Made by a program: the position numbers and the translations under genes. DNA of 64,000 nt, taken from the NCBI GenBank assembly GCA_023138975.1, contig JAGLON010000017.1, forward strand, positions 62,001-126,000, written 5' to 3'. This document shows positions 1 through 64,000 of this stretch, piece by piece; position 1 is the stretch's first letter, and the number at the start of each line of letters is the position of its first letter. The stretch is from Candidatus Zixiibacteriota bacterium (GTDB lineage Bacteria > Zixibacteria > MSB-5A5 > GN15 > JAAZOE01). The notes beneath the pieces are model-generated. The model searched no databases. It saw only the letters and a program-made list of their open reading frames with translations, and was not told where the DNA came from.

Positions 1-604
1 TCATATCCTCATAAGGATTGACAATATCGCCTGAGGTATTATCCCTCCCAGAATCTGAAGGGACATCCCAATCGAGAAAATAGCCAAGGGCAACGTTATT
101 CTGTGTTTCATCGGTATTATTATAGAACCGGAATCGCTGGACAATACCCTCACACGTATCCGGGGCAGTCGGAGCAAAGTACTCTAAAATACATCCAATT
201 GAAGAATCTGCCGTGATAAACTCACAAGTCGCTATAACCATTGCCGGATCAGAAATTGAATCAATGACCACATCGCTCAGCGGTATTAAGGCGTTGCTAT
301 CACCCGGTTGAGTATCATACATGTGATAAATAAGAGTATCAACCCCATTAAAACGAGCAACTATCGGAGTACCAACATTCAAATAGATTGACGCATTCGT
401 CTCAGTTGAAAATGTATCACAGTCATCTATATAATCGAGAGATGCGTCTTCGGTATTGTTACTTATAAGTCCCGAATTATAAACCCTGAGACTTTTGCAG
501 GCTGTTGAAATAACTCCATCCTCAGCAGAATACGCTGATGAAATAGTAAAAAGCATTAATATAAATAAGAGAGAAAAAGCCATTGAGACTAATCTTAATA
601 ACAT
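1..604 (-). CDS. Secreted dockerin-family paralogue, partial (N-terminal part)
   Basis: This gene runs off the left edge, so only about 201 N-terminal codons are present. The frame is open throughout, and it was omitted from the ORF track, probably because it has no stop in the window. It starts MLLRLVSMAFSLLF, a signal-peptide-like segment ending near SSAYSA, and an AAGGAG ribosome site precedes the ATG. The mature part closely matches the next gene (for example GVISTACK and DASLDYIDDCDTF), so the two are tandem duplicates on the same strand, 37 bp apart. A C-terminal dockerin like that of its neighbour would lie outside the window. The biochemical function is unknown; an extracellular surface protein is the likely location. 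Confidence 0.8.
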   Translation of the reverse strand, partial: MLLRLVSMAFSLLFILMLFTISSAYSAEDGVISTACKSLRVYNSGLISNNTEDASLDYIDDCDTFSTETNASIYLNVGTPIVARFNGVDTLIYHMYDTQPGDSNALIPLSDVVIDSISDPAMVIATCEFITADSSIGCILEYFAPTAPDTCEGIVQRFRFYNNTDETQNNVALGYFLDWDVPSDSGRDNTSGDIVNPYEDM

Positions 605-641
605 ATTTAGCTCCTTGCTAAATTACTTACCAGCATAAATA

Positions 642-1895
642 TTAATCGATATGACCACAGCGGGGGAACGGACCCTGCTTAAATGAATACCAAAGAATAC
701 GAATGGCATCAGCGACATTTACCAAGCCATCATTATTAGCATCAGCCTCAGACATACAGCTCGGCGCAGGACCGCCCTTAAACGAATAACTAATAATATA
801 TACCGCATCGCCGACATTGGTCGGGCCGTCACCGTTAGCGTCACCGCCCGGTAGGGAACAGCAGGTTCCTTCAACGATTCCGTGATTTTCTGCCCACAGG
901 CATGTCTTATCCTGTTCATCATGGAATTCCGTTAAACCTGTTTTTCCGGTTGATAATACCTGGAAAACCTCTAAAGTATCTACAGGGCCAAAAGAATAAT
1001 TCACACCAAAGGTAATCAAGGTCGATAAATCCACCGCAATAGAATCAGGACTGGAGGAAGAGTACTGACTATAATCCCATTCATTCCACATCAAATCAAA
1101 AACCGGTCCGGCCGGCAACGGGGCTTCAGCTCCAAACGGCCCGGTATCATAAATCCATGTCGCATTGTCAAGCGTCATTCCATTTTGGGGATAATAATAA
1201 AGATACTTTATCCCGGCGAAACGATCATCTTCGAGTTGTCCGCAATCACCGTTGGTAGTATTATCATATTCATATCCCTGTTGATAGATAGTACCACCAC
1301 TCCAGCCTATGAAATCGGATGTATTGTCGAGCCCGGAATCAGAGGGAACATCCCAATCGAATAAACAACCGAATGTGACATAGGTCAGTGTTCCATCAGT
1401 ATTATTATAGAACCTATATCGCTGGACAATACCCTCACACGTATCCGGGGCAGTCGGAGCAAAGTACTCTAAAATACATCCAATTGAAGAATCTGCCGTG
1501 ATAAACTCTGTCGTGGCTATAATCATCGTAGGATCCGATATGGAATCAATCTCAAGCGGAGCAACCGGAAGAAAACTATTATCCGACAGCAAATTATTGC
1601 CATATAAATGAAACAGTAGCGTATCGGTCCCATCGACACGGCCAACCAGCGGCATCCCATAAGAAAGATATATTGAAGGATCAGTTTGACTCGTAAACGT
1701 ATCACAATCATCGATATAATCAAGCGAAGCATCAGCCGTATTCAGCCCGCAACCGCCATAATTATTAATAGCTAACCGTTTACAGGCAGTTGAGATAACA
1801 CCCTCCTCGGGAGGATCGGCCATACCGTTCGATGACAAAAGAGATAATATTAAAATTGAAGCGAGGAAAATAATAGTCACGGAGCGAAGTAACAT
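642..1895 (-). CDS. Secreted protein with C-terminal dockerin-type repeats
   Basis: The 417-residue protein begins with a clear signal peptide (MLLRSVTIIFLASILILSLL, cleavage probably after SNGMA). About 320 residues follow that I cannot assign to a catalytic family; they are rich in Asp, Thr and Tyr and look beta-structured. Residues about 350-417 form a dockerin-like pair of calcium-binding repeats (GDANGDGPTNVGDAVYIISY and ADANNDGLVNVADAIRILWY). An AGGAGG ribosome site precedes the ATG. It is the better-preserved partner of the partial paralogue downstream and is divergent from the pseudopilin cluster. It is probably exported and held at the surface or in a complex through its dockerin. 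No enzymatic motif was seen. Confidence 0.85.
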   Translation of the reverse strand: MLLRSVTIIFLASILILSLLSSNGMADPPEEGVISTACKRLAINNYGGCGLNTADASLDYIDDCDTFTSQTDPSIYLSYGMPLVGRVDGTDTLLFHLYGNNLLSDNSFLPVAPLEIDSISDPTMIIATTEFITADSSIGCILEYFAPTAPDTCEGIVQRYRFYNNTDGTLTYVTFGCLFDWDVPSDSGLDNTSDFIGWSGGTIYQQGYEYDNTTNGDCGQLEDDRFAGIKYLYYYPQNGMTLDNATWIYDTGPFGAEAPLPAGPVFDLMWNEWDYSQYSSSSPDSIAVDLSTLITFGVNYSFGPVDTLEVFQVLSTGKTGLTEFHDEQDKTCLWAENHGIVEGTCCSLPGGDANGDGPTNVGDAVYIISYSFKGGPAPSCMSEADANNDGLVNVADAIRILWYSFKQGPFPRCGHID

Positions 1896-2101
1896 ACATC
1901 CTCCTGAGGATTACTATATTTTTTATAAAATGGGAATCTGTACTACTCCCAAAAGCTTATGGTCAAGATACAATCTAATCTAATTTATGCAAATGATATT
2001 TTCCTGTCTATGTTCAGATAAATCAATCCCTTATTGGGGTAAAAGATTCGCCTTAACTTCCGATAGTGTAATAAGGTACCATAAAACTATCAGGGAGACG
2101 T

Positions 2102-2860
2102 ATGCCCAATTTCCGGTCTCAGAGCGGATACACATTGATTGAACTTATCATCGTGATAATCATCCTGGGGATTCTTGCCGCCCTTGCCCTGCAACCGATG
2201 GAAAACGTGACGAATCTGGTCCGCACTGAGGAAACCATGAAGGAAATGGACAAGCTGGCCCTGGCTATAGCGGGAAACCCGGCTTTGTTGTCAAACGGAA
2301 TCAGATCTGATTATGGCTATGTAGGTGATATTGGTGCCTTGCCTCCCAATTGGAATGCTCTGGTCACTAATCCCGGAGGATATGCAACCTGGAAGGGACC
2401 ATATATTCAGGATGAATTTGCCGCTGGAGCCGGAAATATTGAGTTTAAAAACGATGGCTGGGGAGTTCAATACTCTACTCCGGCCAACTATAGTTTTTCC
2501 TCAACCGGAAGCGGTGAAGCCATAACAAAACTTGTCGCACACTCTACCGCTGATATTCTTTATAACAAAGTAACGGTTAACATCACTGATTTGGACTTTT
2601 CTCCACCCGGAATAGACAATGTTGATTCGGTACGCTTTTTACTGTCCTACCCCAATGGCAGTGGTGGAATTACAACAAGGGCATTAAACCCAGCCAAAGA
2701 CGGCTCGGCTGTTTTTGATTCGGTACCGGTTGGAATACATACTCTACGGGCGGTTTATATACCTGACAATGACACTATAACCCGAAAGATAAATATAAAT
2801 CCCGGTCAGGATTACTATGGGGATATTCAGTTTTTTGCTAATATCTGGGGTGAGATTTAA
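2102..2860 (+). CDS. GspG-like type II pseudopilin, paralogue 1
   Basis: A 252-residue prepilin with a short leader ending in Gly and the class III signal GYTLIELIIVIIILGILAAL, including the conserved Glu5. Residues about 35-140 hold a conserved block (SDYGYVGDIGALPPNWNAL, then YATWKGPYI) also found in the next three genes. Residues about 155-250 look like a carboxypeptidase-regulatory-like or Ig-like beta domain (PNGSGG, DSVPVGIHTLRAVYIPD). A prepilin peptidase should cleave after the Gly. No pilus assembly ATPase, platform protein or peptidase is nearby, so the cluster relies on machinery encoded elsewhere. A GGGAG ribosome site precedes the ATG. Its stop codon overlaps the start of the next gene (TAATG), which suggests translational coupling. 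Confidence 0.85.
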   Translation: MPNFRSQSGYTLIELIIVIIILGILAALALQPMENVTNLVRTEETMKEMDKLALAIAGNPALLSNGIRSDYGYVGDIGALPPNWNALVTNPGGYATWKGPYIQDEFAAGAGNIEFKNDGWGVQYSTPANYSFSSTGSGEAITKLVAHSTADILYNKVTVNITDLDFSPPGIDNVDSVRFLLSYPNGSGGITTRALNPAKDGSAVFDSVPVGIHTLRAVYIPDNDTITRKININPGQDYYGDIQFFANIWGEI

Positions 2861-4971
2861 TGACTAAGGTCGCAAAAAATAGCGGTTTTACGCTAATAGA
2901 AGTACTGATGGTAATTATTATCATTGGTATTCTGGCGGGTATTGCGGCGGAATCATTGACCGAATCAGTTGACAATATGCGAGAGATAGTAACCGAGCGT
3001 GAAATGGAAATGCTTTCCCGGGCAATCGTTGGTAATCCGGAAACAATGATGGCCGGGCATCGCTCAGATTTCGGATATGTCGGCGATATTGGAGCTTTCC
3101 CCCTAAATCTGCAGGCTCTTTACACCAATCCAGGCAGTTACTCAACCTGGAGCGGGCCGTATATAGCTCCCTCGTTTGTACAGGACAGTACTAATTTCAA
3201 GCTTGATGAATGGGGAGTTCCTTATTCATACACTGGCGGTATTACTATAACTTCATCAGGAAGCGGAAGTAATATCACAAATAAAATAGCTCATTCAAGT
3301 TCCGACTATTTACAAAATACAATCAACGGTACTATTCTGGATGCTGCCAACAATCCCCCCGGGGCAATATACATGAACTCGGTTGACGTTGTGGTTACCT
3401 TTCCCAATGGCTCCGGCGGCATGAACAGCAGATCCTATATTCCAAATTGGAACGGATCATTCACACTCGATTCGATTCCGGTTGGGACACATTTATTACA
3501 GCTGATATATACGCCTGAGGTTGATACGCTGACCCGTTACCTGACGGTTCTCCCCCGGCATAAAAGTAAACCATCATACCGGTTCGCATCGGCCTACTTT
3601 ACTTCGGCGGCATCGCTGAGCGGCGATTCTATTATAATATCAACTGTAGGAAACGCTGCCCTTGGTGGAGTAAGTTTCGCAGATGACGACCTGATCAAAT
3701 ACGACCCCAATACCGATGTCGGCGCAATGTTATTAGATGGTGGTTTAGTTTACAATGCCAACGAAAACACAACGGCGGTTCATATTCTTGCTAATGGACA
3801 TTGTCTGTTGTCAACCAATACTTCCGCAACCATCGGCAGTTTATCCTTCGACAAAGATGACATTGTCGAGTACGATCCAGTTGCGGGCACAGCGACTATG
3901 TTCCTGGATGGAAGTACTTTATTCTCGGCGTCTGAAAACATCAACGCCTTGCACCTTCTTCCCAGCGGTCACTTACTGCTGTCAACGGAAAACGCGGCCA
4001 CTGCCGCAGGGCTAAGCGTAGAGAAAGAAGACATCTTCGATTATGATATTATAGGTAATTCTGCAACGCTTGTGTTAGATGGCAACTCCGTATTCAGTGG
4101 CGCGGCAAATATTAACGCGGTACACATGTTAGATAACGGCAATCTGGCAATATCCACTAAAGCTAACGAAACCATTGGCAGCCTAAGTTTTGGCAATGAG
4201 GATATCATTGAGTTTGATACCGCAACCGGCATTGCCTCTATGTACTTCGATGGCGATGTACCATTCGGAACATCCAACGAGAACATTGACGCCCTTCATC
4301 TTGGTCCCGGTACTGGCGATGTGAGCGCTTACTCTAATGGCTTTGTGGGGCACTGGAAATTGGACGAGTCGAGTGATACGACCGCGGCAGATGCATCAGG
4401 TAATATCAATCATGGTATCCTGCACAACTTCGCCGGGACTGAATGGACCACAGGAAAACTGGATGGCGCTCTCGAGTTTAATGGGACCAATGATTATATT
4501 GAGATACCGCATGCGGATATTCTAAATGGGACAACTCAGCTTTCTTACTCTGCCTGGGTATATCCGCACAACTGGAGCGGAACTCGTCAAGTCATGGCCA
4601 AATCAGTTCACGGTGGAGGAACCAATCGGGCTCAGATGGGTATTTTCTCAGAAAGCAATAGAATATGCGGCCGGGCCGAAACCGTCGGCGGGCGAAAAGA
4701 TATCCGAACAAGCCTGACGAACTTAAATGAATGGGCACATATCGCGATTGTGTTTGATAGCGTTAGCTTCAAGCTGTATGTCAACGGAGTGATGGCTGAT
4801 TCCCTGACATTCTCAAATACTTCGCTTATACAGACCACGGATATGATCTGCATCAGTAAACGGGTCGGTACGCCCCAGTACTATTTTGACGGTCTTATCG
4901 ATGACGTCAGAATATATAATGTTGCCATTGCGCCATCCGTAGTCCAGACGCTTTACAATATGGGGAATTAG
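2860..4971 (+). CDS. Giant pseudopilin with internal repeats and LamG-like tail
   Basis: A 703-residue protein that starts as a GspG-like prepilin (GFTLIEVLMVIIIIGILAGI). It shares with its neighbours the block SDFGYVGDIGAFPLNLQAL and the beta domain ending in DSIPVGTHLLQLIYTPE. Residues about 260-487 contain four tandem repeats of about 56 residues with the pattern 'DDIxEYDxxxGxATMxLDGxxxFxxxENINALHLLxxGHLLLST', which resemble beta-propeller blades. Residues about 490-703 look like a LamG/concanavalin-type domain (GHWKLDESSDTTAADASGN, then DGLIDDVRIYN). A typical GspG has about 140 residues, so this is a much enlarged, probably surface-displayed, binding pseudopilin. Its ATG overlaps the previous stop. 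The ligand is unknown. Confidence 0.85.
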   Translation: MTKVAKNSGFTLIEVLMVIIIIGILAGIAAESLTESVDNMREIVTEREMEMLSRAIVGNPETMMAGHRSDFGYVGDIGAFPLNLQALYTNPGSYSTWSGPYIAPSFVQDSTNFKLDEWGVPYSYTGGITITSSGSGSNITNKIAHSSSDYLQNTINGTILDAANNPPGAIYMNSVDVVVTFPNGSGGMNSRSYIPNWNGSFTLDSIPVGTHLLQLIYTPEVDTLTRYLTVLPRHKSKPSYRFASAYFTSAASLSGDSIIISTVGNAALGGVSFADDDLIKYDPNTDVGAMLLDGGLVYNANENTTAVHILANGHCLLSTNTSATIGSLSFDKDDIVEYDPVAGTATMFLDGSTLFSASENINALHLLPSGHLLLSTENAATAAGLSVEKEDIFDYDIIGNSATLVLDGNSVFSGAANINAVHMLDNGNLAISTKANETIGSLSFGNEDIIEFDTATGIASMYFDGDVPFGTSNENIDALHLGPGTGDVSAYSNGFVGHWKLDESSDTTAADASGNINHGILHNFAGTEWTTGKLDGALEFNGTNDYIEIPHADILNGTTQLSYSAWVYPHNWSGTRQVMAKSVHGGGTNRAQMGIFSESNRICGRAETVGGRKDIRTSLTNLNEWAHIAIVFDSVSFKLYVNGVMADSLTFSNTSLIQTTDMICISKRVGTPQYYFDGLIDDVRIYNVAIAPSVVQTLYNMGN

Positions 4972-4972
4972 A

Positions 4973-6376
4973 GTGCTTCAGGCGGTTAACAACAAGCATG
5001 GTTTTACATTGATTGAGCTGATAATAATGGTCGTCATTATCGGCATATTGGCCACCATCGCGGTGCAGCAATTAGGTTCAGTGGCAGAGAACGCTCAGGT
5101 TGAAGAAACAATGCGGGAGATGGAAGAACTTTCCTGGGCAATTGCCGGCAACCCGGAACTGAAGAGCAATTTCATCCGCAGCAATTTCGGGTATGTCGGC
5201 GACGTCGGAGCCCTCCCCCCCAACCTCGATGCGCTGGTAACCAATCCCGGCAGCTATGCAACCTGGAACGGCCCGTATATCCATAATAGTTTCCAGCAGG
5301 TTTCCAATGACTTCAAAAATGATGCCTGGCAAACCGAATATATTTATTCTGGAGGGGTTACAATTTCTTCCACTGGTTCGGGAAGTAATATAGAAAGACG
5401 CATCGTCAGATCCATCGGTGATCTCATTCGCAATACTGTATCTGGAAATATATATGATCTTGATGGTACCCCTCCGGGTTCTGATTACGAGGACTCCGTA
5501 ACTATCAGCCTGACGATTCCCAACGGCTCCGGTGGAACAACAGCCAAAAGCACAACACCAGATCAAGGCGGATATTTTTCATTTGACTCTATCCCTATTG
5601 GCAACCATGACATTTTAATTGTCTATGAACCGGATGATGACACACTCAGCCATTTTGTATCAGTCCTACCCGGATCTAACCCCTATAGTGAGTATCGGCT
5701 TGTGGCAAATGTCTGGAATAGGGTTAGCGATGTAACTTATGGTCTTATCACCTATTGGAAACTTGACGAAGCTTCCGGGACGACGGCATCTGATGATGCC
5801 GGAAGCAATCCCGGGACTTTAACGAATATGGCTGGTAATGAATGGACAACTGGCCAAGTAGATGGCGCATTGTATTCCGACGGCAACAATGATTTCGTGA
5901 TACAGGACACTCCTTCCGGTCTGCCGATTGGCAATACCTCACGCACTCTTTGTTTCTGGGTAAGATACAACAGCTATCAGAATGGTCGCGTGTTTGGCGG
6001 CTATGGTAATGATGACGACGGCGAGAACTTCCAGTTGGGCATGGACTACTGGGGCAATGACCGAATCATGTTCTATGGCGGGAGTAATGCGGTCGATTAC
6101 GAAACTAATCTCATCGCCTCGACCTATTGCGACGCTCAATTCCATCACTTTGCTGTGACCTACGACGGATCGGAAGTGAAGATATTTGTAGATGGTACAG
6201 CCAGGGATTCAGTATTACGAAACTTGAACACAGTCCTGGATGATATCTGTCTTTGCGGGGAGGTGGCGAGTGGATCATGCGACAGGTTGTTTGATGGAAC
6301 GGTTGATGATTTTCGGATCTACAATCGCACGCTGTCAGATTTCGAAATCCAGAACTTATTTTATTTGGGGAAATAG
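4973..6376 (+). CDS. GspG-like pseudopilin with LamG-like C-terminal domain, paralogue 3
   Basis: A 467-residue prepilin starting at GTG, one base after the previous stop. The prepilin signal is GFTLIELIIMVVIIGILATI. It keeps the family block (SNFGYVGDVGALPPNLDAL, YATWNGPYI) and the beta domain (PNGSGG, DSIPIGNHDILIVYEPD). Residues about 255-467 form a LamG-like jelly roll (TYWKLDEASGTTASDDAG, then FDGTVDDFRIYNRTLSD), similar to the tail of the preceding protein but without its four internal repeats. It is very likely co-transcribed and translationally coupled with its neighbours. The LamG domain suggests carbohydrate or protein binding at the tip or surface of a pseudopilus. The target is unknown. 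Confidence 0.85.
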   Translation: MLQAVNNKHGFTLIELIIMVVIIGILATIAVQQLGSVAENAQVEETMREMEELSWAIAGNPELKSNFIRSNFGYVGDVGALPPNLDALVTNPGSYATWNGPYIHNSFQQVSNDFKNDAWQTEYIYSGGVTISSTGSGSNIERRIVRSIGDLIRNTVSGNIYDLDGTPPGSDYEDSVTISLTIPNGSGGTTAKSTTPDQGGYFSFDSIPIGNHDILIVYEPDDDTLSHFVSVLPGSNPYSEYRLVANVWNRVSDVTYGLITYWKLDEASGTTASDDAGSNPGTLTNMAGNEWTTGQVDGALYSDGNNDFVIQDTPSGLPIGNTSRTLCFWVRYNSYQNGRVFGGYGNDDDGENFQLGMDYWGNDRIMFYGGSNAVDYETNLIASTYCDAQFHHFAVTYDGSEVKIFVDGTARDSVLRNLNTVLDDICLCGEVASGSCDRLFDGTVDDFRIYNRTLSDFEIQNLFYLGK

Positions 6377-6378
6377 AA

Positions 6379-7113
6379 ATGAATCGATGGTATAGAACTG
6401 AACGTGGATTCACACTTGTAGAAATCGTACTCGTGGTAGTTATGCTTGGAATACTCGCTACTATCGCGACAATGAATTTCGCGACTACGGTCGATACGGT
6501 TAAGCACGAAGCGACTCTGATGGAACTTGAGGCTATTGCTAAGGCTATTACCGGCAACCCCAACGTTATTGTCAACGGCGTCAGAGCTGATTTTGGCTAT
6601 GTTGGAGATATAGGCGCTATCCCTCCTAATCTCGATGCCCTGATAAATAATCCCGGTTACGCGACCTGGGACGGTCCCTATCTTGAGCACGGCCTGACCG
6701 CCAGTGATTTTAAACGAGATGGCTGGAATATACCTTATATCCTGTTAGATACTATTATCCGCTCCACCGGTTCTGGTTCCTCAATAGATAAACTCTTCGC
6801 CCGCAATACCGCGTCACTGCTGGCTAATTCGGTTTCCGGATATATCAATGATGCCAACGGCGACCTCCCGCCATCCCCCTTTACCGATTCGGTAAGAGTA
6901 ATCATTACTTATCCCGGAGGCAGCGGTTCACTCGCATCGGCGACCACCTCGCCAAATGACAAGGGCTTCTTCAGCTTTGCTAATATGCCGATAGGAAATC
7001 ATTCCATACAGGTAATTTATCTCCCCGATAACGATACTGCCCAATATTTTGTTTCTGTAAACCCCAGCTATGCGACCCATTTACAAATCTCCTTCGCATC
7101 CGATTTATGGTAG
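6379..7113 (+). CDS. GspG-like type II pseudopilin, paralogue 4
   Basis: A 244-residue protein with the prepilin signal GFTLVEIVLVVVMLGILATI, the shared block (ADFGYVGDIGAIPPNLDAL, YATWDGPYL) and the C-terminal beta domain (YPGGSGS, NMPIGNHSIQVIYLPD). It lacks a LamG tail, like paralogue 1, so the two short forms bracket the two long ones. It starts three bases after the stop of the preceding gene and is the last of the four-gene unit. Expected to be processed by a prepilin peptidase and assembled, or to act as a minor pseudopilin, in a type II secretion or type IV-like filament whose machinery is not in the window. Confidence 0.85.
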   Translation: MNRWYRTERGFTLVEIVLVVVMLGILATIATMNFATTVDTVKHEATLMELEAIAKAITGNPNVIVNGVRADFGYVGDIGAIPPNLDALINNPGYATWDGPYLEHGLTASDFKRDGWNIPYILLDTIIRSTGSGSSIDKLFARNTASLLANSVSGYINDANGDLPPSPFTDSVRVIITYPGGSGSLASATTSPNDKGFFSFANMPIGNHSIQVIYLPDNDTAQYFVSVNPSYATHLQISFASDLW

Positions 7114-7236
7114 CATAAAAAAAGCTTGCATAATAGACCATATTTTCTATATTTCTTATAGAAATCATTTTTAAGCCCACTTCATTTTTCTTTTGTTATT
7201 GATTCCTCACAACACATTTATATTGAGGAGGGGAGT

Positions 7237-8868
7237 ATGCTTAATTCATTTTTAGTTATTATCATTTTATTGACAGTATTTTGCTTTGCTGGTGCATCGG
7301 CCGACGAAACCTTACTACCGGACAGCTGCGATAATATTTTACCCGGTGACGTCAATAGCGACGGCTTGCGCAATTACTCTGATGCGCTTGTGCTAAAATG
7401 GTTCCTTTGCTATGGTGGAGATGCGCCCGATCCACTGGCCAACGGCGATGCCAATGGCGATTGTATCATTGACTGGGACGATGTCCATTATATCGTTGCT
7501 ATGCTTAACAATATGGGCCAATTCCATCTCGATTGTACCTGCGTCGAGCCGGACATCGAAGAATGTCCCGATAGTTGTGCCAACCAAAGGCCCGGTGATG
7601 CTAATTATGATGGGAATATCAATGTTGGTGATGCAGTATACATGATGAGTGTCATGAAATCCGGCAACCAACAATATCTTCCCGCCAATTTTGACCTGAA
7701 TGGTGATTGTATATTCAGCTATGCAGACATATTATGGATGACCGGTCCGTGCCCGCCGCCAGGTCCTTGTTATACCGTACTCTGTACATGTAACGAAGTT
7801 TTCAATTCGTTTTACGACTCGTGCGATAACCAATTTCCCGGTGATGTTAACAATAACGGAAATATTAATGCCTATGATATCGACGAACTTGAGGCATTCT
7901 TATGCGACACAGGGGATTACCCCGGGGCAAATGGTGATGTCAACGGTGACTGTGTTATTGATTTCAATGATATCTATCATCTGCACGATTACGTTTATAG
8001 AAACGGTACGCCTCCCGTAGACTGTACATGTCTTGAACCGGCAACCGGAGCATGCCCAGAAGATTCTTGTCTCTCACAGTTTCCCGGCGATGCTGACAAC
8101 AATGGCTACATTAACCGGGATGATATCAATTATTTAATCGATTTCTTATCGGCTGGAGGACCTCACCCGGGCTCAAACGGTGATGTGAACGGCGACTGTA
8201 TTATAGATGGCAATGATATCAATATTCTTTGGGAGTACTATTTTTCCGACGGTCTCGGACCGGTTTACTGCACCTGCCTTGATCCGGAAACAGGCGAATT
8301 CTTTGCCGATTCATGTGCCCTGCAATTTCCCGGCGATGCGAACAGTGATAATCTTCACTTGTTTGATGATTTCTTTTTCATGATACAGTTTTTCTGTGGC
8401 GGACCACAACCAGAACCTTTATCCAATGCTGACTTTAATGGAGATTGTGTCATTGACTCGATGGATGTTGCCTTGCAAGCCCAAGCAAGAGATAAGGGCA
8501 TGCCTGTTAAACCTGTCGATTGCACTTGCCAGGAACCTGTTATCGGCGATTATTTTCAGGACCCCTGTTTTGGGAGTCTAGTAGGTGATGCCAATGGTGA
8601 TGAAGAATTAAACCTGGCCGATGCGGTCTATATCATCAATTTCTCATTCCGGGGCGGCCCCGAACCAACCCCATATGCATACTATAATGGTGATGCCAAC
8701 TGCGATTGTGCAACCAATGTCGGCGATGCGGTGTTCCTTATCAATTACATCTTCAGCGGTGGTGATGCCCCTTGTGATTGCGAAACTTGGCAACAGAATT
8801 GCCCTGACAATTGTGGACGTATTACTGCAAATTGGCTCTACTGGAATTGGGAACTATACATTCCATAG
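7237..8868 (+). CDS. Secreted protein built of six cysteine-rich dockerin modules
   Basis: The 543-residue protein has a signal peptide (MLNSFLVIIILLTVFCFAGA) and then almost nothing but dockerin modules. Six units of about 80-85 residues each start with DSC or DPC followed by a first calcium loop (PGDVNSDG, PGDANYDG, PGDVNNNG, PGDADNNG, PGDANSDN, VGDANGDE) and a second NGDC-type loop. The first five end in a CTC motif and the sixth in CDC. The regular cysteines suggest disulphides within each module, so the protein folds outside the cytoplasm. It has no catalytic domain, so a scaffold, adaptor or calcium-dependent surface-layer role is more likely than an enzyme. A GAGGAGGGG ribosome site lies before the ATG, and a strong terminator follows. 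Confidence 0.85.
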   Translation: MLNSFLVIIILLTVFCFAGASADETLLPDSCDNILPGDVNSDGLRNYSDALVLKWFLCYGGDAPDPLANGDANGDCIIDWDDVHYIVAMLNNMGQFHLDCTCVEPDIEECPDSCANQRPGDANYDGNINVGDAVYMMSVMKSGNQQYLPANFDLNGDCIFSYADILWMTGPCPPPGPCYTVLCTCNEVFNSFYDSCDNQFPGDVNNNGNINAYDIDELEAFLCDTGDYPGANGDVNGDCVIDFNDIYHLHDYVYRNGTPPVDCTCLEPATGACPEDSCLSQFPGDADNNGYINRDDINYLIDFLSAGGPHPGSNGDVNGDCIIDGNDINILWEYYFSDGLGPVYCTCLDPETGEFFADSCALQFPGDANSDNLHLFDDFFFMIQFFCGGPQPEPLSNADFNGDCVIDSMDVALQAQARDKGMPVKPVDCTCQEPVIGDYFQDPCFGSLVGDANGDEELNLADAVYIINFSFRGGPEPTPYAYYNGDANCDCATNVGDAVFLINYIFSGGDAPCDCETWQQNCPDNCGRITANWLYWNWELYIP

Positions 8869-8881
8869 AAGTATATTTCGC

Positions 8882-8920
8882 GAACAACCTGCCGGTTAGA
8901 TCCCGGCAGGTTGTTCTTTT
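8882..8920 (+). terminator. Rho-independent terminator after the dockerin-module gene
   Basis: A 14-bp perfect stem (GAACAACCTGCCGG paired with CCGGCAGGTTGTTC) with a 7-base loop is followed by TTTT. It lies 13 bp after the stop of the dockerin-module gene and separates it from the protease gene. Confidence 0.85.
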
Positions 8921-9015
8921 AGTTCTCATTCTTGTTTTCAGGCTACCTATAGAATAGTTAGCAAAACATTTGTGTTAAATCGAGAAGTTACAGTATTTAT
9001 TGTAATATTTATCCT

Positions 9016-9043
9016 TTGACAAATCGGCCTCAGTGCGTATATT
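9016..9043 (+). promoter_or_regulatory. Sigma70-type promoter for the M6 protease gene
   Basis: TTGACA (9016-9021), a 16-base spacer and TATATT (9038-9043) lie about 70 bp upstream of the protease ATG. The boxes match the housekeeping consensus well. This was read by eye and no start site is known. Confidence 0.55.
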
Positions 9044-9113
9044 TATTTACCCGCTAAATACATCGATAAGACAATTTGATAATCATCAGATTAACCGTTA
9101 TTGAGGTAGTCAC

Positions 9114-11993
9114 ATGCAGTCGTTTATCAAGAACCCGGTTTCATTGACAGCATTTATCCTGTTTTTATTTTACTCTTTATCGCAGGCGGTAATGCCTCCG
9201 GCTCCACCGGAATGGTATTCTGAGCGGATGAAACAACCGATTCCGAAAAACTACTCAAGGGCAATCCCGGCTCAAGCGGTAAAGATACAAAATGAAATGG
9301 CCAAACTTCCAGTCAAAAGTAACAAAGCGGATACCGATAATCTACTGATCATTCTCGTTGAGTTTCCAGACCATCCGGCAAATTCAATAATGCATCCGCA
9401 ATCTGCATATGAAGACATGATGTTCTCGATCGGTGTTTTATCTACTGGATCATTGGTTGAGTATTATCAGGAGGTTTCTTACGGCGCATTTACTCCTGCC
9501 GGAACTGTATCAGTTTGGATCATGGCGCCTCATCCCTATTCATACTACACCGATGGCAGTTATGGTACCGGGAGTTTCCCCAACAATTCGCAAGGCTTAT
9601 TGGAAGACTGTGTTAGTCAGTTGGACCTTTTATTCGATTTTAGCGACTTTGACAACGATGGCGATGGATTTGCCGAAGGCATTTTCTTGGTTCATGCCGG
9701 TCCCGGCGCGGAAGAGACTGGTAGCGCCGATGACATCTGGTCTCATGCATGGTACCACGAATATATGACCGACGATGGCGTATCCACCGGGCGCTATTCT
9801 ACCGAACCAGAAGAATTAACGGACGGAAGTATGATCCCTATCGGTGTTTTTTGTCACGAGTACGGCCATGTGCTGGGCTTGCCCGATTTATACGATACCG
9901 ATGGATCATCAGAAGGTATCGGTGTCTATTGCCTGATGGCCGGAGGCTCCTGGGGAGCGTTGCCGGGTAACCCCGAACGCCCAACTCATATGTCCGCGGA
10001 AATGAAACGCCGCCTCGGCTGGATGACACCGACCGAAATCACAGGCAACCTGGAAAACCTTACTATCCTTCCCGCCGCAACCAACTCCGACTGCTATCGA
10101 GTTACAAATCCGGCAAATTCTGGTGAGTATTTCCTTATTGAAAACCGCGCCAAAATAGGTTTCGATTCTCTTTTCCGGGGCAATGGCGGACTCGCTATCT
10201 GGCATGTGGATCAATCCGGCAATCAGCGTGATGAAACCCATCGCTATGTGTCACTCGAACAGGCCGATGGTAGCGGTGATCTGGAGCGCGATTTTGGCAC
10301 AGGCAACCGACATCCTCGTACCAACCGAGGCGATGCCGGTGATCTGTTTCCATTCCTTCAGGGTAACGATTATTTCAGTTTCTCATCGCATCCAAGCAGT
10401 TTTTCATACGACGGCTCTGATGCGTTCATGACGATAGACAAAATTACTCAAAACGGTAATGATATCAATGTAGATATACTTACTTCTCCAGAAGATCCGA
10501 TATACCGCTTTGAATCCTATGCAATTGTCGATGATTCTGCCAGTAATTTTAATACTGAAGCAGACTCTGGAGAAATAGTTAACCTTTATGTAACCCTTGC
10601 GTGTGACGGCGTCGGTTCCGATGTAGTTGCTGCACAACTGTCTACTTCTGATACAAGAGTAAGTGTATATTCAGGACATCCTGATTATTATTATGCAAGT
10701 CTAGGACATAATTCCTATTTAGTTAATTCATACAATCCTTTTAAAATTCAAGTAATGAGTCCAAACAACGACTCTGCCGTTACTTTCACATTGTCTCTCA
10801 TGGCTGAAGGTGTGCCCTATGAGTTAGATTTTAAAATGAACATCAACCGCCAAAATATCTTGGTTGTGCTGGATAACAACGGTTCACACTGGTCAGATAA
10901 CATAGTCGAGGCATTACATCAAGTAGGAACATATTCATTCGATGTCTGGTCAACCTCTGAATCCGGCACACCGGAATACGATGACCTTATTCCATATAAT
11001 GCGATCCTCTGGACAACGGCATCTTATTTTGGAACTCGAACGACAACTCCGAGTTATGAAAACTGCCTGTCAGCCGAAGAACTCGATGTCCTAACAGCCT
11101 ACCTTGATGCCCATGGACGGGTCGGACTCTTCAGTCAAGATTACCTGTACGATTTGGGACTCAACAGTTTCGCATCGAACTATCTCATGGTTCAGAGCTT
11201 CACCGAGGATCAACTGGTTGATTCTATTGGAGGTGCGTCCGGATACTACACCGGCCCTGGAGCGACGGCAACATGGTCGATGTATGACTACACCGATTTT
11301 ATTGTCCCCGGCACAGGCGCTAATTTATCTATCATGCAGAATGGAACATCCAACGGCGTAGGTCTCCAATACCCGGCAATAGCTCCGTCAGCTGACTTTT
11401 TCGCAACAACGTTCACTTCTCTGGCAATTGAGCGGCTTGACACACCTTCTCTTGAAGGACTACTATCTGACTGGCTGGGTTGGATGATGACCAATCCCGG
11501 TGTCGATGTTCCGTTGCCGATTGCTCCGGATGAGGGCGATACGCTTGAGACATCACCTATAAACTTCTCATGGACACCAGTTGATGGAGCCATTAAGTAC
11601 CAGGTGATAATCACTACCGATTTTGAACTTACTAATATTGTTGATGACATTCAGAGTACCGAACCACAGGCAGATTATACTTCGGGACTGGCAGAAGGAG
11701 ATTACTTCTGGGCTGTCCATTCGATGAGTGCCACCGATACCTCGGCGTATTCACCAAGAGCGACCTTCACATTCCATATCCCTTATATCTGCGGTGATGC
11801 CAACGGCGACGAAACTGTGAATGTCGGCGATGCGGTACACATCATCAATTATGCTTTCAAGGGTGGCCCTGCGCCTGACCCGATAGCAGCCGGTGATGCC
11901 AACTGTGATGAGACATGCAATGTTGGCGATGCGGTGTATATCATCAACTACGCCTTCAAAGGCGGCCCTGCCCCCTGTGCCAACTGTCCGTAG
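9114..11993 (+). CDS. M6-family (immune inhibitor A-like) secreted metalloprotease with dockerin
   Basis: A 959-residue secreted zinc peptidase. An N-terminal signal segment (about 1-26) precedes the catalytic domain, which contains HEYGHVLGLPDLYD near residues 248-261, the HExxHxxGxxD zinc and catalytic motif of M6 peptidases, followed by the LMAGGSWG turn. Middle residues (about 460-790) are beta-rich and partly flavodoxin-like in pattern. Residues about 800-895 resemble a fibronectin-like module (INFSWTPVDGAIKYQVI). The last 55 residues are a dockerin pair (GDANGDETVNVGDAVHIINY and its repeat). It probably degrades extracellular protein, and the dockerin may anchor it to a surface scaffold. 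It has its own promoter and sits alone between two terminator-like hairpins. Confidence 0.9.
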   Translation: MQSFIKNPVSLTAFILFLFYSLSQAVMPPAPPEWYSERMKQPIPKNYSRAIPAQAVKIQNEMAKLPVKSNKADTDNLLIILVEFPDHPANSIMHPQSAYEDMMFSIGVLSTGSLVEYYQEVSYGAFTPAGTVSVWIMAPHPYSYYTDGSYGTGSFPNNSQGLLEDCVSQLDLLFDFSDFDNDGDGFAEGIFLVHAGPGAEETGSADDIWSHAWYHEYMTDDGVSTGRYSTEPEELTDGSMIPIGVFCHEYGHVLGLPDLYDTDGSSEGIGVYCLMAGGSWGALPGNPERPTHMSAEMKRRLGWMTPTEITGNLENLTILPAATNSDCYRVTNPANSGEYFLIENRAKIGFDSLFRGNGGLAIWHVDQSGNQRDETHRYVSLEQADGSGDLERDFGTGNRHPRTNRGDAGDLFPFLQGNDYFSFSSHPSSFSYDGSDAFMTIDKITQNGNDINVDILTSPEDPIYRFESYAIVDDSASNFNTEADSGEIVNLYVTLACDGVGSDVVAAQLSTSDTRVSVYSGHPDYYYASLGHNSYLVNSYNPFKIQVMSPNNDSAVTFTLSLMAEGVPYELDFKMNINRQNILVVLDNNGSHWSDNIVEALHQVGTYSFDVWSTSESGTPEYDDLIPYNAILWTTASYFGTRTTTPSYENCLSAEELDVLTAYLDAHGRVGLFSQDYLYDLGLNSFASNYLMVQSFTEDQLVDSIGGASGYYTGPGATATWSMYDYTDFIVPGTGANLSIMQNGTSNGVGLQYPAIAPSADFFATTFTSLAIERLDTPSLEGLLSDWLGWMMTNPGVDVPLPIAPDEGDTLETSPINFSWTPVDGAIKYQVIITTDFELTNIVDDIQSTEPQADYTSGLAEGDYFWAVHSMSATDTSAYSPRATFTFHIPYICGDANGDETVNVGDAVHIINYAFKGGPAPDPIAAGDANCDETCNVGDAVYIINYAFKGGPAPCANCP

Positions 11994-12007
11994 GGGGGAA
12001 TCGGGAA

Positions 12008-12027
12008 GGGCGATTCGAGAATCGCCC
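12008..12027 (+). repeat. Perfect inverted repeat downstream of the protease gene
   Basis: GGGCGATTC and GAATCGCCC are separated by two bases, 15 bp after the protease stop. No T-tract follows (CTACGG instead), so it is either a weak terminator or part of a dispersed intergenic repeat. The next 130 bases, including the T-rich stretch near 12140, hold no gene that I can support. Confidence 0.45.
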
Positions 12028-12163
12028 CTACGGAAAAATCGGCCGCAATTAAATCTTCTGTAGCCATCCGGACTGGGAGACCTCATGAGGCCTATGGTCC
12101 AGCCCCTACGAAGAATTTTTCTCAAATTGGGTTCGTTTCGAAGGTTTTTTAAATTTTTCAAAT

Positions 12164-12631
12164 CTACCTCATCCGGCTTTTGTCTTGTAAGGCAATCGCT
12201 TGCGGTAATTTCAAGTCGGGCGTATCATTGCCGTTTGCGTCTCGTTTAAGACAATAATAGTAGCAAAGTTGTTGTGATATTTGTCGTCGCATATGCTTCC
12301 TGTGTTGCTTGAAAGTGGTATTTAGGCTCGGATTGAGCGTTTTTATTGACATGGCGCGCCGTGACCGCCACAAATTATTAATGATTTCATCGGCTAATAG
12401 CATCTGTGTGTGACTTTCGGGCTTTAATGATTTGTTGACGATTTTATCCAATGCCTCATAAGTTATGGGGTCCTCGCGATAATGAGGGGATTGGATGATA
12501 ATGCGATTGGAATAGAGTCCGTGGCGAGTAGCGTTCTGTGATGCGATATCTTTGCCTTCGGGTGTTTTCGGCCCGGTCGATTTCAGGGCGTTTTTGCGAT
12601 TGGCTTCAATCTGTTTCAGGCTGGCACACAT
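12164..12631 (-). CDS. Conserved hypothetical protein with 'NRKNALKSTGPKTPEGK' N-terminus
   Basis: A 155-residue basic protein. The first 40 residues (QIEANRKNALKSTGPKTPEG, then NATRHGLYS) match a motif that I recognise from many small unannotated proteins of soil and sediment bacteria. It suggests a short nucleic-acid-binding-like basic segment, but no function is established to my knowledge. The rest is helical and Lys/Arg-rich (NNLWRSRRAMSIKTLN). A perfect GGAGG ribosome site sits 7 bases before the ATG, which supports a real gene. It is isolated, facing away from the protease gene. Such genes often occur in multiple copies, so a mobile or repeat-associated origin is possible but not shown here. 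Confidence 0.6.
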   Translation of the reverse strand: MCASLKQIEANRKNALKSTGPKTPEGKDIASQNATRHGLYSNRIIIQSPHYREDPITYEALDKIVNKSLKPESHTQMLLADEIINNLWRSRRAMSIKTLNPSLNTTFKQHRKHMRRQISQQLCYYYCLKRDANGNDTPDLKLPQAIALQDKSRMR

Positions 12632-13021
12632 GGTACACCTCCGGTCGAGTGAGTGATAGGATTGTCTATATAACCGGAGAGGATTCGGATTTACTACTGA
12701 AGATGTTTGGATTTTGTGGTGTGGCTAATTAATGCAATGAGGATGAAATATGGATAAGGCTTTATCAGAGATTGTAGGCGAACATTTATCCCCAACTACT
12801 AAGAACCGGGGGGGACTCGGGGTTTTCCGAAGGGAAAATTCAATATTTTTGGCCATTTTGATATGCCATTTTCCAGATTTCTCTCCTGAGTACGTCCCAA
12901 CCTCTCCGCCAAAATTGACAAATTGAACTAAATATCATATAATATTAGCTAAGATAATCACTTGGTGCGGACTTATTCCAATCAGAGTACCAAGGTGAGA
13001 TTAATCAAATGATATTAAAGA
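12632..13021. other. 390-bp intergenic region between two unknown genes
   Basis: No gene longer than a few codons is supported here. It holds the ribosome site of the minus-strand gene at its left end, and at its right end a perfect consensus promoter, an untranslated leader with a weak CTTGGT/ACCAAG inverted repeat, and a six-codon leader ORF for the following gene. Confidence 0.6.
12915..12943 (+). promoter_or_regulatory. Perfect-consensus sigma70 promoter
   Basis: TTGACA (12915-12920), exactly 17 bases, then TATAAT (12938-12943). This is the canonical housekeeping promoter with no mismatch and is the best promoter match I found in the window. It points at the 353-residue unknown gene, giving a leader of about 70 bases. 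Confidence 0.8.
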
Positions 13022-13029
13022 ATGCCTAA
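13009..13029 (+). CDS. Possible six-codon leader ORF (MILKNA)
   Basis: ATG at 13009 is the start best placed behind the ribosome site AAGGTGAG (12992-12999). It reads only six codons before TAA, and that stop lies inside the first codons of the 353-residue gene (ATG at 13022) in another frame. The arrangement would allow translational coupling. The alternative is that the ribosome site serves the 13022 start directly with very long spacing. Confidence 0.25.
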   Translation: MILKNA

Positions 13030-14083
13030 AGTTATGGAAAAACAAATCGAACAAATTAAGAATGAAGTCATAAAACTAAAAGAGCAAGCTGATAAGGTCA
13101 GCGAGTCTGCAAATAAAGTCATCTCAGTCTGCAACGTTGTTAATGCTTCTTGGAGTGGATCGGACCTTGTTGGACATGCCGATTTTTTCTATGGCGTTTT
13201 CGAAGAGCCACCACACAATAGACGCTTTAGCGTAGAATGGGGACTTATAAATGGTGTTCCAGGCGGGTGGCAAGAAAGAAATGGCGATGAAGTACTTCAA
13301 AAAATTGAAAAAGACTCAGGTGTATCATTAGAATATCTGGATAAGGCAGCTGATTCTATTGTTGACAAATTTGATGAGCTAAGAAAGAGAGTAATTATTG
13401 TTTTTTCGAGCACCTCGAAAGATCTTGCCAAAGAAATTGAGAAATTTCATCTAAAAACAAAAGTTGATATTTTAAATAAATATTGGAAACGACAAATAGT
13501 AACGAGAGACAGAGGAGCCTTGTTTGCTGGCAGGAAAGTTCCAGTGCATAAATATTATGAGTCTACTGCGTTATTCCTTAGAGGAGCCACCATACAATTA
13601 AACGAATATTTGTATCTGATTGATAAGTTAGTTGCACAGAGTGAAAGTATTGAACAAAAAACGGGAAATGTGACTGCGGGGAGGAATACCTATATTGGTA
13701 GATTCACATTATTACGCCTAACAAAAATTGATAATAAAGATTTCGATTTAAGTAAGTTGATATCGCTTTGCAAGGAATTAGATGATAATTACAGTTTGGA
13801 GAATTATCATTCTTGCGCAATGCTTTTGAGGGCCATTGTTGATCATATACCACCGATTTTTGATAAAATAAATTTTGATAGTGTATGTGCTCAGCATGGC
13901 AGCAGAAGCTTTAAAGATATAGTGAAACCTCTTAATGAAACAGCTAAAAAAATTGGCCACAATTATCTACATGAGCAAATTAATAAGAAGGTTTTGGTCG
14001 CAACGGAAACACAAGTGAATTTTCAGGCGAACTTAGATACTCTTCTGAATGAAGCAGCCTCAATTCTTGAAAAAGAAAAATAA
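13022..14083 (+). CDS. Protein of unknown function, helical, 353 residues
   Basis: I do not recognise a named family. Residues 1-45 form a coiled coil (EQIKNEVIKLKEQADKVSES). Residues about 50-100 are a compact segment rich in aromatic residues (WSGSDLVGHADFFYGVF). Residues about 170-215 include a segment preceding LRGATIQLNEYLYLIDKLV. The C-terminal 120 residues are helical (SCAMLLRAIVDHIPPIF, KKIGHNYLHEQINKK) and look like a separate domain. The sequence is visibly more AT-rich than the sulfur genes, it is preceded by a perfect promoter, and repeat debris follows it. These signs fit a recently acquired accessory gene, for example a defence-type module, but nothing seen proves that. Confidence 0.75.
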   Translation: MPKVMEKQIEQIKNEVIKLKEQADKVSESANKVISVCNVVNASWSGSDLVGHADFFYGVFEEPPHNRRFSVEWGLINGVPGGWQERNGDEVLQKIEKDSGVSLEYLDKAADSIVDKFDELRKRVIIVFSSTSKDLAKEIEKFHLKTKVDILNKYWKRQIVTRDRGALFAGRKVPVHKYYESTALFLRGATIQLNEYLYLIDKLVAQSESIEQKTGNVTAGRNTYIGRFTLLRLTKIDNKDFDLSKLISLCKELDDNYSLENYHSCAMLLRAIVDHIPPIFDKINFDSVCAQHGSRSFKDIVKPLNETAKKIGHNYLHEQINKKVLVATETQVNFQANLDTLLNEAASILEKEK

Positions 14084-14135
14084 TTCGCATATCTATAAAG
14101 TAATGTCAAAAAATGAAACTACATTAGACTGGTGG

Positions 14136-14167
14136 CCCATCCGAATCATTCTTATGATTCGGGTGGG
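14136..14167. repeat. 14-bp hairpin in an intergenic repeat
   Basis: CCCATCCGAATCAT and ATGATTCGGGTGGG pair over 14 bases with one wobble around a TCTT loop. There is no T-tract after it. It is about 50 bp after the unknown gene and could act as a terminator, but it looks more like part of a dispersed intergenic repeat. Confidence 0.55.
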
Positions 14168-14219
14168 TTCCCGCTTGACGGTGTTCGATATCATCTTCGA
14201 ATACATTATCCTTGTGCAC

Positions 14220-14365
14220 AGATTTTTAATGATGGCAGGAGCTCCCTCGCTGCGCTCGGGCTCCTTCCCTAGTCTGCTGGTAGGACCATGTCGAAACCTC
14301 CTTCGTTTCACTCAGGATCTATGGCCCTTCCTTCGTCCGGGCCTACGACAGGGGTTTTCGACCTA
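14220..14365. repeat. Dispersed-repeat-like tract
   Basis: Short mirrored motifs (CTCCCTCGCTGCGCTCGGG, CTTCGTTTCACTCAGGATC, GGCCCTTCCTTCGTCCGGGC) follow each other without an open, protein-like pattern. A similar style of sequence (CATTCCCGAGAGCGAAGCGA) recurs at 58.4 kb. I interpret this as remnants of multi-copy intergenic repeats. Confidence 0.45.
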
Positions 14366-14419
14366 CATAGAGAGTAACACCCTCGGGTGTGAAAAAAATC
14401 TCAAAAAGGGTCAAAAGTC

Positions 14420-14448
14420 TTGACAATTTAGCTGAAACCTTTTTTATT
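14420..14448 (+). promoter_or_regulatory. Candidate qmoA promoter
   Basis: TTGACA (14420-14425), 17 bases, TTTATT (14443-14448), about 150 bp before qmoA. The operator palindrome lies 60 bp further on. A second, weaker -10-like box (CATAAA at 14553-14558) lies after the operator, so the true start is uncertain. Confidence 0.4.
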
Positions 14449-14508
14449 GACCGATTAGATGAAAAGGATAAGGGCGACTATAAAAACGCCTGTTTTTTTT
14501 GAATATGA

Positions 14509-14526
14509 TTGTTACATTTTTCACAA
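14509..14526. promoter_or_regulatory. Operator palindrome upstream of qmoA (Rex- or HcpR-type)
   Basis: TTGTTACATTTTTCACAA fits the TTGTGA-N6-TCACAA pattern with one mismatch in the half sites. It is nearly identical to the site before qmoC, differing only within the spacer. See the matching sites before dsrA and sat. Confidence 0.6.
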
Positions 14527-14598
14527 AGTCCAAAAGAGAACAAAACACAAAACATAAAGCGCCGCAATACATTGGGCCAATGACCTAAGGAGTGCATT

Positions 14599-15876
14599 AT
14601 GGCAGAGATTACACCTGTCAAAGACCAAATCACGGCCGATGTGCTGGTTGTGGGCGGAGGCATCGCCGGAATAACCAGCGCTATTGAGACCGCTGAGGTC
14701 GGTAAACAAGTGATACTCTTAGAGAAAGAACCGTCTTTGGGCGGTCGGGTCGCTGCAATGAACCTGTATTTCCCTAAGATGTGTCCGCCTACCTGCGGAA
14801 TCGAAATCAATCTGAAACGGATCCGATTAAACCCGAATATTCGGGTTTTGACTCTGGCCGACATCGAAGAGATTACGGGTCAGCCGGGCAATATGGTAGT
14901 CACAATCAAACTCAAACCGCGCTATGTCAATGAAAGATGCACCGGTTGCGGCGAGTGTGAAAAAGTCTGTGAACTGGAACGGGAAAATACTTTCGATCAC
15001 GGTATGTCTAAAACGAAAGCTATTTATATACCGCATCTTATGGCTTATCCGGCTCGCCATATCATCGACCCGGAATTCGTCAAAGACGAAAGCATGAAAA
15101 AAGTCGCCGAGGCTTGTCCTTACGATGCCATCGATCTGGACATGGAAGCCAAAACAATCACCGCCAAAGTCGGCGGAATTGTCTGGGCAACCGGCTGGAA
15201 ACCGTACGATGCCACCAAAATTGACAATCTGGGCTTCGGTAAATATAAAAACGTTCTGACTAACGTTATGATGGAACGCCTGGCATCAGCCAACGGTCCG
15301 ACCAAGGGCAAAATCATTCGCCCCTCGGATAACAAAGAAGTCACTTCGGTTGGGTTTGTTCAATGCGCCGGCTCTCGTGATGAGAACCATCTCCCCTACT
15401 GCTCAGCCATCTGCTGCCTGGCTTCGATGAAACAGACGACTTATATCAGAGATCAGTATCCGGACGCAGAAATCCACATGTTCTATATTGATGTTCGTTC
15501 CCCGGGCCGTCTCGAAGATTTCTATACCAAGAAACAGGAAGACGAGAAAGTGCATTTCCATCGCGGTAAAGTCGCCAAGATTACCGAAAACGCTGATAAT
15601 GGAAATTTGATACTGCATGCGGAAAACACCCTGACCGGTAAAATGACCACGACCGAAGTCGAAATGGCCATTTTGGCTATCGGAATGGTTCCCAATGCAG
15701 TTGACAGTCCGCCCCCGCTTGATACCAAGCTGGATGAATACGGGTTTGTCGCGCAGGATAATGATAACGGTATCTATGGAGCCGGCGTGGCCTCACGGCC
15801 ATTCGACGTTTCCGGAGCAAATATGGATGCTACCGGCGCTGCCCTGAAAGCCATTAACAGCGGGGTAAGGAGGTAA
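14599..15876 (+). CDS. qmoA: QmoA, HdrA-like flavoprotein of the Qmo complex
   Basis: A 425-residue FAD protein, subunit A of the quinone-interacting membrane-bound oxidoreductase that passes electrons to APS reductase. The N-terminal dinucleotide fold is VLVVGGGIAGITSAIE. A Cys-rich stretch (FPKMCPPTCGIEINLK) and a [4Fe-4S] motif (CTGCGECEKVC, with a later ACPYDAIDLD) follow. GFVQCAGSRDENHLPYCSAI is the HdrA-type cysteine motif. Length and motif order agree with QmoA of sulfate reducers. GGAG lies before the ATG, and the stop is 3 bp before qmoB. The membrane partner qmoC is 20 kb away on the other strand. Upstream lies one copy of the shared palindromic operator. Confidence 0.95.
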   Translation: MAEITPVKDQITADVLVVGGGIAGITSAIETAEVGKQVILLEKEPSLGGRVAAMNLYFPKMCPPTCGIEINLKRIRLNPNIRVLTLADIEEITGQPGNMVVTIKLKPRYVNERCTGCGECEKVCELERENTFDHGMSKTKAIYIPHLMAYPARHIIDPEFVKDESMKKVAEACPYDAIDLDMEAKTITAKVGGIVWATGWKPYDATKIDNLGFGKYKNVLTNVMMERLASANGPTKGKIIRPSDNKEVTSVGFVQCAGSRDENHLPYCSAICCLASMKQTTYIRDQYPDAEIHMFYIDVRSPGRLEDFYTKKQEDEKVHFHRGKVAKITENADNGNLILHAENTLTGKMTTTEVEMAILAIGMVPNAVDSPPPLDTKLDEYGFVAQDNDNGIYGAGVASRPFDVSGANMDATGAALKAINSGVRR

Positions 15877-15879
15877 GTC

Positions 15880-18132
15880 ATGGATCCAAAAATCGGAGTA
15901 TATATCTGTAACGGCTGTGACATCGGTAAATCTGTCGAAGTCGATAAGCTCATTGAAGCCGGTACCGGACAGGGCGCGGCAGTTTGTAAAGCTCATGACT
16001 GTCTGTGCAGTCCAGAAGGCGTTCAGCTGATTCGCGATGAAATTAAGAGCGAAGCACTTACCCACATTGTTGTCGGCGCCTGCTCACAGCGGGTCTTTCC
16101 TGAATTGTTTACCTTTGGCGATGAGATCCTCGTTGATCGCGCCAATCTTCGGGAACAGGTTGCCTGGTGCCATAAACCGAACGACGAAGATACACAGATG
16201 CTGGCCGAAGACCAAATCCGAATGGGTGTTGCTAAAGTAAAAGTAACGACAGCCCCGGTTCCTTATACCGAGGACACCTCCAAAGATATCATGGTTATCG
16301 GCGGCGGTATAGCCGGTATGAATTCCGCTATTGCGGCAGCCGATGCCGGGCACAATGTTACTATCGTTGAAAAAGAAAATCAATTAGGCGGTTGGGCAAC
16401 CAAATTTACTAAAGTGTTTCCCAAAAAAGCCCCGTACAAGGACCTTGAAGATTCCGGCTATGAAGAACTTGTAAAGAAGATAAACGATGATAACAGCATT
16501 ACCGTTTATTTAAATTCCACGATTGCAAAGACTTCCGGTCAGCCCGGAAAGTTTGAAGTTACCCTCAATGTTGATGGCGGTTCGGCTGAGTTTGTCACCG
16601 GTTCGATTATTCTGGCTACCGGCTGGAAACCGTATGACGCAACCAAATTAACGCATCTTGGTTTTGGAGATTCCCCCGATATTATCACTAATATCGATAT
16701 GGAAAAGATGGTTGCCGACGGCGCCATCAAGCGTCCTTCCGACGGTAAACCGGTCGAGAGTATCGCCTTTTTACAATGCGCCGGATCCCGCGATCAGGAT
16801 CATCTGCCTTATTGTTCAGCGGTCTGCTGCCGCGTTTCTTTGAAACAGGCCAAGTATGTCCGAGAACAGTACCCGGACGCAAAGGTTTATATCATTTACA
16901 AAGATGTCCGCACTCCGGCTCAGTATGAGGCTTTCTATGCCAACGTTCAGGAAGACGATGGCATATTCATGACCAAGGGTGAGATTGCCAAAGTAAGCGC
17001 GGATAATGGCAAAGTCCTGATTGATGTCGAGGAAACGCTGCTCGGTGAAAACATTCAGATTGAGGCCGACATGGTTGTTTTGGCCACCGGCATGGTTCCA
17101 ACGACAAAAGTCGAAGACCTGGTGATCGAAAAATCTGAAGAAGCTCAGGTCGAAGGCGAAGAAGCTCCAGCAAAAAAAGATGCTCCGGCCGAAGGCGAAA
17201 AATCTGAAGCCGCCAGTGCCGAACAGGGCGCCAAGATTATCAACCTGACCTATCGTCAGGGTACCGATCTTCCAACCCTCAAATACGGATTCCCGGATTC
17301 ACATTTTGTCTGCTTCCCGTATGAAACCCGTCGCACGGCTATTTATGCCGCCGGTGCGGTACGGGCTCCCATGGATCTTTCATCAGCGGCATCCGACGCC
17401 TACGGTGCCACATTGAAATCGATTCAGGCCGTAAATTTAGTCAGCAAAGGTATGGCACTTCACCCCCGAGCCGGAGATACAACTTACCCGGATTTCTTCT
17501 TCCAAAAATGTACACAGTGTAAGCGGTGTACGGAAGAATGTCCGTTCGGAGCGCTGGATGAAGATGAAAAAGGCACACCACTGCCGAATCCGTTCCGTTG
17601 CCGCCGTTGCGGTATCTGCATGGGCGCCTGCCCGGAACGTATCGTTTCCTTCAATAACTACAGCGTTCACATGGTCTCCTCGATGATTAAGTCGATTGAG
17701 ATACCGGATGAGTTCGAGGAAAAACCGCGTATTCTGGCCTTTGTCTGCGAAAACGACGCTATGCCATCGGTTGACATGGCCGGTCTTAAGCATATGCAGT
17801 ACAACTCTATGGTTCGTATTATCCCACTGCGCTGTTTAGGCTCAATGAACTCGGTCTGGGTCAGCGACGCGTTATCGGTCGGATTTGACGGTATTCTGCT
17901 TATTGGCTGTAAAAAAGGCGATGATTATCAATGTCACTTCGTCAATGGCAGCGAGCTCGCTCATATCCGAATGGATAATGTTCGGGATAAACTCAAACAG
18001 TTAGTCCTCGAAGAAGAACGGGTCGAAATCCATGAATTGTCGATATCCGATTACCATAAAATCCCGAAAATCTTCGACGATTTTCTCGAAGTTATGGAAC
18101 AGGTTGGACCAAACCCATACAAAGGAATGTAG
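15880..18132 (+). CDS. qmoB: QmoB, HdrA-like flavoprotein with MvhD-like C-terminus
   Basis: A 750-residue subunit B of Qmo. Residues 1-130 are the HdrA N-terminal domain (GVYICNGCDIGKSVEVDKL, VVGACSQRVFPELF). An FAD fold (IMVIGGGIAGMNSAIAAAD) and the motif LQCAGSRDQDHLPYCSAVC follow. Two [4Fe-4S] clusters are seen (CTQCKRCTEECPFG and CRRCGICMGACPE), and the C-terminus resembles MvhD/FrhD (LIGCKKGDDYQCHFVNG). Between the FAD domain and the ferredoxin part is an unusual Ala/Glu/Lys-rich linker (KSEEAQVEGEEAPAKKDAPA) that looks disordered. The gene is directly behind qmoA and ends before a strong terminator, so qmoAB forms its own transcript without qmoC. Confidence 0.95.
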   Translation: MDPKIGVYICNGCDIGKSVEVDKLIEAGTGQGAAVCKAHDCLCSPEGVQLIRDEIKSEALTHIVVGACSQRVFPELFTFGDEILVDRANLREQVAWCHKPNDEDTQMLAEDQIRMGVAKVKVTTAPVPYTEDTSKDIMVIGGGIAGMNSAIAAADAGHNVTIVEKENQLGGWATKFTKVFPKKAPYKDLEDSGYEELVKKINDDNSITVYLNSTIAKTSGQPGKFEVTLNVDGGSAEFVTGSIILATGWKPYDATKLTHLGFGDSPDIITNIDMEKMVADGAIKRPSDGKPVESIAFLQCAGSRDQDHLPYCSAVCCRVSLKQAKYVREQYPDAKVYIIYKDVRTPAQYEAFYANVQEDDGIFMTKGEIAKVSADNGKVLIDVEETLLGENIQIEADMVVLATGMVPTTKVEDLVIEKSEEAQVEGEEAPAKKDAPAEGEKSEAASAEQGAKIINLTYRQGTDLPTLKYGFPDSHFVCFPYETRRTAIYAAGAVRAPMDLSSAASDAYGATLKSIQAVNLVSKGMALHPRAGDTTYPDFFFQKCTQCKRCTEECPFGALDEDEKGTPLPNPFRCRRCGICMGACPERIVSFNNYSVHMVSSMIKSIEIPDEFEEKPRILAFVCENDAMPSVDMAGLKHMQYNSMVRIIPLRCLGSMNSVWVSDALSVGFDGILLIGCKKGDDYQCHFVNGSELAHIRMDNVRDKLKQLVLEEERVEIHELSISDYHKIPKIFDDFLEVMEQVGPNPYKGM

Positions 18133-18171
18133 TATACATTCCAGATTTGTTGAACGGTAAATTACAATTAC

Positions 18172-18200
18172 AAAAACCCCTCGATATTCGAGGGGTTTTT
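18172..18200 (+). terminator. Rho-independent terminator after qmoB
   Basis: AAAAACCCCTCGA pairs with TCGAGGGGTTTTT around a TAT loop and ends in a T-tract, 40 bp after the qmoB stop. The A-tract on the other side would let it also work on the minus strand. Confidence 0.9.
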
Positions 18201-18400
18201 GTTTGAGAAAAAAGTAACATGCTCCTGTTTAAAAAAACACTGCTTTATAGGGAATATAAAAATAGTTATATCCTCTCCACATTCAGTAAACATCATCCGG
18301 AAAAACTTTTATTCCTTGACAACTCATTACATTACAATCCATTACAAAACACGCCAACGAGTCGTAGGCTTACTCAAGGCATCTTGACAAATCGTCGAGA

Positions 18401-18418
18401 TAATGAAATTTTTCACAA
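18401..18418. promoter_or_regulatory. Operator palindrome 1 upstream of dsrA
   Basis: TAATGAAATTTTTCACAA keeps the TGA-N6-TCACAA core. It ends 7 bp before the -35 box of the dsrA promoter, the same geometry as at qmoC, which fits an activator or a repressor touching the -35 region. Confidence 0.55.
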
Positions 18419-18425
18419 AATCCGC

Positions 18426-18454
18426 TTGACTATAATGAGGGAATTGGTTAATAT
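18426..18454 (+). promoter_or_regulatory. Promoter for the dsr operon
   Basis: TTGACT (18426-18431), 17 bases, TAATAT (18449-18454). It is about 150 bp before dsrA and is bracketed by two operator palindromes. A second possible start is the extended -10 box TGGTATAAA ending at 18578, just after the second palindrome. Confidence 0.6.
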
Positions 18455-18518
18455 ATCCTCTGATTAAGAGGAGAATATTCGTTTTTTTGACTATTGCGAT
18501 TACGTCAAACGTCCGATA

Positions 18519-18536
18519 TTGTGAAAAAAAGCACAA
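18519..18536. promoter_or_regulatory. Operator palindrome 2 upstream of dsrA
   Basis: TTGTGAAAAAAAGCACAA has both outer arms intact (TTGTG and CACAA) and one central mismatch. It lies downstream of the proposed start from the 18426 promoter, or just upstream of an extended -10 box (TGGTATAAA), so it could repress the first or control the second. Confidence 0.65.
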
Positions 18537-18611
18537 TCTCGGCAATAAGAGCGATAAGAAATAAAACGCTGGTATAAATTCCAAATTGTACTTTGTAGAT
18601 AAGGAGTCACA

Positions 18612-19826
18612 ATGGCGGATCAACTCCCAAACACCCCAATTCTCGACGAGCTCGAAAAGGGTACTTGGCCTAGTTTTGTAAAAGAAATCAAATTAGCGGC
18701 CAAAAACAGCCCAATGTCTCGCGATCTTCTTGGACTCTTGGAACAGTCTTATGAAGAAAAAATCGGCCATTGGAAACATGGCGGTATTGTTGGTGTAATG
18801 GGTTATGGTGGTGGTGTCATCGGAAGGTATTCAGATCTTCCTGAGAAATACCCCAACGTTTCACATTTCCATACGATTCGAATCAATCAGCCGTCCGGCT
18901 GGTTTTACACCTCAGAAGCTCTGCGCACGCTTTGCGATATCTGGGACAAACATGGTTCCGGTTTGACCAACATGCATGGTTCCACCGGTGATATCGTTTT
19001 CCTCGGCTGCCGCACAGAAGCGCTAGAGCCAATCTTTTCGGAGTTAACCGAAGCTGGCTTTGACCTTGGCGGTTCCGGCTCAGATGTTCGTACTCCGAGC
19101 TGTTGCGTCGGCCCGGCCCGTTGCGAGTGGGCTTGTTATGATACGCTTGCGTTAACTTACGACTTAACCATGCATTATCAAGACGAACTGCATCGTCCGG
19201 CCTTCCCGTATAAGTTCAAATTTAAAATGTCCGGTTGCCCGAATGACTGCGTTGCATCAATTGCCCGCTCCGATATGTCCATCATCGGAATCTGGCGTGA
19301 CGACATCCAGATTAATCATGATGAAGTCACAAAATACGCCGAAGGCGGCATGAACATTCAGCGTGATGTTGTTGGCAATTGCCCCGGTAAGTGTATGGAT
19401 TGGGATGGCAAAGAACTCAAGATTGAGAATAGCTATTGCCGCCACTGCATGCACTGCATTAACGTTATGACCAAGGCTCTGCGCCCCGGTAAAGATCGCG
19501 GCGCCTGTGTCCTCCTCGGATCCAAAGCTCCGATCGTTGAAGGTGCTCTGTTGTCATCAGTTCTGATTCCGTTCTGGAAACCGAAACCACCGTACACCGA
19601 CTTGAAAGACATGGTCGAACGGATGCATGACGTATGGTGTGAAGAAGGTAAGGCCCGTGAACGTATTGGAGAATTCATCCAGCGCGTCGGTCTGGGCAAC
19701 TTCTTGGAAGAGTGCGAGATTGACATTGCTCCGGAAATGGTTGCCCATCCCCGTGAGAACCCATATATCTTCTATGAAGAATACTATGAAGAAGATGACG
19801 GCGAAGAGGATGAAGACGGCGAATAA
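18612..19826 (+). CDS. dsrA: DsrA, dissimilatory sulfite reductase alpha subunit
   Basis: A 404-residue cytoplasmic subunit of the siroheme enzyme that reduces sulfite in the last step of sulfate reduction. Visible marks are the siroheme/[4Fe-4S] cysteines ([14 protein letters not shown] and [18 protein letters not shown]) and a ferredoxin region ([19 protein letters not shown]). Length and motif order agree with DsrA. The C-terminus carries an unusual acidic tail ([14 protein letters not shown]) that I do not remember from the textbook enzymes. GGAG lies 8 bases before the ATG. dsrB follows after 56 bp. Being first in the operon, it is directly behind the promoter with two operators. Confidence 0.97.
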
Positions 19827-19882
19827 TTCGTCGCCGAACGTTAACGAGAAATTAACCTTTTGAATGATATAGAGGTTTTAAA

Positions 19883-20953
19883 ATGGCTGAAAGATTAACC
19901 GATATAGGCCCGCCACATTATGAGAAGTTTCTGCCTCCGATTGTTAAGGAAAACTATGGTAAGTGGCTGTATCATGAAGTTCTGAAACCAGGTGTCATGG
20001 TTCACGTTTCTGAATCCGGCGCCAAATTATTTACGATTCGTGCCGGTTCACCGCGCCTTATCAGCACCGAAAAGATTCGCAATTATGCTGATCTTGCTGA
20101 AAAATACTGCGGCGGTCATCTCCGTTTCACCAGCCGTCACAATGTTGAGTTTTTACTTACCGACGAAAAGAACATCGATCCTCTGATTAAGGATTTGGCT
20201 GATCTGGGACACCCGGTCGGCGGTATTGGCAATGCTATCTCCAGCATCGTCCATACTCAGGGTTGGGTTCACTGTCACTCGGCCGCGACCGATGCGTCCG
20301 GTGTTGTAAAAGCCGTAATGGATGATCTGAACGAGTACTTTACCAGCACCAAGCTTCCGGGTAAACTCCGTATAGCTTTGGCTTGCTGTCTTAACATGTG
20401 CGGCGCAGTTCACTGTTCGGATATCGCTATTCTTGGTATTCACCGTCGTCCTCCGAAAGTCAACCACGACACCTTGAGAAAGATGTGTGAAATCCCGAGT
20501 GTGAGCGCGTCCTGTCCGACAGCTGCTATTCGCCCGGCAACCGTTAACGGCAATCCATCGGTAGAGGTTTTGGAAGACCGCTGTATGTTCTGCGCGAACT
20601 GCTACACGGTCTGTCCGTCAATGCCTCTGAACGATCCGCTGAATGACGGTATTTCCATCTGGATCGGTGGCAAGGTATCCAACGCCCGCCACGAGCCAAT
20701 GTTCTCGAAACTGGCTATCCCGTTCATCCCGAACAATCCTCCGCGCTGGCCCGAAGTGACCACCGCGATCAGGAACATTGTCGAACTGTGGGCAGCTAAT
20801 GCCAATAAGTACGAACGTATGGGTGAGTGGATTGAACGTATCGGTTGGCCTAAATTCTTTAAGATGTCGGGTATTGAGTTCCAGAAGGAACATATCGACG
20901 ACTTTAAGCACGCCGGTCTGACCTTCAAACGTTCAACACATATAACCTTTTAA
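19883..20953 (+). CDS. dsrB: DsrB, dissimilatory sulfite reductase beta subunit
   Basis: A 356-residue partner of DsrA and carrier of the catalytically active siroheme in known enzymes. Seen here are the typical stretch [20 protein letters not shown], the cluster cysteines in [17 protein letters not shown], and a ferredoxin domain ([25 protein letters not shown]). Length is as expected. An AGAGG ribosome site precedes the ATG. dsrD starts 12 bp after the stop. Whether the enzyme is of the reductive bacterial type needs a tree, but the gene next door (dsrD) and the presence of sat/apr/qmo argue for the reductive direction. Confidence 0.97.
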
Positions 20954-20964
20954 GGACAATAGTC

Positions 20965-21210
20965 ATGGCGAAAACAGCTGAAGAAATTGCGGATGCCATG
21001 TTCAAGATGGTATCGGATGCGCAAGGCCTTAAAAAACTGAAACCGGGCGATTTGAACAAGCTAATGATTCAGACGTATCCGGATGAAGTTGATAAGAAAC
21101 TCTGTAAAGCGGCGATTAAGTTACTGGTCAACAACGGCAGATGCGTTTATACGTATTTTGGCGGCAGTTTCATCGAATTACCGCACAGAGAAGGCGCCGC
21201 TAACGACTAA
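20965..21210 (+). CDS. dsrD: DsrD, winged-helix activator of DsrAB
   Basis: An 81-residue protein matching DsrD in size, position and sequence style (TAEEIADAMFKMV, then NNGRCVYTYFGGSFIELP, a winged-helix hairpin). Published work describes DsrD as an allosteric activator of DsrAB and as a marker of the reductive pathway. An AAGGA ribosome site precedes the ATG. It sits directly behind dsrB and ahead of the cobB-like dsrN, the order common in sulfate reducers. Confidence 0.93.
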   Translation: MAKTAEEIADAMFKMVSDAQGLKKLKPGDLNKLMIQTYPDEVDKKLCKAAIKLLVNNGRCVYTYFGGSFIELPHREGAAND

Positions 21211-21235
21211 TACCCGTTTTCGGGTATAGAGTGCT

Positions 21236-22669
21236 ATGGGTGTAAATAGAGCGCGCATGGTCATCGCCGGATTATCCGGTGATTCGGGAAAAACGATTGT
21301 CAGTCTTAGTATCCTGGCGGCACTTCGCCGCCGTGGACTGAAAGTCGCGCCTTTCAAAAAAGGTCCCGACTATATCGACCCCGCCTGGTTAAGCGAAGCG
21401 GCCGGTTTTCCCTGCCGTAATCTCGATACTTATCTGGCCGGCTTCGATAGCGTCCTAAATGCGTTTACTACTTATTCTCATGGTGCTGAGATGTCGGTCG
21501 TAGAAGGCAATCGCGGCCTTTTCGACGGCAAAGATGCCAAAGGTACACACAGTACAGCGGGGCTGGCAAGATTATTGTCTGCCCCGCTTTTACTGGTCGT
21601 CAACACGACCAAAACGACTCGAACTATCGCCGCGATAATTAAAGGATGCCTCGAATTCGAACCCAAAACACATATTGCCGGAGTTATATTAAATAAAGTC
21701 GCCGGAGAAAGGCATCAACGGGTTATTACAGAATCAATCGAGCAATATACCGGTCTTCCGGTTGTTGGAGCTATACCAAAATTGGGTAAAGACGCAGACA
21801 TCATCCCAGGTCGTCACCTCGGTTTGGTGCCACCCGCAGAGTATATGGCTGCTGATGGAGTAACTGATAAATTGTGTCAGATCGCCGAGTCATATCTTGA
21901 CCTGGACAAGATAATAGACATTGCCCAGCATGCCCCACGGTTGAACGAAGTCAAAACGACAGCTAAAAAGACTGAGACACCTTCGGTTCGTATTGGTTAC
22001 TTCAAAGATTCTGTGTTTACATTTTACTATCCTGAAAATCTTGAGGCGCTACAAGCGCACGGAGCCAAATTGGTTCCGGTTTCATCACTAACTGATTCAA
22101 AGCTTCCGGAGATTGACGCCTTATATATCGGCGGTGGTTTTCCGGAGACACATGCCCAGCAGCTTTCTTTGAATCAGTCGCTGATGGAATCGGTCAAAGC
22201 GGCAGCAAATAGAAACCTGCCGATTTACGCCGAATGCGGAGGACTTATATACCTCTGCCGTTCATTAAAATGGAAAGATCAGGCTTTTTCAATGGCGGGA
22301 GTTTTTCCTCTCGACTTGGAAATGTCTGTCAAACCGGTCGGACACGGATATACGAAGGGAACCGTCGATACCGACGGCCCGTATTTCAAAGCCGGCATGG
22401 TTATAAAAGGCCATGAATTTCATTATTCCGGCGTAATACCCGGCCAGGATGAAATCACAAGCTGTATTGAAATGAAAAAGGGCGTCGGTCTTGGAAGCAA
22501 GAGAGACGGTCTTTTATTCAAAAACAGTATGGCCAGTTATATGCATATTCATGCTTCCGGAGTACCGGAATGGGCCGAAGCGATGGTAAATAAGGCCAAA
22601 GCATACGCTCAGACCAAAAACGGTTCCGGCGGCGGAAATATATCAGGCTTTAGAATTGCCTGTCTATAG
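21236..22669 (+). CDS. dsrN: DsrN, cobyrinate a,c-diamide synthase-like amidotransferase
   Basis: A 477-residue CobB-family enzyme. The N-terminal ATP-binding fold is seen in GLSGDSGKTIVSLSILAALR and VAPFKKGPDYIDPAWLS. The C-terminal class I glutamine amidotransferase part has the nucleophile in PIYAECGGLIYLCRSL. In corrin synthesis CobB amidates cobyrinate side chains. In dsr operons the homologue DsrN is thought to amidate siroheme to siroheme amide for DsrAB. There are no other cobalamin genes nearby, so the siroheme role is more likely here. A small hairpin (TACCCG-TTTT-CGGGTA) lies between dsrD and this gene. Confidence 0.9.
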   Translation: MGVNRARMVIAGLSGDSGKTIVSLSILAALRRRGLKVAPFKKGPDYIDPAWLSEAAGFPCRNLDTYLAGFDSVLNAFTTYSHGAEMSVVEGNRGLFDGKDAKGTHSTAGLARLLSAPLLLVVNTTKTTRTIAAIIKGCLEFEPKTHIAGVILNKVAGERHQRVITESIEQYTGLPVVGAIPKLGKDADIIPGRHLGLVPPAEYMAADGVTDKLCQIAESYLDLDKIIDIAQHAPRLNEVKTTAKKTETPSVRIGYFKDSVFTFYYPENLEALQAHGAKLVPVSSLTDSKLPEIDALYIGGGFPETHAQQLSLNQSLMESVKAAANRNLPIYAECGGLIYLCRSLKWKDQAFSMAGVFPLDLEMSVKPVGHGYTKGTVDTDGPYFKAGMVIKGHEFHYSGVIPGQDEITSCIEMKKGVGLGSKRDGLLFKNSMASYMHIHASGVPEWAEAMVNKAKAYAQTKNGSGGGNISGFRIACL

Positions 22670-22807
22670 AAATAAGTATATAGTGTGAGGTGACTCGCAC
22701 CATAGTTTGAAAAAAGAGGAAACACTGAACTCGCTGAAAGGGTGCCGGCGCAAATGTCTGGCGCAGACATCACCGAAAGCGGAATACACTCAACAAGAGA
22801 GTTCAAG

Positions 22808-24484
22808 ATGGCTAAGATCAAGAAAAAGAAAAAAGGACTGCGTGGACGGTCATTTTCATCTGGTGGAGCTGGAGTAGAAACATCTTCACTCCGGCCGAAA
22901 CACGTACCTAAGAAACCGCCATGCGGTACAAATTGCCCGAACCACAACCAGATTCGCAAAGCCTTGATGACTGTATCAAAGGCTGAAGATGTGGGCAAGA
23001 GTTATGATCAGGCAATTGAAGAGGCGGCCTACATATTTCTCGAAACAACCCCCTTCCCGGCCACTTGCGGCCGTGTTTGTCCGCATCCGTGTGAGACAGA
23101 CTGTAACCGCAAAGCGCTGGAAAATCCAGTTGGCATTAACAGCTTTGAACGGTTCCTCGGAGATTTTGCACTGGAGCATAAATTAGTACCCAAGAAACTG
23201 ACCGATGAAACACGCTCTGAAAAAATCGCTATCATCGGTTCCGGCCCCGCCGGTATGACGGCTGCCTATCATCTGGCCCGCCGTGGGTATCCGGTCACCG
23301 TATTTGAAGCCTTCCCCAAAGCGGGTGGTATGCTTCGCTATGGTATCCCCGATTACCGCCTACCGCAGGATGTTCTGGATGCAGAAATTCAGCGCATCTG
23401 TGATATGGGTGTTGAGCTAAAAACCAACACCATCATTGGCAAAGATATCATGATGGAAGACATCAAGAAAGATTATCGCGCGTCATTTATCGGCCTCGGT
23501 GCTCACCAGGGACGATTGCTCCGGGTGGAAGGCGAAGATGCCGAAAACGTGTGGACCGGTACGGATTTCCTCCGCAAGGTCAACATGGGCGAAAAAATTG
23601 ACGTCGGCGACAAAGTCGTGACTATCGGTGGTGGTGATACCGCCCTCGATGCGGCTCGAATTGCCAAACGCCTCGGTGCGGAATCAACAATTCTGTATCG
23701 TCGCACAAAGGAAGAGATGCCAGCCATTGAAGAGGAAATTACCGGCGCTCTGGAAGAAGGCGTAGAGATTCATTTCTTGGCGGCTCCTCTATCGCTCAAG
23801 CTGGATGGTAACAAAGCTGTTGGCATGGTTTGCCAGAAGATGGAACTCGGTGAGCCGGATGATTCCGGTCGTCGTCGTCCCGTCCCGATTGAAGGCGATA
23901 CTTTTGAACTGGAGTTCTCGACATTGGTAGCGGCTATCAGCCAAGCCCCGGACTTCACCGGCTTTGAGGAGTTTATTGAAGGTAGGGACTGGATCAAGAT
24001 CGACGACAAGTGCAAGACTAAAGTCGATAATGTCTTTGCTGGTGGTGACAATATCAATCTGGATATCGCCATCACTGCTATTGCTCACGGCCGTTTTGCG
24101 GCGGAAGCGATTCACGAGATGATTACCGGTGAAGCAATTCCGAAAGTGGAAAAACCGCTGATCACATCCGATAAGATGTATCTGGCCTATTACGAGAAAC
24201 AAAACCGGACCGAAATTCATGAGTTGCCGGTGGCTGAACGTTTTGAGCCAATTGATAAAGAAATCATCTCAACCTGGAGTCAGGATGAGGCGATAGGCGA
24301 ATCCAAGCGCTGCATGAGCTGCGGTGAGTGTTTTGATTGCGGCAACTGTTGGAGTCTCTGTCAGGACAACGCCATTATTAAACCCCTCGAAAAGATGGGC
24401 GAATACAAATTCAAACTTGATTTCTGTAACGGATGTAAGAAATGTGCCGAGAACTGTCCGTGCGGATATATAGAAATGTTTTAA
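22808..24484 (+). CDS. dsrL: DsrL, GltD-like NAD(P)H-dependent iron-sulfur flavoprotein
   Basis: A 558-residue protein of the GltD/DsrL group. The N-terminal Fe-S domain has cysteines in PPCGTNCPNH and CGRVCPHPCETDC. The FAD fold is KIAIIGSGPAGMTAAYHLAR. The NAD(P)H fold is VVTIGGGDTALDAARIAKRL. A C-terminal two-cluster ferredoxin domain (CMSCGECFDCGNCWSLC, CNGCKKCAENCPCG) is the mark that separates DsrL from plain GltD. DsrL was described as an electron carrier between NAD(P)H and DsrAB. It is shorter than the sulfur-oxidiser form (about 650 residues), which fits the DsrL-2 type. I chose ATG 22808 (AGAGAG before it, Lys-rich start); the ORF track starts 66 bases earlier at GTG. Confidence 0.9.
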   Translation: MAKIKKKKKGLRGRSFSSGGAGVETSSLRPKHVPKKPPCGTNCPNHNQIRKALMTVSKAEDVGKSYDQAIEEAAYIFLETTPFPATCGRVCPHPCETDCNRKALENPVGINSFERFLGDFALEHKLVPKKLTDETRSEKIAIIGSGPAGMTAAYHLARRGYPVTVFEAFPKAGGMLRYGIPDYRLPQDVLDAEIQRICDMGVELKTNTIIGKDIMMEDIKKDYRASFIGLGAHQGRLLRVEGEDAENVWTGTDFLRKVNMGEKIDVGDKVVTIGGGDTALDAARIAKRLGAESTILYRRTKEEMPAIEEEITGALEEGVEIHFLAAPLSLKLDGNKAVGMVCQKMELGEPDDSGRRRPVPIEGDTFELEFSTLVAAISQAPDFTGFEEFIEGRDWIKIDDKCKTKVDNVFAGGDNINLDIAITAIAHGRFAAEAIHEMITGEAIPKVEKPLITSDKMYLAYYEKQNRTEIHELPVAERFEPIDKEIISTWSQDEAIGESKRCMSCGECFDCGNCWSLCQDNAIIKPLEKMGEYKFKLDFCNGCKKCAENCPCGYIEMF

Positions 24485-24539
24485 AACAGAGTGTTTAAAA
24501 CTTTGAGTATAAAACAAACACCATAACGGAGGCATTAAA

Positions 24540-24857
24540 ATGGCTAAATTTGAGTGGGAAGATGTCTGCATTGACGTCGATGAAGATGGATTTATGGAAG
24601 AACCGGATCAATGGAACGAGCGCGTTGCAGTAGGTCTGGCTACTACTGAAGGCGTTGACGATTTGACCGAAGAGCACTGGAAACTGGTTCATTATCTGCG
24701 CGATTATTATGCAAAATACGGTATTGCGCCGATGATTCGTAAGCTCTGTAAAGAGACCGGATTCCCGCTGAAGAAGGTTTATGAACTGTTCCCGTCTGGT
24801 CCGGCGAAAGGCGCCTGTAAGGTTGCTGGTCTGGCCAAACCGACCGGTTGTGTGTAA
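24540..24857 (+). CDS. dsrC: DsrC, sulfur-carrier protein for DsrAB and DsrMKJOP
   Basis: A 105-residue protein with the DsrC C-terminal arm intact: Cys93 and the penultimate Cys104 in KGACKVAGLAKPTGCV, the pair that forms the trisulfide during sulfite reduction. This distinguishes it from TusE or RspA, which lack one Cys. The basic/aromatic helix KLVHYLRDYYAKYG is also typical. A GGAGG ribosome site precedes the ATG. It lies between dsrL and the dsrM block, and a long stem-loop follows it. The product is normally very abundant. Confidence 0.96.
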   Translation: MAKFEWEDVCIDVDEDGFMEEPDQWNERVAVGLATTEGVDDLTEEHWKLVHYLRDYYAKYGIAPMIRKLCKETGFPLKKVYELFPSGPAKGACKVAGLAKPTGCV

Positions 24858-24870
24858 TATCTGATATATT

Positions 24871-24909
24871 TTCGGGGGTCATCGGATTTTTTGACGGGTG
24901 ACCCCCGAA
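24871..24909 (+). terminator. Stem-loop after dsrC, possible attenuator
   Basis: TTCGGGGGTCA pairs with TGACCCCCGAA around a 17-base loop, 14 bp after the dsrC stop. The sequence after it (TTCTATCTATT) is only moderately T-rich, so partial termination or mRNA stabilisation is more likely than a full stop. It would separate dsrC dosage from the dsrM block. Confidence 0.55.
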
Positions 24910-24955
24910 TTCTATCTATTCGTTTGCGCTGACTTTAAGCATGTGATGAGGAATA

Positions 24956-25456
24956 ATGCTAACATCTCTCTTGCAAAAAAAGAGAACCGAAGTTCTGGAT
25001 AAATGGTTATCGCTCCTGGTAAACACCTATCCTCCCGAAAGCGTCAATTTTTTCCTGAATAAAAAGAATCAATTTGCCAATCCCGTCGGCTGTACCTTCG
25101 CCAAAGAACTCGGGATTCTTTTGGACTCGCTCATCGGCGACCAAAATGCCGAGGTTATATCCGGGGCGCTTCATACTATCAACAAAATTCGGGCTGTTCA
25201 GGATTTTTCCGCTTCCGAAGCGGTAGCATATATCTTCTTCCTCAAAACCGCAATCCGGGAGGAATTAGGGGATGAGCTTAAGGACACAAAAGTATTAAAA
25301 GAGTTGTTGTCGCTGGAATCCGCCATTGACGGTATGGGGCTTATCGCCTTTGATACCTATATGCAAAACCGGGAAACGCTGAATCAGATTAAATTCTCTG
25401 ATTTCAAAAGACGCTCGGAATTTTTCGGTGGAGGCCGCAAACGTTCGGACAGCTAA
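24956..25456 (+). CDS. RsbRD_N-domain protein of the dsr operon
   Basis: A 166-residue soluble, helical protein resembling the N-terminal domain of RsbR/RsbRD stressosome proteins (KKRTEVLDKWLSLLVNTYPPE, then FSASEAVAYIFFLKTAIREE). It has no STAS domain and no cofactor motif. Proteins of this kind stand upstream of dsrM in several sulfate reducers, so the position is conserved, but their function is not known to me. A GAGGAA site precedes the ATG. It ends with a short Gly/Arg/Ser-rich tail (GGGRKRSDS). A sensory or assembly role for DsrMKJOP is possible, by inference only. Confidence 0.75.
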   Translation: MLTSLLQKKRTEVLDKWLSLLVNTYPPESVNFFLNKKNQFANPVGCTFAKELGILLDSLIGDQNAEVISGALHTINKIRAVQDFSASEAVAYIFFLKTAIREELGDELKDTKVLKELLSLESAIDGMGLIAFDTYMQNRETLNQIKFSDFKRRSEFFGGGRKRSDS

Positions 25457-25473
25457 GAGATAAGGGGAGTTCG

Positions 25474-25518
25474 ATGATGGCAACATCATTTCATAGTAAT
25501 AACGAGAAGGGAGGCTGA
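25474..25518 (+). CDS. Possible 14-codon ORF before dsrM (MMATSFHSNNEKGG)
   Basis: ATG at 25474 has a good ribosome site (AGGGGAG, 5-7 bases away), and the frame closes with TGA 6 bp before the dsrM ATG. The dsrM ribosome site GGGAGG lies inside it. It may be a translational-coupling leader or chance. Confidence 0.25.
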   Translation: MMATSFHSNNEKGG

Positions 25519-25523
25519 CGAAG

Positions 25524-26513
25524 ATGCACGTAATTAGTTCTCTCTTCATTCTGGCTTTACTGATCGGACTGGTTTTTCTCGGGGTAGGTGTGCTTGATCT
25601 GCAGTATCTTTTCGGGGTTATTATCCCGTATGCCGCAATCACCCTGTTTTTAGCCGGTGTTATCCTCAAAGTACTTAAATGGGCGGGCGCTCCGGTGCCG
25701 TTCCGTATACCAACGACCTGCGGACAGCAAAAGTCGCTCTCCTTTATCAAGGCCGACAATCTTGAAGCTCCGCATAATATCTGGGGCGTCCTAGGTCGGA
25801 TGATTCTGGAAGTTTTCTTTTTCCGTTCACTATTCCGAAATACCAAAACAGAAATTAAAGACGAGAAAATTGTTTATGGCTCTGATAAACTTTTATGGGC
25901 AGCCGGACTGGCTTTTCATTACTCATTTTTGTTTATCTTTCTGCGCCATTTTAAGTTTTTCGCCGAACCGGTTCCTCAACTAATGAGCATCATGCAGAAA
26001 CTCGATGGCTTTTTCCAAATCGGAGTACCGGAACTGTTTCTCACTGACATCGTATTCATTGGCGCAGTAACGGTTTTATTCATCCGCCGGGTTGTAATTC
26101 CTCAAGTACGCTACATCTCACTGCCGGCTGATTATTTCCCGCTGTACCTGATACTAGGCATTGGCGGAACCGGTATCTGCATGCGATATTTCTCCAAAGT
26201 TGATATAGTTGCGATCAAGCAACTCGCAACTGGACTTATAAGCTTGAATCCGATAGTTCCCGAAGGCATAGGCATAATGTTCTTTATCCACTTCTTCCTG
26301 GTGTGCGTTCTCTTCGTTTATTTCCCGTTCTCCAAATTGATGCACTTCGCAGGTGTCTTTATGTCTCCAACCCGCAACCTAATAAACAACAGCCGCGTGA
26401 AGCGTCACATTAACCCCTGGAATCCCGAAGTCAAGGTGCATACCTATGCCGAATGGGAAGATGAGTTCCGGGAAGTTATGAAAGACGCCGGAATGCCTTT
26501 GGAGAAGGAGTAG
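25524..26513 (+). CDS. dsrM: DsrM, membrane cytochrome b subunit
   Basis: A 329-residue NarI-like integral membrane protein of the DsrMKJOP complex, thought to oxidise menaquinol and pass electrons to DsrK. Five to six hydrophobic helices are visible, starting with ISSLFILALLIGLVFLGVGV. Candidate haem-ligand histidines occur in helices such as LAFHYSFLFIFLRHFKFF and GIMFFIHFFLVCVLFVYF. The C-terminus is hydrophilic (YAEWEDEFREVMKDAGM), as is usual for DsrM. GGGAGG lies before the ATG. dsrK starts 3 bp after the stop. Confidence 0.93.
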   Translation: MHVISSLFILALLIGLVFLGVGVLDLQYLFGVIIPYAAITLFLAGVILKVLKWAGAPVPFRIPTTCGQQKSLSFIKADNLEAPHNIWGVLGRMILEVFFFRSLFRNTKTEIKDEKIVYGSDKLLWAAGLAFHYSFLFIFLRHFKFFAEPVPQLMSIMQKLDGFFQIGVPELFLTDIVFIGAVTVLFIRRVVIPQVRYISLPADYFPLYLILGIGGTGICMRYFSKVDIVAIKQLATGLISLNPIVPEGIGIMFFIHFFLVCVLFVYFPFSKLMHFAGVFMSPTRNLINNSRVKRHINPWNPEVKVHTYAEWEDEFREVMKDAGMPLEKE

Positions 26514-26516
26514 CTT

Positions 26517-28139
26517 ATGGCAGAAAAACTGATAAAACCAGAGGATCTGGCCCGCGGAATCAGCTATAAGCATCCGGAAAAAGACTGGCGCGATGTCCCG
26601 ACAGAAATGAAAAAAGGGTGCATCAACTATGGTGCTCTTCCGGCTAGTGCTGATTATCTTGACTTGCCAAACGTCAAAAAATGGCAGCCGATGCATGACG
26701 ACTGGCAATTACCGGAAAACTGGAAAGAGATTATTTTTGAAGGCTTGAAAGAGCGGCTCAAAAAATTCCGGTCACTGCAGTTATTCATGGATGTTTGCGT
26801 CCGCTGTGGCGCCTGCGCCGATAAATGTCATTTTTATATCGGTTCGGGTGATCCGAAAAACATGCCGGTCCTGCGCGCGGAACTGTTGCGTGCCGTGTAC
26901 CGCAGTAACTTTACCCTGGCTGGAAAGATTCTCGGCCGGATGGCCGGCGGTCGCGAGTTGACCAAAGATGTCATCAAAGAATGGTTCTTCTATTTTTACC
27001 AATGTACGGAATGCCGCCGTTGCTCGGTCTTTTGCCCTTACGGCATCGATACCGCCGAAATCACGATGATGGTTCGCGAACTCCTGAACCTTCTCGGACT
27101 CGGTATCGATTGGATTACGACTCCAGCCGCAAACTGTTTCCGCACCGGAAACCATCTTGGTATTCAACCGCACGGATTCAAAGATTCTGTTGATTTCGCG
27201 GTTGATGACCTTGAGGAAAACTGCGGTGTACGAGTTGAGGCTCCAATAAATAAAAAGGGTGCGGAAGTATTAGTCGTAGTTCCTTCGGCAGATTATTTCG
27301 GCGACCCTCATTATTATGGATTCCTCGGCTACATGGCCTTATTCCATGAAATCGGTTTGGATTATACTTTCAGCGCTTTTGCGTCGGAAGGGGGCAACTT
27401 TGGCTTATTCCATTCCAATGAGATGATGAAACGCCTCAACAATAAGATTTATGCCGAAGCCAAACGCCTCGGGGTAAAATGGATTATTGGCGCAGAGTGC
27501 GGGCACATGTGGCGCGTTCTTCATCAATATATGGATACGATGAATGGCCCGGCCGATTTCCTCGAGGAACCGGTATCCCCAATTACGGGAACGAAGTTTG
27601 AAAATGCTAAAGCGACGAAGATGGTTCATATCTGTGAATTCACCGCCGATTTGATCAAACACAACAAAATCAAACTCGACCCCAGCCGTAATAACCATTG
27701 GAATGTCACTTACCACGATTCGTGCAACACCGCTCGAGGAATGGGACTTCTTGAAGAACCTCGTTATATTCTCAAGAATACCTGCAACAAATTCCACGAA
27801 ATGCCGGAAAACACGATTCGTGAACAGACCTTCTGTTGCGGCAGCGGCTCCGGTATCGGAACCGACGAGAATCTCGAAATGCGCATGCGCGGAGGATTCC
27901 CGCGAGCCAATGCTGTTAAATATGTCCAAGAGAAACACGGCGTCAATCTCTTAACATGTATCTGTGCTATCGACAAAGCAACTTTACCGCCACTCCTGCA
28001 ATACTGGGTGCCGGGAGTCGAGGTTGCTGCCATTCATGAGCTGGTCGGAAACGCCCTGGTCATGACGGGAGAAAACGATAGGTCGATTGATCTGCGCGGA
28101 GACAAAATGGGCGGAAAGGAGGATACTGAGGATGTATGA
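26517..28139 (+). CDS. dsrK: DsrK, HdrD-like iron-sulfur subunit
   Basis: A 540-residue cytoplasmic, membrane-associated subunit that is the likely site where the DsrC trisulfide is reduced. Two [4Fe-4S] motifs are seen (CVRCGACADKCHFYIGSG and CTECRRCSVFCPYG). One CCG-type domain is clear at the C-terminus (TFCCGSGSGIGTDENLEMR), as in HdrD-type subunits, with further cysteines in ECGHMW and YHDSCNTARG. GGAG lies before the ATG. The last codons overlap the dsrJ start in another frame. Confidence 0.95.
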   Translation: MAEKLIKPEDLARGISYKHPEKDWRDVPTEMKKGCINYGALPASADYLDLPNVKKWQPMHDDWQLPENWKEIIFEGLKERLKKFRSLQLFMDVCVRCGACADKCHFYIGSGDPKNMPVLRAELLRAVYRSNFTLAGKILGRMAGGRELTKDVIKEWFFYFYQCTECRRCSVFCPYGIDTAEITMMVRELLNLLGLGIDWITTPAANCFRTGNHLGIQPHGFKDSVDFAVDDLEENCGVRVEAPINKKGAEVLVVVPSADYFGDPHYYGFLGYMALFHEIGLDYTFSAFASEGGNFGLFHSNEMMKRLNNKIYAEAKRLGVKWIIGAECGHMWRVLHQYMDTMNGPADFLEEPVSPITGTKFENAKATKMVHICEFTADLIKHNKIKLDPSRNNHWNVTYHDSCNTARGMGLLEEPRYILKNTCNKFHEMPENTIREQTFCCGSGSGIGTDENLEMRMRGGFPRANAVKYVQEKHGVNLLTCICAIDKATLPPLLQYWVPGVEVAAIHELVGNALVMTGENDRSIDLRGDKMGGKEDTEDV

Positions 28140-28518
28140 TTCTCCGAAAGTCCTTCTGGGACTGGTTATCTTCCTCGTACTGATCACTTTCCCGATCTGG
28201 TATAATATCGCCGGTGGAACCGCCGAATATGTACCGGAATTGGAAAAGCCGGTCAAGGGCGAAAACTGTGTTGCGGATACCGAATATATGCGCTCTTCGC
28301 ACATGGATTTACTGAATACCTGGCGTAACGAGGTTGTCCGTGACGGCGACCGAGTTTATACCGCGCCTGACGGCAAGAAGTACAACAAGAGTCTGTCCCA
28401 GACCTGTCTTGATTGTCATTCCAATAAGGAAGGCTTTTGTGATAAGTGCCACGATTATCTTAAAATCGAGCCTTATTGCTGGGACTGTCACATCATTCCT
28501 GGAAAGGAGATGAAGTGA
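28132..28518 (+). CDS. dsrJ: DsrJ, triheme cytochrome c subunit
   Basis: A 128-residue periplasmic cytochrome anchored by one N-terminal helix (KVLLGLVIFLVLITFPIWY). It has exactly three CxxCH haem sites (CLDCH, CDKCH, CWDCH), as known for DsrJ. The ORF track starts at 28087, but the ATG at 28132, overlapping the dsrK stop and behind AGGAGG, fits far better because it begins straight with the anchor helix. The stop overlaps the dsrO start (TGATG). Confidence 0.94.
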   Translation: MYDSPKVLLGLVIFLVLITFPIWYNIAGGTAEYVPELEKPVKGENCVADTEYMRSSHMDLLNTWRNEVVRDGDRVYTAPDGKKYNKSLSQTCLDCHSNKEGFCDKCHDYLKIEPYCWDCHIIPGKEMK

Positions 28519-29309
28519 TGGCGGTAGATAGAAGGAAATTTCTGAAGGCCGCTGGGCTCGTCGCTTTTGGCGTTGCAGCCAGCCCGTTGACTTCGGCAGC
28601 TCAGGAAGTAGATTCGCTCAACCTTATCAAACCCGAAGAGCTCCTCCAGGAGAAACCTCTGACGGCCAAACGTTGGGCCATGGTCATAGATTTAAAGAAA
28701 TGTCTCGATCATGAGAACGTAAAAGATTGTGCTAAGGCGTGTCATGAAGAACATAACGTTCCCTTCTTCGATAATCCTAAAGACGAGATCAAATGGATTT
28801 GGGATGAAGAATTTCATAACGCCTTTCACGAAGCCAATCATGAGCATATTGCGGAGAAGTACCATCATATCAAAGTACCTGTACTGTGTAATCACTGCGA
28901 CAATCCTCCCTGCGTTCGGGTCTGCCCGACTCAGGCGACTTGGCGCCGTGAAAAAGATGGTATCGTGATGATGGACTGGCACCGCTGTATCGGATGCCGC
29001 TACTGCATAGTAGCCTGTCCCTACGGCTCGCGTAGCTTTAACTGGCGCGACCCTCGTCCGCATATTGAAAAAATAAATGAGAACTTCCCCCGCCGTATGC
29101 GAGGTGTCGTCGAAAAATGCACCTTCTGCGAAGAACGGCTGGCCAAAGGTCAGATACCGGCCTGCGTAGAAGTCGCTAAAAACGACGCTATTGTATTTGG
29201 CGATCTGGAAGATCCGAATTCTAAAGTACGTGAACTGCTTCGCGAACGCTTCTCTTTAAGACGCAAAGCGGCTCTTGGAACTCAACCCGAAGTTTATTAC
29301 CTGGTGTGA
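28518..29309 (+). CDS. dsrO: DsrO, Tat-exported ferredoxin-like subunit
   Basis: A 263-residue periplasmic iron-sulfur protein. The start has a twin-arginine signal (VDRRKFLKAAG) followed by a hydrophobic stretch ending SAAQ. Several [4Fe-4S] motifs are seen (CNHCDNPPCVRVCPT, CIGCRYCIVACPYG, CTFCEERL, and the N-terminal CLDHENVKDCAKAC). This is the usual DMSO-reductase-beta-like arrangement of DsrO. The ATG at 28518 overlaps the dsrJ stop; the longer ORF starting at 28476 would hide the Tat signal. It should pair with DsrP. Confidence 0.94.
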   Translation: MAVDRRKFLKAAGLVAFGVAASPLTSAAQEVDSLNLIKPEELLQEKPLTAKRWAMVIDLKKCLDHENVKDCAKACHEEHNVPFFDNPKDEIKWIWDEEFHNAFHEANHEHIAEKYHHIKVPVLCNHCDNPPCVRVCPTQATWRREKDGIVMMDWHRCIGCRYCIVACPYGSRSFNWRDPRPHIEKINENFPRRMRGVVEKCTFCEERLAKGQIPACVEVAKNDAIVFGDLEDPNSKVRELLRERFSLRRKAALGTQPEVYYLV

Positions 29310-29316
29310 GGAGAAT

Positions 29317-30471
29317 ATGTTAGAAAAAGCACTTAGTGGAGATAAACGTTACTGGACATGGATAGCGTTTCTGCTTCTGGTTATCGGGGTTGGGACCTTG
29401 GCGTACCTCAAGCAGTACAATGAAGGGTTAGGCATCACCGGCCTCAGCCGTGACGTAACCTGGGGATTTTATATCGCTCAGCTGACTTTTTTAGTCGGTG
29501 TCGCAGCCTCAGCGGTCATGGTTGTTTTACCCTATTATTTGCATAATTTCAAGGCTTTCGGGAAAATCACCATCTTAGGTGAATTTCTCGCGATTGCCAG
29601 TGTGATTATGTGTATGACTTTTGTCTTTGTGGATCTGGGACAACCGACCCGTATGGTCAATATGTTTCTGTATCCATCACTCAATTCTGTCCTTTTTTGG
29701 GATAGTGTTGTACTATCGGTGTATCTGCTTCTCAATCTGTTAATCAGCTGGGTGATGCTGGGAGCGGAGAAGAAAGATATAGCACCGCCGAAATGGATCA
29801 AACCGCTTATTTATCTATCGATCCCATGGGCGGTCTCAATTCATACCGTAACGGCGTTCTTGTATTCCGGTTTGGCCGCTCGCCCGTTCTGGCTGTCGGC
29901 CGTTATTGCTCCCCGGTTTTTGGCGTCGGCGTTTGCCGCCGGTCCTGCTTTGCTGATCATAATTTGTATGCTTCTAAGAAAGCTGACCAAATTTGATGCA
30001 GGCGATAAGGCTATCGACAAACTGGCTGTCATTATGACTTACGCCATGAGCATTAATATTTTCTTGATTCTCATGGAGCTGTTCACAGCTCTCTATAGTG
30101 GTATCCCCGAACATATATCCCATTTTGAGTACTTATTCCTCGGCATCGGAGACAAAACGGCGCTGGTTCCCTGGATGTGGTTCTCGATCTTTTTGGCGAT
30201 AGTATCGTTGATAATACTGCATTTCCCAAAACTGCGGGCAAATTATAACCTGCTGGCCTTGGGATCTGTTGCGGTGTTCTTTTCAATTTGGATTGATAAA
30301 GGCATGGGTATGGTCGTCACTGGATTCGTTCCGAATCCGCTCGGTATTGTAACAGAATACCTGCCGACTTTACCTGAAGTTCTGATTACTATCGGAATCT
30401 ACGCTCTGGGAGCGCTGATTGTAACCGGATTGTATAAAATAGCTCTGGCGGTGAAAGAAAAAGCCGCATAG
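29317..30471 (+). CDS. dsrP: DsrP, NrfD-like membrane subunit
   Basis: A 384-residue integral membrane protein of the NrfD/PsrC family with about ten hydrophobic helices, from WTWIAFLLLVIGVGTLAYL to VLITIGIYALGALIVTGLY. It is expected to bind menaquinone and exchange electrons with DsrO/DsrJ. The ATG at 29317 lies behind GAGGAG just after the dsrO stop; the ORF-track start at 29275 lies inside dsrO. It is the last gene of the dsrM block and is followed by a strong terminator. Confidence 0.94.
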   Translation: MLEKALSGDKRYWTWIAFLLLVIGVGTLAYLKQYNEGLGITGLSRDVTWGFYIAQLTFLVGVAASAVMVVLPYYLHNFKAFGKITILGEFLAIASVIMCMTFVFVDLGQPTRMVNMFLYPSLNSVLFWDSVVLSVYLLLNLLISWVMLGAEKKDIAPPKWIKPLIYLSIPWAVSIHTVTAFLYSGLAARPFWLSAVIAPRFLASAFAAGPALLIIICMLLRKLTKFDAGDKAIDKLAVIMTYAMSINIFLILMELFTALYSGIPEHISHFEYLFLGIGDKTALVPWMWFSIFLAIVSLIILHFPKLRANYNLLALGSVAVFFSIWIDKGMGMVVTGFVPNPLGIVTEYLPTLPEVLITIGIYALGALIVTGLYKIALAVKEKAA

Positions 30472-30500
30472 ACTTGATTATATTTTCAAATTGATTATAT

Positions 30501-30534
30501 ACGGACGGGAAAATTCCCGTCCGTTTTTTATTGC
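30501..30534 (+). terminator. Rho-independent terminator closing the dsr operon
   Basis: ACGGACGGGAA pairs with TTCCCGTCCGT around AA and is followed by TTTTTT (stem 30501-30524). It lies 30 bp after the dsrP stop, so the genes from 30.6 kb on form a separate transcript. Confidence 0.92.
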
Positions 30535-30595
30535 GGGCGAATGACTTGTGAGTAATTACGGCTGCTCAACAGCCGTTAAAAGATAAGAGATAGAT

Positions 30596-32266
30596 ATGGA
30601 AAAATCAGATGTTGTAATCATCGGAGGCGTCGCCGCCGGACCGAAAACAGCCGCCACGCTGGCTCGCCGAAACGGCGCTTTATCCATTACTCTGTTCCAA
30701 AAAGAAGACCTTTTATCATATGGGTCATGCGGTCTACCCTATTTTGCTTCAGGAGACATCGAATCATTCAACGGGTTAGTGGAAACCTCGTACGGCATTG
30801 CCCGGGACGCTGATTTTTTTGAAAACATAAAAGGATTTAAAGCCGTGACCGGGGCTGAAGTTATAGAGATCAACAGAGATGAAAAATATATTATCATCAA
30901 GATGCTCAAATCCGGCGAAACGATCAAGCATGGTTACGATAAGTTAGTCATTGCCACCGGAGCCAATGCGATCAAGCCCCCTTTTCCAGTTGCCGAAAGT
31001 AGTAAAATCAGTTCCTTTACCCGCCCCGATGACGCAATTGCATTTCGAAAAGCGGCCCAAACCGGACAAGTGGGCAAAGTCGTAATTATTGGCGGTGGCT
31101 TCATCGGATGCGAAATGACAGAAGCCTGTGCCGGATTATGGGGTATCGAGACCGTTCTTATTGAACGGGAAAACCAAATCATGCCCTTTGTCCTTGATAA
31201 AGAAATGGCTGAAATTGCCAAACGGGAGATGACACGCCAGGATATCAAGGTTCTTACCGGTGCCGAAGTACAGAAGGTCGAACTCGACAGCGACAACAAT
31301 CCGGTAGTATACATTGATGGACATGCCCCTATCACAGCTGACTACGTTTTCCTTTGTCTCGGTGTCAAACCGGAAGTGACTCTGGCAAAAAACACCGGCC
31401 TTACTATTGGTAAAACCGGAGCCATTGCGGTAAACTCTCACTTACAAACATCAGACGACAATATCTACGCCGGCGGTGATTGCATTGAAAATAAAAACAA
31501 AATTACCGGCCAGCCATTTTTTATTCCTATGGGCTCATTGGCAAATCGCCATGGGCGGGTAATTGCCGAAAACATCACCGGCAATAAGGCTGAATTTTCT
31601 GGAGTTTTGGGAGCCTTCTTAGTCAAAGTTTTTGATACCAACGTCGGCGCCGTCGGACTGTCACAAATGAGTGCAGAAAAAGCCGGACTAAAAACAAACG
31701 CCGTCTGGGGTACATTCCCGGATAAGCCTGACTATTATCCGGAAAGCCAAGTCTTTGTGCTTAAACTAATCTATGACGCTGACACCAAACGAGTCTTGGG
31801 TTTGCAGGCGGTCGGCGCGGGAGATATCTGCCGCCGGATAGATTCAATGTCAGCCCTGCTTCAGCAAAACGCAACCCTGGATACTTTAATTGACTTTGAA
31901 CACGGTTATGCACCACCCTATTCCGATGCTTTAGATCCGCTGCACCATCTGGCCGCGATGGCCAAATCAGGTTTTGATTTCATTAGTCCCTTGACCAATG
32001 ATGAAAAAGACGCATATCTCTGGCTTGACGTGCGTGAGACCTCAGAATTCGAGGAAGCTGCCTGGCCGGATGAGATGAAAAACCGTATTAAAAATATCCC
32101 CCTGGGAAAATTACGTAGCCGAGCCAAGGAACTTGATACAGGCAGACCAATATTAGTAACCTGCATGCGAGGTCTTCGATCTTATCAGGCGGCAGTGATC
32201 CTCAAGCAGTCAGGGTTTGATAACGTACATATTCTAAGCGGTGGATTCGAGGCTTCACAACAATGA
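30596..32266 (+). CDS. CoA-disulfide reductase-like flavoprotein fused to rhodanese
   Basis: A 556-residue pyridine-nucleotide-disulfide oxidoreductase. The FAD fold (VVIIGGVAAGPKTAATLARR), the active-site Cys in YGSCGLPY, the NAD(P)H fold (VVIIGGGFIGCEMTEACAG) and the FAD motif (NIYAGGDC) place it with CoA-disulfide and NADH-dependent persulfide reductases. Residues about 465-556 are a rhodanese domain (YLWLDVRETSEFEE) with a catalytic loop CMRGLRS that holds the persulfide Cys. Such fusions reduce CoA-persulfide, polysulfide or elemental sulfur. Position between dsrP and hemA suggests sulfane-sulfur handling tied to sulfate reduction, by inference. The upstream terminator argues for its own promoter, which I could not identify. 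Confidence 0.88.
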   Translation: MEKSDVVIIGGVAAGPKTAATLARRNGALSITLFQKEDLLSYGSCGLPYFASGDIESFNGLVETSYGIARDADFFENIKGFKAVTGAEVIEINRDEKYIIIKMLKSGETIKHGYDKLVIATGANAIKPPFPVAESSKISSFTRPDDAIAFRKAAQTGQVGKVVIIGGGFIGCEMTEACAGLWGIETVLIERENQIMPFVLDKEMAEIAKREMTRQDIKVLTGAEVQKVELDSDNNPVVYIDGHAPITADYVFLCLGVKPEVTLAKNTGLTIGKTGAIAVNSHLQTSDDNIYAGGDCIENKNKITGQPFFIPMGSLANRHGRVIAENITGNKAEFSGVLGAFLVKVFDTNVGAVGLSQMSAEKAGLKTNAVWGTFPDKPDYYPESQVFVLKLIYDADTKRVLGLQAVGAGDICRRIDSMSALLQQNATLDTLIDFEHGYAPPYSDALDPLHHLAAMAKSGFDFISPLTNDEKDAYLWLDVRETSEFEEAAWPDEMKNRIKNIPLGKLRSRAKELDTGRPILVTCMRGLRSYQAAVILKQSGFDNVHILSGGFEASQQ

Positions 32267-32293
32267 GTTTAACTTTCTTAGGAGCAATTATAC

Positions 32294-33511
32294 ATGCTTC
32301 CCTGTAACTGGCGATTATTGCTTTGCGGTATTAATCATACAACGGCATCGTTGGAACAAAGAGAACCTCTGCAGCTAAGTCGCGATGAATTGGCTCCGGC
32401 CAATGCGGCGATATTCAAACAAAACGGCCTGAAAGAGGCTATTGTTGTCTCGACTTGCAATCGAATCGAGTTTTATTTAATCGCCGAACTCCATCGCGAA
32501 GCCTTTGAAATTGTAGCTGAATTCTATCAAAATTCCAAGCAAATAGATATCTTGCCTCTCAAAGAACAGTTCTATATTAAAAAAGATAAACATGTTGTCG
32601 ACCATCTCTTTCGGGTAACCTCTGGAATTGATTCAATGGTCTTGGGCGAAAACCAGATTATGGGCCAGGGAAAAGAAGCTTATTCCGCCTCCTGCGCCGC
32701 CAAATCGGCCGGAAAAATTATCCATCGGCTATTTCATCAAGCCTTTAGAATAGGCAAACAGGTTCGCACCAATACCGAGTTGGGCAAAGGCGCTTGTTCG
32801 GTCGCCAGCGCCACCATTGACCTCCTTAGGACGAAAATTAAAGCCATAGAAAATCCGACGATTTTGTTTATCGGTTTGAATAAAATGATAACGCTGGCGG
32901 TATCCCGCCTTAATCGCTACGGCTATAACAATTTCATCTTTGCCAATCGAACCAGAGAAAAAGCTGTCGAGTTCGGACAGCAGTATCATGTTGACGGATT
33001 CGGACTTGATAATCTCGCCGATTTATTGAGCCAGGCGGATGTTGTTGTATCATGTACCGGAGCAGATGAAGCCATCATAGACGATAACCTGATCAGCAAA
33101 GCACTAAGTTTGAATGAGAACAAACAATTGCTGATCGCCGACATGGCTGTTCCTCGCGATGTAGATATAAAACAGGATTACCCCGGTCTTGAGATTTACG
33201 ACCTGGAAGCTGTGCAAGAATTCGTCAAGGAAAAACAGGCGAAGCGTCGCGATGCTATTCCTCAAGCGGAAAGAATTATCGAATACAAGCTGGAGCAGTT
33301 TGTATATTGGTACGACAGTGTCCGTCACGAGCCAGCTTATAATGATCTTGGCGAGGCTTATGAACGAACCCGCGAGCATGAAATGAAAAAAATTATGCCG
33401 ATGCTGGATGAAGACAGTCGCGAGTTGGTTGACAGAGCGACTAAACGATTGATAAATAAACTTTTACATATAAAGAACCGTTCCCAAAGTAAAGCGGAAC
33501 AAACGGAGTAA
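32294..33511 (+). CDS. hemA: HemA, glutamyl-tRNA reductase
   Basis: A 405-residue enzyme that makes glutamate-1-semialdehyde from charged tRNA-Glu, the first step of C5 tetrapyrrole synthesis. Typical marks are CGINHTTASLEQREPL, the catalytic Cys in VVSTCNRIEFY, and SGIDSMVLGENQIMGQ. The NADPH-binding turn is odd: the family's usual IGAGEMG is replaced by IGLNKM, so a conserved glycine is missing. Dimerisation helices at the end are present. It leads a run with the two siroheme genes, 5 and 9 bp apart, so supply of siroheme for DsrAB is the clear purpose. hemL, hemB and hemC are not in the window. Confidence 0.93.
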   Translation: MLPCNWRLLLCGINHTTASLEQREPLQLSRDELAPANAAIFKQNGLKEAIVVSTCNRIEFYLIAELHREAFEIVAEFYQNSKQIDILPLKEQFYIKKDKHVVDHLFRVTSGIDSMVLGENQIMGQGKEAYSASCAAKSAGKIIHRLFHQAFRIGKQVRTNTELGKGACSVASATIDLLRTKIKAIENPTILFIGLNKMITLAVSRLNRYGYNNFIFANRTREKAVEFGQQYHVDGFGLDNLADLLSQADVVVSCTGADEAIIDDNLISKALSLNENKQLLIADMAVPRDVDIKQDYPGLEIYDLEAVQEFVKEKQAKRRDAIPQAERIIEYKLEQFVYWYDSVRHEPAYNDLGEAYERTREHEMKKIMPMLDEDSRELVDRATKRLINKLLHIKNRSQSKAEQTE

Positions 33512-33515
33512 CAAC

Positions 33516-34247
33516 ATGGCTAACAAATATATGCCGATTAGTATTTCCATCAAAACGCATCGCTGCCTCGTTGTCGGCGGCGGACAAATTGCCATTCGGA
33601 AAATCGAAACCATGATCGATTTTGGCGCAGAGATTACCGTCGTCGCCCCTAAACCCCTGAAAAAAATCGAGTATTATGCCTCTCAGGGAAGAATTAAAAT
33701 AGAAAAACGTGAATATAAATCACCCGAAGCCGGGGATTATGGAATGGTCATATCGGCAACTGATGATGCAAAAGTAAATCAAACCGTTTATGATGATTGT
33801 CACAAAGCCGGTGTTCTGGTCAATGTCGTTGACAACCCACCGCTGTGCGATTTCATTTTTCCAGCTATATTAAAACGTGATTCGATGACAATCTCGATTT
33901 CCACCGACGGCAAAGCGCCGTTTTTGGCCGCCCACCTACGGATTATCCTGGAAAACATCTTCCCCAACCATTGGACTCGTATTGTAGAACTCGCCGGAGA
34001 TTTCCGCAAAAAAGTCATTAAAAAATGGGGCGATAACACCAAGGAAAGATTCGCCAGCCTTGATAGATTCCTGTCTGCTGACTGGAAAACTCTAATTAAG
34101 AGTAAAAACAACGCCGAACTCCAGGAACAGCTCGATGCTTTACTCGAACCACAGCCTGACGAAGATGAACCGGAACAGGAACAAACCCCTCAGTGCGGTG
34201 ACGACTCACAGAGTCCGATTACTCTGGAATTCGGAGAGGATAAGTAA
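33516..34247 (+). CDS. Met8/SirC-type precorrin-2 dehydrogenase (siroheme synthase)
   Basis: A 243-residue enzyme like the N-terminal half of CysG. It shows the NAD fold (CLVVGGGQIAIRKIETMIDF), the family signatures VVDNPPLCDFIFPAIL and ISTDGKAPFLAAHLR, and the helical dimerisation part. It oxidises precorrin-2 to sirohydrochlorin and may also insert iron (Met8-like). The last 40 residues are an acidic, Pro/Gln-rich tail (EPQPDEDEPEQEQTPQ) that is probably disordered. It lies 4 bp after hemA and 8 bp before the CobA-HemD gene, so it is one operon. Confidence 0.92.
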   Translation: MANKYMPISISIKTHRCLVVGGGQIAIRKIETMIDFGAEITVVAPKPLKKIEYYASQGRIKIEKREYKSPEAGDYGMVISATDDAKVNQTVYDDCHKAGVLVNVVDNPPLCDFIFPAILKRDSMTISISTDGKAPFLAAHLRIILENIFPNHWTRIVELAGDFRKKVIKKWGDNTKERFASLDRFLSADWKTLIKSKNNAELQEQLDALLEPQPDEDEPEQEQTPQCGDDSQSPITLEFGEDK

Positions 34248-34255
34248 ATACCGGT

Positions 34256-35794
34256 ATGAGTGATTTAATCAAAGGCACCGTGTTTTTAATCGGCGCCGGC
34301 CCCGGTGATCCGGGATTGATTACCGTCAAAGGCAAACGACTTTTAGATACATGCGATGCGGTTGTCTATGACAATCTTGTCTGTCCCCAATTGATTGTGA
34401 TGCTGCCGGAATCAACCGAGGTGCATTATGTCGGCAAACGAGCCGGAGATCATCCGGTTCCGCAGGATAATATCAATGAACTGCTGCTCAAGCTCGCCCA
34501 TGAAGGCAAAAATGTCGCTCGTCTGAAAGGCAGCGACCCCTTGATATTCGGCCGCGGTGGCGAGGAAGCTAAGTATCTCAAAGAACACGGCATCAAGTTT
34601 GAAATTGTCAACGGCGTAACATCAGGTATTGCCGGTCCGGCCTATTCCGGTATTCCCTGCACTGATCGTGAAAAAGCCTCATTTGTACTGTTTGTCACCG
34701 GGCACAAAGCCTCAAGCAAATTAAAGACATCGGTCCCTTGGGACTGGGTAGCTAAAGCAAAAAACGGCACAGTTGTTATTTACATGGGTGTCAACCAAAT
34801 TAAAGAGATATCAGAGCAATTACTTGAATTTGGTATGCCCGCAGATTTACCGGCCGCTATCGTAGAGCGAGGCACATTTCCGTCACAGCGGGTTTTTACA
34901 ACAACATTAGGTGAACTTCGAGCGGTGGCTGAAAAAGAAACTATAAAACCTCCGGCGCTGTTTGTCCTTGGACATGTCGTTGAACTTCAGCCCTATCTGG
35001 AATGGTTTACAGACCGACCGTTAATGGGACTGCGAATAATGGTCACCCGGACACCTCATCAGGCCGGAGAATTATACGAACGCCTGCGTCGCCTCGGAGC
35101 CGAACCTCTTCCCTATCCGACAATCGCAATCGAAACCTTTGACGATCCTGACAACTGGAAAAAAATCGCCGATATTAAGTCCGATAAAAAATGGATCGTC
35201 TTTACATCTGAAAACGGTGTCCGCTGTTTCTTTACGAAGATGCGGGAGTATTTCGAAGACATCCGTCAACTGGGTGATTTTAAAATAGCTGCCATAGGAG
35301 CTGGGACTGCTCAAGAACTGGCTAACAATCATCTCTCCGCCGACTTCATTCCCTCCTCCGCAACAGTCGCTGTGCTGACTAAAGAAATGACCGAAAAGTT
35401 GGACCTTGATGGAGCGGCTATTGTACGAGTACGCGGCAATCTGGCCGATGATCTTCTCGAAAAGACTGTTCCGGCCCACGGTGCCGAAGTTATTCCATTG
35501 ACCGTTTACCGAACCTATCATCCAATATGGCCCGACGGACTCAAGGAAAAAGTCGTTGAGTATCCTCCGCACGCGATTTTGTTTACATCCGGTTCAACCC
35601 TTGAAGGTTTGTATCATAATTTGTCCGATGAAGAAGCACAAAAAGTCTTAAAGGACGCCGGGATTTTCTCTATCGGCCCGAAGATGACAGCCAAATTAAA
35701 AGAGCATGACCTTGAGTTAACTCGCGAAGCAAAAATTCACACCATCGACGGTATGATTGACGAACTGTTGGATTACTATAAAGACAAAATATAG
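34256..35794 (+). CDS. cobA-hemD: CobA-HemD fusion: uroporphyrinogen-III methyltransferase and synthase
   Basis: A 512-residue bifunctional protein. Residues 1-245 are the SAM-dependent methyltransferase (FLIGAGPGDPGLITVKG, RLKGSDPLIFGRGGEEA) that turns uroporphyrinogen III into precorrin-2. Residues about 260-512 are uroporphyrinogen-III synthase (IMVTRTPHQAGELYERL, WIVFTSENGVRCFF, FTSGSTLEGLYHNL). Such fusions are common in clostridia and other anaerobes. Together with the preceding gene it covers all siroheme steps after hydroxymethylbilane. It ends before a strong bidirectional terminator shared with qmoC. Confidence 0.94.
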   Translation: MSDLIKGTVFLIGAGPGDPGLITVKGKRLLDTCDAVVYDNLVCPQLIVMLPESTEVHYVGKRAGDHPVPQDNINELLLKLAHEGKNVARLKGSDPLIFGRGGEEAKYLKEHGIKFEIVNGVTSGIAGPAYSGIPCTDREKASFVLFVTGHKASSKLKTSVPWDWVAKAKNGTVVIYMGVNQIKEISEQLLEFGMPADLPAAIVERGTFPSQRVFTTTLGELRAVAEKETIKPPALFVLGHVVELQPYLEWFTDRPLMGLRIMVTRTPHQAGELYERLRRLGAEPLPYPTIAIETFDDPDNWKKIADIKSDKKWIVFTSENGVRCFFTKMREYFEDIRQLGDFKIAAIGAGTAQELANNHLSADFIPSSATVAVLTKEMTEKLDLDGAAIVRVRGNLADDLLEKTVPAHGAEVIPLTVYRTYHPIWPDGLKEKVVEYPPHAILFTSGSTLEGLYHNLSDEEAQKVLKDAGIFSIGPKMTAKLKEHDLELTREAKIHTIDGMIDELLDYYKDKI

Positions 35795-35833
35795 CTTTTT
35801 AGGTAAATACTTTACCTGACAAGTTTTCAACAT

Positions 35834-35869
35834 CACAAAAAAAGGGAGCTTAGAAAAGCTCCCTTTTTT
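35834..35869. terminator. Bidirectional terminator between cobA-hemD and qmoC
   Basis: AAAGGGAGCTT pairs with AAGCTCCCTTT around AGAA, with A- and T-tracts on either side, between the two convergent stops. Confidence 0.92.
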
Positions 35870-35887
35870 AATAATCTATAGATATCT

Positions 35888-37117
35888 TTAGTGTGTCGCC
35901 GCAGGTTCTGCTTTGGTAGGCACATCAGCTTTATTTACCGTCTCACAACGTGGTACTCGACCTATCATCGTGGCATAGATCAGAGCTAAAACTCTGAAAA
36001 ACATATGCGCGAATTTGGAATACGGCATATACCAGAGAAGGAAATATACAAATAGGATGTGCAGGAAATAACTGGAATATGCGGCACCCGCCATCTCGGC
36101 AATCCGGAAAATCCATGATGTCATTCCGGTCAGACCGGTAAAAAACATGATATAAAGGAATAGATTGTCGGCATAACCGGATGCTCCAACTTCATCTTTA
36201 TCAGCCATGCGCCGGAAAACCATTATGCCGCTGCCTAAAAAGATAAGGATTCCACTTATGGCACCGAGAAATTTGACCGGATGAGGCAGTTCCAAAGGCA
36301 ACTCAAAGAAGGGGTGCAGGTTTTCCCACCCAAGCATATTCATATAGTGCGGAATAAAAATAAACAAGAAAACCATGCCGGTTGTAATCATGGCTCCGAC
36401 AAAACCGGACATGAGTAAAATATGAGCCGTACCGCGAATTTTATTTTGATCACACTCCATAAACCGGGAATGGTTGATTACTTCAAGAGCAATCGTCCAA
36501 GCTGCCCTGAAAAACGGTACTTTGATCTCGTCGCCATTGCTTTTCAGGCTCTTCCAAAAACGTAAGAAACCGATTGAAGCCATCGTAAAAATCAGAAGAT
36601 TGCCAAAGACAAACAAGGCATCTACAGTCTGATGAGGCAAAAATAGATTAAAATCAATGGTTTCGCTGGATAGAAAAAGGAATACCCCGTTTTCATCAAC
36701 CGGAGCCGATCCTACGATACAACCCCAAATAATCAACGCGGGAATAAGCAATAAAAACGGCAATGCCGCCGGGGATGCCAATGCTTTGCCCATAAATGAC
36801 GGAAAAGCAAAATACTTATAGATATAGGCCCTAATCGCGGCCATCAAATCCCCCGGTTTAGCTCCCCTGGGGCAATTTGTGCTGCAATCGTTGCATTGAT
36901 AACATAGCCAGATATCCGGATCTTTCACCAGTTCATCAACTTGCCCCCACTGGGACATAATCATTTCCTTACGGGGAAACGGTTTATCGTCAGGTGAAAG
37001 ATTACATACTACGGAACAGGTAGCGCATTGAAAACACTTTTTCATAGTGTCGCCACCGGCCTTTTTTATTTCCCGGATAAACTGCAAATCAGGATTTATT
37101 CGGCGAAAATCAGCCAT
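35888..37117 (-). CDS. qmoC: QmoC, membrane cytochrome b / iron-sulfur subunit of Qmo
   Basis: A 409-residue fusion of an HdrC-like N-terminus (CFQCATCSVVCNLSPDD and CYQCNDCSTNCPRGAKPG, two [4Fe-4S] clusters) with a NarI/HdrE-like membrane part of about six helices. It reduces or oxidises menaquinone and connects QmoAB, and so APS reductase, with the membrane pool. It is normally directly behind qmoB, but here it is 18 kb away on the other strand, divergent from sat. Its own promoter and operator palindrome lie upstream. The palindrome is nearly the same as the one before qmoA, which could keep the split subunits in step. Confidence 0.94.
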   Translation of the reverse strand: MADFRRINPDLQFIREIKKAGGDTMKKCFQCATCSVVCNLSPDDKPFPRKEMIMSQWGQVDELVKDPDIWLCYQCNDCSTNCPRGAKPGDLMAAIRAYIYKYFAFPSFMGKALASPAALPFLLLIPALIIWGCIVGSAPVDENGVFLFLSSETIDFNLFLPHQTVDALFVFGNLLIFTMASIGFLRFWKSLKSNGDEIKVPFFRAAWTIALEVINHSRFMECDQNKIRGTAHILLMSGFVGAMITTGMVFLFIFIPHYMNMLGWENLHPFFELPLELPHPVKFLGAISGILIFLGSGIMVFRRMADKDEVGASGYADNLFLYIMFFTGLTGMTSWIFRIAEMAGAAYSSYFLHILFVYFLLWYMPYSKFAHMFFRVLALIYATMIGRVPRCETVNKADVPTKAEPAATH

Positions 37118-37189
37118 ATATTATGCTCCTTTTCGACACAAAACTAAAATCGCTCTGCTTTCGATGGATTATACCATCTTTATAATCTG

Positions 37190-37218
37190 AAAATAGCCCG
37201 AAGCAAAATCCATGTCAA
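37190..37218 (-). promoter_or_regulatory. Promoter for qmoC
   Basis: Read on the minus strand: TTGACA, 17 bases, TATTTT. It is about 75 bp upstream of the qmoC ATG, and the operator palindrome ends 6 bp before the -35 box, as at dsrA. Confidence 0.65.
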
Positions 37219-37224
37219 GTTGTT

Positions 37225-37242
37225 TTGTTACTTTTTTCACAA
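37225..37242. promoter_or_regulatory. Operator palindrome upstream of qmoC
   Basis: TTGTTACTTTTTTCACAA; on the minus strand it reads TTGTGAAAAAAGTAACAA. Its arms are identical to the qmoA site and only one spacer base differs. Confidence 0.65.
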
Positions 37243-37642
37243 TCTGACCTCGAAATTGCAAATCCCTACACTTTCTCCATTCCTCTTATGAGATCGGTAT
37301 AATCTACCCAGATCTTTTAAATATTTATAAAAAAACAACCCTTTGCAGGCTAAATGTGCAATCCTTGAAAAATGATGAGCTGTGCGATAGAATATTAGTA
37401 AAATATTGTCCCATAACAGAATCAGTTTTTTATCAGTATTATTATAATTTACTGTCTTTCTACAGGTTATAAATACCGCACTTTCCCCTATACGGTAATT
37501 TGCGATAGAGCAGAAAGTTAACAGAAACGCCTTAAAATAGCACCTCTACGGCCCTTTTTTCGGTACGGTTTATAAGAACAAGCATTTTGTATACAAAAAG
37601 AATAGCTTCATATAAAAAATGGAGCAATAAGTTTAAATTCGC

Positions 37643-37671
37643 TTGACTTCGCTTGTGAAAATATGTACATT
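37643..37671 (+). promoter_or_regulatory. Promoter for sat-aprBA
   Basis: TTGACT (37643-37648), 17 bases, TACATT (37666-37671). The operator at 37653-37670 fills the spacer, the classical position for repression. A weaker candidate (TTGCCG near 37750 and TATACA at 37774-37779) lies after the second operator. Confidence 0.5.
37653..37670. promoter_or_regulatory. Operator palindrome 1 upstream of sat
   Basis: TTGTGAAAATATGTACAT has a perfect left arm and a degenerate right arm. It lies between the -35 and -10 boxes of the candidate sat promoter. Confidence 0.5.
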
Positions 37672-37729
37672 CTTCTCGGTAAAAAATAGGTTTATTAGAA
37701 TGTGAACGCTGTTTTTATTTTCAATGCGC

Positions 37730-37747
37730 TTGTGAAAAAAGTCACAT
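37730..37747. promoter_or_regulatory. Operator palindrome 2 upstream of sat
   Basis: TTGTGAAAAAAGTCACAT contains the perfect TGTGA-N6-TCACA palindrome, the best match of the six sites. It lies 63 bp before the sat ATG. Confidence 0.7.
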
Positions 37748-37809
37748 TCTTGCCGATAATAAATATATGTTTTTATACAATTGACACCCAAAAGTAGGAC
37801 GGGATTAGA

Positions 37810-39045
37810 ATGGCGAATTCAAACTTAATCTCCCCTCACGGCAGTGATGAGCTGAAGATAAGTCTCCTTGAGGGACAGGATCGGGATGCCGAACTAAAGC
37901 GGGCCGAAGGAATGCCCAAAGTAGTTATGACAACTCGTGAAACCGGTGATTTGATTTTCATCGGTATCGGCGGCTTTACTCCGCTTGAAGGATTTATGGG
38001 CGAAGCTGATTGGAAAGGCGTTTGCCAGGACATGAAGCTTGCCAACGGTACTTTCTGGCCGATTCCGGTTACTCTTTCGAATGATGAAAAAGTAAAAGCC
38101 GGTACTGAAATATGCTTAATCTCTGGTGAAACCGATGAGGTTATGGGCACAATGAAAGTGACCGAGAGTTACAAAATCGACAAAGAATTTGAGTGTAAAC
38201 ACGTTTTCACGACCACTGACCCCGATCACCCGGGCGTCAAGGTGGTTATGGAGCAGAAAGAATGGAATTTAGCCGGTCCGGTTAAAGTTCTTTCCGAAAG
38301 CTACTTCCCCACCGAATTTGAAGGTATTTACCAGCGTCCGACCGAAAGTCGTAAGATTTTCGCCGATAAGGGTTGGAAAACGATTGCTGCTCTGCAGCTT
38401 CGCAACCCGATGCACCGTTCCCACGAATACCTCGGCAAAATCGCTATCGAAGTTTCCGACGGCCTGTATATTCACCAGCTGGTCGGTAAACTGAAACCGG
38501 GCGATATTCCGGCGGATGTTCGCGTCAACTGTATCAATACCCTGGTCGAATGCTATTTCGACAAAGAGCGTGTCGTTACTGGTGGTTATCCTCTTGATAT
38601 GCGCTATGCCGGTCCCCGTGAAGGCCTCCTGCATGCCGTATTCCGTCAGAACTTCGGCTGCTCACACATGATTATCGGCCGCGATCACGCCGGCGTAGGC
38701 AACTACTACGGTCCATTTGATGCTCAGGAAGTTTTCTTCAAACTATGGCCGGGCGCTCTGAAGTGCAAAATGCTCCCGATCGACTGGACCTTCTGGTGTT
38801 ACAAGTGCGGCGGCATGGCTTCCATGAAGACCTGTCCCCACGACAAAAATGATCGTCTGTTCCTGTCCGGTACGGCTCTGCGTAAGTCATTGTCCGAAGG
38901 CGGAGATGTACCAGCCGAATTCAGCCGTCCAGAAGTACTCACCATCCTGCGTGATTACTACGCTGGCATAAAAGACGAAGATAAAGTCGAAGTCAAAATG
39001 CACGGTCACGCGACCGGCGACGCAAAAGTTAAAAAAAAGAAATAA
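37810..39045 (+). CDS. sat: Sat, ATP sulfurylase (sulfate adenylyltransferase)
   Basis: A 411-residue enzyme that activates sulfate with ATP to APS, the entry of the pathway. Seen are the PUA-like N-terminus, the catalytic motif [32 protein letters not shown], and a zinc-site set ([16 protein letters not shown]), followed by [13 protein letters not shown]. There is no APS-kinase domain, as expected for dissimilatory Sat. The C-terminus has a short Lys-rich tail (GDAKVKKKK). aprB follows after 64 bp without a terminator, so sat-aprB-aprA is probably one transcript under the two operators. Confidence 0.96.
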
Positions 39046-39109
39046 ATTAGAAAATGAATAGTTCAAGGCAAAAGAGAAACTATCGGGAAACTTCCTATAG
39101 GAGGAGTAT

Positions 39110-39547
39110 ATGCCGAGTTATGTAATACCCGAAAAATGCGATGGATGCAAAGCACTGGATAAGACAGCTTGCCAGTATATTTGCCCCAACGATCTGATGG
39201 TCTTAAACAAAGACCTGATGAAAGCTTTTAACCAAGCTCCAGAAATGTGCTGGGAATGCTACAGTTGCGTCAAGATCTGTCCGACCCAGGCCGTTGAGGT
39301 TCGTGGTTATGCCGATTTCTGCCCACTGGGCGCCAGTGTAACTCCGATGCGGTCAACCGACGCTATTATGTGGACGGTTAAATTCCGTAACGGAATGCTG
39401 AAACGTTTCAAATTCCCAATCCGGACTACACCGGAAGGCAAAGCCGTCCCTGAAGGCGGATACGCCACTCACGATGATTTGGACAATCAGCTTTTGGCTA
39501 CTGAACCTGAATCCTGCGGCATGGACACATTGCCGCCGGTTAAGTAG
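39110..39547 (+). CDS. aprB: AprB, APS reductase beta subunit
   Basis: A 145-residue ferredoxin-like subunit with two [4Fe-4S] clusters (CDGCKALDKTACQYICPND and CWECYSCVKICPTQAVEVRG). The C-terminal extension (about 90-145) wraps around AprA in known structures. It conveys electrons from Qmo to the FAD of AprA. Length is normal. AGGAGG lies before the ATG. The aprA ATG comes 16 bp after the stop. Confidence 0.95.
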   Translation: MPSYVIPEKCDGCKALDKTACQYICPNDLMVLNKDLMKAFNQAPEMCWECYSCVKICPTQAVEVRGYADFCPLGASVTPMRSTDAIMWTVKFRNGMLKRFKFPIRTTPEGKAVPEGGYATHDDLDNQLLATEPESCGMDTLPPVK

Positions 39548-39563
39548 GAAAGGGCAGAGAATA

Positions 39564-41432
39564 ATGGCAAAATTTGAGACAGTAGAGATCACTACAGATA
39601 TCCTTATCTGTGGTGGCGGTATGGCAGCCTGTGGCGCTGCTGTAGAAACCGCGTACTGGGCCAAGAAAAAAGGCCTGAAAGTAACTCTGGTTGATAAAGC
39701 CGCGATGGATCGTTCCGGTGCAGTCGCCATGGGTCTTTCCGCGATTAACCAGTACGTCGGAGTTAAAGACGGTCAGAATTCTATCCAGGACTATTGCAAC
39801 TATGTTCGCAATGATCTCATGGGCATCACCCGTGAAGACTTGGTAGCCAACATTGCCCGTCACGTTGACTCATCAGTACATATGTTCGAAAAATGGGGTC
39901 TTCCGATTTGGAAAGACGCCGAAGGAAATTACGTTCACGAAGGCCGCTGGCAGCTCATGATTAACGGTGAATCCTACAAGGTTCTCGTTGCCGAAGCCGC
40001 CAAAAACGCTCTCGGTATGGACAACATTTACGAACGCGTTTTCATCGTTGAACCGCTGGTTAAAGACGGCAAGATCGTCGGAGCCGTTGGTTTCAGTACT
40101 CGTGAAAACAAGTTCTATATCTTCAAAGCCAAAACTGTGCTGTGTTGCATGGGTGGTGCCGTACACGTCTTCCGTCCGCGTTCCGTCGGTGAAGGCCTCG
40201 GTCGTAGCTGGTACCCGCCGTTCAACTCCGGCGCTTCCACCTACTTTACTCTGCGCGCCGGCGCCGAGCTGACTTCTCAGGAAGTCCGCTTCATCCCGGT
40301 TCGTTTCAAAGACGCTTATGGTCCGGTCGGCGCCTGGTTCCTGCTGTTCAAAGCCCGTGCTACCAATGCACTGGATGAGAACTATATGCAGACCCGTGCC
40401 GCTGAACTCGAAAAATGGGCTCCTTACGGCAAGGTGAAACCGGTTCCGGCAAACCTGCGTAACTGGCTCATGATGCTCGACGTTCTCGAAGGTAAAGGTC
40501 CGATCTCGATGCGCACCGAAGAAGCCATCCAAAAGATCGCTGCCGAAGCTGGAGACGAAAAAGCGTCCAAGAAGAAACTTAAAGAACTCGAAGCCGAAGC
40601 CTGGGAAGATTTCCTCGATATGACAATCTCACAGGCTATCCTCTGGGCGGCCACTAACACCGCTCCGGAAGAAAAATCATCAGAAATCGCCGCTTGCGAA
40701 CCTTATTTCATCGGTTCCCACTCTGGCGCTTCCGGTGCTTGGGTTTCAGGTCCTGAAGATATCGCTCCTAAAGAATATTTCTGGGGCTACGCCAACATGT
40801 GTACCGTCAAGGGTCTCTTCTGCGCCGGTGACGCCTCAGGCGCCTCCTCGCACAAGTTCTCTTCCGGTTCACTGACTGAAGGCCGTATCTGTGGTAAAGC
40901 CATGGTCAAATTCTGTGTCGAAAACACAGATGAACCGACTATTGACGATGCCACTGTTGAAGCTCTCAGAACCAGAATTTTGGCTCCGCTGGATATCTTT
41001 GATGAATTCAAAGGTGCAACAACTGATCCTAACATCAATCCGAATTACATTCGTCCGCAGATGTATATGTTCCGTCTGCAGAAAATCATGGATGAATATG
41101 CCGGTGGTGTTACCGCTCAGTTCATGACCAGTGCCAAGAATCTTGAAAAAGCTCTCGAACTGCTCGATATGCTCAATGAAGACGCGGAAAAGCTGGCGGC
41201 GGAAAACCTCCACGAGCTTATGCGCGTTTGGGAAAATGTCCATAGGACATGGCAGGCCGAAGCTCACGTTCGTACCATTCTATTCCGCGACGAAACTCGT
41301 TGGCCGGGATATTATTTCCGTACCGACTGCCCGACAATGAAAGAAGACTGGCTGGCGTTTGCCAACTGTATCTGGCATCCGGAAAAGAACGAATGGGAAA
41401 TGATCAAACGCGACGTCAAGTATATTTACTAA
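39564..41432 (+). CDS. aprA: AprA, APS reductase alpha subunit
   Basis: A 622-residue FAD enzyme of the fumarate-reductase superfamily that reduces APS to sulfite and AMP. The FAD fold is DILICGGGMAACGAAVETAY. Further marks are MDRSGAVAMGLSAINQYV, FNSGASTYFTLRAGAELTSQ and GDASGASSHKFSSGSLTEG. The ORF track starts at 39474 inside aprB; ATG 39564 gives the normal N-terminus (MAKFETVEITTDILICGG) and has GGGCAGAG before it. A hairpin follows the stop. The enzyme is cytoplasmic. Confidence 0.96.
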   Translation: MAKFETVEITTDILICGGGMAACGAAVETAYWAKKKGLKVTLVDKAAMDRSGAVAMGLSAINQYVGVKDGQNSIQDYCNYVRNDLMGITREDLVANIARHVDSSVHMFEKWGLPIWKDAEGNYVHEGRWQLMINGESYKVLVAEAAKNALGMDNIYERVFIVEPLVKDGKIVGAVGFSTRENKFYIFKAKTVLCCMGGAVHVFRPRSVGEGLGRSWYPPFNSGASTYFTLRAGAELTSQEVRFIPVRFKDAYGPVGAWFLLFKARATNALDENYMQTRAAELEKWAPYGKVKPVPANLRNWLMMLDVLEGKGPISMRTEEAIQKIAAEAGDEKASKKKLKELEAEAWEDFLDMTISQAILWAATNTAPEEKSSEIAACEPYFIGSHSGASGAWVSGPEDIAPKEYFWGYANMCTVKGLFCAGDASGASSHKFSSGSLTEGRICGKAMVKFCVENTDEPTIDDATVEALRTRILAPLDIFDEFKGATTDPNINPNYIRPQMYMFRLQKIMDEYAGGVTAQFMTSAKNLEKALELLDMLNEDAEKLAAENLHELMRVWENVHRTWQAEAHVRTILFRDETRWPGYYFRTDCPTMKEDWLAFANCIWHPEKNEWEMIKRDVKYIY

Positions 41433-41480
41433 TACGTGGCTTTGCTTTATTTGATTAGAACGTAATTCGTTTAGATTAAT

Positions 41481-41514
41481 GTCCTCCGGAAACCTCGGTT
41501 TTCGGGGGACTTTG
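41481..41514 (+). terminator. Hairpin after aprA, probable terminator
   Basis: GTCCTCCGGAAACC pairs, with a few G-T wobbles, to GGTTTTCGGGGGAC, followed by TTTGATTG. It is 48 bp after the stop. It is weaker than the other terminators, so some read-through to the next two genes is possible. Confidence 0.6.
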
Positions 41515-41590
41515 ATTGTAAACAAATAGCAACCGCTGAGAGATTAAAGAGAACTTTCACATAACTAACGTCTAGGACGTATATATTGTT

Positions 41591-41857
41591 ATGAAAAATG
41601 ATCCTACCATATGCCCCTATTGCGGGGTTAAAATGTTGAAGTGGATGCCTCCTGATTCATCCACCTGGGGCCTTCAAGCCCAATATGTATGCTTCAACGA
41701 TGAATGTAGTTACTTTATCAAAGGCTGGGAATGGATGCGCACTCAGTACCAACAGAACGTCTCCTACCGCCATCGCTATGATCCGGTCATCAATCAAAGT
41801 GGTCCCCTTCCCGTCTGGTCAGACAAAGCTCACCGAGACTCTATTGTCGAGGAGTAA
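41591..41857 (+). CDS. Small zinc-ribbon protein (Ogr/Delta-like)
   Basis: An 88-residue protein with CPYCGVKML and, 30 residues on, CFNDECSYF, a four-Cys zinc ribbon, then an aromatic helix (KGWEWMRTQY). The fold resembles the phage Ogr/Delta zinc finger family, but there is no phage context. It sits between aprA and a YkgJ-like gene, 8 bp from the latter, so these two are co-transcribed. Function is unknown; metal handling or DNA/RNA binding is possible. Confidence 0.75.
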   Translation: MKNDPTICPYCGVKMLKWMPPDSSTWGLQAQYVCFNDECSYFIKGWEWMRTQYQQNVSYRHRYDPVINQSGPLPVWSDKAHRDSIVEE

Positions 41858-41865
41858 AGTATCTC

Positions 41866-42693
41866 ATGAAAGAGATTGAAAAATTTAAAAAAGCCATTCT
41901 TGAGGAATATCCTCGAATGGATTTGGACTCGGAATTCTCGTTCAAATGCCACCCCGGCGTCACCTGCTTCAATCAATGCTGTGCTGATGTTAATATCTTT
42001 CTGACTCCCTACGATATTATCCGGCTGAAAAAGAGACTGGGTATAACATCGGGCGAATTTCTCTCAAAATATACGCTAATGCCCTTCGATGAAAATTCCA
42101 AGTTTCCGGTTATACTATTTGAGATGCAGGAAAACGAAAAGAAATGTTGTCACTTTGTCGGAGAAAAAGGCTGCACAGTGTATGAAGACCGCCCTTGGGC
42201 TTGTCGCATGTATCCGCTCGGCATGGCCTCACCATCAGACGATCCTAATAATACTGAAAAAGAGTTTTATTTTCTGTTAAAAGAGGATGTCTGTCACGGC
42301 CACAAAGAAGATAATAAAATGACCGTAAGTGATTGGGTCAAGGATCAAGGCATTGAACAGTACAATGAAATGGGCGAGCATTTTAAGGAAGTAACCCTTC
42401 ATCCCTTCCTGCAAAATGAGGAGAACTCACTCAATCCCGCTCAGGTTGATATGTTCTTCACCGCTTGCTACAATATTGATAAATTCCGCGATTTCATTTT
42501 CAAAAGCAGCTTTCTTGATAAGTTTGAAATCGAAGAGGGATTGATTGAAAAGATAAAGAATGATGATGTTGAAATGCTGATGTTCGGGTACCGGTTTATC
42601 AAGTTTTCACTATTCGGTGAACCGACTTTACAGATTAAAACCAATGTCGCCGAGGCTAAAGAAGCCGAATTGAAGAAGAAAAAGAAAATATAG
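41866..42693 (+). CDS. YkgJ-family cysteine-cluster protein
   Basis: A 275-residue protein of the CxxCxxCC family (YkgJ, Fe-S or zinc binding): FKCHPGVTCFNQCCADVNIF, then KKCCHFVGEKGCTVYEDRPW and ACRMYPLG. The C-terminal 120 residues are hydrophilic and end in a Lys-rich tail (ELKKKKKI). Family members are proposed metal-cluster binders without a proven role. Its place behind aprBA and the zinc-ribbon gene suggests a helper for the pathway, as an inference. A strong terminator follows. Confidence 0.85.
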   Translation: MKEIEKFKKAILEEYPRMDLDSEFSFKCHPGVTCFNQCCADVNIFLTPYDIIRLKKRLGITSGEFLSKYTLMPFDENSKFPVILFEMQENEKKCCHFVGEKGCTVYEDRPWACRMYPLGMASPSDDPNNTEKEFYFLLKEDVCHGHKEDNKMTVSDWVKDQGIEQYNEMGEHFKEVTLHPFLQNEENSLNPAQVDMFFTACYNIDKFRDFIFKSSFLDKFEIEEGLIEKIKNDDVEMLMFGYRFIKFSLFGEPTLQIKTNVAEAKEAELKKKKKI

Positions 42694-42720
42694 CGCGAAT
42701 CAAAAAGTCTCTATACAAAT

Positions 42721-42750
42721 AAAAAAAGCGACCTCACGGTCGCTTTTTTT
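42721..42750. terminator. Bidirectional terminator between ykgJ-like and dedA genes
   Basis: AAAAAAAGCGACC pairs with GGTCGCTTTTTTT around TCAC, between two convergent genes. Confidence 0.93.
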
Positions 42751-42779
42751 ATGGCTGTATATTATTGAAATACTTGAGA

Positions 42780-43430
42780 CTAGTCTGACACGTTTGCCCG
42801 TTTTTTATGTTTTTGCCACATTATATAAGCACTAATCAGAACGACACAAAAACCAAGTAACCCCAAAGTAATCTCGGTAGAATACTGATGCCAGAGCACT
42901 TGGACCGATTCGTAAGTAATCTCTTCCAATTGTTTTCCGGCGACATAACCAATCCATACCAGGACACAGACCCAGAGTCCAGCTCCCAGACCGGTAAAGA
43001 AAGTAAACTTCCCGATATTCATCCGTGATAAACCGGCTGGAAAAGAAATATACTGGCGAACCACTGGAATCAAGCGCCCGGTAAAGGTCGAGATTTCTCC
43101 GTGGCGATAAAAGAATTTCTCCATCCGATCCAGTTTTTCCGGAGGCATCAATAAATACTTTCCATACTTATGCAACAGCGGCTTTCCCATCCACACCGCC
43201 AGATAATAATTTATCAATGCACCGAGTATACTCCCCAGAATTCCCATAGAAATAGCAATCCAGGGATCCATTAGACCCTGAGCCGACAAAACTCCGGCAG
43301 GAATCATAACGATTTCACTGGGAAAAGGAAAAAAAGAGCTCTCTAAAAGCATAAAGACTACTATACCAGTATAGCCCATCGTCAGAAAGATGTTTAATAA
43401 GTATTCGACCATCTCGGCCATAACAAACAA
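42780..43430 (-). CDS. DedA-family membrane protein
   Basis: A 216-residue VTT/DedA protein with four to six hydrophobic segments. Motifs [19 protein letters not shown] and [22 protein letters not shown] are those of the family, whose members act as lipid scramblases or flippases for polyprenyl phosphates or phospholipids. The start may be the first Met or MAEMVEY three codons later. It is transcribed convergently to the sulfur island. Confidence 0.9.
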
Positions 43431-43480
43431 GATCCCGTTAAAATTGTGTAGTTTGAATGAGCCAAGTTACAAAAAACAAT

Positions 43481-44779
43481 TTAGATTTCAAGTTTTTTCA
43501 CCTGGATTCGCTTAATCCTGTTTCCATCCATTTCAATAATTTTAAACTGCAGCTTCCCCTCAGTATACTCTTCGGACATCTTTGGTTGATACCCCAACTT
43601 TTCCACTATATATCCGGCCACCGTTTCGGAAACATCCTCGGGTAAATTTGTCCCGAATTCATCGTTTAGTTCATCGGGTCGGAGAGCTGCTGCCACAAAG
43701 GCAATGGTATCAGAATGTGCTACAAACTCCGGCTGCTCGGTGTCATACTCGTCCTGAATTTCTCCGACAATCTCCTCCAGCACATCTTCTAAAGTAATCA
43801 ATCCAGCCGTCCCGCCGAACTCGTCGAGTACAATGGCGAGATGAACTTTTTGCTTCTGAAACTTTCGCAAAAGCACTGTCAATGGCATTGAATCAGGGAC
43901 AAAAAAGGGCTTTCGGATTATATCCTTAAGTATCATGACATCATGATGCGCCAAAAGAGAAATCAAGTCTTTGGTATAAACGACCCCAATAATCTGATCA
44001 AGAGACTCCCTGTATACCGGGTAACGAGAATAACCATTTGAAGTCATAATCTCCATAATTTTATCAACCGGCCAGTCAATTTGAATACTGATAAAATCGA
44101 CCCTGGGCGTCATCGACTGTCGAACTGAATAATCAGAAAAATCAAACACCGATTTAATAAGCTTTTGTTCAGTCTGATCAAACACACCATTCTCAGTTCC
44201 TTCAGAAATCAGAATATTAATTTCCTCTTCAGTAACTGTCGAAGCTTCTTGAGTTTTCGCAATTCCAAAAATCCTCAAAACTGTACGGGCGGAAAAGGTC
44301 ATAAATGAAACGAGGAAAAACGTCATCTTGGAAAAGATAGAAATAGGGCGGGTAATCCACAGCGCGATTTTCTCCGGCGCGGACATGGCAATATATTTTG
44401 GGATTAATTCACCGACAATAACCGACAAAAACGACACGATGATTACAATGATGACGATTGAAATAGAATGGGCATTACTCTGGATGATATCACTTGGTAT
44501 GGATTTGATAACCGGATCAATATACTTTACAAAAGTAGCTCCGGAAAAAACCCCAGCCAAAGTCGCGACAAAGGTGATACCAACCTGAATGGTCGCCAAA
44601 AAACGCTCCGGCTTTTTAAGTAATTGCCGTGTTCTTTCAGCGCGCTTGTTTCCTTTCGCGGCCCAGTTTTTTAGCCTGCTCTTACGAGAAGCAATGAGTG
44701 CGAACTCCGAAGCTGCAAAAAAGCCATTCGCCAGAATTAAGGCAACTATGGCGATAATCTCAAAATATCCGCTGTTCAT
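43481..44779 (-). CDS. HlyC/CorC-family transporter (DUF21 - CBS pair - CorC_HlyC)
   Basis: A 432-residue protein with an N-terminal DUF21 membrane domain (IIAIVALILANGFFAASEFA, about residues 1-190), a CBS pair (MTPRVDFISIQIDWPVDKIM, then VYTKDLISLL) and a C-terminal CorC_HlyC domain (FGGTAGLITLEDVLEEIVGE, DEYD). Relatives export magnesium or cobalt; a haemolysin role is a historical name. The stop of the upstream htpX lies 42 bp before its start, so the two may be co-transcribed. Confidence 0.9.
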   Translation of the reverse strand: MNSGYFEIIAIVALILANGFFAASEFALIASRKSRLKNWAAKGNKRAERTRQLLKKPERFLATIQVGITFVATLAGVFSGATFVKYIDPVIKSIPSDIIQSNAHSISIVIIVIIVSFLSVIVGELIPKYIAMSAPEKIALWITRPISIFSKMTFFLVSFMTFSARTVLRIFGIAKTQEASTVTEEEINILISEGTENGVFDQTEQKLIKSVFDFSDYSVRQSMTPRVDFISIQIDWPVDKIMEIMTSNGYSRYPVYRESLDQIIGVVYTKDLISLLAHHDVMILKDIIRKPFFVPDSMPLTVLLRKFQKQKVHLAIVLDEFGGTAGLITLEDVLEEIVGEIQDEYDTEQPEFVAHSDTIAFVAAALRPDELNDEFGTNLPEDVSETVAGYIVEKLGYQPKMSEEYTEGKLQFKIIEMDGNRIKRIQVKKLEI

Positions 44780-44820
44780 AATTGACCGAGTAAAATCTCA
44801 GTCGATATTTCCTCCCTAAA

Positions 44821-45678
44821 TTAGGACAATACAGGCATATTAGCCTGCTCACGAAGCCTTCTCACCCGTTCTTCCACCGGAGGATGAGTCGAAAACAAAT
44901 TAGTCAGCCCTTTCCTCGAAAGTGGGCTGGCAATAAACAAATGTGCTGTTGCCGGTTTATTATCAATATTTATCTGTATTTTTGAGGAATGCAGTTTTTC
45001 CAAAGCTGAGGCCAATGCTGTCGGTTTATTGGTAATCTCACCGCCAACCCTGTCCGCTTTATATTCTCTCGAACGTGAAATAGCCATCTGTATGACCATC
45101 GCAGCCAGAGGAGCAACCAGTGACATTATAATTAAACCAATAATTCCGCCGTTACGATCATCCCGGGATCCATAGCCTCCGAACAGAGCGCCCCATCTCG
45201 CCATAGTCGCCAGAATCCCTATTGCGCCGGCCATAGTTGCGGCGATAGTACCAATGAGAATATCTTTATTCTTCACATGAGCCAACTCATGGGCTATTAC
45301 GCCTTCAAGTTCATCATGGTTCATCATTTCTACTAAGCCGTCAGTTACGGCGACCGCAGCATGTTCGGCATTACGCCCGGTTGCAAAAGCATTTGGCGCC
45401 CGGGTAGGAATAATAAATACTCTCGGCATCGGAAGCCCGGCCATCAGTGATGCTTCATGCACGATACTCAATAATTTTGAATCGCGCTGTTCATCAGCCG
45501 GCTGAGCCTTATACATTTTCAATACTATTTTATCGGAAAACCAGTAGGAGAAGAAATTCATCACGATCGCCAGACCGAAGGCAATAATCATTCCGCCCTG
45601 TCCGCCTACCACGCGGCCAATCATGATGAATATTAGCGTCAGCCCTACCAGCAGGACCGATATTTTCAAACCATTCAT
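44821..45678 (-). CDS. htpX: HtpX, membrane zinc protease
   Basis: A 285-residue M48B protease with two N-terminal helices, the zinc motif VIAHELAHVKNKD, two more hydrophobic segments, and the third-ligand region SREYKADRVGGEIT. It degrades damaged membrane proteins in the inner membrane. An AGGAAAG site lies before the ATG. It is separated from the upstream symporter gene by a terminator. Confidence 0.93.
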   Translation of the reverse strand: MNGLKISVLLVGLTLIFIMIGRVVGGQGGMIIAFGLAIVMNFFSYWFSDKIVLKMYKAQPADEQRDSKLLSIVHEASLMAGLPMPRVFIIPTRAPNAFATGRNAEHAAVAVTDGLVEMMNHDELEGVIAHELAHVKNKDILIGTIAATMAGAIGILATMARWGALFGGYGSRDDRNGGIIGLIIMSLVAPLAAMVIQMAISRSREYKADRVGGEITNKPTALASALEKLHSSKIQINIDNKPATAHLFIASPLSRKGLTNLFSTHPPVEERVRRLREQANMPVLS

Positions 45679-45807
45679 TTAACTTTCCTCTCCATACTAT
45701 ATGCGTTACTCAGCAAAACCTGTCAAGTACTATTATCTACTGTTCAGAACGATTTTCAGATTTAAATAGTTTCACATTCTCAGTGTATTTGCGGATTGAT
45801 AAGCCAG

Positions 45808-45843
45808 AAAAAAAGCCGGAATCCCAAAAAGGAATTCCGGCTT
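45808..45843 (-). terminator. Terminator after the DAACS symporter gene
   Basis: On the minus strand, AAGCCGGAAT and ATTCCGGCTT form a 10-bp stem around a short loop, followed by TTTTTTT. It lies just after the stop at 45864. Confidence 0.88.
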
Positions 45844-45863
45844 AGATATTCGCCATTTTGCTA

Positions 45864-48536
45864 TTATCGTTTAGAACGACGCTTCGTTCGTCCCCATACA
45901 ATCTCTTCCTCGCCTGAAACGCCTTTATCATCGGCAGGTTCTTCGATTACAGCTGTTTCCATAACCGGTTCCTCAGGTGATGATACGGGTTTATCAAGTG
46001 AAGTCTCGATCTTCTCAGTTTCCTTGGCTTCCACATTATTTTGTGGAGGTTCTTCGGTATCCCGATTATTTCCGGCGATTTCTGTTTTTACTTCCTCTAC
46101 CAAAGATTCTATTTCCTTGATTGAAGAATTATCATCAGATAACGTTTTTGACGGCTTTTCTAATGCGGTTTTTTTCTTTGCACGCGCCCGTTTGGGAGCA
46201 GGCTTTGCTTTAGAATTAGCAATCGTCTTTTTAGCCTTAGAATCAGACGGCTGAGCCTCAGAATCAAGACTCATATTATCAACCGCATCATCCTTAACTT
46301 CTTCTTTTTTTACAAACGTATCGCTTTCATCCGGAACCATCATTGCGGGAAGTTTAAACCCGCTATCTTCCTGTTTTTCCGGAGTCTTATCGGGCTTTTC
46401 CGAGGGACCTAATACAGCTTTGTCAAGCTGAGAGAAATCTTTAGATTTTTCCCCATCAACATGTGTTGACTCAATCGATTTTTCCTCGGTCGATTCTGAA
46501 AAATCATCAGACTTGGTTTGTTCAATTTTGTCATCCATGCTTGAAACAGTCTCTTCCGACTTTTCCTCAATATTAATCAGAGACTCAGGCTTTTCAACCG
46601 CTATGATTTCATCCGATGGTTCAATCCTCTCATCGGGGATAGCAGCCAAATCGTCAAGAATACTCTTTGGAAATTTAGGAACTTCAAAAGTTACTTTTTC
46701 AAGGGAGATGTCACTAGTGTCCGGTGTTTTTTCAGTAGCAGCGACAATTTCAGCTGGCTTAGTTTCGGCTGATTTTTCCGGTTTGCTCGACCCGGCGACA
46801 GGCGAACGCTTTCTACCGAAAGGTTTGTCGCTCTTTTTTGATTTATCCGGACGCGATTTCTTCTCACCAGTCTTTGATGGAGCTGGCTTTTTCCCGGAAT
46901 CGGCGGCTTTACTATCTTTCGCCGCTTTTTCTACCCGGGGGGTTTTCCGGTCGGTTTTCACCGTATCCTTTACCGGAGATACAATTGCAGTTTCTGCGAC
47001 AAGACCACTATCAGGGCGATAAACTTCCCCTTTGCCGGTAGAAGCAGATACTTCAACCTTATGAACTTTCCGAACAGCACGCTTGGTTACCTTGTGCTCA
47101 TTCTTCTTCGTTGCTTCGGTCCGTCGAGTACTCTTACGCTCAACAGAACTGCTTTTTGCCGAAACCGATTGCTTCTTATCCTTGGATTTAAAACGAGAAT
47201 CTGACCGGGTTCGCTTGGATTTAGTATTATCCTGACGTGAAGTAGATTTCCCGCGAGAATCCCAGGATTTTGTTTTCGTACGGCGGCGATCCACTAAACC
47301 AATTTCCTTGGTGGAAGCGATTACAGCCGCGCCAATTGAGTCGCCCCAAACGTTTACCGTAGTACGGCAACGGTCGAGGAACCAATCAACAGCCAGAATC
47401 AAACCAATTCCTTCAAGAGGCAGATTGACCGCCTGAAGGACCAAGACCATGGTTACCAAACCAGCCTGAGGAATCCCAGCAGCTCCAACAGAAGCCAGCA
47501 CAGCCGTCAGGCAAATTGTAATTTGCCCCAGAATCGATAAATCGATTCCATAAGCCTGAGCAATAAATAAAGCGGCGACAGCCTCATACAGCGCTGTACC
47601 GTCCATATTTATTGTGGCCCCCAATGGTAGAACAAACGATGAAGCTCGTTTGTCAATATCGTTCTTCTCCTCAACGCATTTCATCGTAACCGGCAATGTT
47701 GCCGAAGACGATGCCGTTGCAAAAGCTGTCATTAGAGCCTGAGACATTCCCGTAAAATAATCCAGAGGTGATTTTCCGGATTTGAACCGCAAGAATAACG
47801 GCAGGATTATTAAACCGTGAATTAACAGGCCAGCGATAACGACCAGTGAGTATTTGCCCAAAGCAAAAAGAATATCACCGAATTTACCGATACCTCCGAC
47901 AGAAGCCAGTTGACCGGCAACCAATCCAAAAATACCAATCGGCGCAAACCACATGATAATTTGGACGATTTTCATTATCGCCTGGTTGACACCCTCGAAA
48001 AAGGCTATAACCGGCCGACCTTTGCTTCCGATAGTCGTTAATACGCCCCCAAAAAACAGGGCAAAAATGATTACTGGAAGAACCTGGGTTTCAGCCGCAG
48101 CAGCGATGATATTCGACGGGATTTGTTTGGTGATCCAGTCAAAAAATGAATACGCCTCACGCCCGGCTAGAGCTTCCGGCGTTGCGGCTCCGACAATTGA
48201 AGCCCCTACGCCCGGCTGTACAATATTGACCAGGATAAGGCCAATAATTACCGCGACAGTACTTGTCGCCAGAAAGTACAACATTGTTTTCGCGCCGGTT
48301 CGGCCGAGTTTTCTTACGTCGCCGAGATTAGAAATACCAACTATCATGGAGCAGAACAGAAGCGGAATGACGATCATCTTAAGAGCACTTAAGAACATGT
48401 CTCCGAGGAACTTGACATATAGTCCAGCCTCGCCGAAGACAGCCGTAAAGACTACTCCGAGAATCATCCCAAGCAATATGGCGAAGATCAAATACTTGCC
48501 GTTTCGATCAAACATAATTAAAACCGTTCCATCCAT
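45864..48536 (-). CDS. DAACS-family Na+/dicarboxylate symporter with a very long charged tail
   Basis: An 890-residue protein. Residues 1 to about 415 are a complete dicarboxylate/amino acid:cation symporter of the GltP/SDF family (helices, the serine-rich loop ATASSSATLPVT and MDGTALYEAVAALFIAQA). Residues about 418-890 are a hydrophilic tail without cysteines or helices: first basic (RRRTKTKSWDSRGKSTSR), then rich in Glu, Ser, Lys and Pro, ending VWGRTKRRSKR. GltP homologues have about 430 residues, so the tail doubles the size. There is no frameshift, as the frame is open throughout. It is likely cytoplasmic and disordered. The substrate is probably a C4-dicarboxylate or glutamate, but this is not shown. 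Confidence 0.88.
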   Translation of the reverse strand: MDGTVLIMFDRNGKYLIFAILLGMILGVVFTAVFGEAGLYVKFLGDMFLSALKMIVIPLLFCSMIVGISNLGDVRKLGRTGAKTMLYFLATSTVAVIIGLILVNIVQPGVGASIVGAATPEALAGREAYSFFDWITKQIPSNIIAAAAETQVLPVIIFALFFGGVLTTIGSKGRPVIAFFEGVNQAIMKIVQIIMWFAPIGIFGLVAGQLASVGGIGKFGDILFALGKYSLVVIAGLLIHGLIILPLFLRFKSGKSPLDYFTGMSQALMTAFATASSSATLPVTMKCVEEKNDIDKRASSFVLPLGATINMDGTALYEAVAALFIAQAYGIDLSILGQITICLTAVLASVGAAGIPQAGLVTMVLVLQAVNLPLEGIGLILAVDWFLDRCRTTVNVWGDSIGAAVIASTKEIGLVDRRRTKTKSWDSRGKSTSRQDNTKSKRTRSDSRFKSKDKKQSVSAKSSSVERKSTRRTEATKKNEHKVTKRAVRKVHKVEVSASTGKGEVYRPDSGLVAETAIVSPVKDTVKTDRKTPRVEKAAKDSKAADSGKKPAPSKTGEKKSRPDKSKKSDKPFGRKRSPVAGSSKPEKSAETKPAEIVAATEKTPDTSDISLEKVTFEVPKFPKSILDDLAAIPDERIEPSDEIIAVEKPESLINIEEKSEETVSSMDDKIEQTKSDDFSESTEEKSIESTHVDGEKSKDFSQLDKAVLGPSEKPDKTPEKQEDSGFKLPAMMVPDESDTFVKKEEVKDDAVDNMSLDSEAQPSDSKAKKTIANSKAKPAPKRARAKKKTALEKPSKTLSDDNSSIKEIESLVEEVKTEIAGNNRDTEEPPQNNVEAKETEKIETSLDKPVSSPEEPVMETAVIEEPADDKGVSGEEEIVWGRTKRRSKR

Positions 48537-48654
48537 ATTGAAGTTAGTTTAAAAGGATAGGCAATTCGGACTCGTTTTGCAAGGGATTTATAATATAATA
48601 CAAAGAGAGAAAACTGACCTAAATCTATGGGAGACAAAAAGGTTATTAAAACAA

Positions 48655-49653
48655 TTAGGCTAAATCTTTTGCCAGTCTTTCAAGATTATTGCTCTCACCA
48701 AGTACAATTAATATATCTCCGTCTTCCATAACTGTTTCACCGGAAGGATTAAACATAACCTCACCTGTAAGCTTGCGAAGTCCAACAACAATAGTATCAT
48801 AATTGCGTTTAATTGCACCTTCAATAATCGATTTACCCGTTAATTCTCCGCCGTCCCTAATAGCTATTTCCTCGATACTCAACCGCTCTCCCCCGGGAAC
48901 AACTGAAGCCAATTGCAGGAAATCCACCACGTTCGGCATGAGTGTGGCCAAGGCCATTTGGGCTCCGCCAAGTTCATGCGGACAAATAACTTTGTCAGCT
49001 CCTGCTCGCCGCAGTTTCTTTTTAGCCAGCATCGTTTCTGCACGAGCAATTATAAATAAATCAGGATTTAACTGCCGGGCAGTTAGAGCCAGGTAAACAT
49101 TATCGGAATCATCGGGCAGGGTTGAAACAATCGCTTTGGCCCGGCTGATACCGGCCTCCTTGAGCATATCATCATCAGCGGCATTGCCTTCAAGTAAATA
49201 AAACCCCCGCTTGCGGGCTTCGGCAACCATACCTTCGCCTTTTTCAATAATGACAAAATCGCTCCCCCGACGAGCAAACTCCTCAGCAACCTGTCCCCCG
49301 ACCCGGCCGAAACCGCACAGTATTATATGATCTTTTAATTTATGCACTTTCTTTTCCATTTTCCTTTTTCCCAGTATCTCTTCCAACTGTCCTTGTAGGA
49401 CAAACTGCACGCCCGCAGTAAGAACAAAGGCCGCGTTGAATGCACCGAAAATAATGAGAAATATTGTGAATATTCTGCCGCCGGAGGAAAGTTCATTGAC
49501 CTCCTTAAAGCCAACAGTCGAGAGCGTAATGATTGTCATATAAAAAGAATCCCAGAGACCCCAGTCTTCAATTGTCGAATACCCTGAGGTACCGATAACG
49601 ACCATCACCAGCCCAAATAAAATAGCCAGACGAATCTTTGATTCAGAGCTCAT
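48655..49653 (-). CDS. Potassium channel with TrkA/RCK domain
   Basis: A 332-residue protein with two membrane helices around a pore loop whose filter reads TLSTVGFKEV instead of TVGYG(D), then an RCK Rossmann domain (HIILCGFGRVGGQVAEEFAR) and a TrkA_C domain near the end. It is a ligand-gated cation channel by family. The ORF track starts with TTG at 49713, but ATG at 49653 has AAGGA before it and begins just before the first helix, so I prefer it. It is a single gene in a block of membrane genes. Confidence 0.85.
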   Translation of the reverse strand: MSSESKIRLAILFGLVMVVIGTSGYSTIEDWGLWDSFYMTIITLSTVGFKEVNELSSGGRIFTIFLIIFGAFNAAFVLTAGVQFVLQGQLEEILGKRKMEKKVHKLKDHIILCGFGRVGGQVAEEFARRGSDFVIIEKGEGMVAEARKRGFYLLEGNAADDDMLKEAGISRAKAIVSTLPDDSDNVYLALTARQLNPDLFIIARAETMLAKKKLRRAGADKVICPHELGGAQMALATLMPNVVDFLQLASVVPGGERLSIEEIAIRDGGELTGKSIIEGAIKRNYDTIVVGLRKLTGEVMFNPSGETVMEDGDILIVLGESNNLERLAKDLA

Positions 49654-50169
49654 AAAATCCTTTTTAATACGCTCCAGTTTTCTTATGAGTCCTTTCAGAT
49701 AACAATATAACAATGTCCTTCAAGGACTGTCTATAATTTTCTATACAATAATAAAGGCTTTTCAGTAGCCCTATAATGATGTATCGACTAAAGCAGATAA
49801 TTGTTCAATCCATTCGGAGGGAATACCTTAAACTGTTTTTCTTATCACCCAATTTCGATTCCGGCAAACAGCTTAAAAAAGTATGGGAGAATCTCCATAC
49901 TTATCGGAAAATCAGCATTAAATCCTCTGAAATTTATCCGTTTTCACCCTAAAACATCGTAACCATTTAGGATAATTACAAGCCAATAACAAACAGCACA
50001 ATTTCGAAACTGCTCCATAACCAGTTACTGTTCAATATATTACTGTACCAGGGAAGCCCTGTTTCAATTAGAAACACAATGACATAATATCATAGACCAC
50101 GGATACAGACCATTCCGGCACAGTTATTGTATCAAACGGTGTATAACTATCTTTGAAGGAATTGTAATT
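49654..50169. other. 516-bp region before the minor-pilin cluster
   Basis: No supported gene. A hairpin at 49878-49902 (AAGTATGG..CCATACTT, with inner GAGA/TCTC pairs) lies about 270 bp before the pilV-like gene and could be part of its leader. No strong promoter was recognised, and the ribosome site before the pilV-like ATG is only GAAGGA. Confidence 0.5.
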
Positions 50170-50532
50170 ATGAAGTGGAAATGTAGAAAAGAAGATGGAT
50201 TTACACTTCTGGAAGTAATGACATCAATGTTTATCATGTCATTCTCCATGCTTATATTATTGCATCTGGCTATGATAGCAGTCGATGGAAACACTTGGGC
50301 TTCCGGAACAACGTCCAGCACTCAGCTTCTTCAAGAAAAACTTGAAGATTTGAGATCTCAGGCTAATCCGGCTTCCGGCGCAGATACAGTCAACGATATT
50401 ATCAGAAACTGGACCGTATCCACCGTCGCGACTCATTTGCGCCAGGTTACACTTTCAGCAACCTGGTACTCTCCGGATTCAGTGGGTCAGACGTACACCA
50501 TTAACTCCTATATTAAAACGGATCTTCCATAG
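50170..50532 (+). CDS. PilV-like type IV minor pilin
   Basis: A 120-residue prepilin with signal GFTLLEVMTSMFIMSFSMLI after a short basic leader. It contains the QLLQEKLEDLRSQ helix typical of PilV/PilI-type minor pilins. It leads a run of five co-directional genes with small gaps (13-44 bp), so it is one operon. Minor pilins prime filament assembly or form the tip. No pilus motor or platform gene lies in the window. Confidence 0.8.
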   Translation: MKWKCRKEDGFTLLEVMTSMFIMSFSMLILLHLAMIAVDGNTWASGTTSSTQLLQEKLEDLRSQANPASGADTVNDIIRNWTVSTVATHLRQVTLSATWYSPDSVGQTYTINSYIKTDLP

Positions 50533-50545
50533 GAGGGATAATAAC

Positions 50546-51358
50546 ATGCTTAGAAAATTAAAATCTATAACCGGCATGACCATGGTAGAATTACTAATAA
50601 CGCTTCTACTAACCGGAATTATATCGGCGGCCATGTTTAAAGTCTACGTAAATCAGCATCACGCCTGGATACAGCAGGATAATGTTATCGAGATGCAGCA
50701 AAACGCCCGAGCTGCTATTGATGAGCTGACTCGACAGCTAAGAATGAGCGGTTATGACATTCCGTCCAGCCTGGATGCCTTTGATGCTTATAATACCAAT
50801 CCGGACACAATTATGATTTATTATAAAATCGCCAGTTGTGATGCCCCGATTGAACACAAAATGCCAAAACCTTCGGCAGAATTACGTTGTGACGGACACG
50901 ACATAAGCTGTTTTTATGACGGTCAATTTGCCTATATTTTTGATCCGGTGACCGAGGTAGGTGAGTTTTTTACCATTTCAAAAGTTCAGACCGCCGCCGG
51001 GCATATTCAACATAATACTGATCCGCTCTCACAATCATATCCATTAGGTTCCGAAGTCATGTCAGTAGAATTTGTGAAATTCTATATCGATAATAGCGAC
51101 ACCGCGCATCCAGCACTGATGGTACATTACCCTGGTATGACTCCGCAGGTATATGCCGAAGATATTGACGATTTGCAGTTCACCTACACTTTGAAAAACG
51201 GTGTTACTGTTGACACCCCGGTACTTAAAGATGATGTACGTCAAATCAGCATTACATTACGAGCTCGAACTCCCAACCCCGATAACGAACTATTGAATAA
51301 TCCATACCGGTATCGAACATACCAATCGAAGGTTTATTTACGGAATTTAGGAACTTAA
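50546..51358 (+). CDS. PilW-like minor pilin, copy 1
   Basis: A 270-residue prepilin whose processing site reads GMTMVELLITLLLTGIISAAM, followed by VNQHHAWIQQDNVIEMQQNARAAIDELTRQLRMSGYDIP, the usual PilW pattern. The C-terminal half is beta-rich. AGGAGGG lies 8 bases before the ATG. The next gene is a close paralogue. Confidence 0.82.
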   Translation: MLRKLKSITGMTMVELLITLLLTGIISAAMFKVYVNQHHAWIQQDNVIEMQQNARAAIDELTRQLRMSGYDIPSSLDAFDAYNTNPDTIMIYYKIASCDAPIEHKMPKPSAELRCDGHDISCFYDGQFAYIFDPVTEVGEFFTISKVQTAAGHIQHNTDPLSQSYPLGSEVMSVEFVKFYIDNSDTAHPALMVHYPGMTPQVYAEDIDDLQFTYTLKNGVTVDTPVLKDDVRQISITLRARTPNPDNELLNNPYRYRTYQSKVYLRNLGT

Positions 51359-51400
51359 TAATAGTGGGGGCGGACACTTTTTGGAGGGATGACAAATAAG

Positions 51401-52207
51401 ATGTTTAGCAAAATAAAATCAACGGCCGGCATGACTATGGTAGAACTCTTAATTGCGCTTCTTTTGACCGGAATTATATCGGCGGCTATGTTTAAAATAT
51501 ACATAAATCAGCATCAAGCATGGATCCAGCAAGGGAATGTCATTGAGATGCAGCAAAATGCTCGAGCGGCTATGGATGAACTAAGCAGACAATTACGGAT
51601 GGCCGGATATGGCATACCGCCAAGCCTTCAGCCATTCCAGGCTTACAACGGAGACCCGGACAGTATTATGATTCAGTATCGGGGAAACGACAATGTTGCC
51701 ACATTGGCAGCCGCTTCCGTACCCAGCGGATCGATTGATCTAACCGGCTCCGATCTGAGCCACTATTGCTCCAGTCAGGAAATGTATATTTTTAATCCGG
51801 TCACAGAGACAGGAGAATACTTTATTGCATCAAGCGTAGATTCAGCATCTCAAAAGATACTCCATTCCGCGCCATTATCCGCCGCGTACCCAGCCGGTTC
51901 ACAAGTAATGGAGGTTGCTCGAATTCTCTATAGACTGGATAAATCGGACTCAGCACACCCGATGCTCACCGTCCGGTTCGGAAACGGTTCAGCAAATGAT
52001 TATGCAGAAGATATTAGCGATCTCCAGATGAACTACAAGCTGAAAAACGGTGTAGTTGTCGATGAACCAGTTTTGATTGGAGATGTCCGTCAAATAGCTA
52101 TTACGCTGACAGCACGATCGTCAACCGTAGACCCCGATATTAACGGTGGTCAGTATCGTAGCCGTGTTCTTCATTCGCGCGTTTACATGCGCAATAGTGG
52201 AACATAA
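51401..52207 (+). CDS. PilW-like minor pilin, copy 2
   Basis: A 268-residue paralogue of the previous gene (GMTMVELLIALLLTGIISAAM and ARAAMDELSRQLRMAGYGIP). The ORF track starts at 51389, where the ribosome site GGAGGG abuts the ATG. The ATG at 51401 aligns with the start of copy 1 and leaves a 12-base gap, so I prefer it. The duplicates differ mostly in the C-terminal domain (for example SSQEMYIFNPVTETGEYF against DGQFAYIFDPVTEVGEFF). Confidence 0.8.
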   Translation: MFSKIKSTAGMTMVELLIALLLTGIISAAMFKIYINQHQAWIQQGNVIEMQQNARAAMDELSRQLRMAGYGIPPSLQPFQAYNGDPDSIMIQYRGNDNVATLAAASVPSGSIDLTGSDLSHYCSSQEMYIFNPVTETGEYFIASSVDSASQKILHSAPLSAAYPAGSQVMEVARILYRLDKSDSAHPMLTVRFGNGSANDYAEDISDLQMNYKLKNGVVVDEPVLIGDVRQIAITLTARSSTVDPDINGGQYRSRVLHSRVYMRNSGT

Positions 52208-52227
52208 TAGTGAAACGGAGAAAGAAA

Positions 52228-53916
52228 ATGATTAGCCAAAGACTCACAAGCCAACGAGGAATGGCACTATTCATCGCCCTGATGCTGACCTTGATGATTT
52301 CAATAATCGGTATTGGAATCATAAAGACTTCTAACGATGAAGTAACGATTGCTGGAAATGAGCTTCAGGAAATGGTCGCCTTTTATACTGCTGAAGCCGG
52401 TTTGGAGAAAGCGGCTGCGGCTTTGCAGACCTATTATGAAGTACACGGCCTGTCTCCCAGTACTATGCCGGCCGGAACTGAAAGTCTCGCCTCGGCAACA
52501 ATAGCATATGTAACGAATGACATGGGTCCTTATGCCACGAAAAAATTGACGGAGGGCGCTTTTACCGGTTTAAATGCATCGGTGAAAACATACTCTATTC
52601 AATCAATCGGCACTTCCTTGATTGACGGCAGTCAGGTATCTCTTACTCAGGAATTCGATTGCGCGCTGGTGCCGATTTTCCAGTGGGCAGTATTTTATAA
52701 GGATGAACTATGGGTCGAGCCAGTATATGATATGAACCTTGACGGCCGTGTTCATTCAAATGGAAATATGTACGTTCGTTCTGCATCGGCCGGTGCGACA
52801 ATGCTTTTTGAAGATCGTGTTACTTGCGGTGGCGATCTTATTAACGGATTTCCCTGGGCTGGCTCAAAAGGACCGGTTCAGTTTACTGATAAAGATGGAA
52901 ACCATATCGACCAAAAACAGGATGGAAATTGGATTGATGCGGCTTACGCTAATAAGTATCAAAGCTATGATACATGGTTTGAAGCCTCCACCGCATTATG
53001 GGGCGGAATGGTCCGAGACCAGTCCTTCGGAGAGAAACCTTTGAACCTTCCTCTTTCAGGATCTGGTGATGCGCACAAACTAATCGAAAGGGCTGATGGT
53101 GGTAATGTTGATTCCTATGAAAATAAGGCTGACCTAAAGATTCTTGACGGTGTGCCTTACTCATGGAACGGCAGTGCCTGGATTGACATCGCTGCTTCCC
53201 TCCCAGCCGGCACTATAAAGCAGGATGCCAGCGTTGAATTCTATGATCATAAAGAGAAAAAGCAAGTCCGAAATACTCAGATTGACGTTGGATTGCTATC
53301 GACCAGTGCGTATTTCCCGAACAATGGAATAATCTATGTTTCCGATCAGCTGAGCGGCAGCTATATAAATGGCACAACTCTGGTAAATGGTGATGATTTA
53401 AACGGTAAACCGATGACAGTAGCCTGTGAAAATCCGGTATATATCCAGGGTGACTTTAATACTCAGGATAAACAACCCGCGGCAGTTATGACCGATGCTA
53501 TGTATTTCCTTTCAAACAATTGGAATTATGCCAACTCAACCGAATTTTCGAGCCTAAGCTCGCGCATTCCTACCGCGACTGAAGCTAATGTTAGTTTTAT
53601 AACTGGTGATGTCGCTCCTGATATAGCCGCCAGCAACCACCAGGGTGGACTTGAGAATCTGCCGCGTTTTCTGGAGGACTGGAGAGGTAAAGAATTAAAA
53701 ATACGAGGTTCAATGATTCAGATGTGGCGATCTCAACAGGCGATTGGAGATTATACATATGGGCAGTACTATACGGCACCCAGTCGAAATTGGGGTTTTG
53801 ACACCGATCTTTCTGATCCGTCTAAACTTCCTCCGGGAACACCCAGTGTCCGTGTCTTCCAAAGAATGGGATGGAAACAGGAATATGTAGGCATAGCAAC
53901 AAGCGAAAGTAATTAG
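52228..53916 (+). CDS. PilX-like minor pilin, copy 1
   Basis: A 562-residue protein starting with a PilX_N domain (RGMALFIALMLTLMISIIGIGIIKTSNDEVTIAGNELQ, the AEAGLEKA helix). The long C-terminal part (about 130-560) is rich in Gly, Asn and Asp and looks beta-structured (LDGRVHSNGNMYVR). A GGAG at 52217-52220 is well spaced from ATG 52228; the ORF-track start at GTG 52210 lies before it. It is much longer than ordinary PilX (about 200 residues), so it is probably an enlarged surface or tip protein. The next gene is a paralogue. Confidence 0.8.
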   Translation: MISQRLTSQRGMALFIALMLTLMISIIGIGIIKTSNDEVTIAGNELQEMVAFYTAEAGLEKAAAALQTYYEVHGLSPSTMPAGTESLASATIAYVTNDMGPYATKKLTEGAFTGLNASVKTYSIQSIGTSLIDGSQVSLTQEFDCALVPIFQWAVFYKDELWVEPVYDMNLDGRVHSNGNMYVRSASAGATMLFEDRVTCGGDLINGFPWAGSKGPVQFTDKDGNHIDQKQDGNWIDAAYANKYQSYDTWFEASTALWGGMVRDQSFGEKPLNLPLSGSGDAHKLIERADGGNVDSYENKADLKILDGVPYSWNGSAWIDIAASLPAGTIKQDASVEFYDHKEKKQVRNTQIDVGLLSTSAYFPNNGIIYVSDQLSGSYINGTTLVNGDDLNGKPMTVACENPVYIQGDFNTQDKQPAAVMTDAMYFLSNNWNYANSTEFSSLSSRIPTATEANVSFITGDVAPDIAASNHQGGLENLPRFLEDWRGKELKIRGSMIQMWRSQQAIGDYTYGQYYTAPSRNWGFDTDLSDPSKLPPGTPSVRVFQRMGWKQEYVGIATSESN

Positions 53917-53960
53917 GGATTTTAATTTATGAAAATCAACTTTTTTTCAAAGGGGGCAGT

Positions 53961-55646
53961 ATGAATGCCCTGATACGCAATCAAAACGGCATGGCTTTAT
54001 TTATCGCCTTAATGCTGACTTTAATGTTGTCAATTATCGGTATTGGTATTATCACAACTTCAAATGATGAAATTACAATCGCCGGTAACGAACTAAATGA
54101 GATGACGGCCTTTTACGCCGCCGAGGCCGGTCTTGAAAAAGCATCGGCCGTAATTCAAACTCATTTTGAGACAACCAACCTGGCTCCTACAACTCTCCCC
54201 TCCGGCACAGAATCACTGTCGGATGCGACGGTATCGTATGCCAGTTCCGATGGCGGAGCGGCCGTAATGAGAAAACTAAGCACCGGGCCATTCATGGGTC
54301 TTAACGCCTTGGTTAAAACTTATACTATCACCTCAACAGGTGAGTCTCAGGTTGACAAAAGCAAAATAATTGTATCTCAAGACTTTGAGTGTGCTCTGGT
54401 TCCAATTTTCCAGTTTGCTGTCTTTTATCAGGAAATGCTTCAGGCATCTCCTGCTTATGGAATGACAATCGACGGCCGCGTACATGTCAACGGCGACATG
54501 TGGGTTCAGGGCTGGAGCGGCTTGACCTTTGGCGATAAAGTCACCTGTGCCGGCGATATTCATCACGGATTGCAAAACGGTGCTGAGGCCGGAGCTCCCG
54601 GAGGCGTTTACTTCCAGGACGGTGACGGCAATTCGGTCAATATGAACAGCGGAGGAAACTGGTTAGATGCCAGCGACTCTGATTGGTACACTGACGCTAC
54701 TGCGCGCTGGGATGGAAACGTTCGGGACAAGGCCTTTGGACAGGGCGAGGTAAATATGCCGATCGGCGGTTCCGGTTCCCCTCATAAGATTGTTGAACGG
54801 GACAACGGCGGTGCGAACCCGGACTCTTATGAAAATAAAGCCACGTTGAAAATTATCGACGGTGTCGCTTGGCATTTTAGTGGCGGTGCATGGTCCGATG
54901 TCACTGCTAATCTTACAGCCGCTGGTGCTATGACATATAATTCCACCACAGAATTTACCGACGGTCATGAGGCAAAGACAGTCTTGGCTACTGAAATAGA
55001 TATGGCTGCCTTAGACGCCAGCTCATATGCCCCGCCTAACGGGGTTATTTACGTTTCCGACCATCGGGCGGTAACTTCAAGTGAAATGAACGGTACTGTG
55101 TTGACTAACGGCGCCGATATCGGATCGCCGCTGACATTAGTGTCTGAAAACCCGACTTATGTCGAGGGTGATTTCAATAATGTTGATAAACAGCCTGCTG
55201 CCATTATCTCCGATGCCTGTACTTTTTTATCAAATGAATGGGCATCTACTAACAAAGCTAAATCTCATTTAAACTATAATTATCGCTCTGTATCATCTGC
55301 TGCCGAGGTCAATGTTTCGATTATTACAGGTGATTTGACACCGACCTCAAGTAACTATGGAGGCGGCCTTGAAAACCTCCCTCGTTTCTTAGAACACTGG
55401 AGCGGAAAAGAGTTTAAATTCCGAGGCTCTATGATCTGTCTGTGGAAGTCCACAACGGCTGATGGTACATACAAATATAAAGGAAGTCCCGGGTATTACT
55501 CGGCTCCATTCCGAAATTGGGGCTTCGACCATGACCTCGAAGACCCGACTAAACTTCCGCCGGAAACGCCTCAGGTTCAGTATTTCCAACGTATTGGCTG
55601 GAAACAGGACTACGTCGGTGTTTCAAGAAGCGATATGGGTCTATAA
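53961..55646 (+). CDS. PilX-like minor pilin, copy 2
   Basis: A 561-residue paralogue of the preceding protein, with the same PilX_N start (GMALFIALMLTLMLSIIGIG, FYAAEAGLEKASAV), the same landmarks (TIDGRVHVNGDMWVQ, ENLPRFLEHWSGKEFKFRGS) and the same C-terminus (PQVQYFQRIGWKQDYVGV). A GGGGG ribosome site precedes the ATG. It closes the operon, and a strong terminator follows. Function is presumably a partner or alternative of copy 1 in a type IV filament. Confidence 0.82.
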   Translation: MNALIRNQNGMALFIALMLTLMLSIIGIGIITTSNDEITIAGNELNEMTAFYAAEAGLEKASAVIQTHFETTNLAPTTLPSGTESLSDATVSYASSDGGAAVMRKLSTGPFMGLNALVKTYTITSTGESQVDKSKIIVSQDFECALVPIFQFAVFYQEMLQASPAYGMTIDGRVHVNGDMWVQGWSGLTFGDKVTCAGDIHHGLQNGAEAGAPGGVYFQDGDGNSVNMNSGGNWLDASDSDWYTDATARWDGNVRDKAFGQGEVNMPIGGSGSPHKIVERDNGGANPDSYENKATLKIIDGVAWHFSGGAWSDVTANLTAAGAMTYNSTTEFTDGHEAKTVLATEIDMAALDASSYAPPNGVIYVSDHRAVTSSEMNGTVLTNGADIGSPLTLVSENPTYVEGDFNNVDKQPAAIISDACTFLSNEWASTNKAKSHLNYNYRSVSSAAEVNVSIITGDLTPTSSNYGGGLENLPRFLEHWSGKEFKFRGSMICLWKSTTADGTYKYKGSPGYYSAPFRNWGFDHDLEDPTKLPPETPQVQYFQRIGWKQDYVGVSRSDMGL

Positions 55647-55696
55647 GTTAATTAATGACAATATTTGTCGCAGCACCTTGTAAGAGATAATTCGAG

Positions 55697-55726
55697 CCGG
55701 GAATTGATTGCAATTCCCGGTTTTTT
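55697..55726 (+). terminator. Terminator after the minor-pilin operon
   Basis: CCGGGAATTG and CAATTCCCGG form a 10-bp stem around ATTG, followed by TTTTTT. Confidence 0.93.
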
Positions 55727-55775
55727 ATTAAAGACAAAACTTGATTGCCAAAGGCAATCCCAATATCTTATCCGC

Positions 55776-56423
55776 ATGTGGTCTGACATTACTAAAATCC
55801 CTAATCTAATTTCCCTTGGCCGACTGGTACTTTTAATCCCCGCCGGATATTTTCTCGCACAACCGGAACCAAACGCCTCTTATTGGGCATTGCTGTTTTT
55901 AATTCTGGCGGCGGTTTCCGATATGTTAGACGGTTATGTCGCGAGGAAACTCAATCAACAAACCGAATTAGGCCTACTGCTCGACCCGCTCTCAGATAAA
56001 ATAATGGCCGGAGTTCTGGCCATACTGCTGATTATATATCGCGACTTTCCTCTCTGGCTGGCGGCAATTATTGTTGGCCGAGATATACTAATTGCTTTGG
56101 GCGGATTGCTCGTTAAAGACAAAGTAAAGAAAATCCCGGCCTCGAACCTTTCGGGAAAATACTGCTTTACTGCCACTGCGGTTTTGCTTCTCAGCTACGT
56201 TATCAAATTCCAGTTCGGCATAAACCTATTCGGCTTTCTGACTCTGGCCTTTGTTGCGCAATCATTATTCTTCTATGGCCGCACGTTTTATTATATCAAC
56301 AAAGACAAACCGGCGCCGGTCTTCGATGATAAACCGCAATACTATATCCCCCGCCGGGTTATTTGCTTTGTTGTCGAAGTTGTGTATTTTTATAAGCTGT
56401 TTATCTTCTTGGGTTGGCTGTAA
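55776..56423 (+). CDS. pgsA: CDP-alcohol phosphatidyltransferase (PgsA-like)
   Basis: A 215-residue membrane enzyme with the CDP-alcohol signature DGYVARKLNQQTELGLLLDPLSDK (DGxxAR-x8-GxxxDxxxD). It makes a phospholipid, probably phosphatidylglycerol phosphate, from CDP-diacylglycerol. The ORF-track start at 55665 lies before the terminator of the preceding operon, so ATG 55776 (MWSDITKIPNLISLGRL) is right. About five helices are seen. The next gene starts at the base after the stop. Confidence 0.85.
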   Translation: MWSDITKIPNLISLGRLVLLIPAGYFLAQPEPNASYWALLFLILAAVSDMLDGYVARKLNQQTELGLLLDPLSDKIMAGVLAILLIIYRDFPLWLAAIIVGRDILIALGGLLVKDKVKKIPASNLSGKYCFTATAVLLLSYVIKFQFGINLFGFLTLAFVAQSLFFYGRTFYYINKDKPAPVFDDKPQYYIPRRVICFVVEVVYFYKLFIFLGWL

Positions 56424-57713
56424 ATGAAACAGATGCGAATAAGAAATATTATTATTCCAGCCTGTATCTTTATTCTTTTTGCTGGAGTTTATATTTTTAT
56501 CGCCGTGTTCATGCCTCCCGACCGGGTCGTCTATTGCCCTAATCATGACTGCCACGGACACAATACTGAAATAATTGAGACTCCCCCGGAAAGCCACCCG
56601 TTACCAAATGAAAATTGGAGCTATTTCAAATGCCTCGACTGCAGAACTGTTTCAGCGGCTGATTTCAAAGTTGATAATCTCCTGACTCAACCGGTCTGGG
56701 ATATTAAACATTATCAGAGTATCGCCGAGAGAGGCTACGAAAAGCATGCCTGCGATCCCAACAAACACTGGCCCATCGGAGATATCTGCGGCAACGTCGG
56801 CTGGTTTCCCGCCTGGCCAGGGGTTGTTAAACTGTTATCGCTTAATAATACACGCATCGGAATGATGCTCCTGCCGTTCCTGATCACCTTTTTCGGAATC
56901 ATTGTCTTTTATAACGTCATACTCAAACTGGCCAAAGAATCGATTGCGATTTTATCAACGCTTGCATTAGTCTCAGCCCCGACGGCGTTTTATTTGCTAA
57001 CCGGCTTCCCTTATGCTTTTATTCTGCTCTGTTTCTCCGGCTACCTCTATTTTCTGTACAGTGAAAAACCAAAAGGACGACCTCTAATCCTCCCTGCTTT
57101 GGCGATTATTATATCACTCTCGTATCCAACCGGTTTCCTAACAGCCATTATCCCGCTGGTAATGCTGATTAATAATTATCGCAGACGTCTGATGATGCCC
57201 GGCATCGGAGAAATCTCTCAGGATTTCCTGTTTTATATCTTACCGTTCGCTGTGGGACCGCTGGCCCTTTCGCTTTATTACCTGTTTGCCTTCGATGACT
57301 TTTTCCTCTTCACTCATTTTCAGGATAAGTATGACCGCAACTGGGGCATCCCATTTATCGTAATGTGGAAATCACTGTTACAGACTCCAACCTGGGATAC
57401 CGGCCTGTTTATGCCTCCCCGGCTGGCGTATGAGAAGTTAGCGTTGGTTTATTACGGATTGATATTTGTGATTTTTCCGCCGTACCGCATCAAACCGGAA
57501 CTGCTCGCCTATGGGATTTTATTCTATCTGTTTTCACCGGCGACCGGCAATATCGTATCGGTTTATCGGCATTATATAATTTTGTTTCCGCTGGCGATGA
57601 TAATCGGAGCATCCCCTCGCCCACTGTGGCTGAAGATTATTTTTATCGCCGCCGGTTTGTTCTTGTCGCTATACTATTTCTACCCCTTCTTCCTGAATGG
57701 GTACTTGGTGTAA
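56424..57713 (+). CDS. PIG-V-like membrane glycosyltransferase
   Basis: A 429-residue polytopic protein with about ten helices. The segment VWDIKHYQSIAERGYE, then GWFPAWPGVVKLLS, follows the PIG-V (GT-C) pattern of a lipid-linked mannosyltransferase. Between helix 1 and this motif is an unusual zinc-ribbon-like loop (CPNHDCHGHNTEI and FKCLDCRT). It sits directly behind pgsA with no gap, so the two are probably translated together. The substrate is unknown. A GT-C enzyme of another type is the alternative. Confidence 0.7.
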   Translation: MKQMRIRNIIIPACIFILFAGVYIFIAVFMPPDRVVYCPNHDCHGHNTEIIETPPESHPLPNENWSYFKCLDCRTVSAADFKVDNLLTQPVWDIKHYQSIAERGYEKHACDPNKHWPIGDICGNVGWFPAWPGVVKLLSLNNTRIGMMLLPFLITFFGIIVFYNVILKLAKESIAILSTLALVSAPTAFYLLTGFPYAFILLCFSGYLYFLYSEKPKGRPLILPALAIIISLSYPTGFLTAIIPLVMLINNYRRRLMMPGIGEISQDFLFYILPFAVGPLALSLYYLFAFDDFFLFTHFQDKYDRNWGIPFIVMWKSLLQTPTWDTGLFMPPRLAYEKLALVYYGLIFVIFPPYRIKPELLAYGILFYLFSPATGNIVSVYRHYIILFPLAMIIGASPRPLWLKIIFIAAGLFLSLYYFYPFFLNGYLV

Positions 57714-57743
57714 ACATATAGATGTTTCGAGATCAATCAATCA

Positions 57744-58283
57744 TTACTTAATTATTGTTTTCTTATTACCACCAATAATGGATAGTTTGTTTAGTGGAAT
57801 TTCGAGATACCGTATCCATAAAATAAATCTGTGAATGGACAAATCAATCGAACTATAAACCGGCGCAATTTGAAGTCTTAGGGAAGGATCAATATTTCCC
57901 GGTCCTTTAACCTGAAGAAGAAGATAAACTGTTTGGGACTGCTCGTGGATTTGTAAATAATCCATTACATTTCCGTAAGATAAATCCTTAAGATATGCTG
58001 TAAGTATATGGGGTGAATCAAATACTATTGTGGATTCCCCATGCAATAGTTTATCTTTCTCCACTTCTTTTAATAATGCTTTATTATGTCTTATTGTAAG
58101 TTTAATATCACATTTTCTAATTTTTATTATTCTTTTTTTTGGGGTATGTATGTCAAACCGTACTACATACCCTTTTTTAGTCTTAAACTGATTAAGATAT
58201 TTAATTATTATGGGATATTCAAATATCCACAAAAGCGCCTTTTTCAACCCGCTTAATATTTGTAAAAATGGGGAGAAGTCCAT
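57744..58283 (-). CDS. Hypothetical protein, AT-rich, 179 residues
   Basis: No family recognised. There is a short hydrophobic N-terminal stretch (LKKALLWIFEYPIIIKYL) and then a beta-rich part with many Lys and Ile. It is AT-rich compared with its neighbours and has only a weak ribosome site. It faces the PIG-V-like gene convergently. It may be a foreign or a decaying gene. Confidence 0.5.
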   Translation of the reverse strand: MDFSPFLQILSGLKKALLWIFEYPIIIKYLNQFKTKKGYVVRFDIHTPKKRIIKIRKCDIKLTIRHNKALLKEVEKDKLLHGESTIVFDSPHILTAYLKDLSYGNVMDYLQIHEQSQTVYLLLQVKGPGNIDPSLRLQIAPVYSSIDLSIHRFILWIRYLEIPLNKLSIIGGNKKTIIK

Positions 58284-58416
58284 TACTCTATTTCCGTTTT
58301 CTGTTGCATCCTACTTATATTCAGTGAACAATAAACGTCCACATCTGCTCCAGAAGCAATTTCACAACCAATATACTACAAATCCTGAAGACATCAATAT
58401 AATAAACACAGTCTCG

Positions 58417-58600
58417 CGCGTCATTCCCGAGAGCGAAGCGAGTCGGGAATCCAGAGCGGATTAAATCACAGTTGCTGTAGTCAGTTGGCATTGGCAGGTT
58501 CCTATGGGAACCTTCCCTACTAATATCAATAGATTGCCACACCCCGACTTCGTCGAGGTTCGCAATGACGGAGCTTGGTATTACAGAGAGTGAAGCCATT
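58417..58600. repeat. REP-like intergenic repeats
   Basis: GTCATTCCCGAGAGCGAAGC with TCGGGAATCCAGA forms the common 'CATTCCCGA..TCGGGAATCC' hairpin. About 110 bp later comes CCCCGACTTCGTCGAGGTTC next to GCAATGACGG, and TTCCTATGGGAACC between them. These are typical multi-copy intergenic palindromes. Confidence 0.55.
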
Positions 58601-58621
58601 TCGAAAATATCAATTAGGGTA

Positions 58622-58651
58622 AGGCCCGGTTCTGCAAACAAAACCGGGCCT
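58622..58651. repeat. Hairpin AGGCCCGGTT/AACCGGGCCT
   Basis: A 10-bp perfect stem with a 10-base loop. There is no T-tract after it on the plus strand (GTGTAGG), and its meaning is unknown. Confidence 0.5.
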
Positions 58652-58793
58652 GTGTAGGAGGGAGTAAAAAAACATGTTACCCTCAAAAGGGACTAACTCA
58701 TCCCTTGAGCTTCTTGAAACCATTTAGTGAGCACCTGCCATCGTGCAGTGCTTCCCTTAGGCATAGTCCCTATGTAGTTGGTAAGCCTGCCCA

Positions 58794-58819
58794 TATCCCA
58801 AGGCTGAAGCCTTGGGATA
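58794..58819. repeat. Perfect 11-bp hairpin with TGAA loop
   Basis: TATCCCAAGGC and GCCTTGGGATA around TGAA. It is very stable but has no T-tract, so it is likely a dispersed repeat or a structured RNA element rather than a terminator. Confidence 0.6.
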
Positions 58820-58927
58820 CCGAGTTATAAATAGTAACTTCCTTCAGGCAGGCGCAGCCGTGCCGTGCAAAACTCAATCTACTCTGACTCAGAGACGATT
58901 TGTCCGCACGACAGTCAAGAAGGGGGT

Positions 58928-59113
58928 TTATACCCCCTTAAACTTTTTAAAGACCATCTCCGCCGGGCAGAACCCGGTGAAGGCCGACTGAAGTAAGTTC
59001 AGGCCGACAAATCCGGTGAGTAAAAACCAGTACTGTGATACCAGTATCCCTAATGCCAGCGAACCCAGGATCATCACTCCGGCTAATACTCGAATCATTC
59101 TTTCTATAGACAT
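58928..59113 (-). CDS. DUF2892-family small membrane protein
   Basis: A 61-residue protein of two hydrophobic helices with the family pattern ERMIRVLAGVMILGSLAL and LLQSAFTGFCPAEMVFKKF. DUF2892 proteins are often joined to rhodanese domains (YgaP), but here it is alone. An AGGAGAT site precedes the ATG. It lies 8 bp after the outer-membrane gene in the same direction. AAGGGGG/CCCCCTT spans its stop. Confidence 0.8.
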   Translation of the reverse strand: MSIERMIRVLAGVMILGSLALGILVSQYWFLLTGFVGLNLLQSAFTGFCPAEMVFKKFKGV

Positions 59114-59121
59114 TTTATCTC

Positions 59122-60417
59122 CTAAAACCCGTAATTGATTTTCAGATACAGGTTATCGTTTAGCGTAAACTGACCCCATTGGGTGTAAGGGTCCTTACCA
59201 TCAAAGATGTTGCCTCCGGCCATCAGACTCAATTCGTCTGAGTATTTGTATTCCGCCGAAAAGCGGACATAGGCGTCTTCCTCAGACGGCGAATAAAAAC
59301 CGAATAACGAGATGGTGATTGTTTGTGAGTTTAACATTTTTGTCCAACGTGAAGTTACCAGAGTGCGTGTTTCCTCGGCCTTTACCGGAGCCGGCATCCC
59401 CATCGATATGGCAAAGTCACTTGCCTGAGTATGGGAAGTTTCGTACTGGTCATAGTCAACCATCTGTTCGTACGAGAACTGAAGGTTGGCGGTCAAATCG
59501 GTCGCGACCTGACGCTCAAACCCGACCAGTCCTTTCATCGATGAATTCTCTATAAAGTAATTGTTGCCGTCCCTATCTTCACGTGAATCAAAGTAGCCCC
59601 CTTCTAACCATAGAATGCCGCCGTACACCTGTCCTCTAAGGGACGCTCCGAAAACATTCAGGCGAGGGTAAAAAACCCGGTAGCCAACCGGGTCAAAGCC
59701 GACCGGGCTTTTATAAAAACCGCGGTAAGCATATCCGGCCAAAGTAAAACCTTTGACCATGCGGGAATAATTGAAAGCCACTTCGGAGTTCTCAAATTTA
59801 TTATCCGGCTCAACCGGCGCCATATAATCGGCGGCTCCAACAATTTTACCCTTGTTAGGATGAAAGAAACTCAACCGGTCGCCGGTCGGCGTAATGTTCG
59901 GTTCAAAATCAGGGATGCCGACAACTGTAAACGATCCCAATCCGGTGTACCATTCGACTCGGACCGCTGTTTGCGGAGCCTTGAGATACTGATCCTGACG
60001 ACCAATTAAAAACGACTGGTAATCCTTGGCGAAAACGTCATTAATGAAAATCAGGTCCCCGGTACCCCAGGTCAAAATCTGGCGGCCAACTTTGAAATCC
60101 ATATTGACGCTGTTCACGCTAAATTTTATATAGGCTTCACGAAGATCAACATCATAGTTGGATGAATCAAAACCATCCTGTACAAAATCAATCCGGCCGA
60201 AGACCTCGGCATTATCACCGAAAGATTCGAGTCGCAATTGCAGTCTCGTTTCGGCAACCGGATAATCCCGTCCGGTGGGGTTATTATCGTCGATTCCTGC
60301 GCCCCACAGACCCTCAACGAAACCACCCCAGTATAATTCCTGAGCCATACTTGTACCGGAAATGTTCCATAATCCCACCAGCAGAAGTATGATCAATGAT
60401 ATTTTCCTTAAGTTCAT
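59122..60417 (-). CDS. Outer-membrane beta-barrel protein (DUF1302/porin-like)
   Basis: A 431-residue protein with a signal peptide (about 1-25, cleavage near GTSMAQ) and many short amphipathic strands (LREAYIKFSVNSVNMDFKVG, RQILTWGTGDLIFINDVF). The C-terminus YLKINYGF ends in Phe, as in barrel proteins. It is the outer-membrane part of an export cassette with the LolA-like and RND genes upstream. The pattern RQILTWGTGD is that of DUF1302 barrels. The substrate is unknown. Confidence 0.75.
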   Translation of the reverse strand: MNLRKISLIILLLVGLWNISGTSMAQELYWGGFVEGLWGAGIDDNNPTGRDYPVAETRLQLRLESFGDNAEVFGRIDFVQDGFDSSNYDVDLREAYIKFSVNSVNMDFKVGRQILTWGTGDLIFINDVFAKDYQSFLIGRQDQYLKAPQTAVRVEWYTGLGSFTVVGIPDFEPNITPTGDRLSFFHPNKGKIVGAADYMAPVEPDNKFENSEVAFNYSRMVKGFTLAGYAYRGFYKSPVGFDPVGYRVFYPRLNVFGASLRGQVYGGILWLEGGYFDSREDRDGNNYFIENSSMKGLVGFERQVATDLTANLQFSYEQMVDYDQYETSHTQASDFAISMGMPAPVKAEETRTLVTSRWTKMLNSQTITISLFGFYSPSEEDAYVRFSAEYKYSDELSLMAGGNIFDGKDPYTQWGQFTLNDNLYLKINYGF

Positions 60418-60436
60418 TTTAAATCCTTCCCCAACC

Positions 60437-61237
60437 CTACTTGATGTACTTTCGCGGTGGATTCTTCAGATAACGTTCGGTGAAGATATTTTCCTTCATA
60501 CCCACGTTATATTCAATGCTGTCAAAAATAATTGTCGTACGTTGTTTTTTCTTAACGTTTTCCATAGTACGCTGGGTAATCGTGATGATTCCGTCGATTT
60601 CTTCGATTTTATCCGCGGTGAAAATCCTGAACAGCTTTCCTTTGTCGTTGTAGTATTCTTCTTTCAACGGCAGGAATGTCTCTTTGTCGATCCAGGTTTT
60701 CTTTTCGGAAAAACTGTCTTTTTCCTGTTTTGGCTTGGAGCTGATTAAAAAAGCGGCCCGATCATTTACGGTTTCATTTTCCGAAACGATAGTATGCGTA
60801 TCCTCGGTCCAGTGACGGCCTGACACATCCTCGTATGAGAAATCAGAACCGACAAAGGAGGAGTTTTTATCATCGGCCGACAAGCGTTTGATTAAATCGA
60901 CCGCAGGAACATACAGCCAGCGATCATCATTGGCATCCGGATTTTTCCAAACCATGAAAGTCAGGCGGGAAACATCGGACGGTTTTTTGAAGTAGGTATA
61001 ATACTTCTGCTCACCACCTTCAGTAATGTCCAGGCGCAGCATTGTAAATTCACGGATTCTTTCTTTACCCTTTTTATTGATAATTTTCATGGTGACTTTA
61101 CTCAACCCGTCATCACCGGCGTAGTAATATGCCATATGAGATTTCTTCATCAGATCTTCAGCATCGCCTGCCCATACTCCTTGGGCAAACATCGCGACAA
61201 TCGCGACTATCATCAGTGATATTGAAAATTTCTTCAT
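60437..61237 (-). CDS. LolA-like outer-membrane lipoprotein-sorting family protein
   Basis: A 266-residue periplasmic protein with a signal peptide (MKKFSISLMIVAIVAMFAQG, cleavage near VWA). Features such as YTYFKKPSDVSRLTFMVW, DRWLYVPAVDLIKRLSADD and SFEYED-type FSYEDVSGRHW match the group often called 'outer membrane lipoprotein-sorting protein' next to MMPL pumps. It probably carries a lipid between the inner-membrane pump and the outer-membrane barrel. It is 19 bp from the next gene. Confidence 0.82.
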   Translation of the reverse strand: MKKFSISLMIVAIVAMFAQGVWAGDAEDLMKKSHMAYYYAGDDGLSKVTMKIINKKGKERIREFTMLRLDITEGGEQKYYTYFKKPSDVSRLTFMVWKNPDANDDRWLYVPAVDLIKRLSADDKNSSFVGSDFSYEDVSGRHWTEDTHTIVSENETVNDRAAFLISSKPKQEKDSFSEKKTWIDKETFLPLKEEYYNDKGKLFRIFTADKIEEIDGIITITQRTMENVKKKQRTTIIFDSIEYNVGMKENIFTERYLKNPPRKYIK

Positions 61238-61279
61238 CTTTTATTTCTCCTACACGTTTTTTTTTACGTTGTCTTTATT

Positions 61280-63625
61280 CTAAATCTTTGCATCGGGGAA
61301 CAACTTCTTTTTCAAGACAATCATTAATGATGGCAGCAGCAGCAGCGTTACCGCTCCTGAAACGGTCATGATGGCAAAAAAGAATGTTCCGACAGTTATA
61401 TACGGTACCAGATTCGAGAAAAACATCGGTACAAAACCGATAGCAATGACCATTACGTTACGACTGATGGCTCGCCCCGGTCCTTCGAAAATCTCATTAT
61501 ATGTTTCCCGGAAATTGCCGGTTCGTTCATGAATCGTTCGCGACCTCTGAATAAAGTGAATCGCGAAATCAATTGATAATCCCAGAGTCAATGATGACAG
61601 TATCGCAATGGGCATGTCATACGGCTTGCCGAGATAGCCAATGCTGGCATAGATGGCCATAATCGTGATGGTGAGCGGCAGCATTGAAATCAGACCCCAG
61701 AGGGCTGAGCGGAATAAAAATGCCATCATTATAAATACGATTATAAATGATATCAGCAAGGAGAACCCCATACCGGTGACCATTTTATCCTGCCAGATAA
61801 CATTTATATACGGCAGTCCGGCCCAATTAATATCAACATTACTTGGCGGAGGATTATCCTGAATATACTGCTCCGCATCAGCGATAACCGATGCGACGGC
61901 TTGATTGTCACCATTAGTCATCTGCACCCATAGGTTGGCTTTGGAATAATCATCAGTGACCATCTTGAATAAATCATCTGGATCTCCGCCGGACATCTCG
62001 TACACAAACAAAATCTGCCCGACTTCAATAACATCCTGAGGAATCGAATATTTTTCTTTATCAGTTCCGCCAAATAACTCAAAACGAACTTTCTTGACAA
62101 TGTCCGTAATTCCGGCTGTCGAGCCGACGATTTCATTCTTTTCAAGATATTTCTGGAGATTTTCAATATAGTTCAGCAATTCCGGATTTTTTATGGCGTC
62201 GTCTTCACCACCGTCAAAAATCAGGTAATTCATGTAGGTACCATCTAGATGTTGATTGAGTGTGCGGTCAGCAACTCTCAGCGGATGGTCAGATTTGAAC
62301 CACTTAACCGGATTATCATTGACGATTATCATCGACAGACCGATAGATGATACTATGACCATAACAGTCGCGCTAAACAGGATGATACGATACTTTTTAG
62401 AAGCGAGGTTTCCGAGGCCTTTCACAAATCTTGAGAAAAAGGTGTCTTTATCATCTGATGCGCCGAAATTCCTCAACGCCTTATCCGGCATTAGCATCGC
62501 AAAAGCCGGGTTAAGTGTTATCGACATCAGCCACGCTATCGCAATACCAAAGGCGACGAATCCGCCAAAAACCTGTACGGGAGGAATATTGTTAGTTAAC
62601 AGCGACAAGAAGCCGACTACAGTTGTAGCCGAAGTAAACAGCATCGGCTTAAACAGTTCATTTATAGTATGGCGAATGGTCGTTTCTTTGTGTTTGTATT
62701 TTTTATATTTGTCATGAAACTCTGAAATAATATGAATTGAGTTCAACACCGCAATCGGGAACAGAAAGATCGGAATCATCGAACTCATAATATGTACCGG
62801 GTAGCCAGCCCATACCAGAGCGCCCATGGTCCAGATTATCGAAGTTATCGCGACAATCATTGGCGGCAGGATGATGCGAATATTTTTAAAGAACATAAAC
62901 ATAAGGAGGAAGATGATTAGCCCGGCCATTGGCGCGGAGAAAACCATCTGACCGAACATTTCTTTTCCAAAACTATCCTGAGCAACCGGAAGGCCGGCAA
63001 TAAAATACTCACCGCCATCGCCGTATTTATCAGTAATTGCCTTAATTTCTCCGGCAATGCGATGCGACATATCTTTACTTTCGATAGGAATAAACAGCGC
63101 CAACGCTTTACCGTCTTCTGAAGCTAATTTACCCTTTAATACCGGGTTATCATTTATTCGGCCAAGGATATACTGAGCCTCTTCGTCAGTTTCCGGAGCT
63201 TCTTCCATAAGCGGTGCGATAATCAGGGTATTGCCGCCGCCCTGGCGAATGTCATCAACTAATGAGGGAGCCATAATATCGTCTGCAATAACTCCCTCTA
63301 TTTCGGTAATTTCCTCGGTAATACGATAGATCCTCTGGAGCTGATCGGCATTAAAGGCGCCATTTTCACGGACAACACCTACCGCCAGAAAATCATGCAT
63401 ACCGAACTCTTCCTTGGTCTGACTATGGAAGATCCGTACCGGTTCATCGACGGGAAGCATATTCTCCGGGTCCGTATCGATCTGCATACCGGTCAGCTGG
63501 AAGGCAAAAACTCCAGTAAGGATAACAATTATCCCGATAACCATGAGAGGATGTTTTGTCGAAAAATTTATTAATCCCTCTTTCACGTTCAAATCCTTTC
63601 GTAAATTTTCTTCATATTTGCCCAT
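61280..63625 (-). CDS. RND/MMPL-family transporter
   Basis: A 781-residue inner-membrane pump with 12 predicted helices in two halves: helix 1 (HPLMVIGIIVILTGVFAFQL), a periplasmic domain, helices 2-6 (APMAGLIIFLLMFMFF, IFLFPIAVLNSIHIISEFHD), a second periplasmic domain, then helices 8-12 (SLTLGLSIDFAIHFIQRSRT). Of the MMPL/HpnN type, it moves lipids or hydrophobic compounds with proton motive force. It is the first gene of the cassette. An inverted repeat lies 154 bp upstream. Confidence 0.9.
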   Translation of the reverse strand: MGKYEENLRKDLNVKEGLINFSTKHPLMVIGIIVILTGVFAFQLTGMQIDTDPENMLPVDEPVRIFHSQTKEEFGMHDFLAVGVVRENGAFNADQLQRIYRITEEITEIEGVIADDIMAPSLVDDIRQGGGNTLIIAPLMEEAPETDEEAQYILGRINDNPVLKGKLASEDGKALALFIPIESKDMSHRIAGEIKAITDKYGDGGEYFIAGLPVAQDSFGKEMFGQMVFSAPMAGLIIFLLMFMFFKNIRIILPPMIVAITSIIWTMGALVWAGYPVHIMSSMIPIFLFPIAVLNSIHIISEFHDKYKKYKHKETTIRHTINELFKPMLFTSATTVVGFLSLLTNNIPPVQVFGGFVAFGIAIAWLMSITLNPAFAMLMPDKALRNFGASDDKDTFFSRFVKGLGNLASKKYRIILFSATVMVIVSSIGLSMIIVNDNPVKWFKSDHPLRVADRTLNQHLDGTYMNYLIFDGGEDDAIKNPELLNYIENLQKYLEKNEIVGSTAGITDIVKKVRFELFGGTDKEKYSIPQDVIEVGQILFVYEMSGGDPDDLFKMVTDDYSKANLWVQMTNGDNQAVASVIADAEQYIQDNPPPSNVDINWAGLPYINVIWQDKMVTGMGFSLLISFIIVFIMMAFLFRSALWGLISMLPLTITIMAIYASIGYLGKPYDMPIAILSSLTLGLSIDFAIHFIQRSRTIHERTGNFRETYNEIFEGPGRAISRNVMVIAIGFVPMFFSNLVPYITVGTFFFAIMTVSGAVTLLLLPSLMIVLKKKLFPDAKI

Positions 63626-63918
63626 TTAGATAGCATATCAATGAAAAGGATTCAAAAAACAGATGATTTTTTATCTTTTTTTTAGATTAACCACGATGGA
63701 ATTAATCGCAATAAAAACCAGTTGCAGTGACCTTAAATTTTACAGACAAATCTCTCTAAAAAAGTCAAAAGACACAACTGTTCACATTATGAACACTATT
63801 TCCAAGCCATAGAATATTGAAATCGCTTACGACTTATTCCATAAAGACTTATGTGGTCATCTATTGTACGGATTATTTACAGGTTCGATAGGCCTACTCT
63901 AAAACAAGAACGGGCAGA
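63626..63918. other. 293-bp region upstream of the RND gene
   Basis: Apart from an inverted repeat at 63779-63795, I see no gene or clear promoter. Confidence 0.5.
63779..63795. promoter_or_regulatory. Operator-like inverted repeat upstream of the RND cassette
   Basis: TGTTCA-CATTA-TGAACA, a perfect 6-bp palindrome with a 5-base spacer. It resembles a TetR/MarR-type operator. It could control the RND cassette, but its regulator is unknown. Confidence 0.4.
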
Positions 63919-64000
63919 TTACTGGCGGTCAAATTTCTTTTTCCATCTTTCCGCTAATTTCTGTTGAAATTTATCCTGGAATTCCTGAGGTAAATCTTCA
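63919..64000 (-). CDS. C-terminal end of a minus-strand gene, partial
   Basis: The last 27 codons of a gene entering from the right. It is hydrophilic, EDLPQEFQDKFQQKLAERWK, then KKFDRQ and a stop. This is too short for a family. It may precede the RND gene in the same direction. Confidence 0.45.
   Translation of the reverse strand, partial: EDLPQEFQDKFQQKLAERWKKKFDRQ

Follow-up and report, generated by a model that had tools for sequence, protein, structure and literature searches.

A secreted protein of six dockerin modules encoded behind four pilin-like genes in a Candidatus Zixiibacteriota genome

INTRODUCTION

Proteins that combine many dockerins and hold no other recognisable module have been described as polydockerins in the bovine rumen, where up to 13 dockerins occur in one protein and the function is unknown (PMC7260996). 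These are catalogue genes without a genome, function or context, and the metagenome-assembled genomes (MAGs) of that study contain at most two dockerins per protein. Double to septuple dockerins are known, with triple, sextuple and septuple forms in, for example, R. flavefaciens and an Oscillospiraceae bacterium, and the structure and function of the larger ones are given as unknown (PMC12484212). According to the same source, only the first module of the double dockerin dDoc_0689 (Clo1313_0689, PDB 8x39/8x3a), a tandem of type I dockerins from Clostridium thermocellum, has a clear binding preference, the second being functionally ambiguous. In Cloacimonadota, a cohesin scaffoldin with a type IX secretion system (T9SS) C-terminal domain is found together with dockerin enzymes (PMC8542988). 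Another secreted calcium-dependent protein, PilY1, primes and tips type IVa pili together with minor pilins, as described in PMC8833165 and PMC7541494. A literature search for dockerins in Zixibacteria, in that spelling, found none.

Here we describe a six-dockerin protein encoded in a stretch of 64,000 nucleotides, referred to as the window, which corresponds to contig C18:62001-126000 of a Candidatus Zixiibacteriota assembly (4.15 Mb, 94% complete). In contrast to the rumen polydockerins, its gene is known from a binned genome, and its neighbourhood is conserved. The protein has Cys-bearing modules and one distinct terminal module. It shares the tandem type I arrangement with dDoc_0689, but the latter comes from another phylum and a cellulosome context, and neither a pilin operon nor cysteine pairs are reported for it in the available part of PMC12484212. 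The polydockerin kind is therefore already known, but the literature searched gave no description of a form that is putatively Cys-stapled and ordered by position, has a terminal plug and neighbours pilin genes.

RESULTS

A probable secreted protein consisting of dockerins alone

The polydockerin gene (7237..8868, + strand) starts with ATG, is preceded by a ribosome binding site-like GAGGAGGGG (7225-7233), and encodes 543 amino acids. The N-terminus, MLNSFLVIIILLTVFCFAGASA-D, reads as a probable Sec signal peptide (7237..7302, + strand), with a putative cut after ...AGASA (residue 22). Dockerin_1 was the sole Pfam match, covering six stretches with a whole-protein E value of 6e-31, and the score of 106.9 bits against a cut-off of 22.9 places the protein among the type I dockerins (PF00404). 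A search against NCBIfam gave no match, so that by both collections this is a multi-dockerin protein, with several dockerins and no other recognisable module. Pfam detected no cohesin, as a cellulosomal scaffoldin would have, no PilY1 C-terminal domain (PF05567), and no C-terminal sorting domain of the kind that marks T9SS cargo. A search of a plasmid collection also gave no match. Calcium-loop matches, far above chance, are located at residues 38, 71, 121, 153, 203, 234, 285, 316, 367, 399, 451, and 486, and these 12 loops form six pairs, two per module, with a module pitch of 82-84 residues. This agrees with a first-pass annotation, made from the DNA alone, which had described the protein as made only of six cysteine-bearing dockerins.

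The residue counts also bear out the motifs listed in that annotation, with five DSC starts and one DPC, a loop 2 that reads NGDC in modules 1-5 and NCDC in the last, and module ends with CTC in five cases and CDC in one. All modules are encoded on the + strand. Modules 1 (7321..7569) and 3 (7816..8061) are of the Cys type with both a helix-1 and a linker Cys, added in module 1 to DSC, NGDC and CTC. Module 2 (7570..7815) lacks these two and has two Cys between loop 2 and CTC, module 4 (8062..8307) contains the core four Cys only, and module 5 (8308..8559) has a helix-1 Cys, C387, without a linker partner. Module 6 (8560..8814) is an ordinary dockerin of the C-terminal type (LNLAD...TNVGD) and a candidate anchor.

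Modules 1-5 differ from ordinary dockerins

In the ordinary dockerins of this genome, residues 10-11 of the calcium loops are nearly always a hydrophobic residue followed by G or A in both halves (28 loci). Module 6 follows this pattern with LA and VG, and it is the only module in the window protein that is canonical in both halves, since residues 10-11 of modules 1-5 are YS, VG, AY, RD, and FD in the first loops and WD, YA, FN, GN, and SM in the second. To describe this internal type, 62 modules were measured, comprising modules 1-5 and those of relatives, with a few canonical ones included. Their residues 10-11 are scrambled in the second half (loop 2), and the median identity between the two halves is 0.35, against 0.625 for the other dockerins of the genome. 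Calcium ligand positions 9 and 12 of both loops and 5 of loop 1 are kept at 90-100%, a figure that covers the positions left free by the selection, the remaining ones being forced by the search pattern and uninformative. Judged by these residues, modules 1-5 are a Cys-bearing type in which the calcium ligands are kept and the two-fold symmetry is largely lost. The first halves of the relatives' internal modules often retain the hydrophobic-small pair, so single-mode cohesin binding may remain.

Of the 35 cysteines of the polydockerin, 1 lies within the signal peptide and 34 outside it. Four core cysteines (DSC, NGDC, CTC) are common to all internal modules. Stabilisation by the N- and C-terminal segments has been described for a dockerin (PMC5864761), so that DSC and CTC may plausibly be clasped together by a disulphide. 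Where helix 1 ends in an additional Cys, or loop 2 carries a second one, the linker tends to contain an extra Cys too: at junctions between internal modules both were present in 21 cases, only the helix-1-end or loop-2 extra in 1, only the linker Cys in 0, and neither in 12 (Fisher p 2e-8, which overstates independence because related modules, including those of one protein, were counted). These counts were tallied by hand, with one case (L045, EYCC) judged positive. C387 is left without a partner under this pairing rule. The same test over all modules (30/4/12/15, p 3e-4) is confounded by the cysteines of the canonical module that follows, and for this reason the count was restricted to junctions. 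The number of extra Cys between loop 2 and CTC is 0 (51 modules) or 2 (10 modules), and never 1. The paired extra cysteines fit putative disulphide staples, and would indicate that the protein resides in an oxidising compartment.

Among PDB sequences, the internal module type matches dDoc_0689 (8x39/8x3a) best. A two-module model of modules 3-4 was of modest to weak quality (pLDDT 66, pTM 0.48) and resembles this double dockerin (8x3a, E 7.7e-5) as well as single dockerins.

On contig C23 of the same genome, three proteins (L059:6544-13609) have an internal-type Cys dockerin ahead of a canonical C-terminal one. A 473-aa protein (L078:5488-6909) has twelve calcium-loop motifs spaced ~21 aa apart, and is nearer to thrombospondin type 3 repeats than to dockerins.

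Dockerins and cohesins in the genome

The genome contains 106 dockerin matches. In 26 of the 28 other loci that were read in detail, the module ends at most 16 aa from the stop codon, so the general rule that a dockerin occurs once, at the end of a protein, also applies here. Such a canonical C-terminal dockerin is found in the M6 family metalloprotease encoded by the next gene downstream of the polydockerin (window 9114-11993).

The first-pass annotation had seen no cohesin in the window, and the genome profile search likewise gave none on contig C18. It had further proposed that absence of cohesins from the genome, together with lack of calcium binding, would speak against its interpretation, but the same search gave 8 cohesin matches, of which 5 were marked above the Pfam cut-off, and 57 of 60 relatives have cohesins as well. 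Some of those of the genome occur in proteins of 281 and 799 aa with FlgD_ig / Por_Secre_tail domains, and some in proteins ending in a C-terminal dockerin. The small 281-aa protein, which combines one cohesin with a FlgD/Por_Secre tail (L061:7600-8445), has similar frames of 274-308 aa in many relatives, and could be the receptor on which the numerous C-terminal dockerins generally dock. The combination of dockerin proteins with a T9SS-tailed cohesin partner resembles the Cloacimonadota system (PMC8542988), but there the cohesin is repeated, whereas the window protein repeats the dockerin.

Regarding the T9SS, the genome has 49 Por_Secre_tail matches. SprA_N, present in ten relatives, was not found in this assembly, and the long SprA model gave two weak matches only, below the cut-off; this may reflect loss or an assembly gap.

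The polydockerin gene follows four pilin-like genes

Directly upstream lie four pilin-like genes on the + strand, the first with an N_methyl match (2102..2860), the second and third with a C-terminal LamG-like domain (2860..4971 and 4973..6376), and the fourth, directly ahead of the polydockerin gene, at 6379..7113. One pilin profile matches all four (2102-7113) over most of its length, and most of the closest named relatives of the neighbouring pilin come from Candidatus Zixiibacteriota MAGs. The C-terminal part of pilin 4 was modelled as a sandwich matching CNA-B / carboxypeptidase-regulatory-like domains and not cohesins, which rules out hidden cohesins in the pilin domains as far as this weak model (pLDDT 57) goes.

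Between pilin 4 and the polydockerin gene is a gap of 123 bases, in which neither a terminator nor, in 7114-7236, a sigma-70-type promoter was found. An intrinsic terminator-like hairpin of 14 pairs (8882..8916, + strand) follows right after the polydockerin gene, and a promoter-like site for the metalloprotease gene is located at 9016-9043. The polydockerin gene is probably the last cistron of a four-pilin operon that would be read as one transcript. The first-pass annotation was silent on this operon, which is conserved beside orthologues in three other genera.

A polydockerin gene behind pilin genes is found in four of the family's genomes. The window, G001 and G002 each have four pilin genes in this position, and in G005 pilin genes occupy the same place. 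G003 has its pilin operon and its polydockerin gene on separate contigs with other neighbours, and in G004 a different gene follows pilin 4; both arrangements count against a pilin link. The pilin profile matched in 59 of 60 relatives, and tandem pilin-like paralogues with a CNA-B-like domain are conserved across the taxonomic order. Where the region downstream of pilin 4 was read in relatives, it mostly lacks a polydockerin, and outside the family other genes are found there, so the adjacency may be plain synteny.

Elsewhere in the window, a second pilin cluster (50185-55646) encodes two PilX_N proteins and has N_methyl matches. The region 14599-24484 contains FAD/FlpD-type (QmoAB-like), two NIR_SIR (DsrAB-like), CbiA, and Fer4_20 oxidoreductase domains, and has the appearance of a locus for dissimilatory sulphite reductase in this Zixiibacteriota genome.

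Modules of orthologues partly group by position

The family orthologues have six (G003), five (G005), or four modules (G001 and G002), in G002 with a FlgD/T9SS-like tail, and in G006 two modules are visible before the contig ends, giving a range of 4 to 6 among complete copies. When 29 modules were placed in a tree, the terminal ones from four genera (the window, G001, G003, and G005) formed one clade (support 100/97). The window's first module clusters with those of G001 and G006 at 92/83, and module 2 of the window clusters with the second modules of G001, G005, and G006 together with module 4 of G005 (90/87). The four modules of G002 are near copies of one another. They are all internal modules, followed by FlgD_ig (33.5 bits, cut-off 27) and Por_Secre_tail (24.6 bits, under the cut-off of 27), without a terminal dockerin. 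Multi-module proteins of the internal type also occur in family f4 (G038, G054, G046, G056), in which single internal-type modules are common inside large proteins.

DISCUSSION

Our tentative interpretation, to which we give a little less than an even chance, is that the polydockerin is a secreted rigid rod of calcium-loaded, disulphide-bonded modules, anchored by its last module and made together with pilin-like filament proteins. After export by Sec, modules 1-5 would each fold round two calcium ions and be held together by disulphides; with some of these seeming to fix the short linkers, the array would be stiff. Module 6, the sole ordinary C-terminal kind, would be the attachment point and dock on a cohesin displayed by the cell; in the G002 orthologue, the FlgD/T9SS-like tail would take its place. 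The rod would be made with the four pilin-like proteins, and a filament resembling a pilus or pseudopilus may hold it. The co-location of pilin and polydockerin genes is an observed feature of these genomes, while joint transcription is probable and contact with the filament a possibility. A more specific version, in which the stapled rod is carried by or exported through a pseudopilus and the terminal dockerin bridges a type IV-like filament and the cohesin-dockerin surface network, we regard as distinctly unlikely.

Of the two functions suggested in the first-pass annotation, a calcium-dependent surface scaffold fits the signal peptide, the kept calcium ligands, and the paired cysteines. The other, an inverted cellulosome adaptor with six cohesin-binding plugs that gather up to six cohesin proteins, or cross-link them on one or more cells, is unsupported by the canonical both-half pattern, which is confined to module 6, and appears rather unlikely. 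Cohesins, which are encoded here as well as by 57 of 60 relatives, would provide partners, proteins with both cohesin and dockerin would allow chains, and a study of the camel rumen interpreted multi-dockerin proteins as adaptors (PMC6071333). However, the 8 cohesin matches are few compared to the 106 dockerins, and in dDoc_0689 a clear binding preference is confined to the first module, the second being ambiguous (PMC12484212).

The gene order permits another reading, in which the polydockerin is a calcium-dependent adhesin or stalk at the tip of, or accessory to, a pilus-like filament, similar in role to PilY1. As with PilY1 and the minor pilins (PMC8833165 and PMC7541494), one secreted calcium-binding protein is encoded alongside several pilin-like genes, in this case in four genomes, yet by Pfam the polydockerin, consisting of dockerins alone, has no sequence relation to PilY1. 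T2SSE-type ATPases are present in the genome, and a PilY1 profile search of 21 genomes gave no match, though no positive control matched either. We consider this reading unlikely, as the operon has no polydockerin behind it in most relatives, and the filament thus does not need the protein, while the extra domain of the pilins is CNA-B-like and not cohesin-like. Finally, the neighbourhood could be inherited synteny only, and the protein a calcium-binding filler of surface or matrix that is under loose constraint and has expanded by tandem duplication. The downstream genes are likewise common to relatives, the G002 modules are near copies of one another, and the module number varies, but the calcium ligands and the cysteine pairing have been preserved although the proteins diverged long ago, and modules group by position across genera, terminal ones clearly and first and second ones more weakly, which makes this explanation very unlikely.

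The function of multi-dockerin proteins is described as unknown in PMC7260996 and PMC12484212. In the polydockerin family studied here, the locus is defined and the operon beside it conserved, which makes the function of all-dockerin proteins testable. The division into a likely anchor and likely rod modules leads to simple predictions on the disulphide pairs and on which module binds cohesin. If true, a dockerin that serves as a stiff repeat instead of a plug would put this well-studied module to another use.
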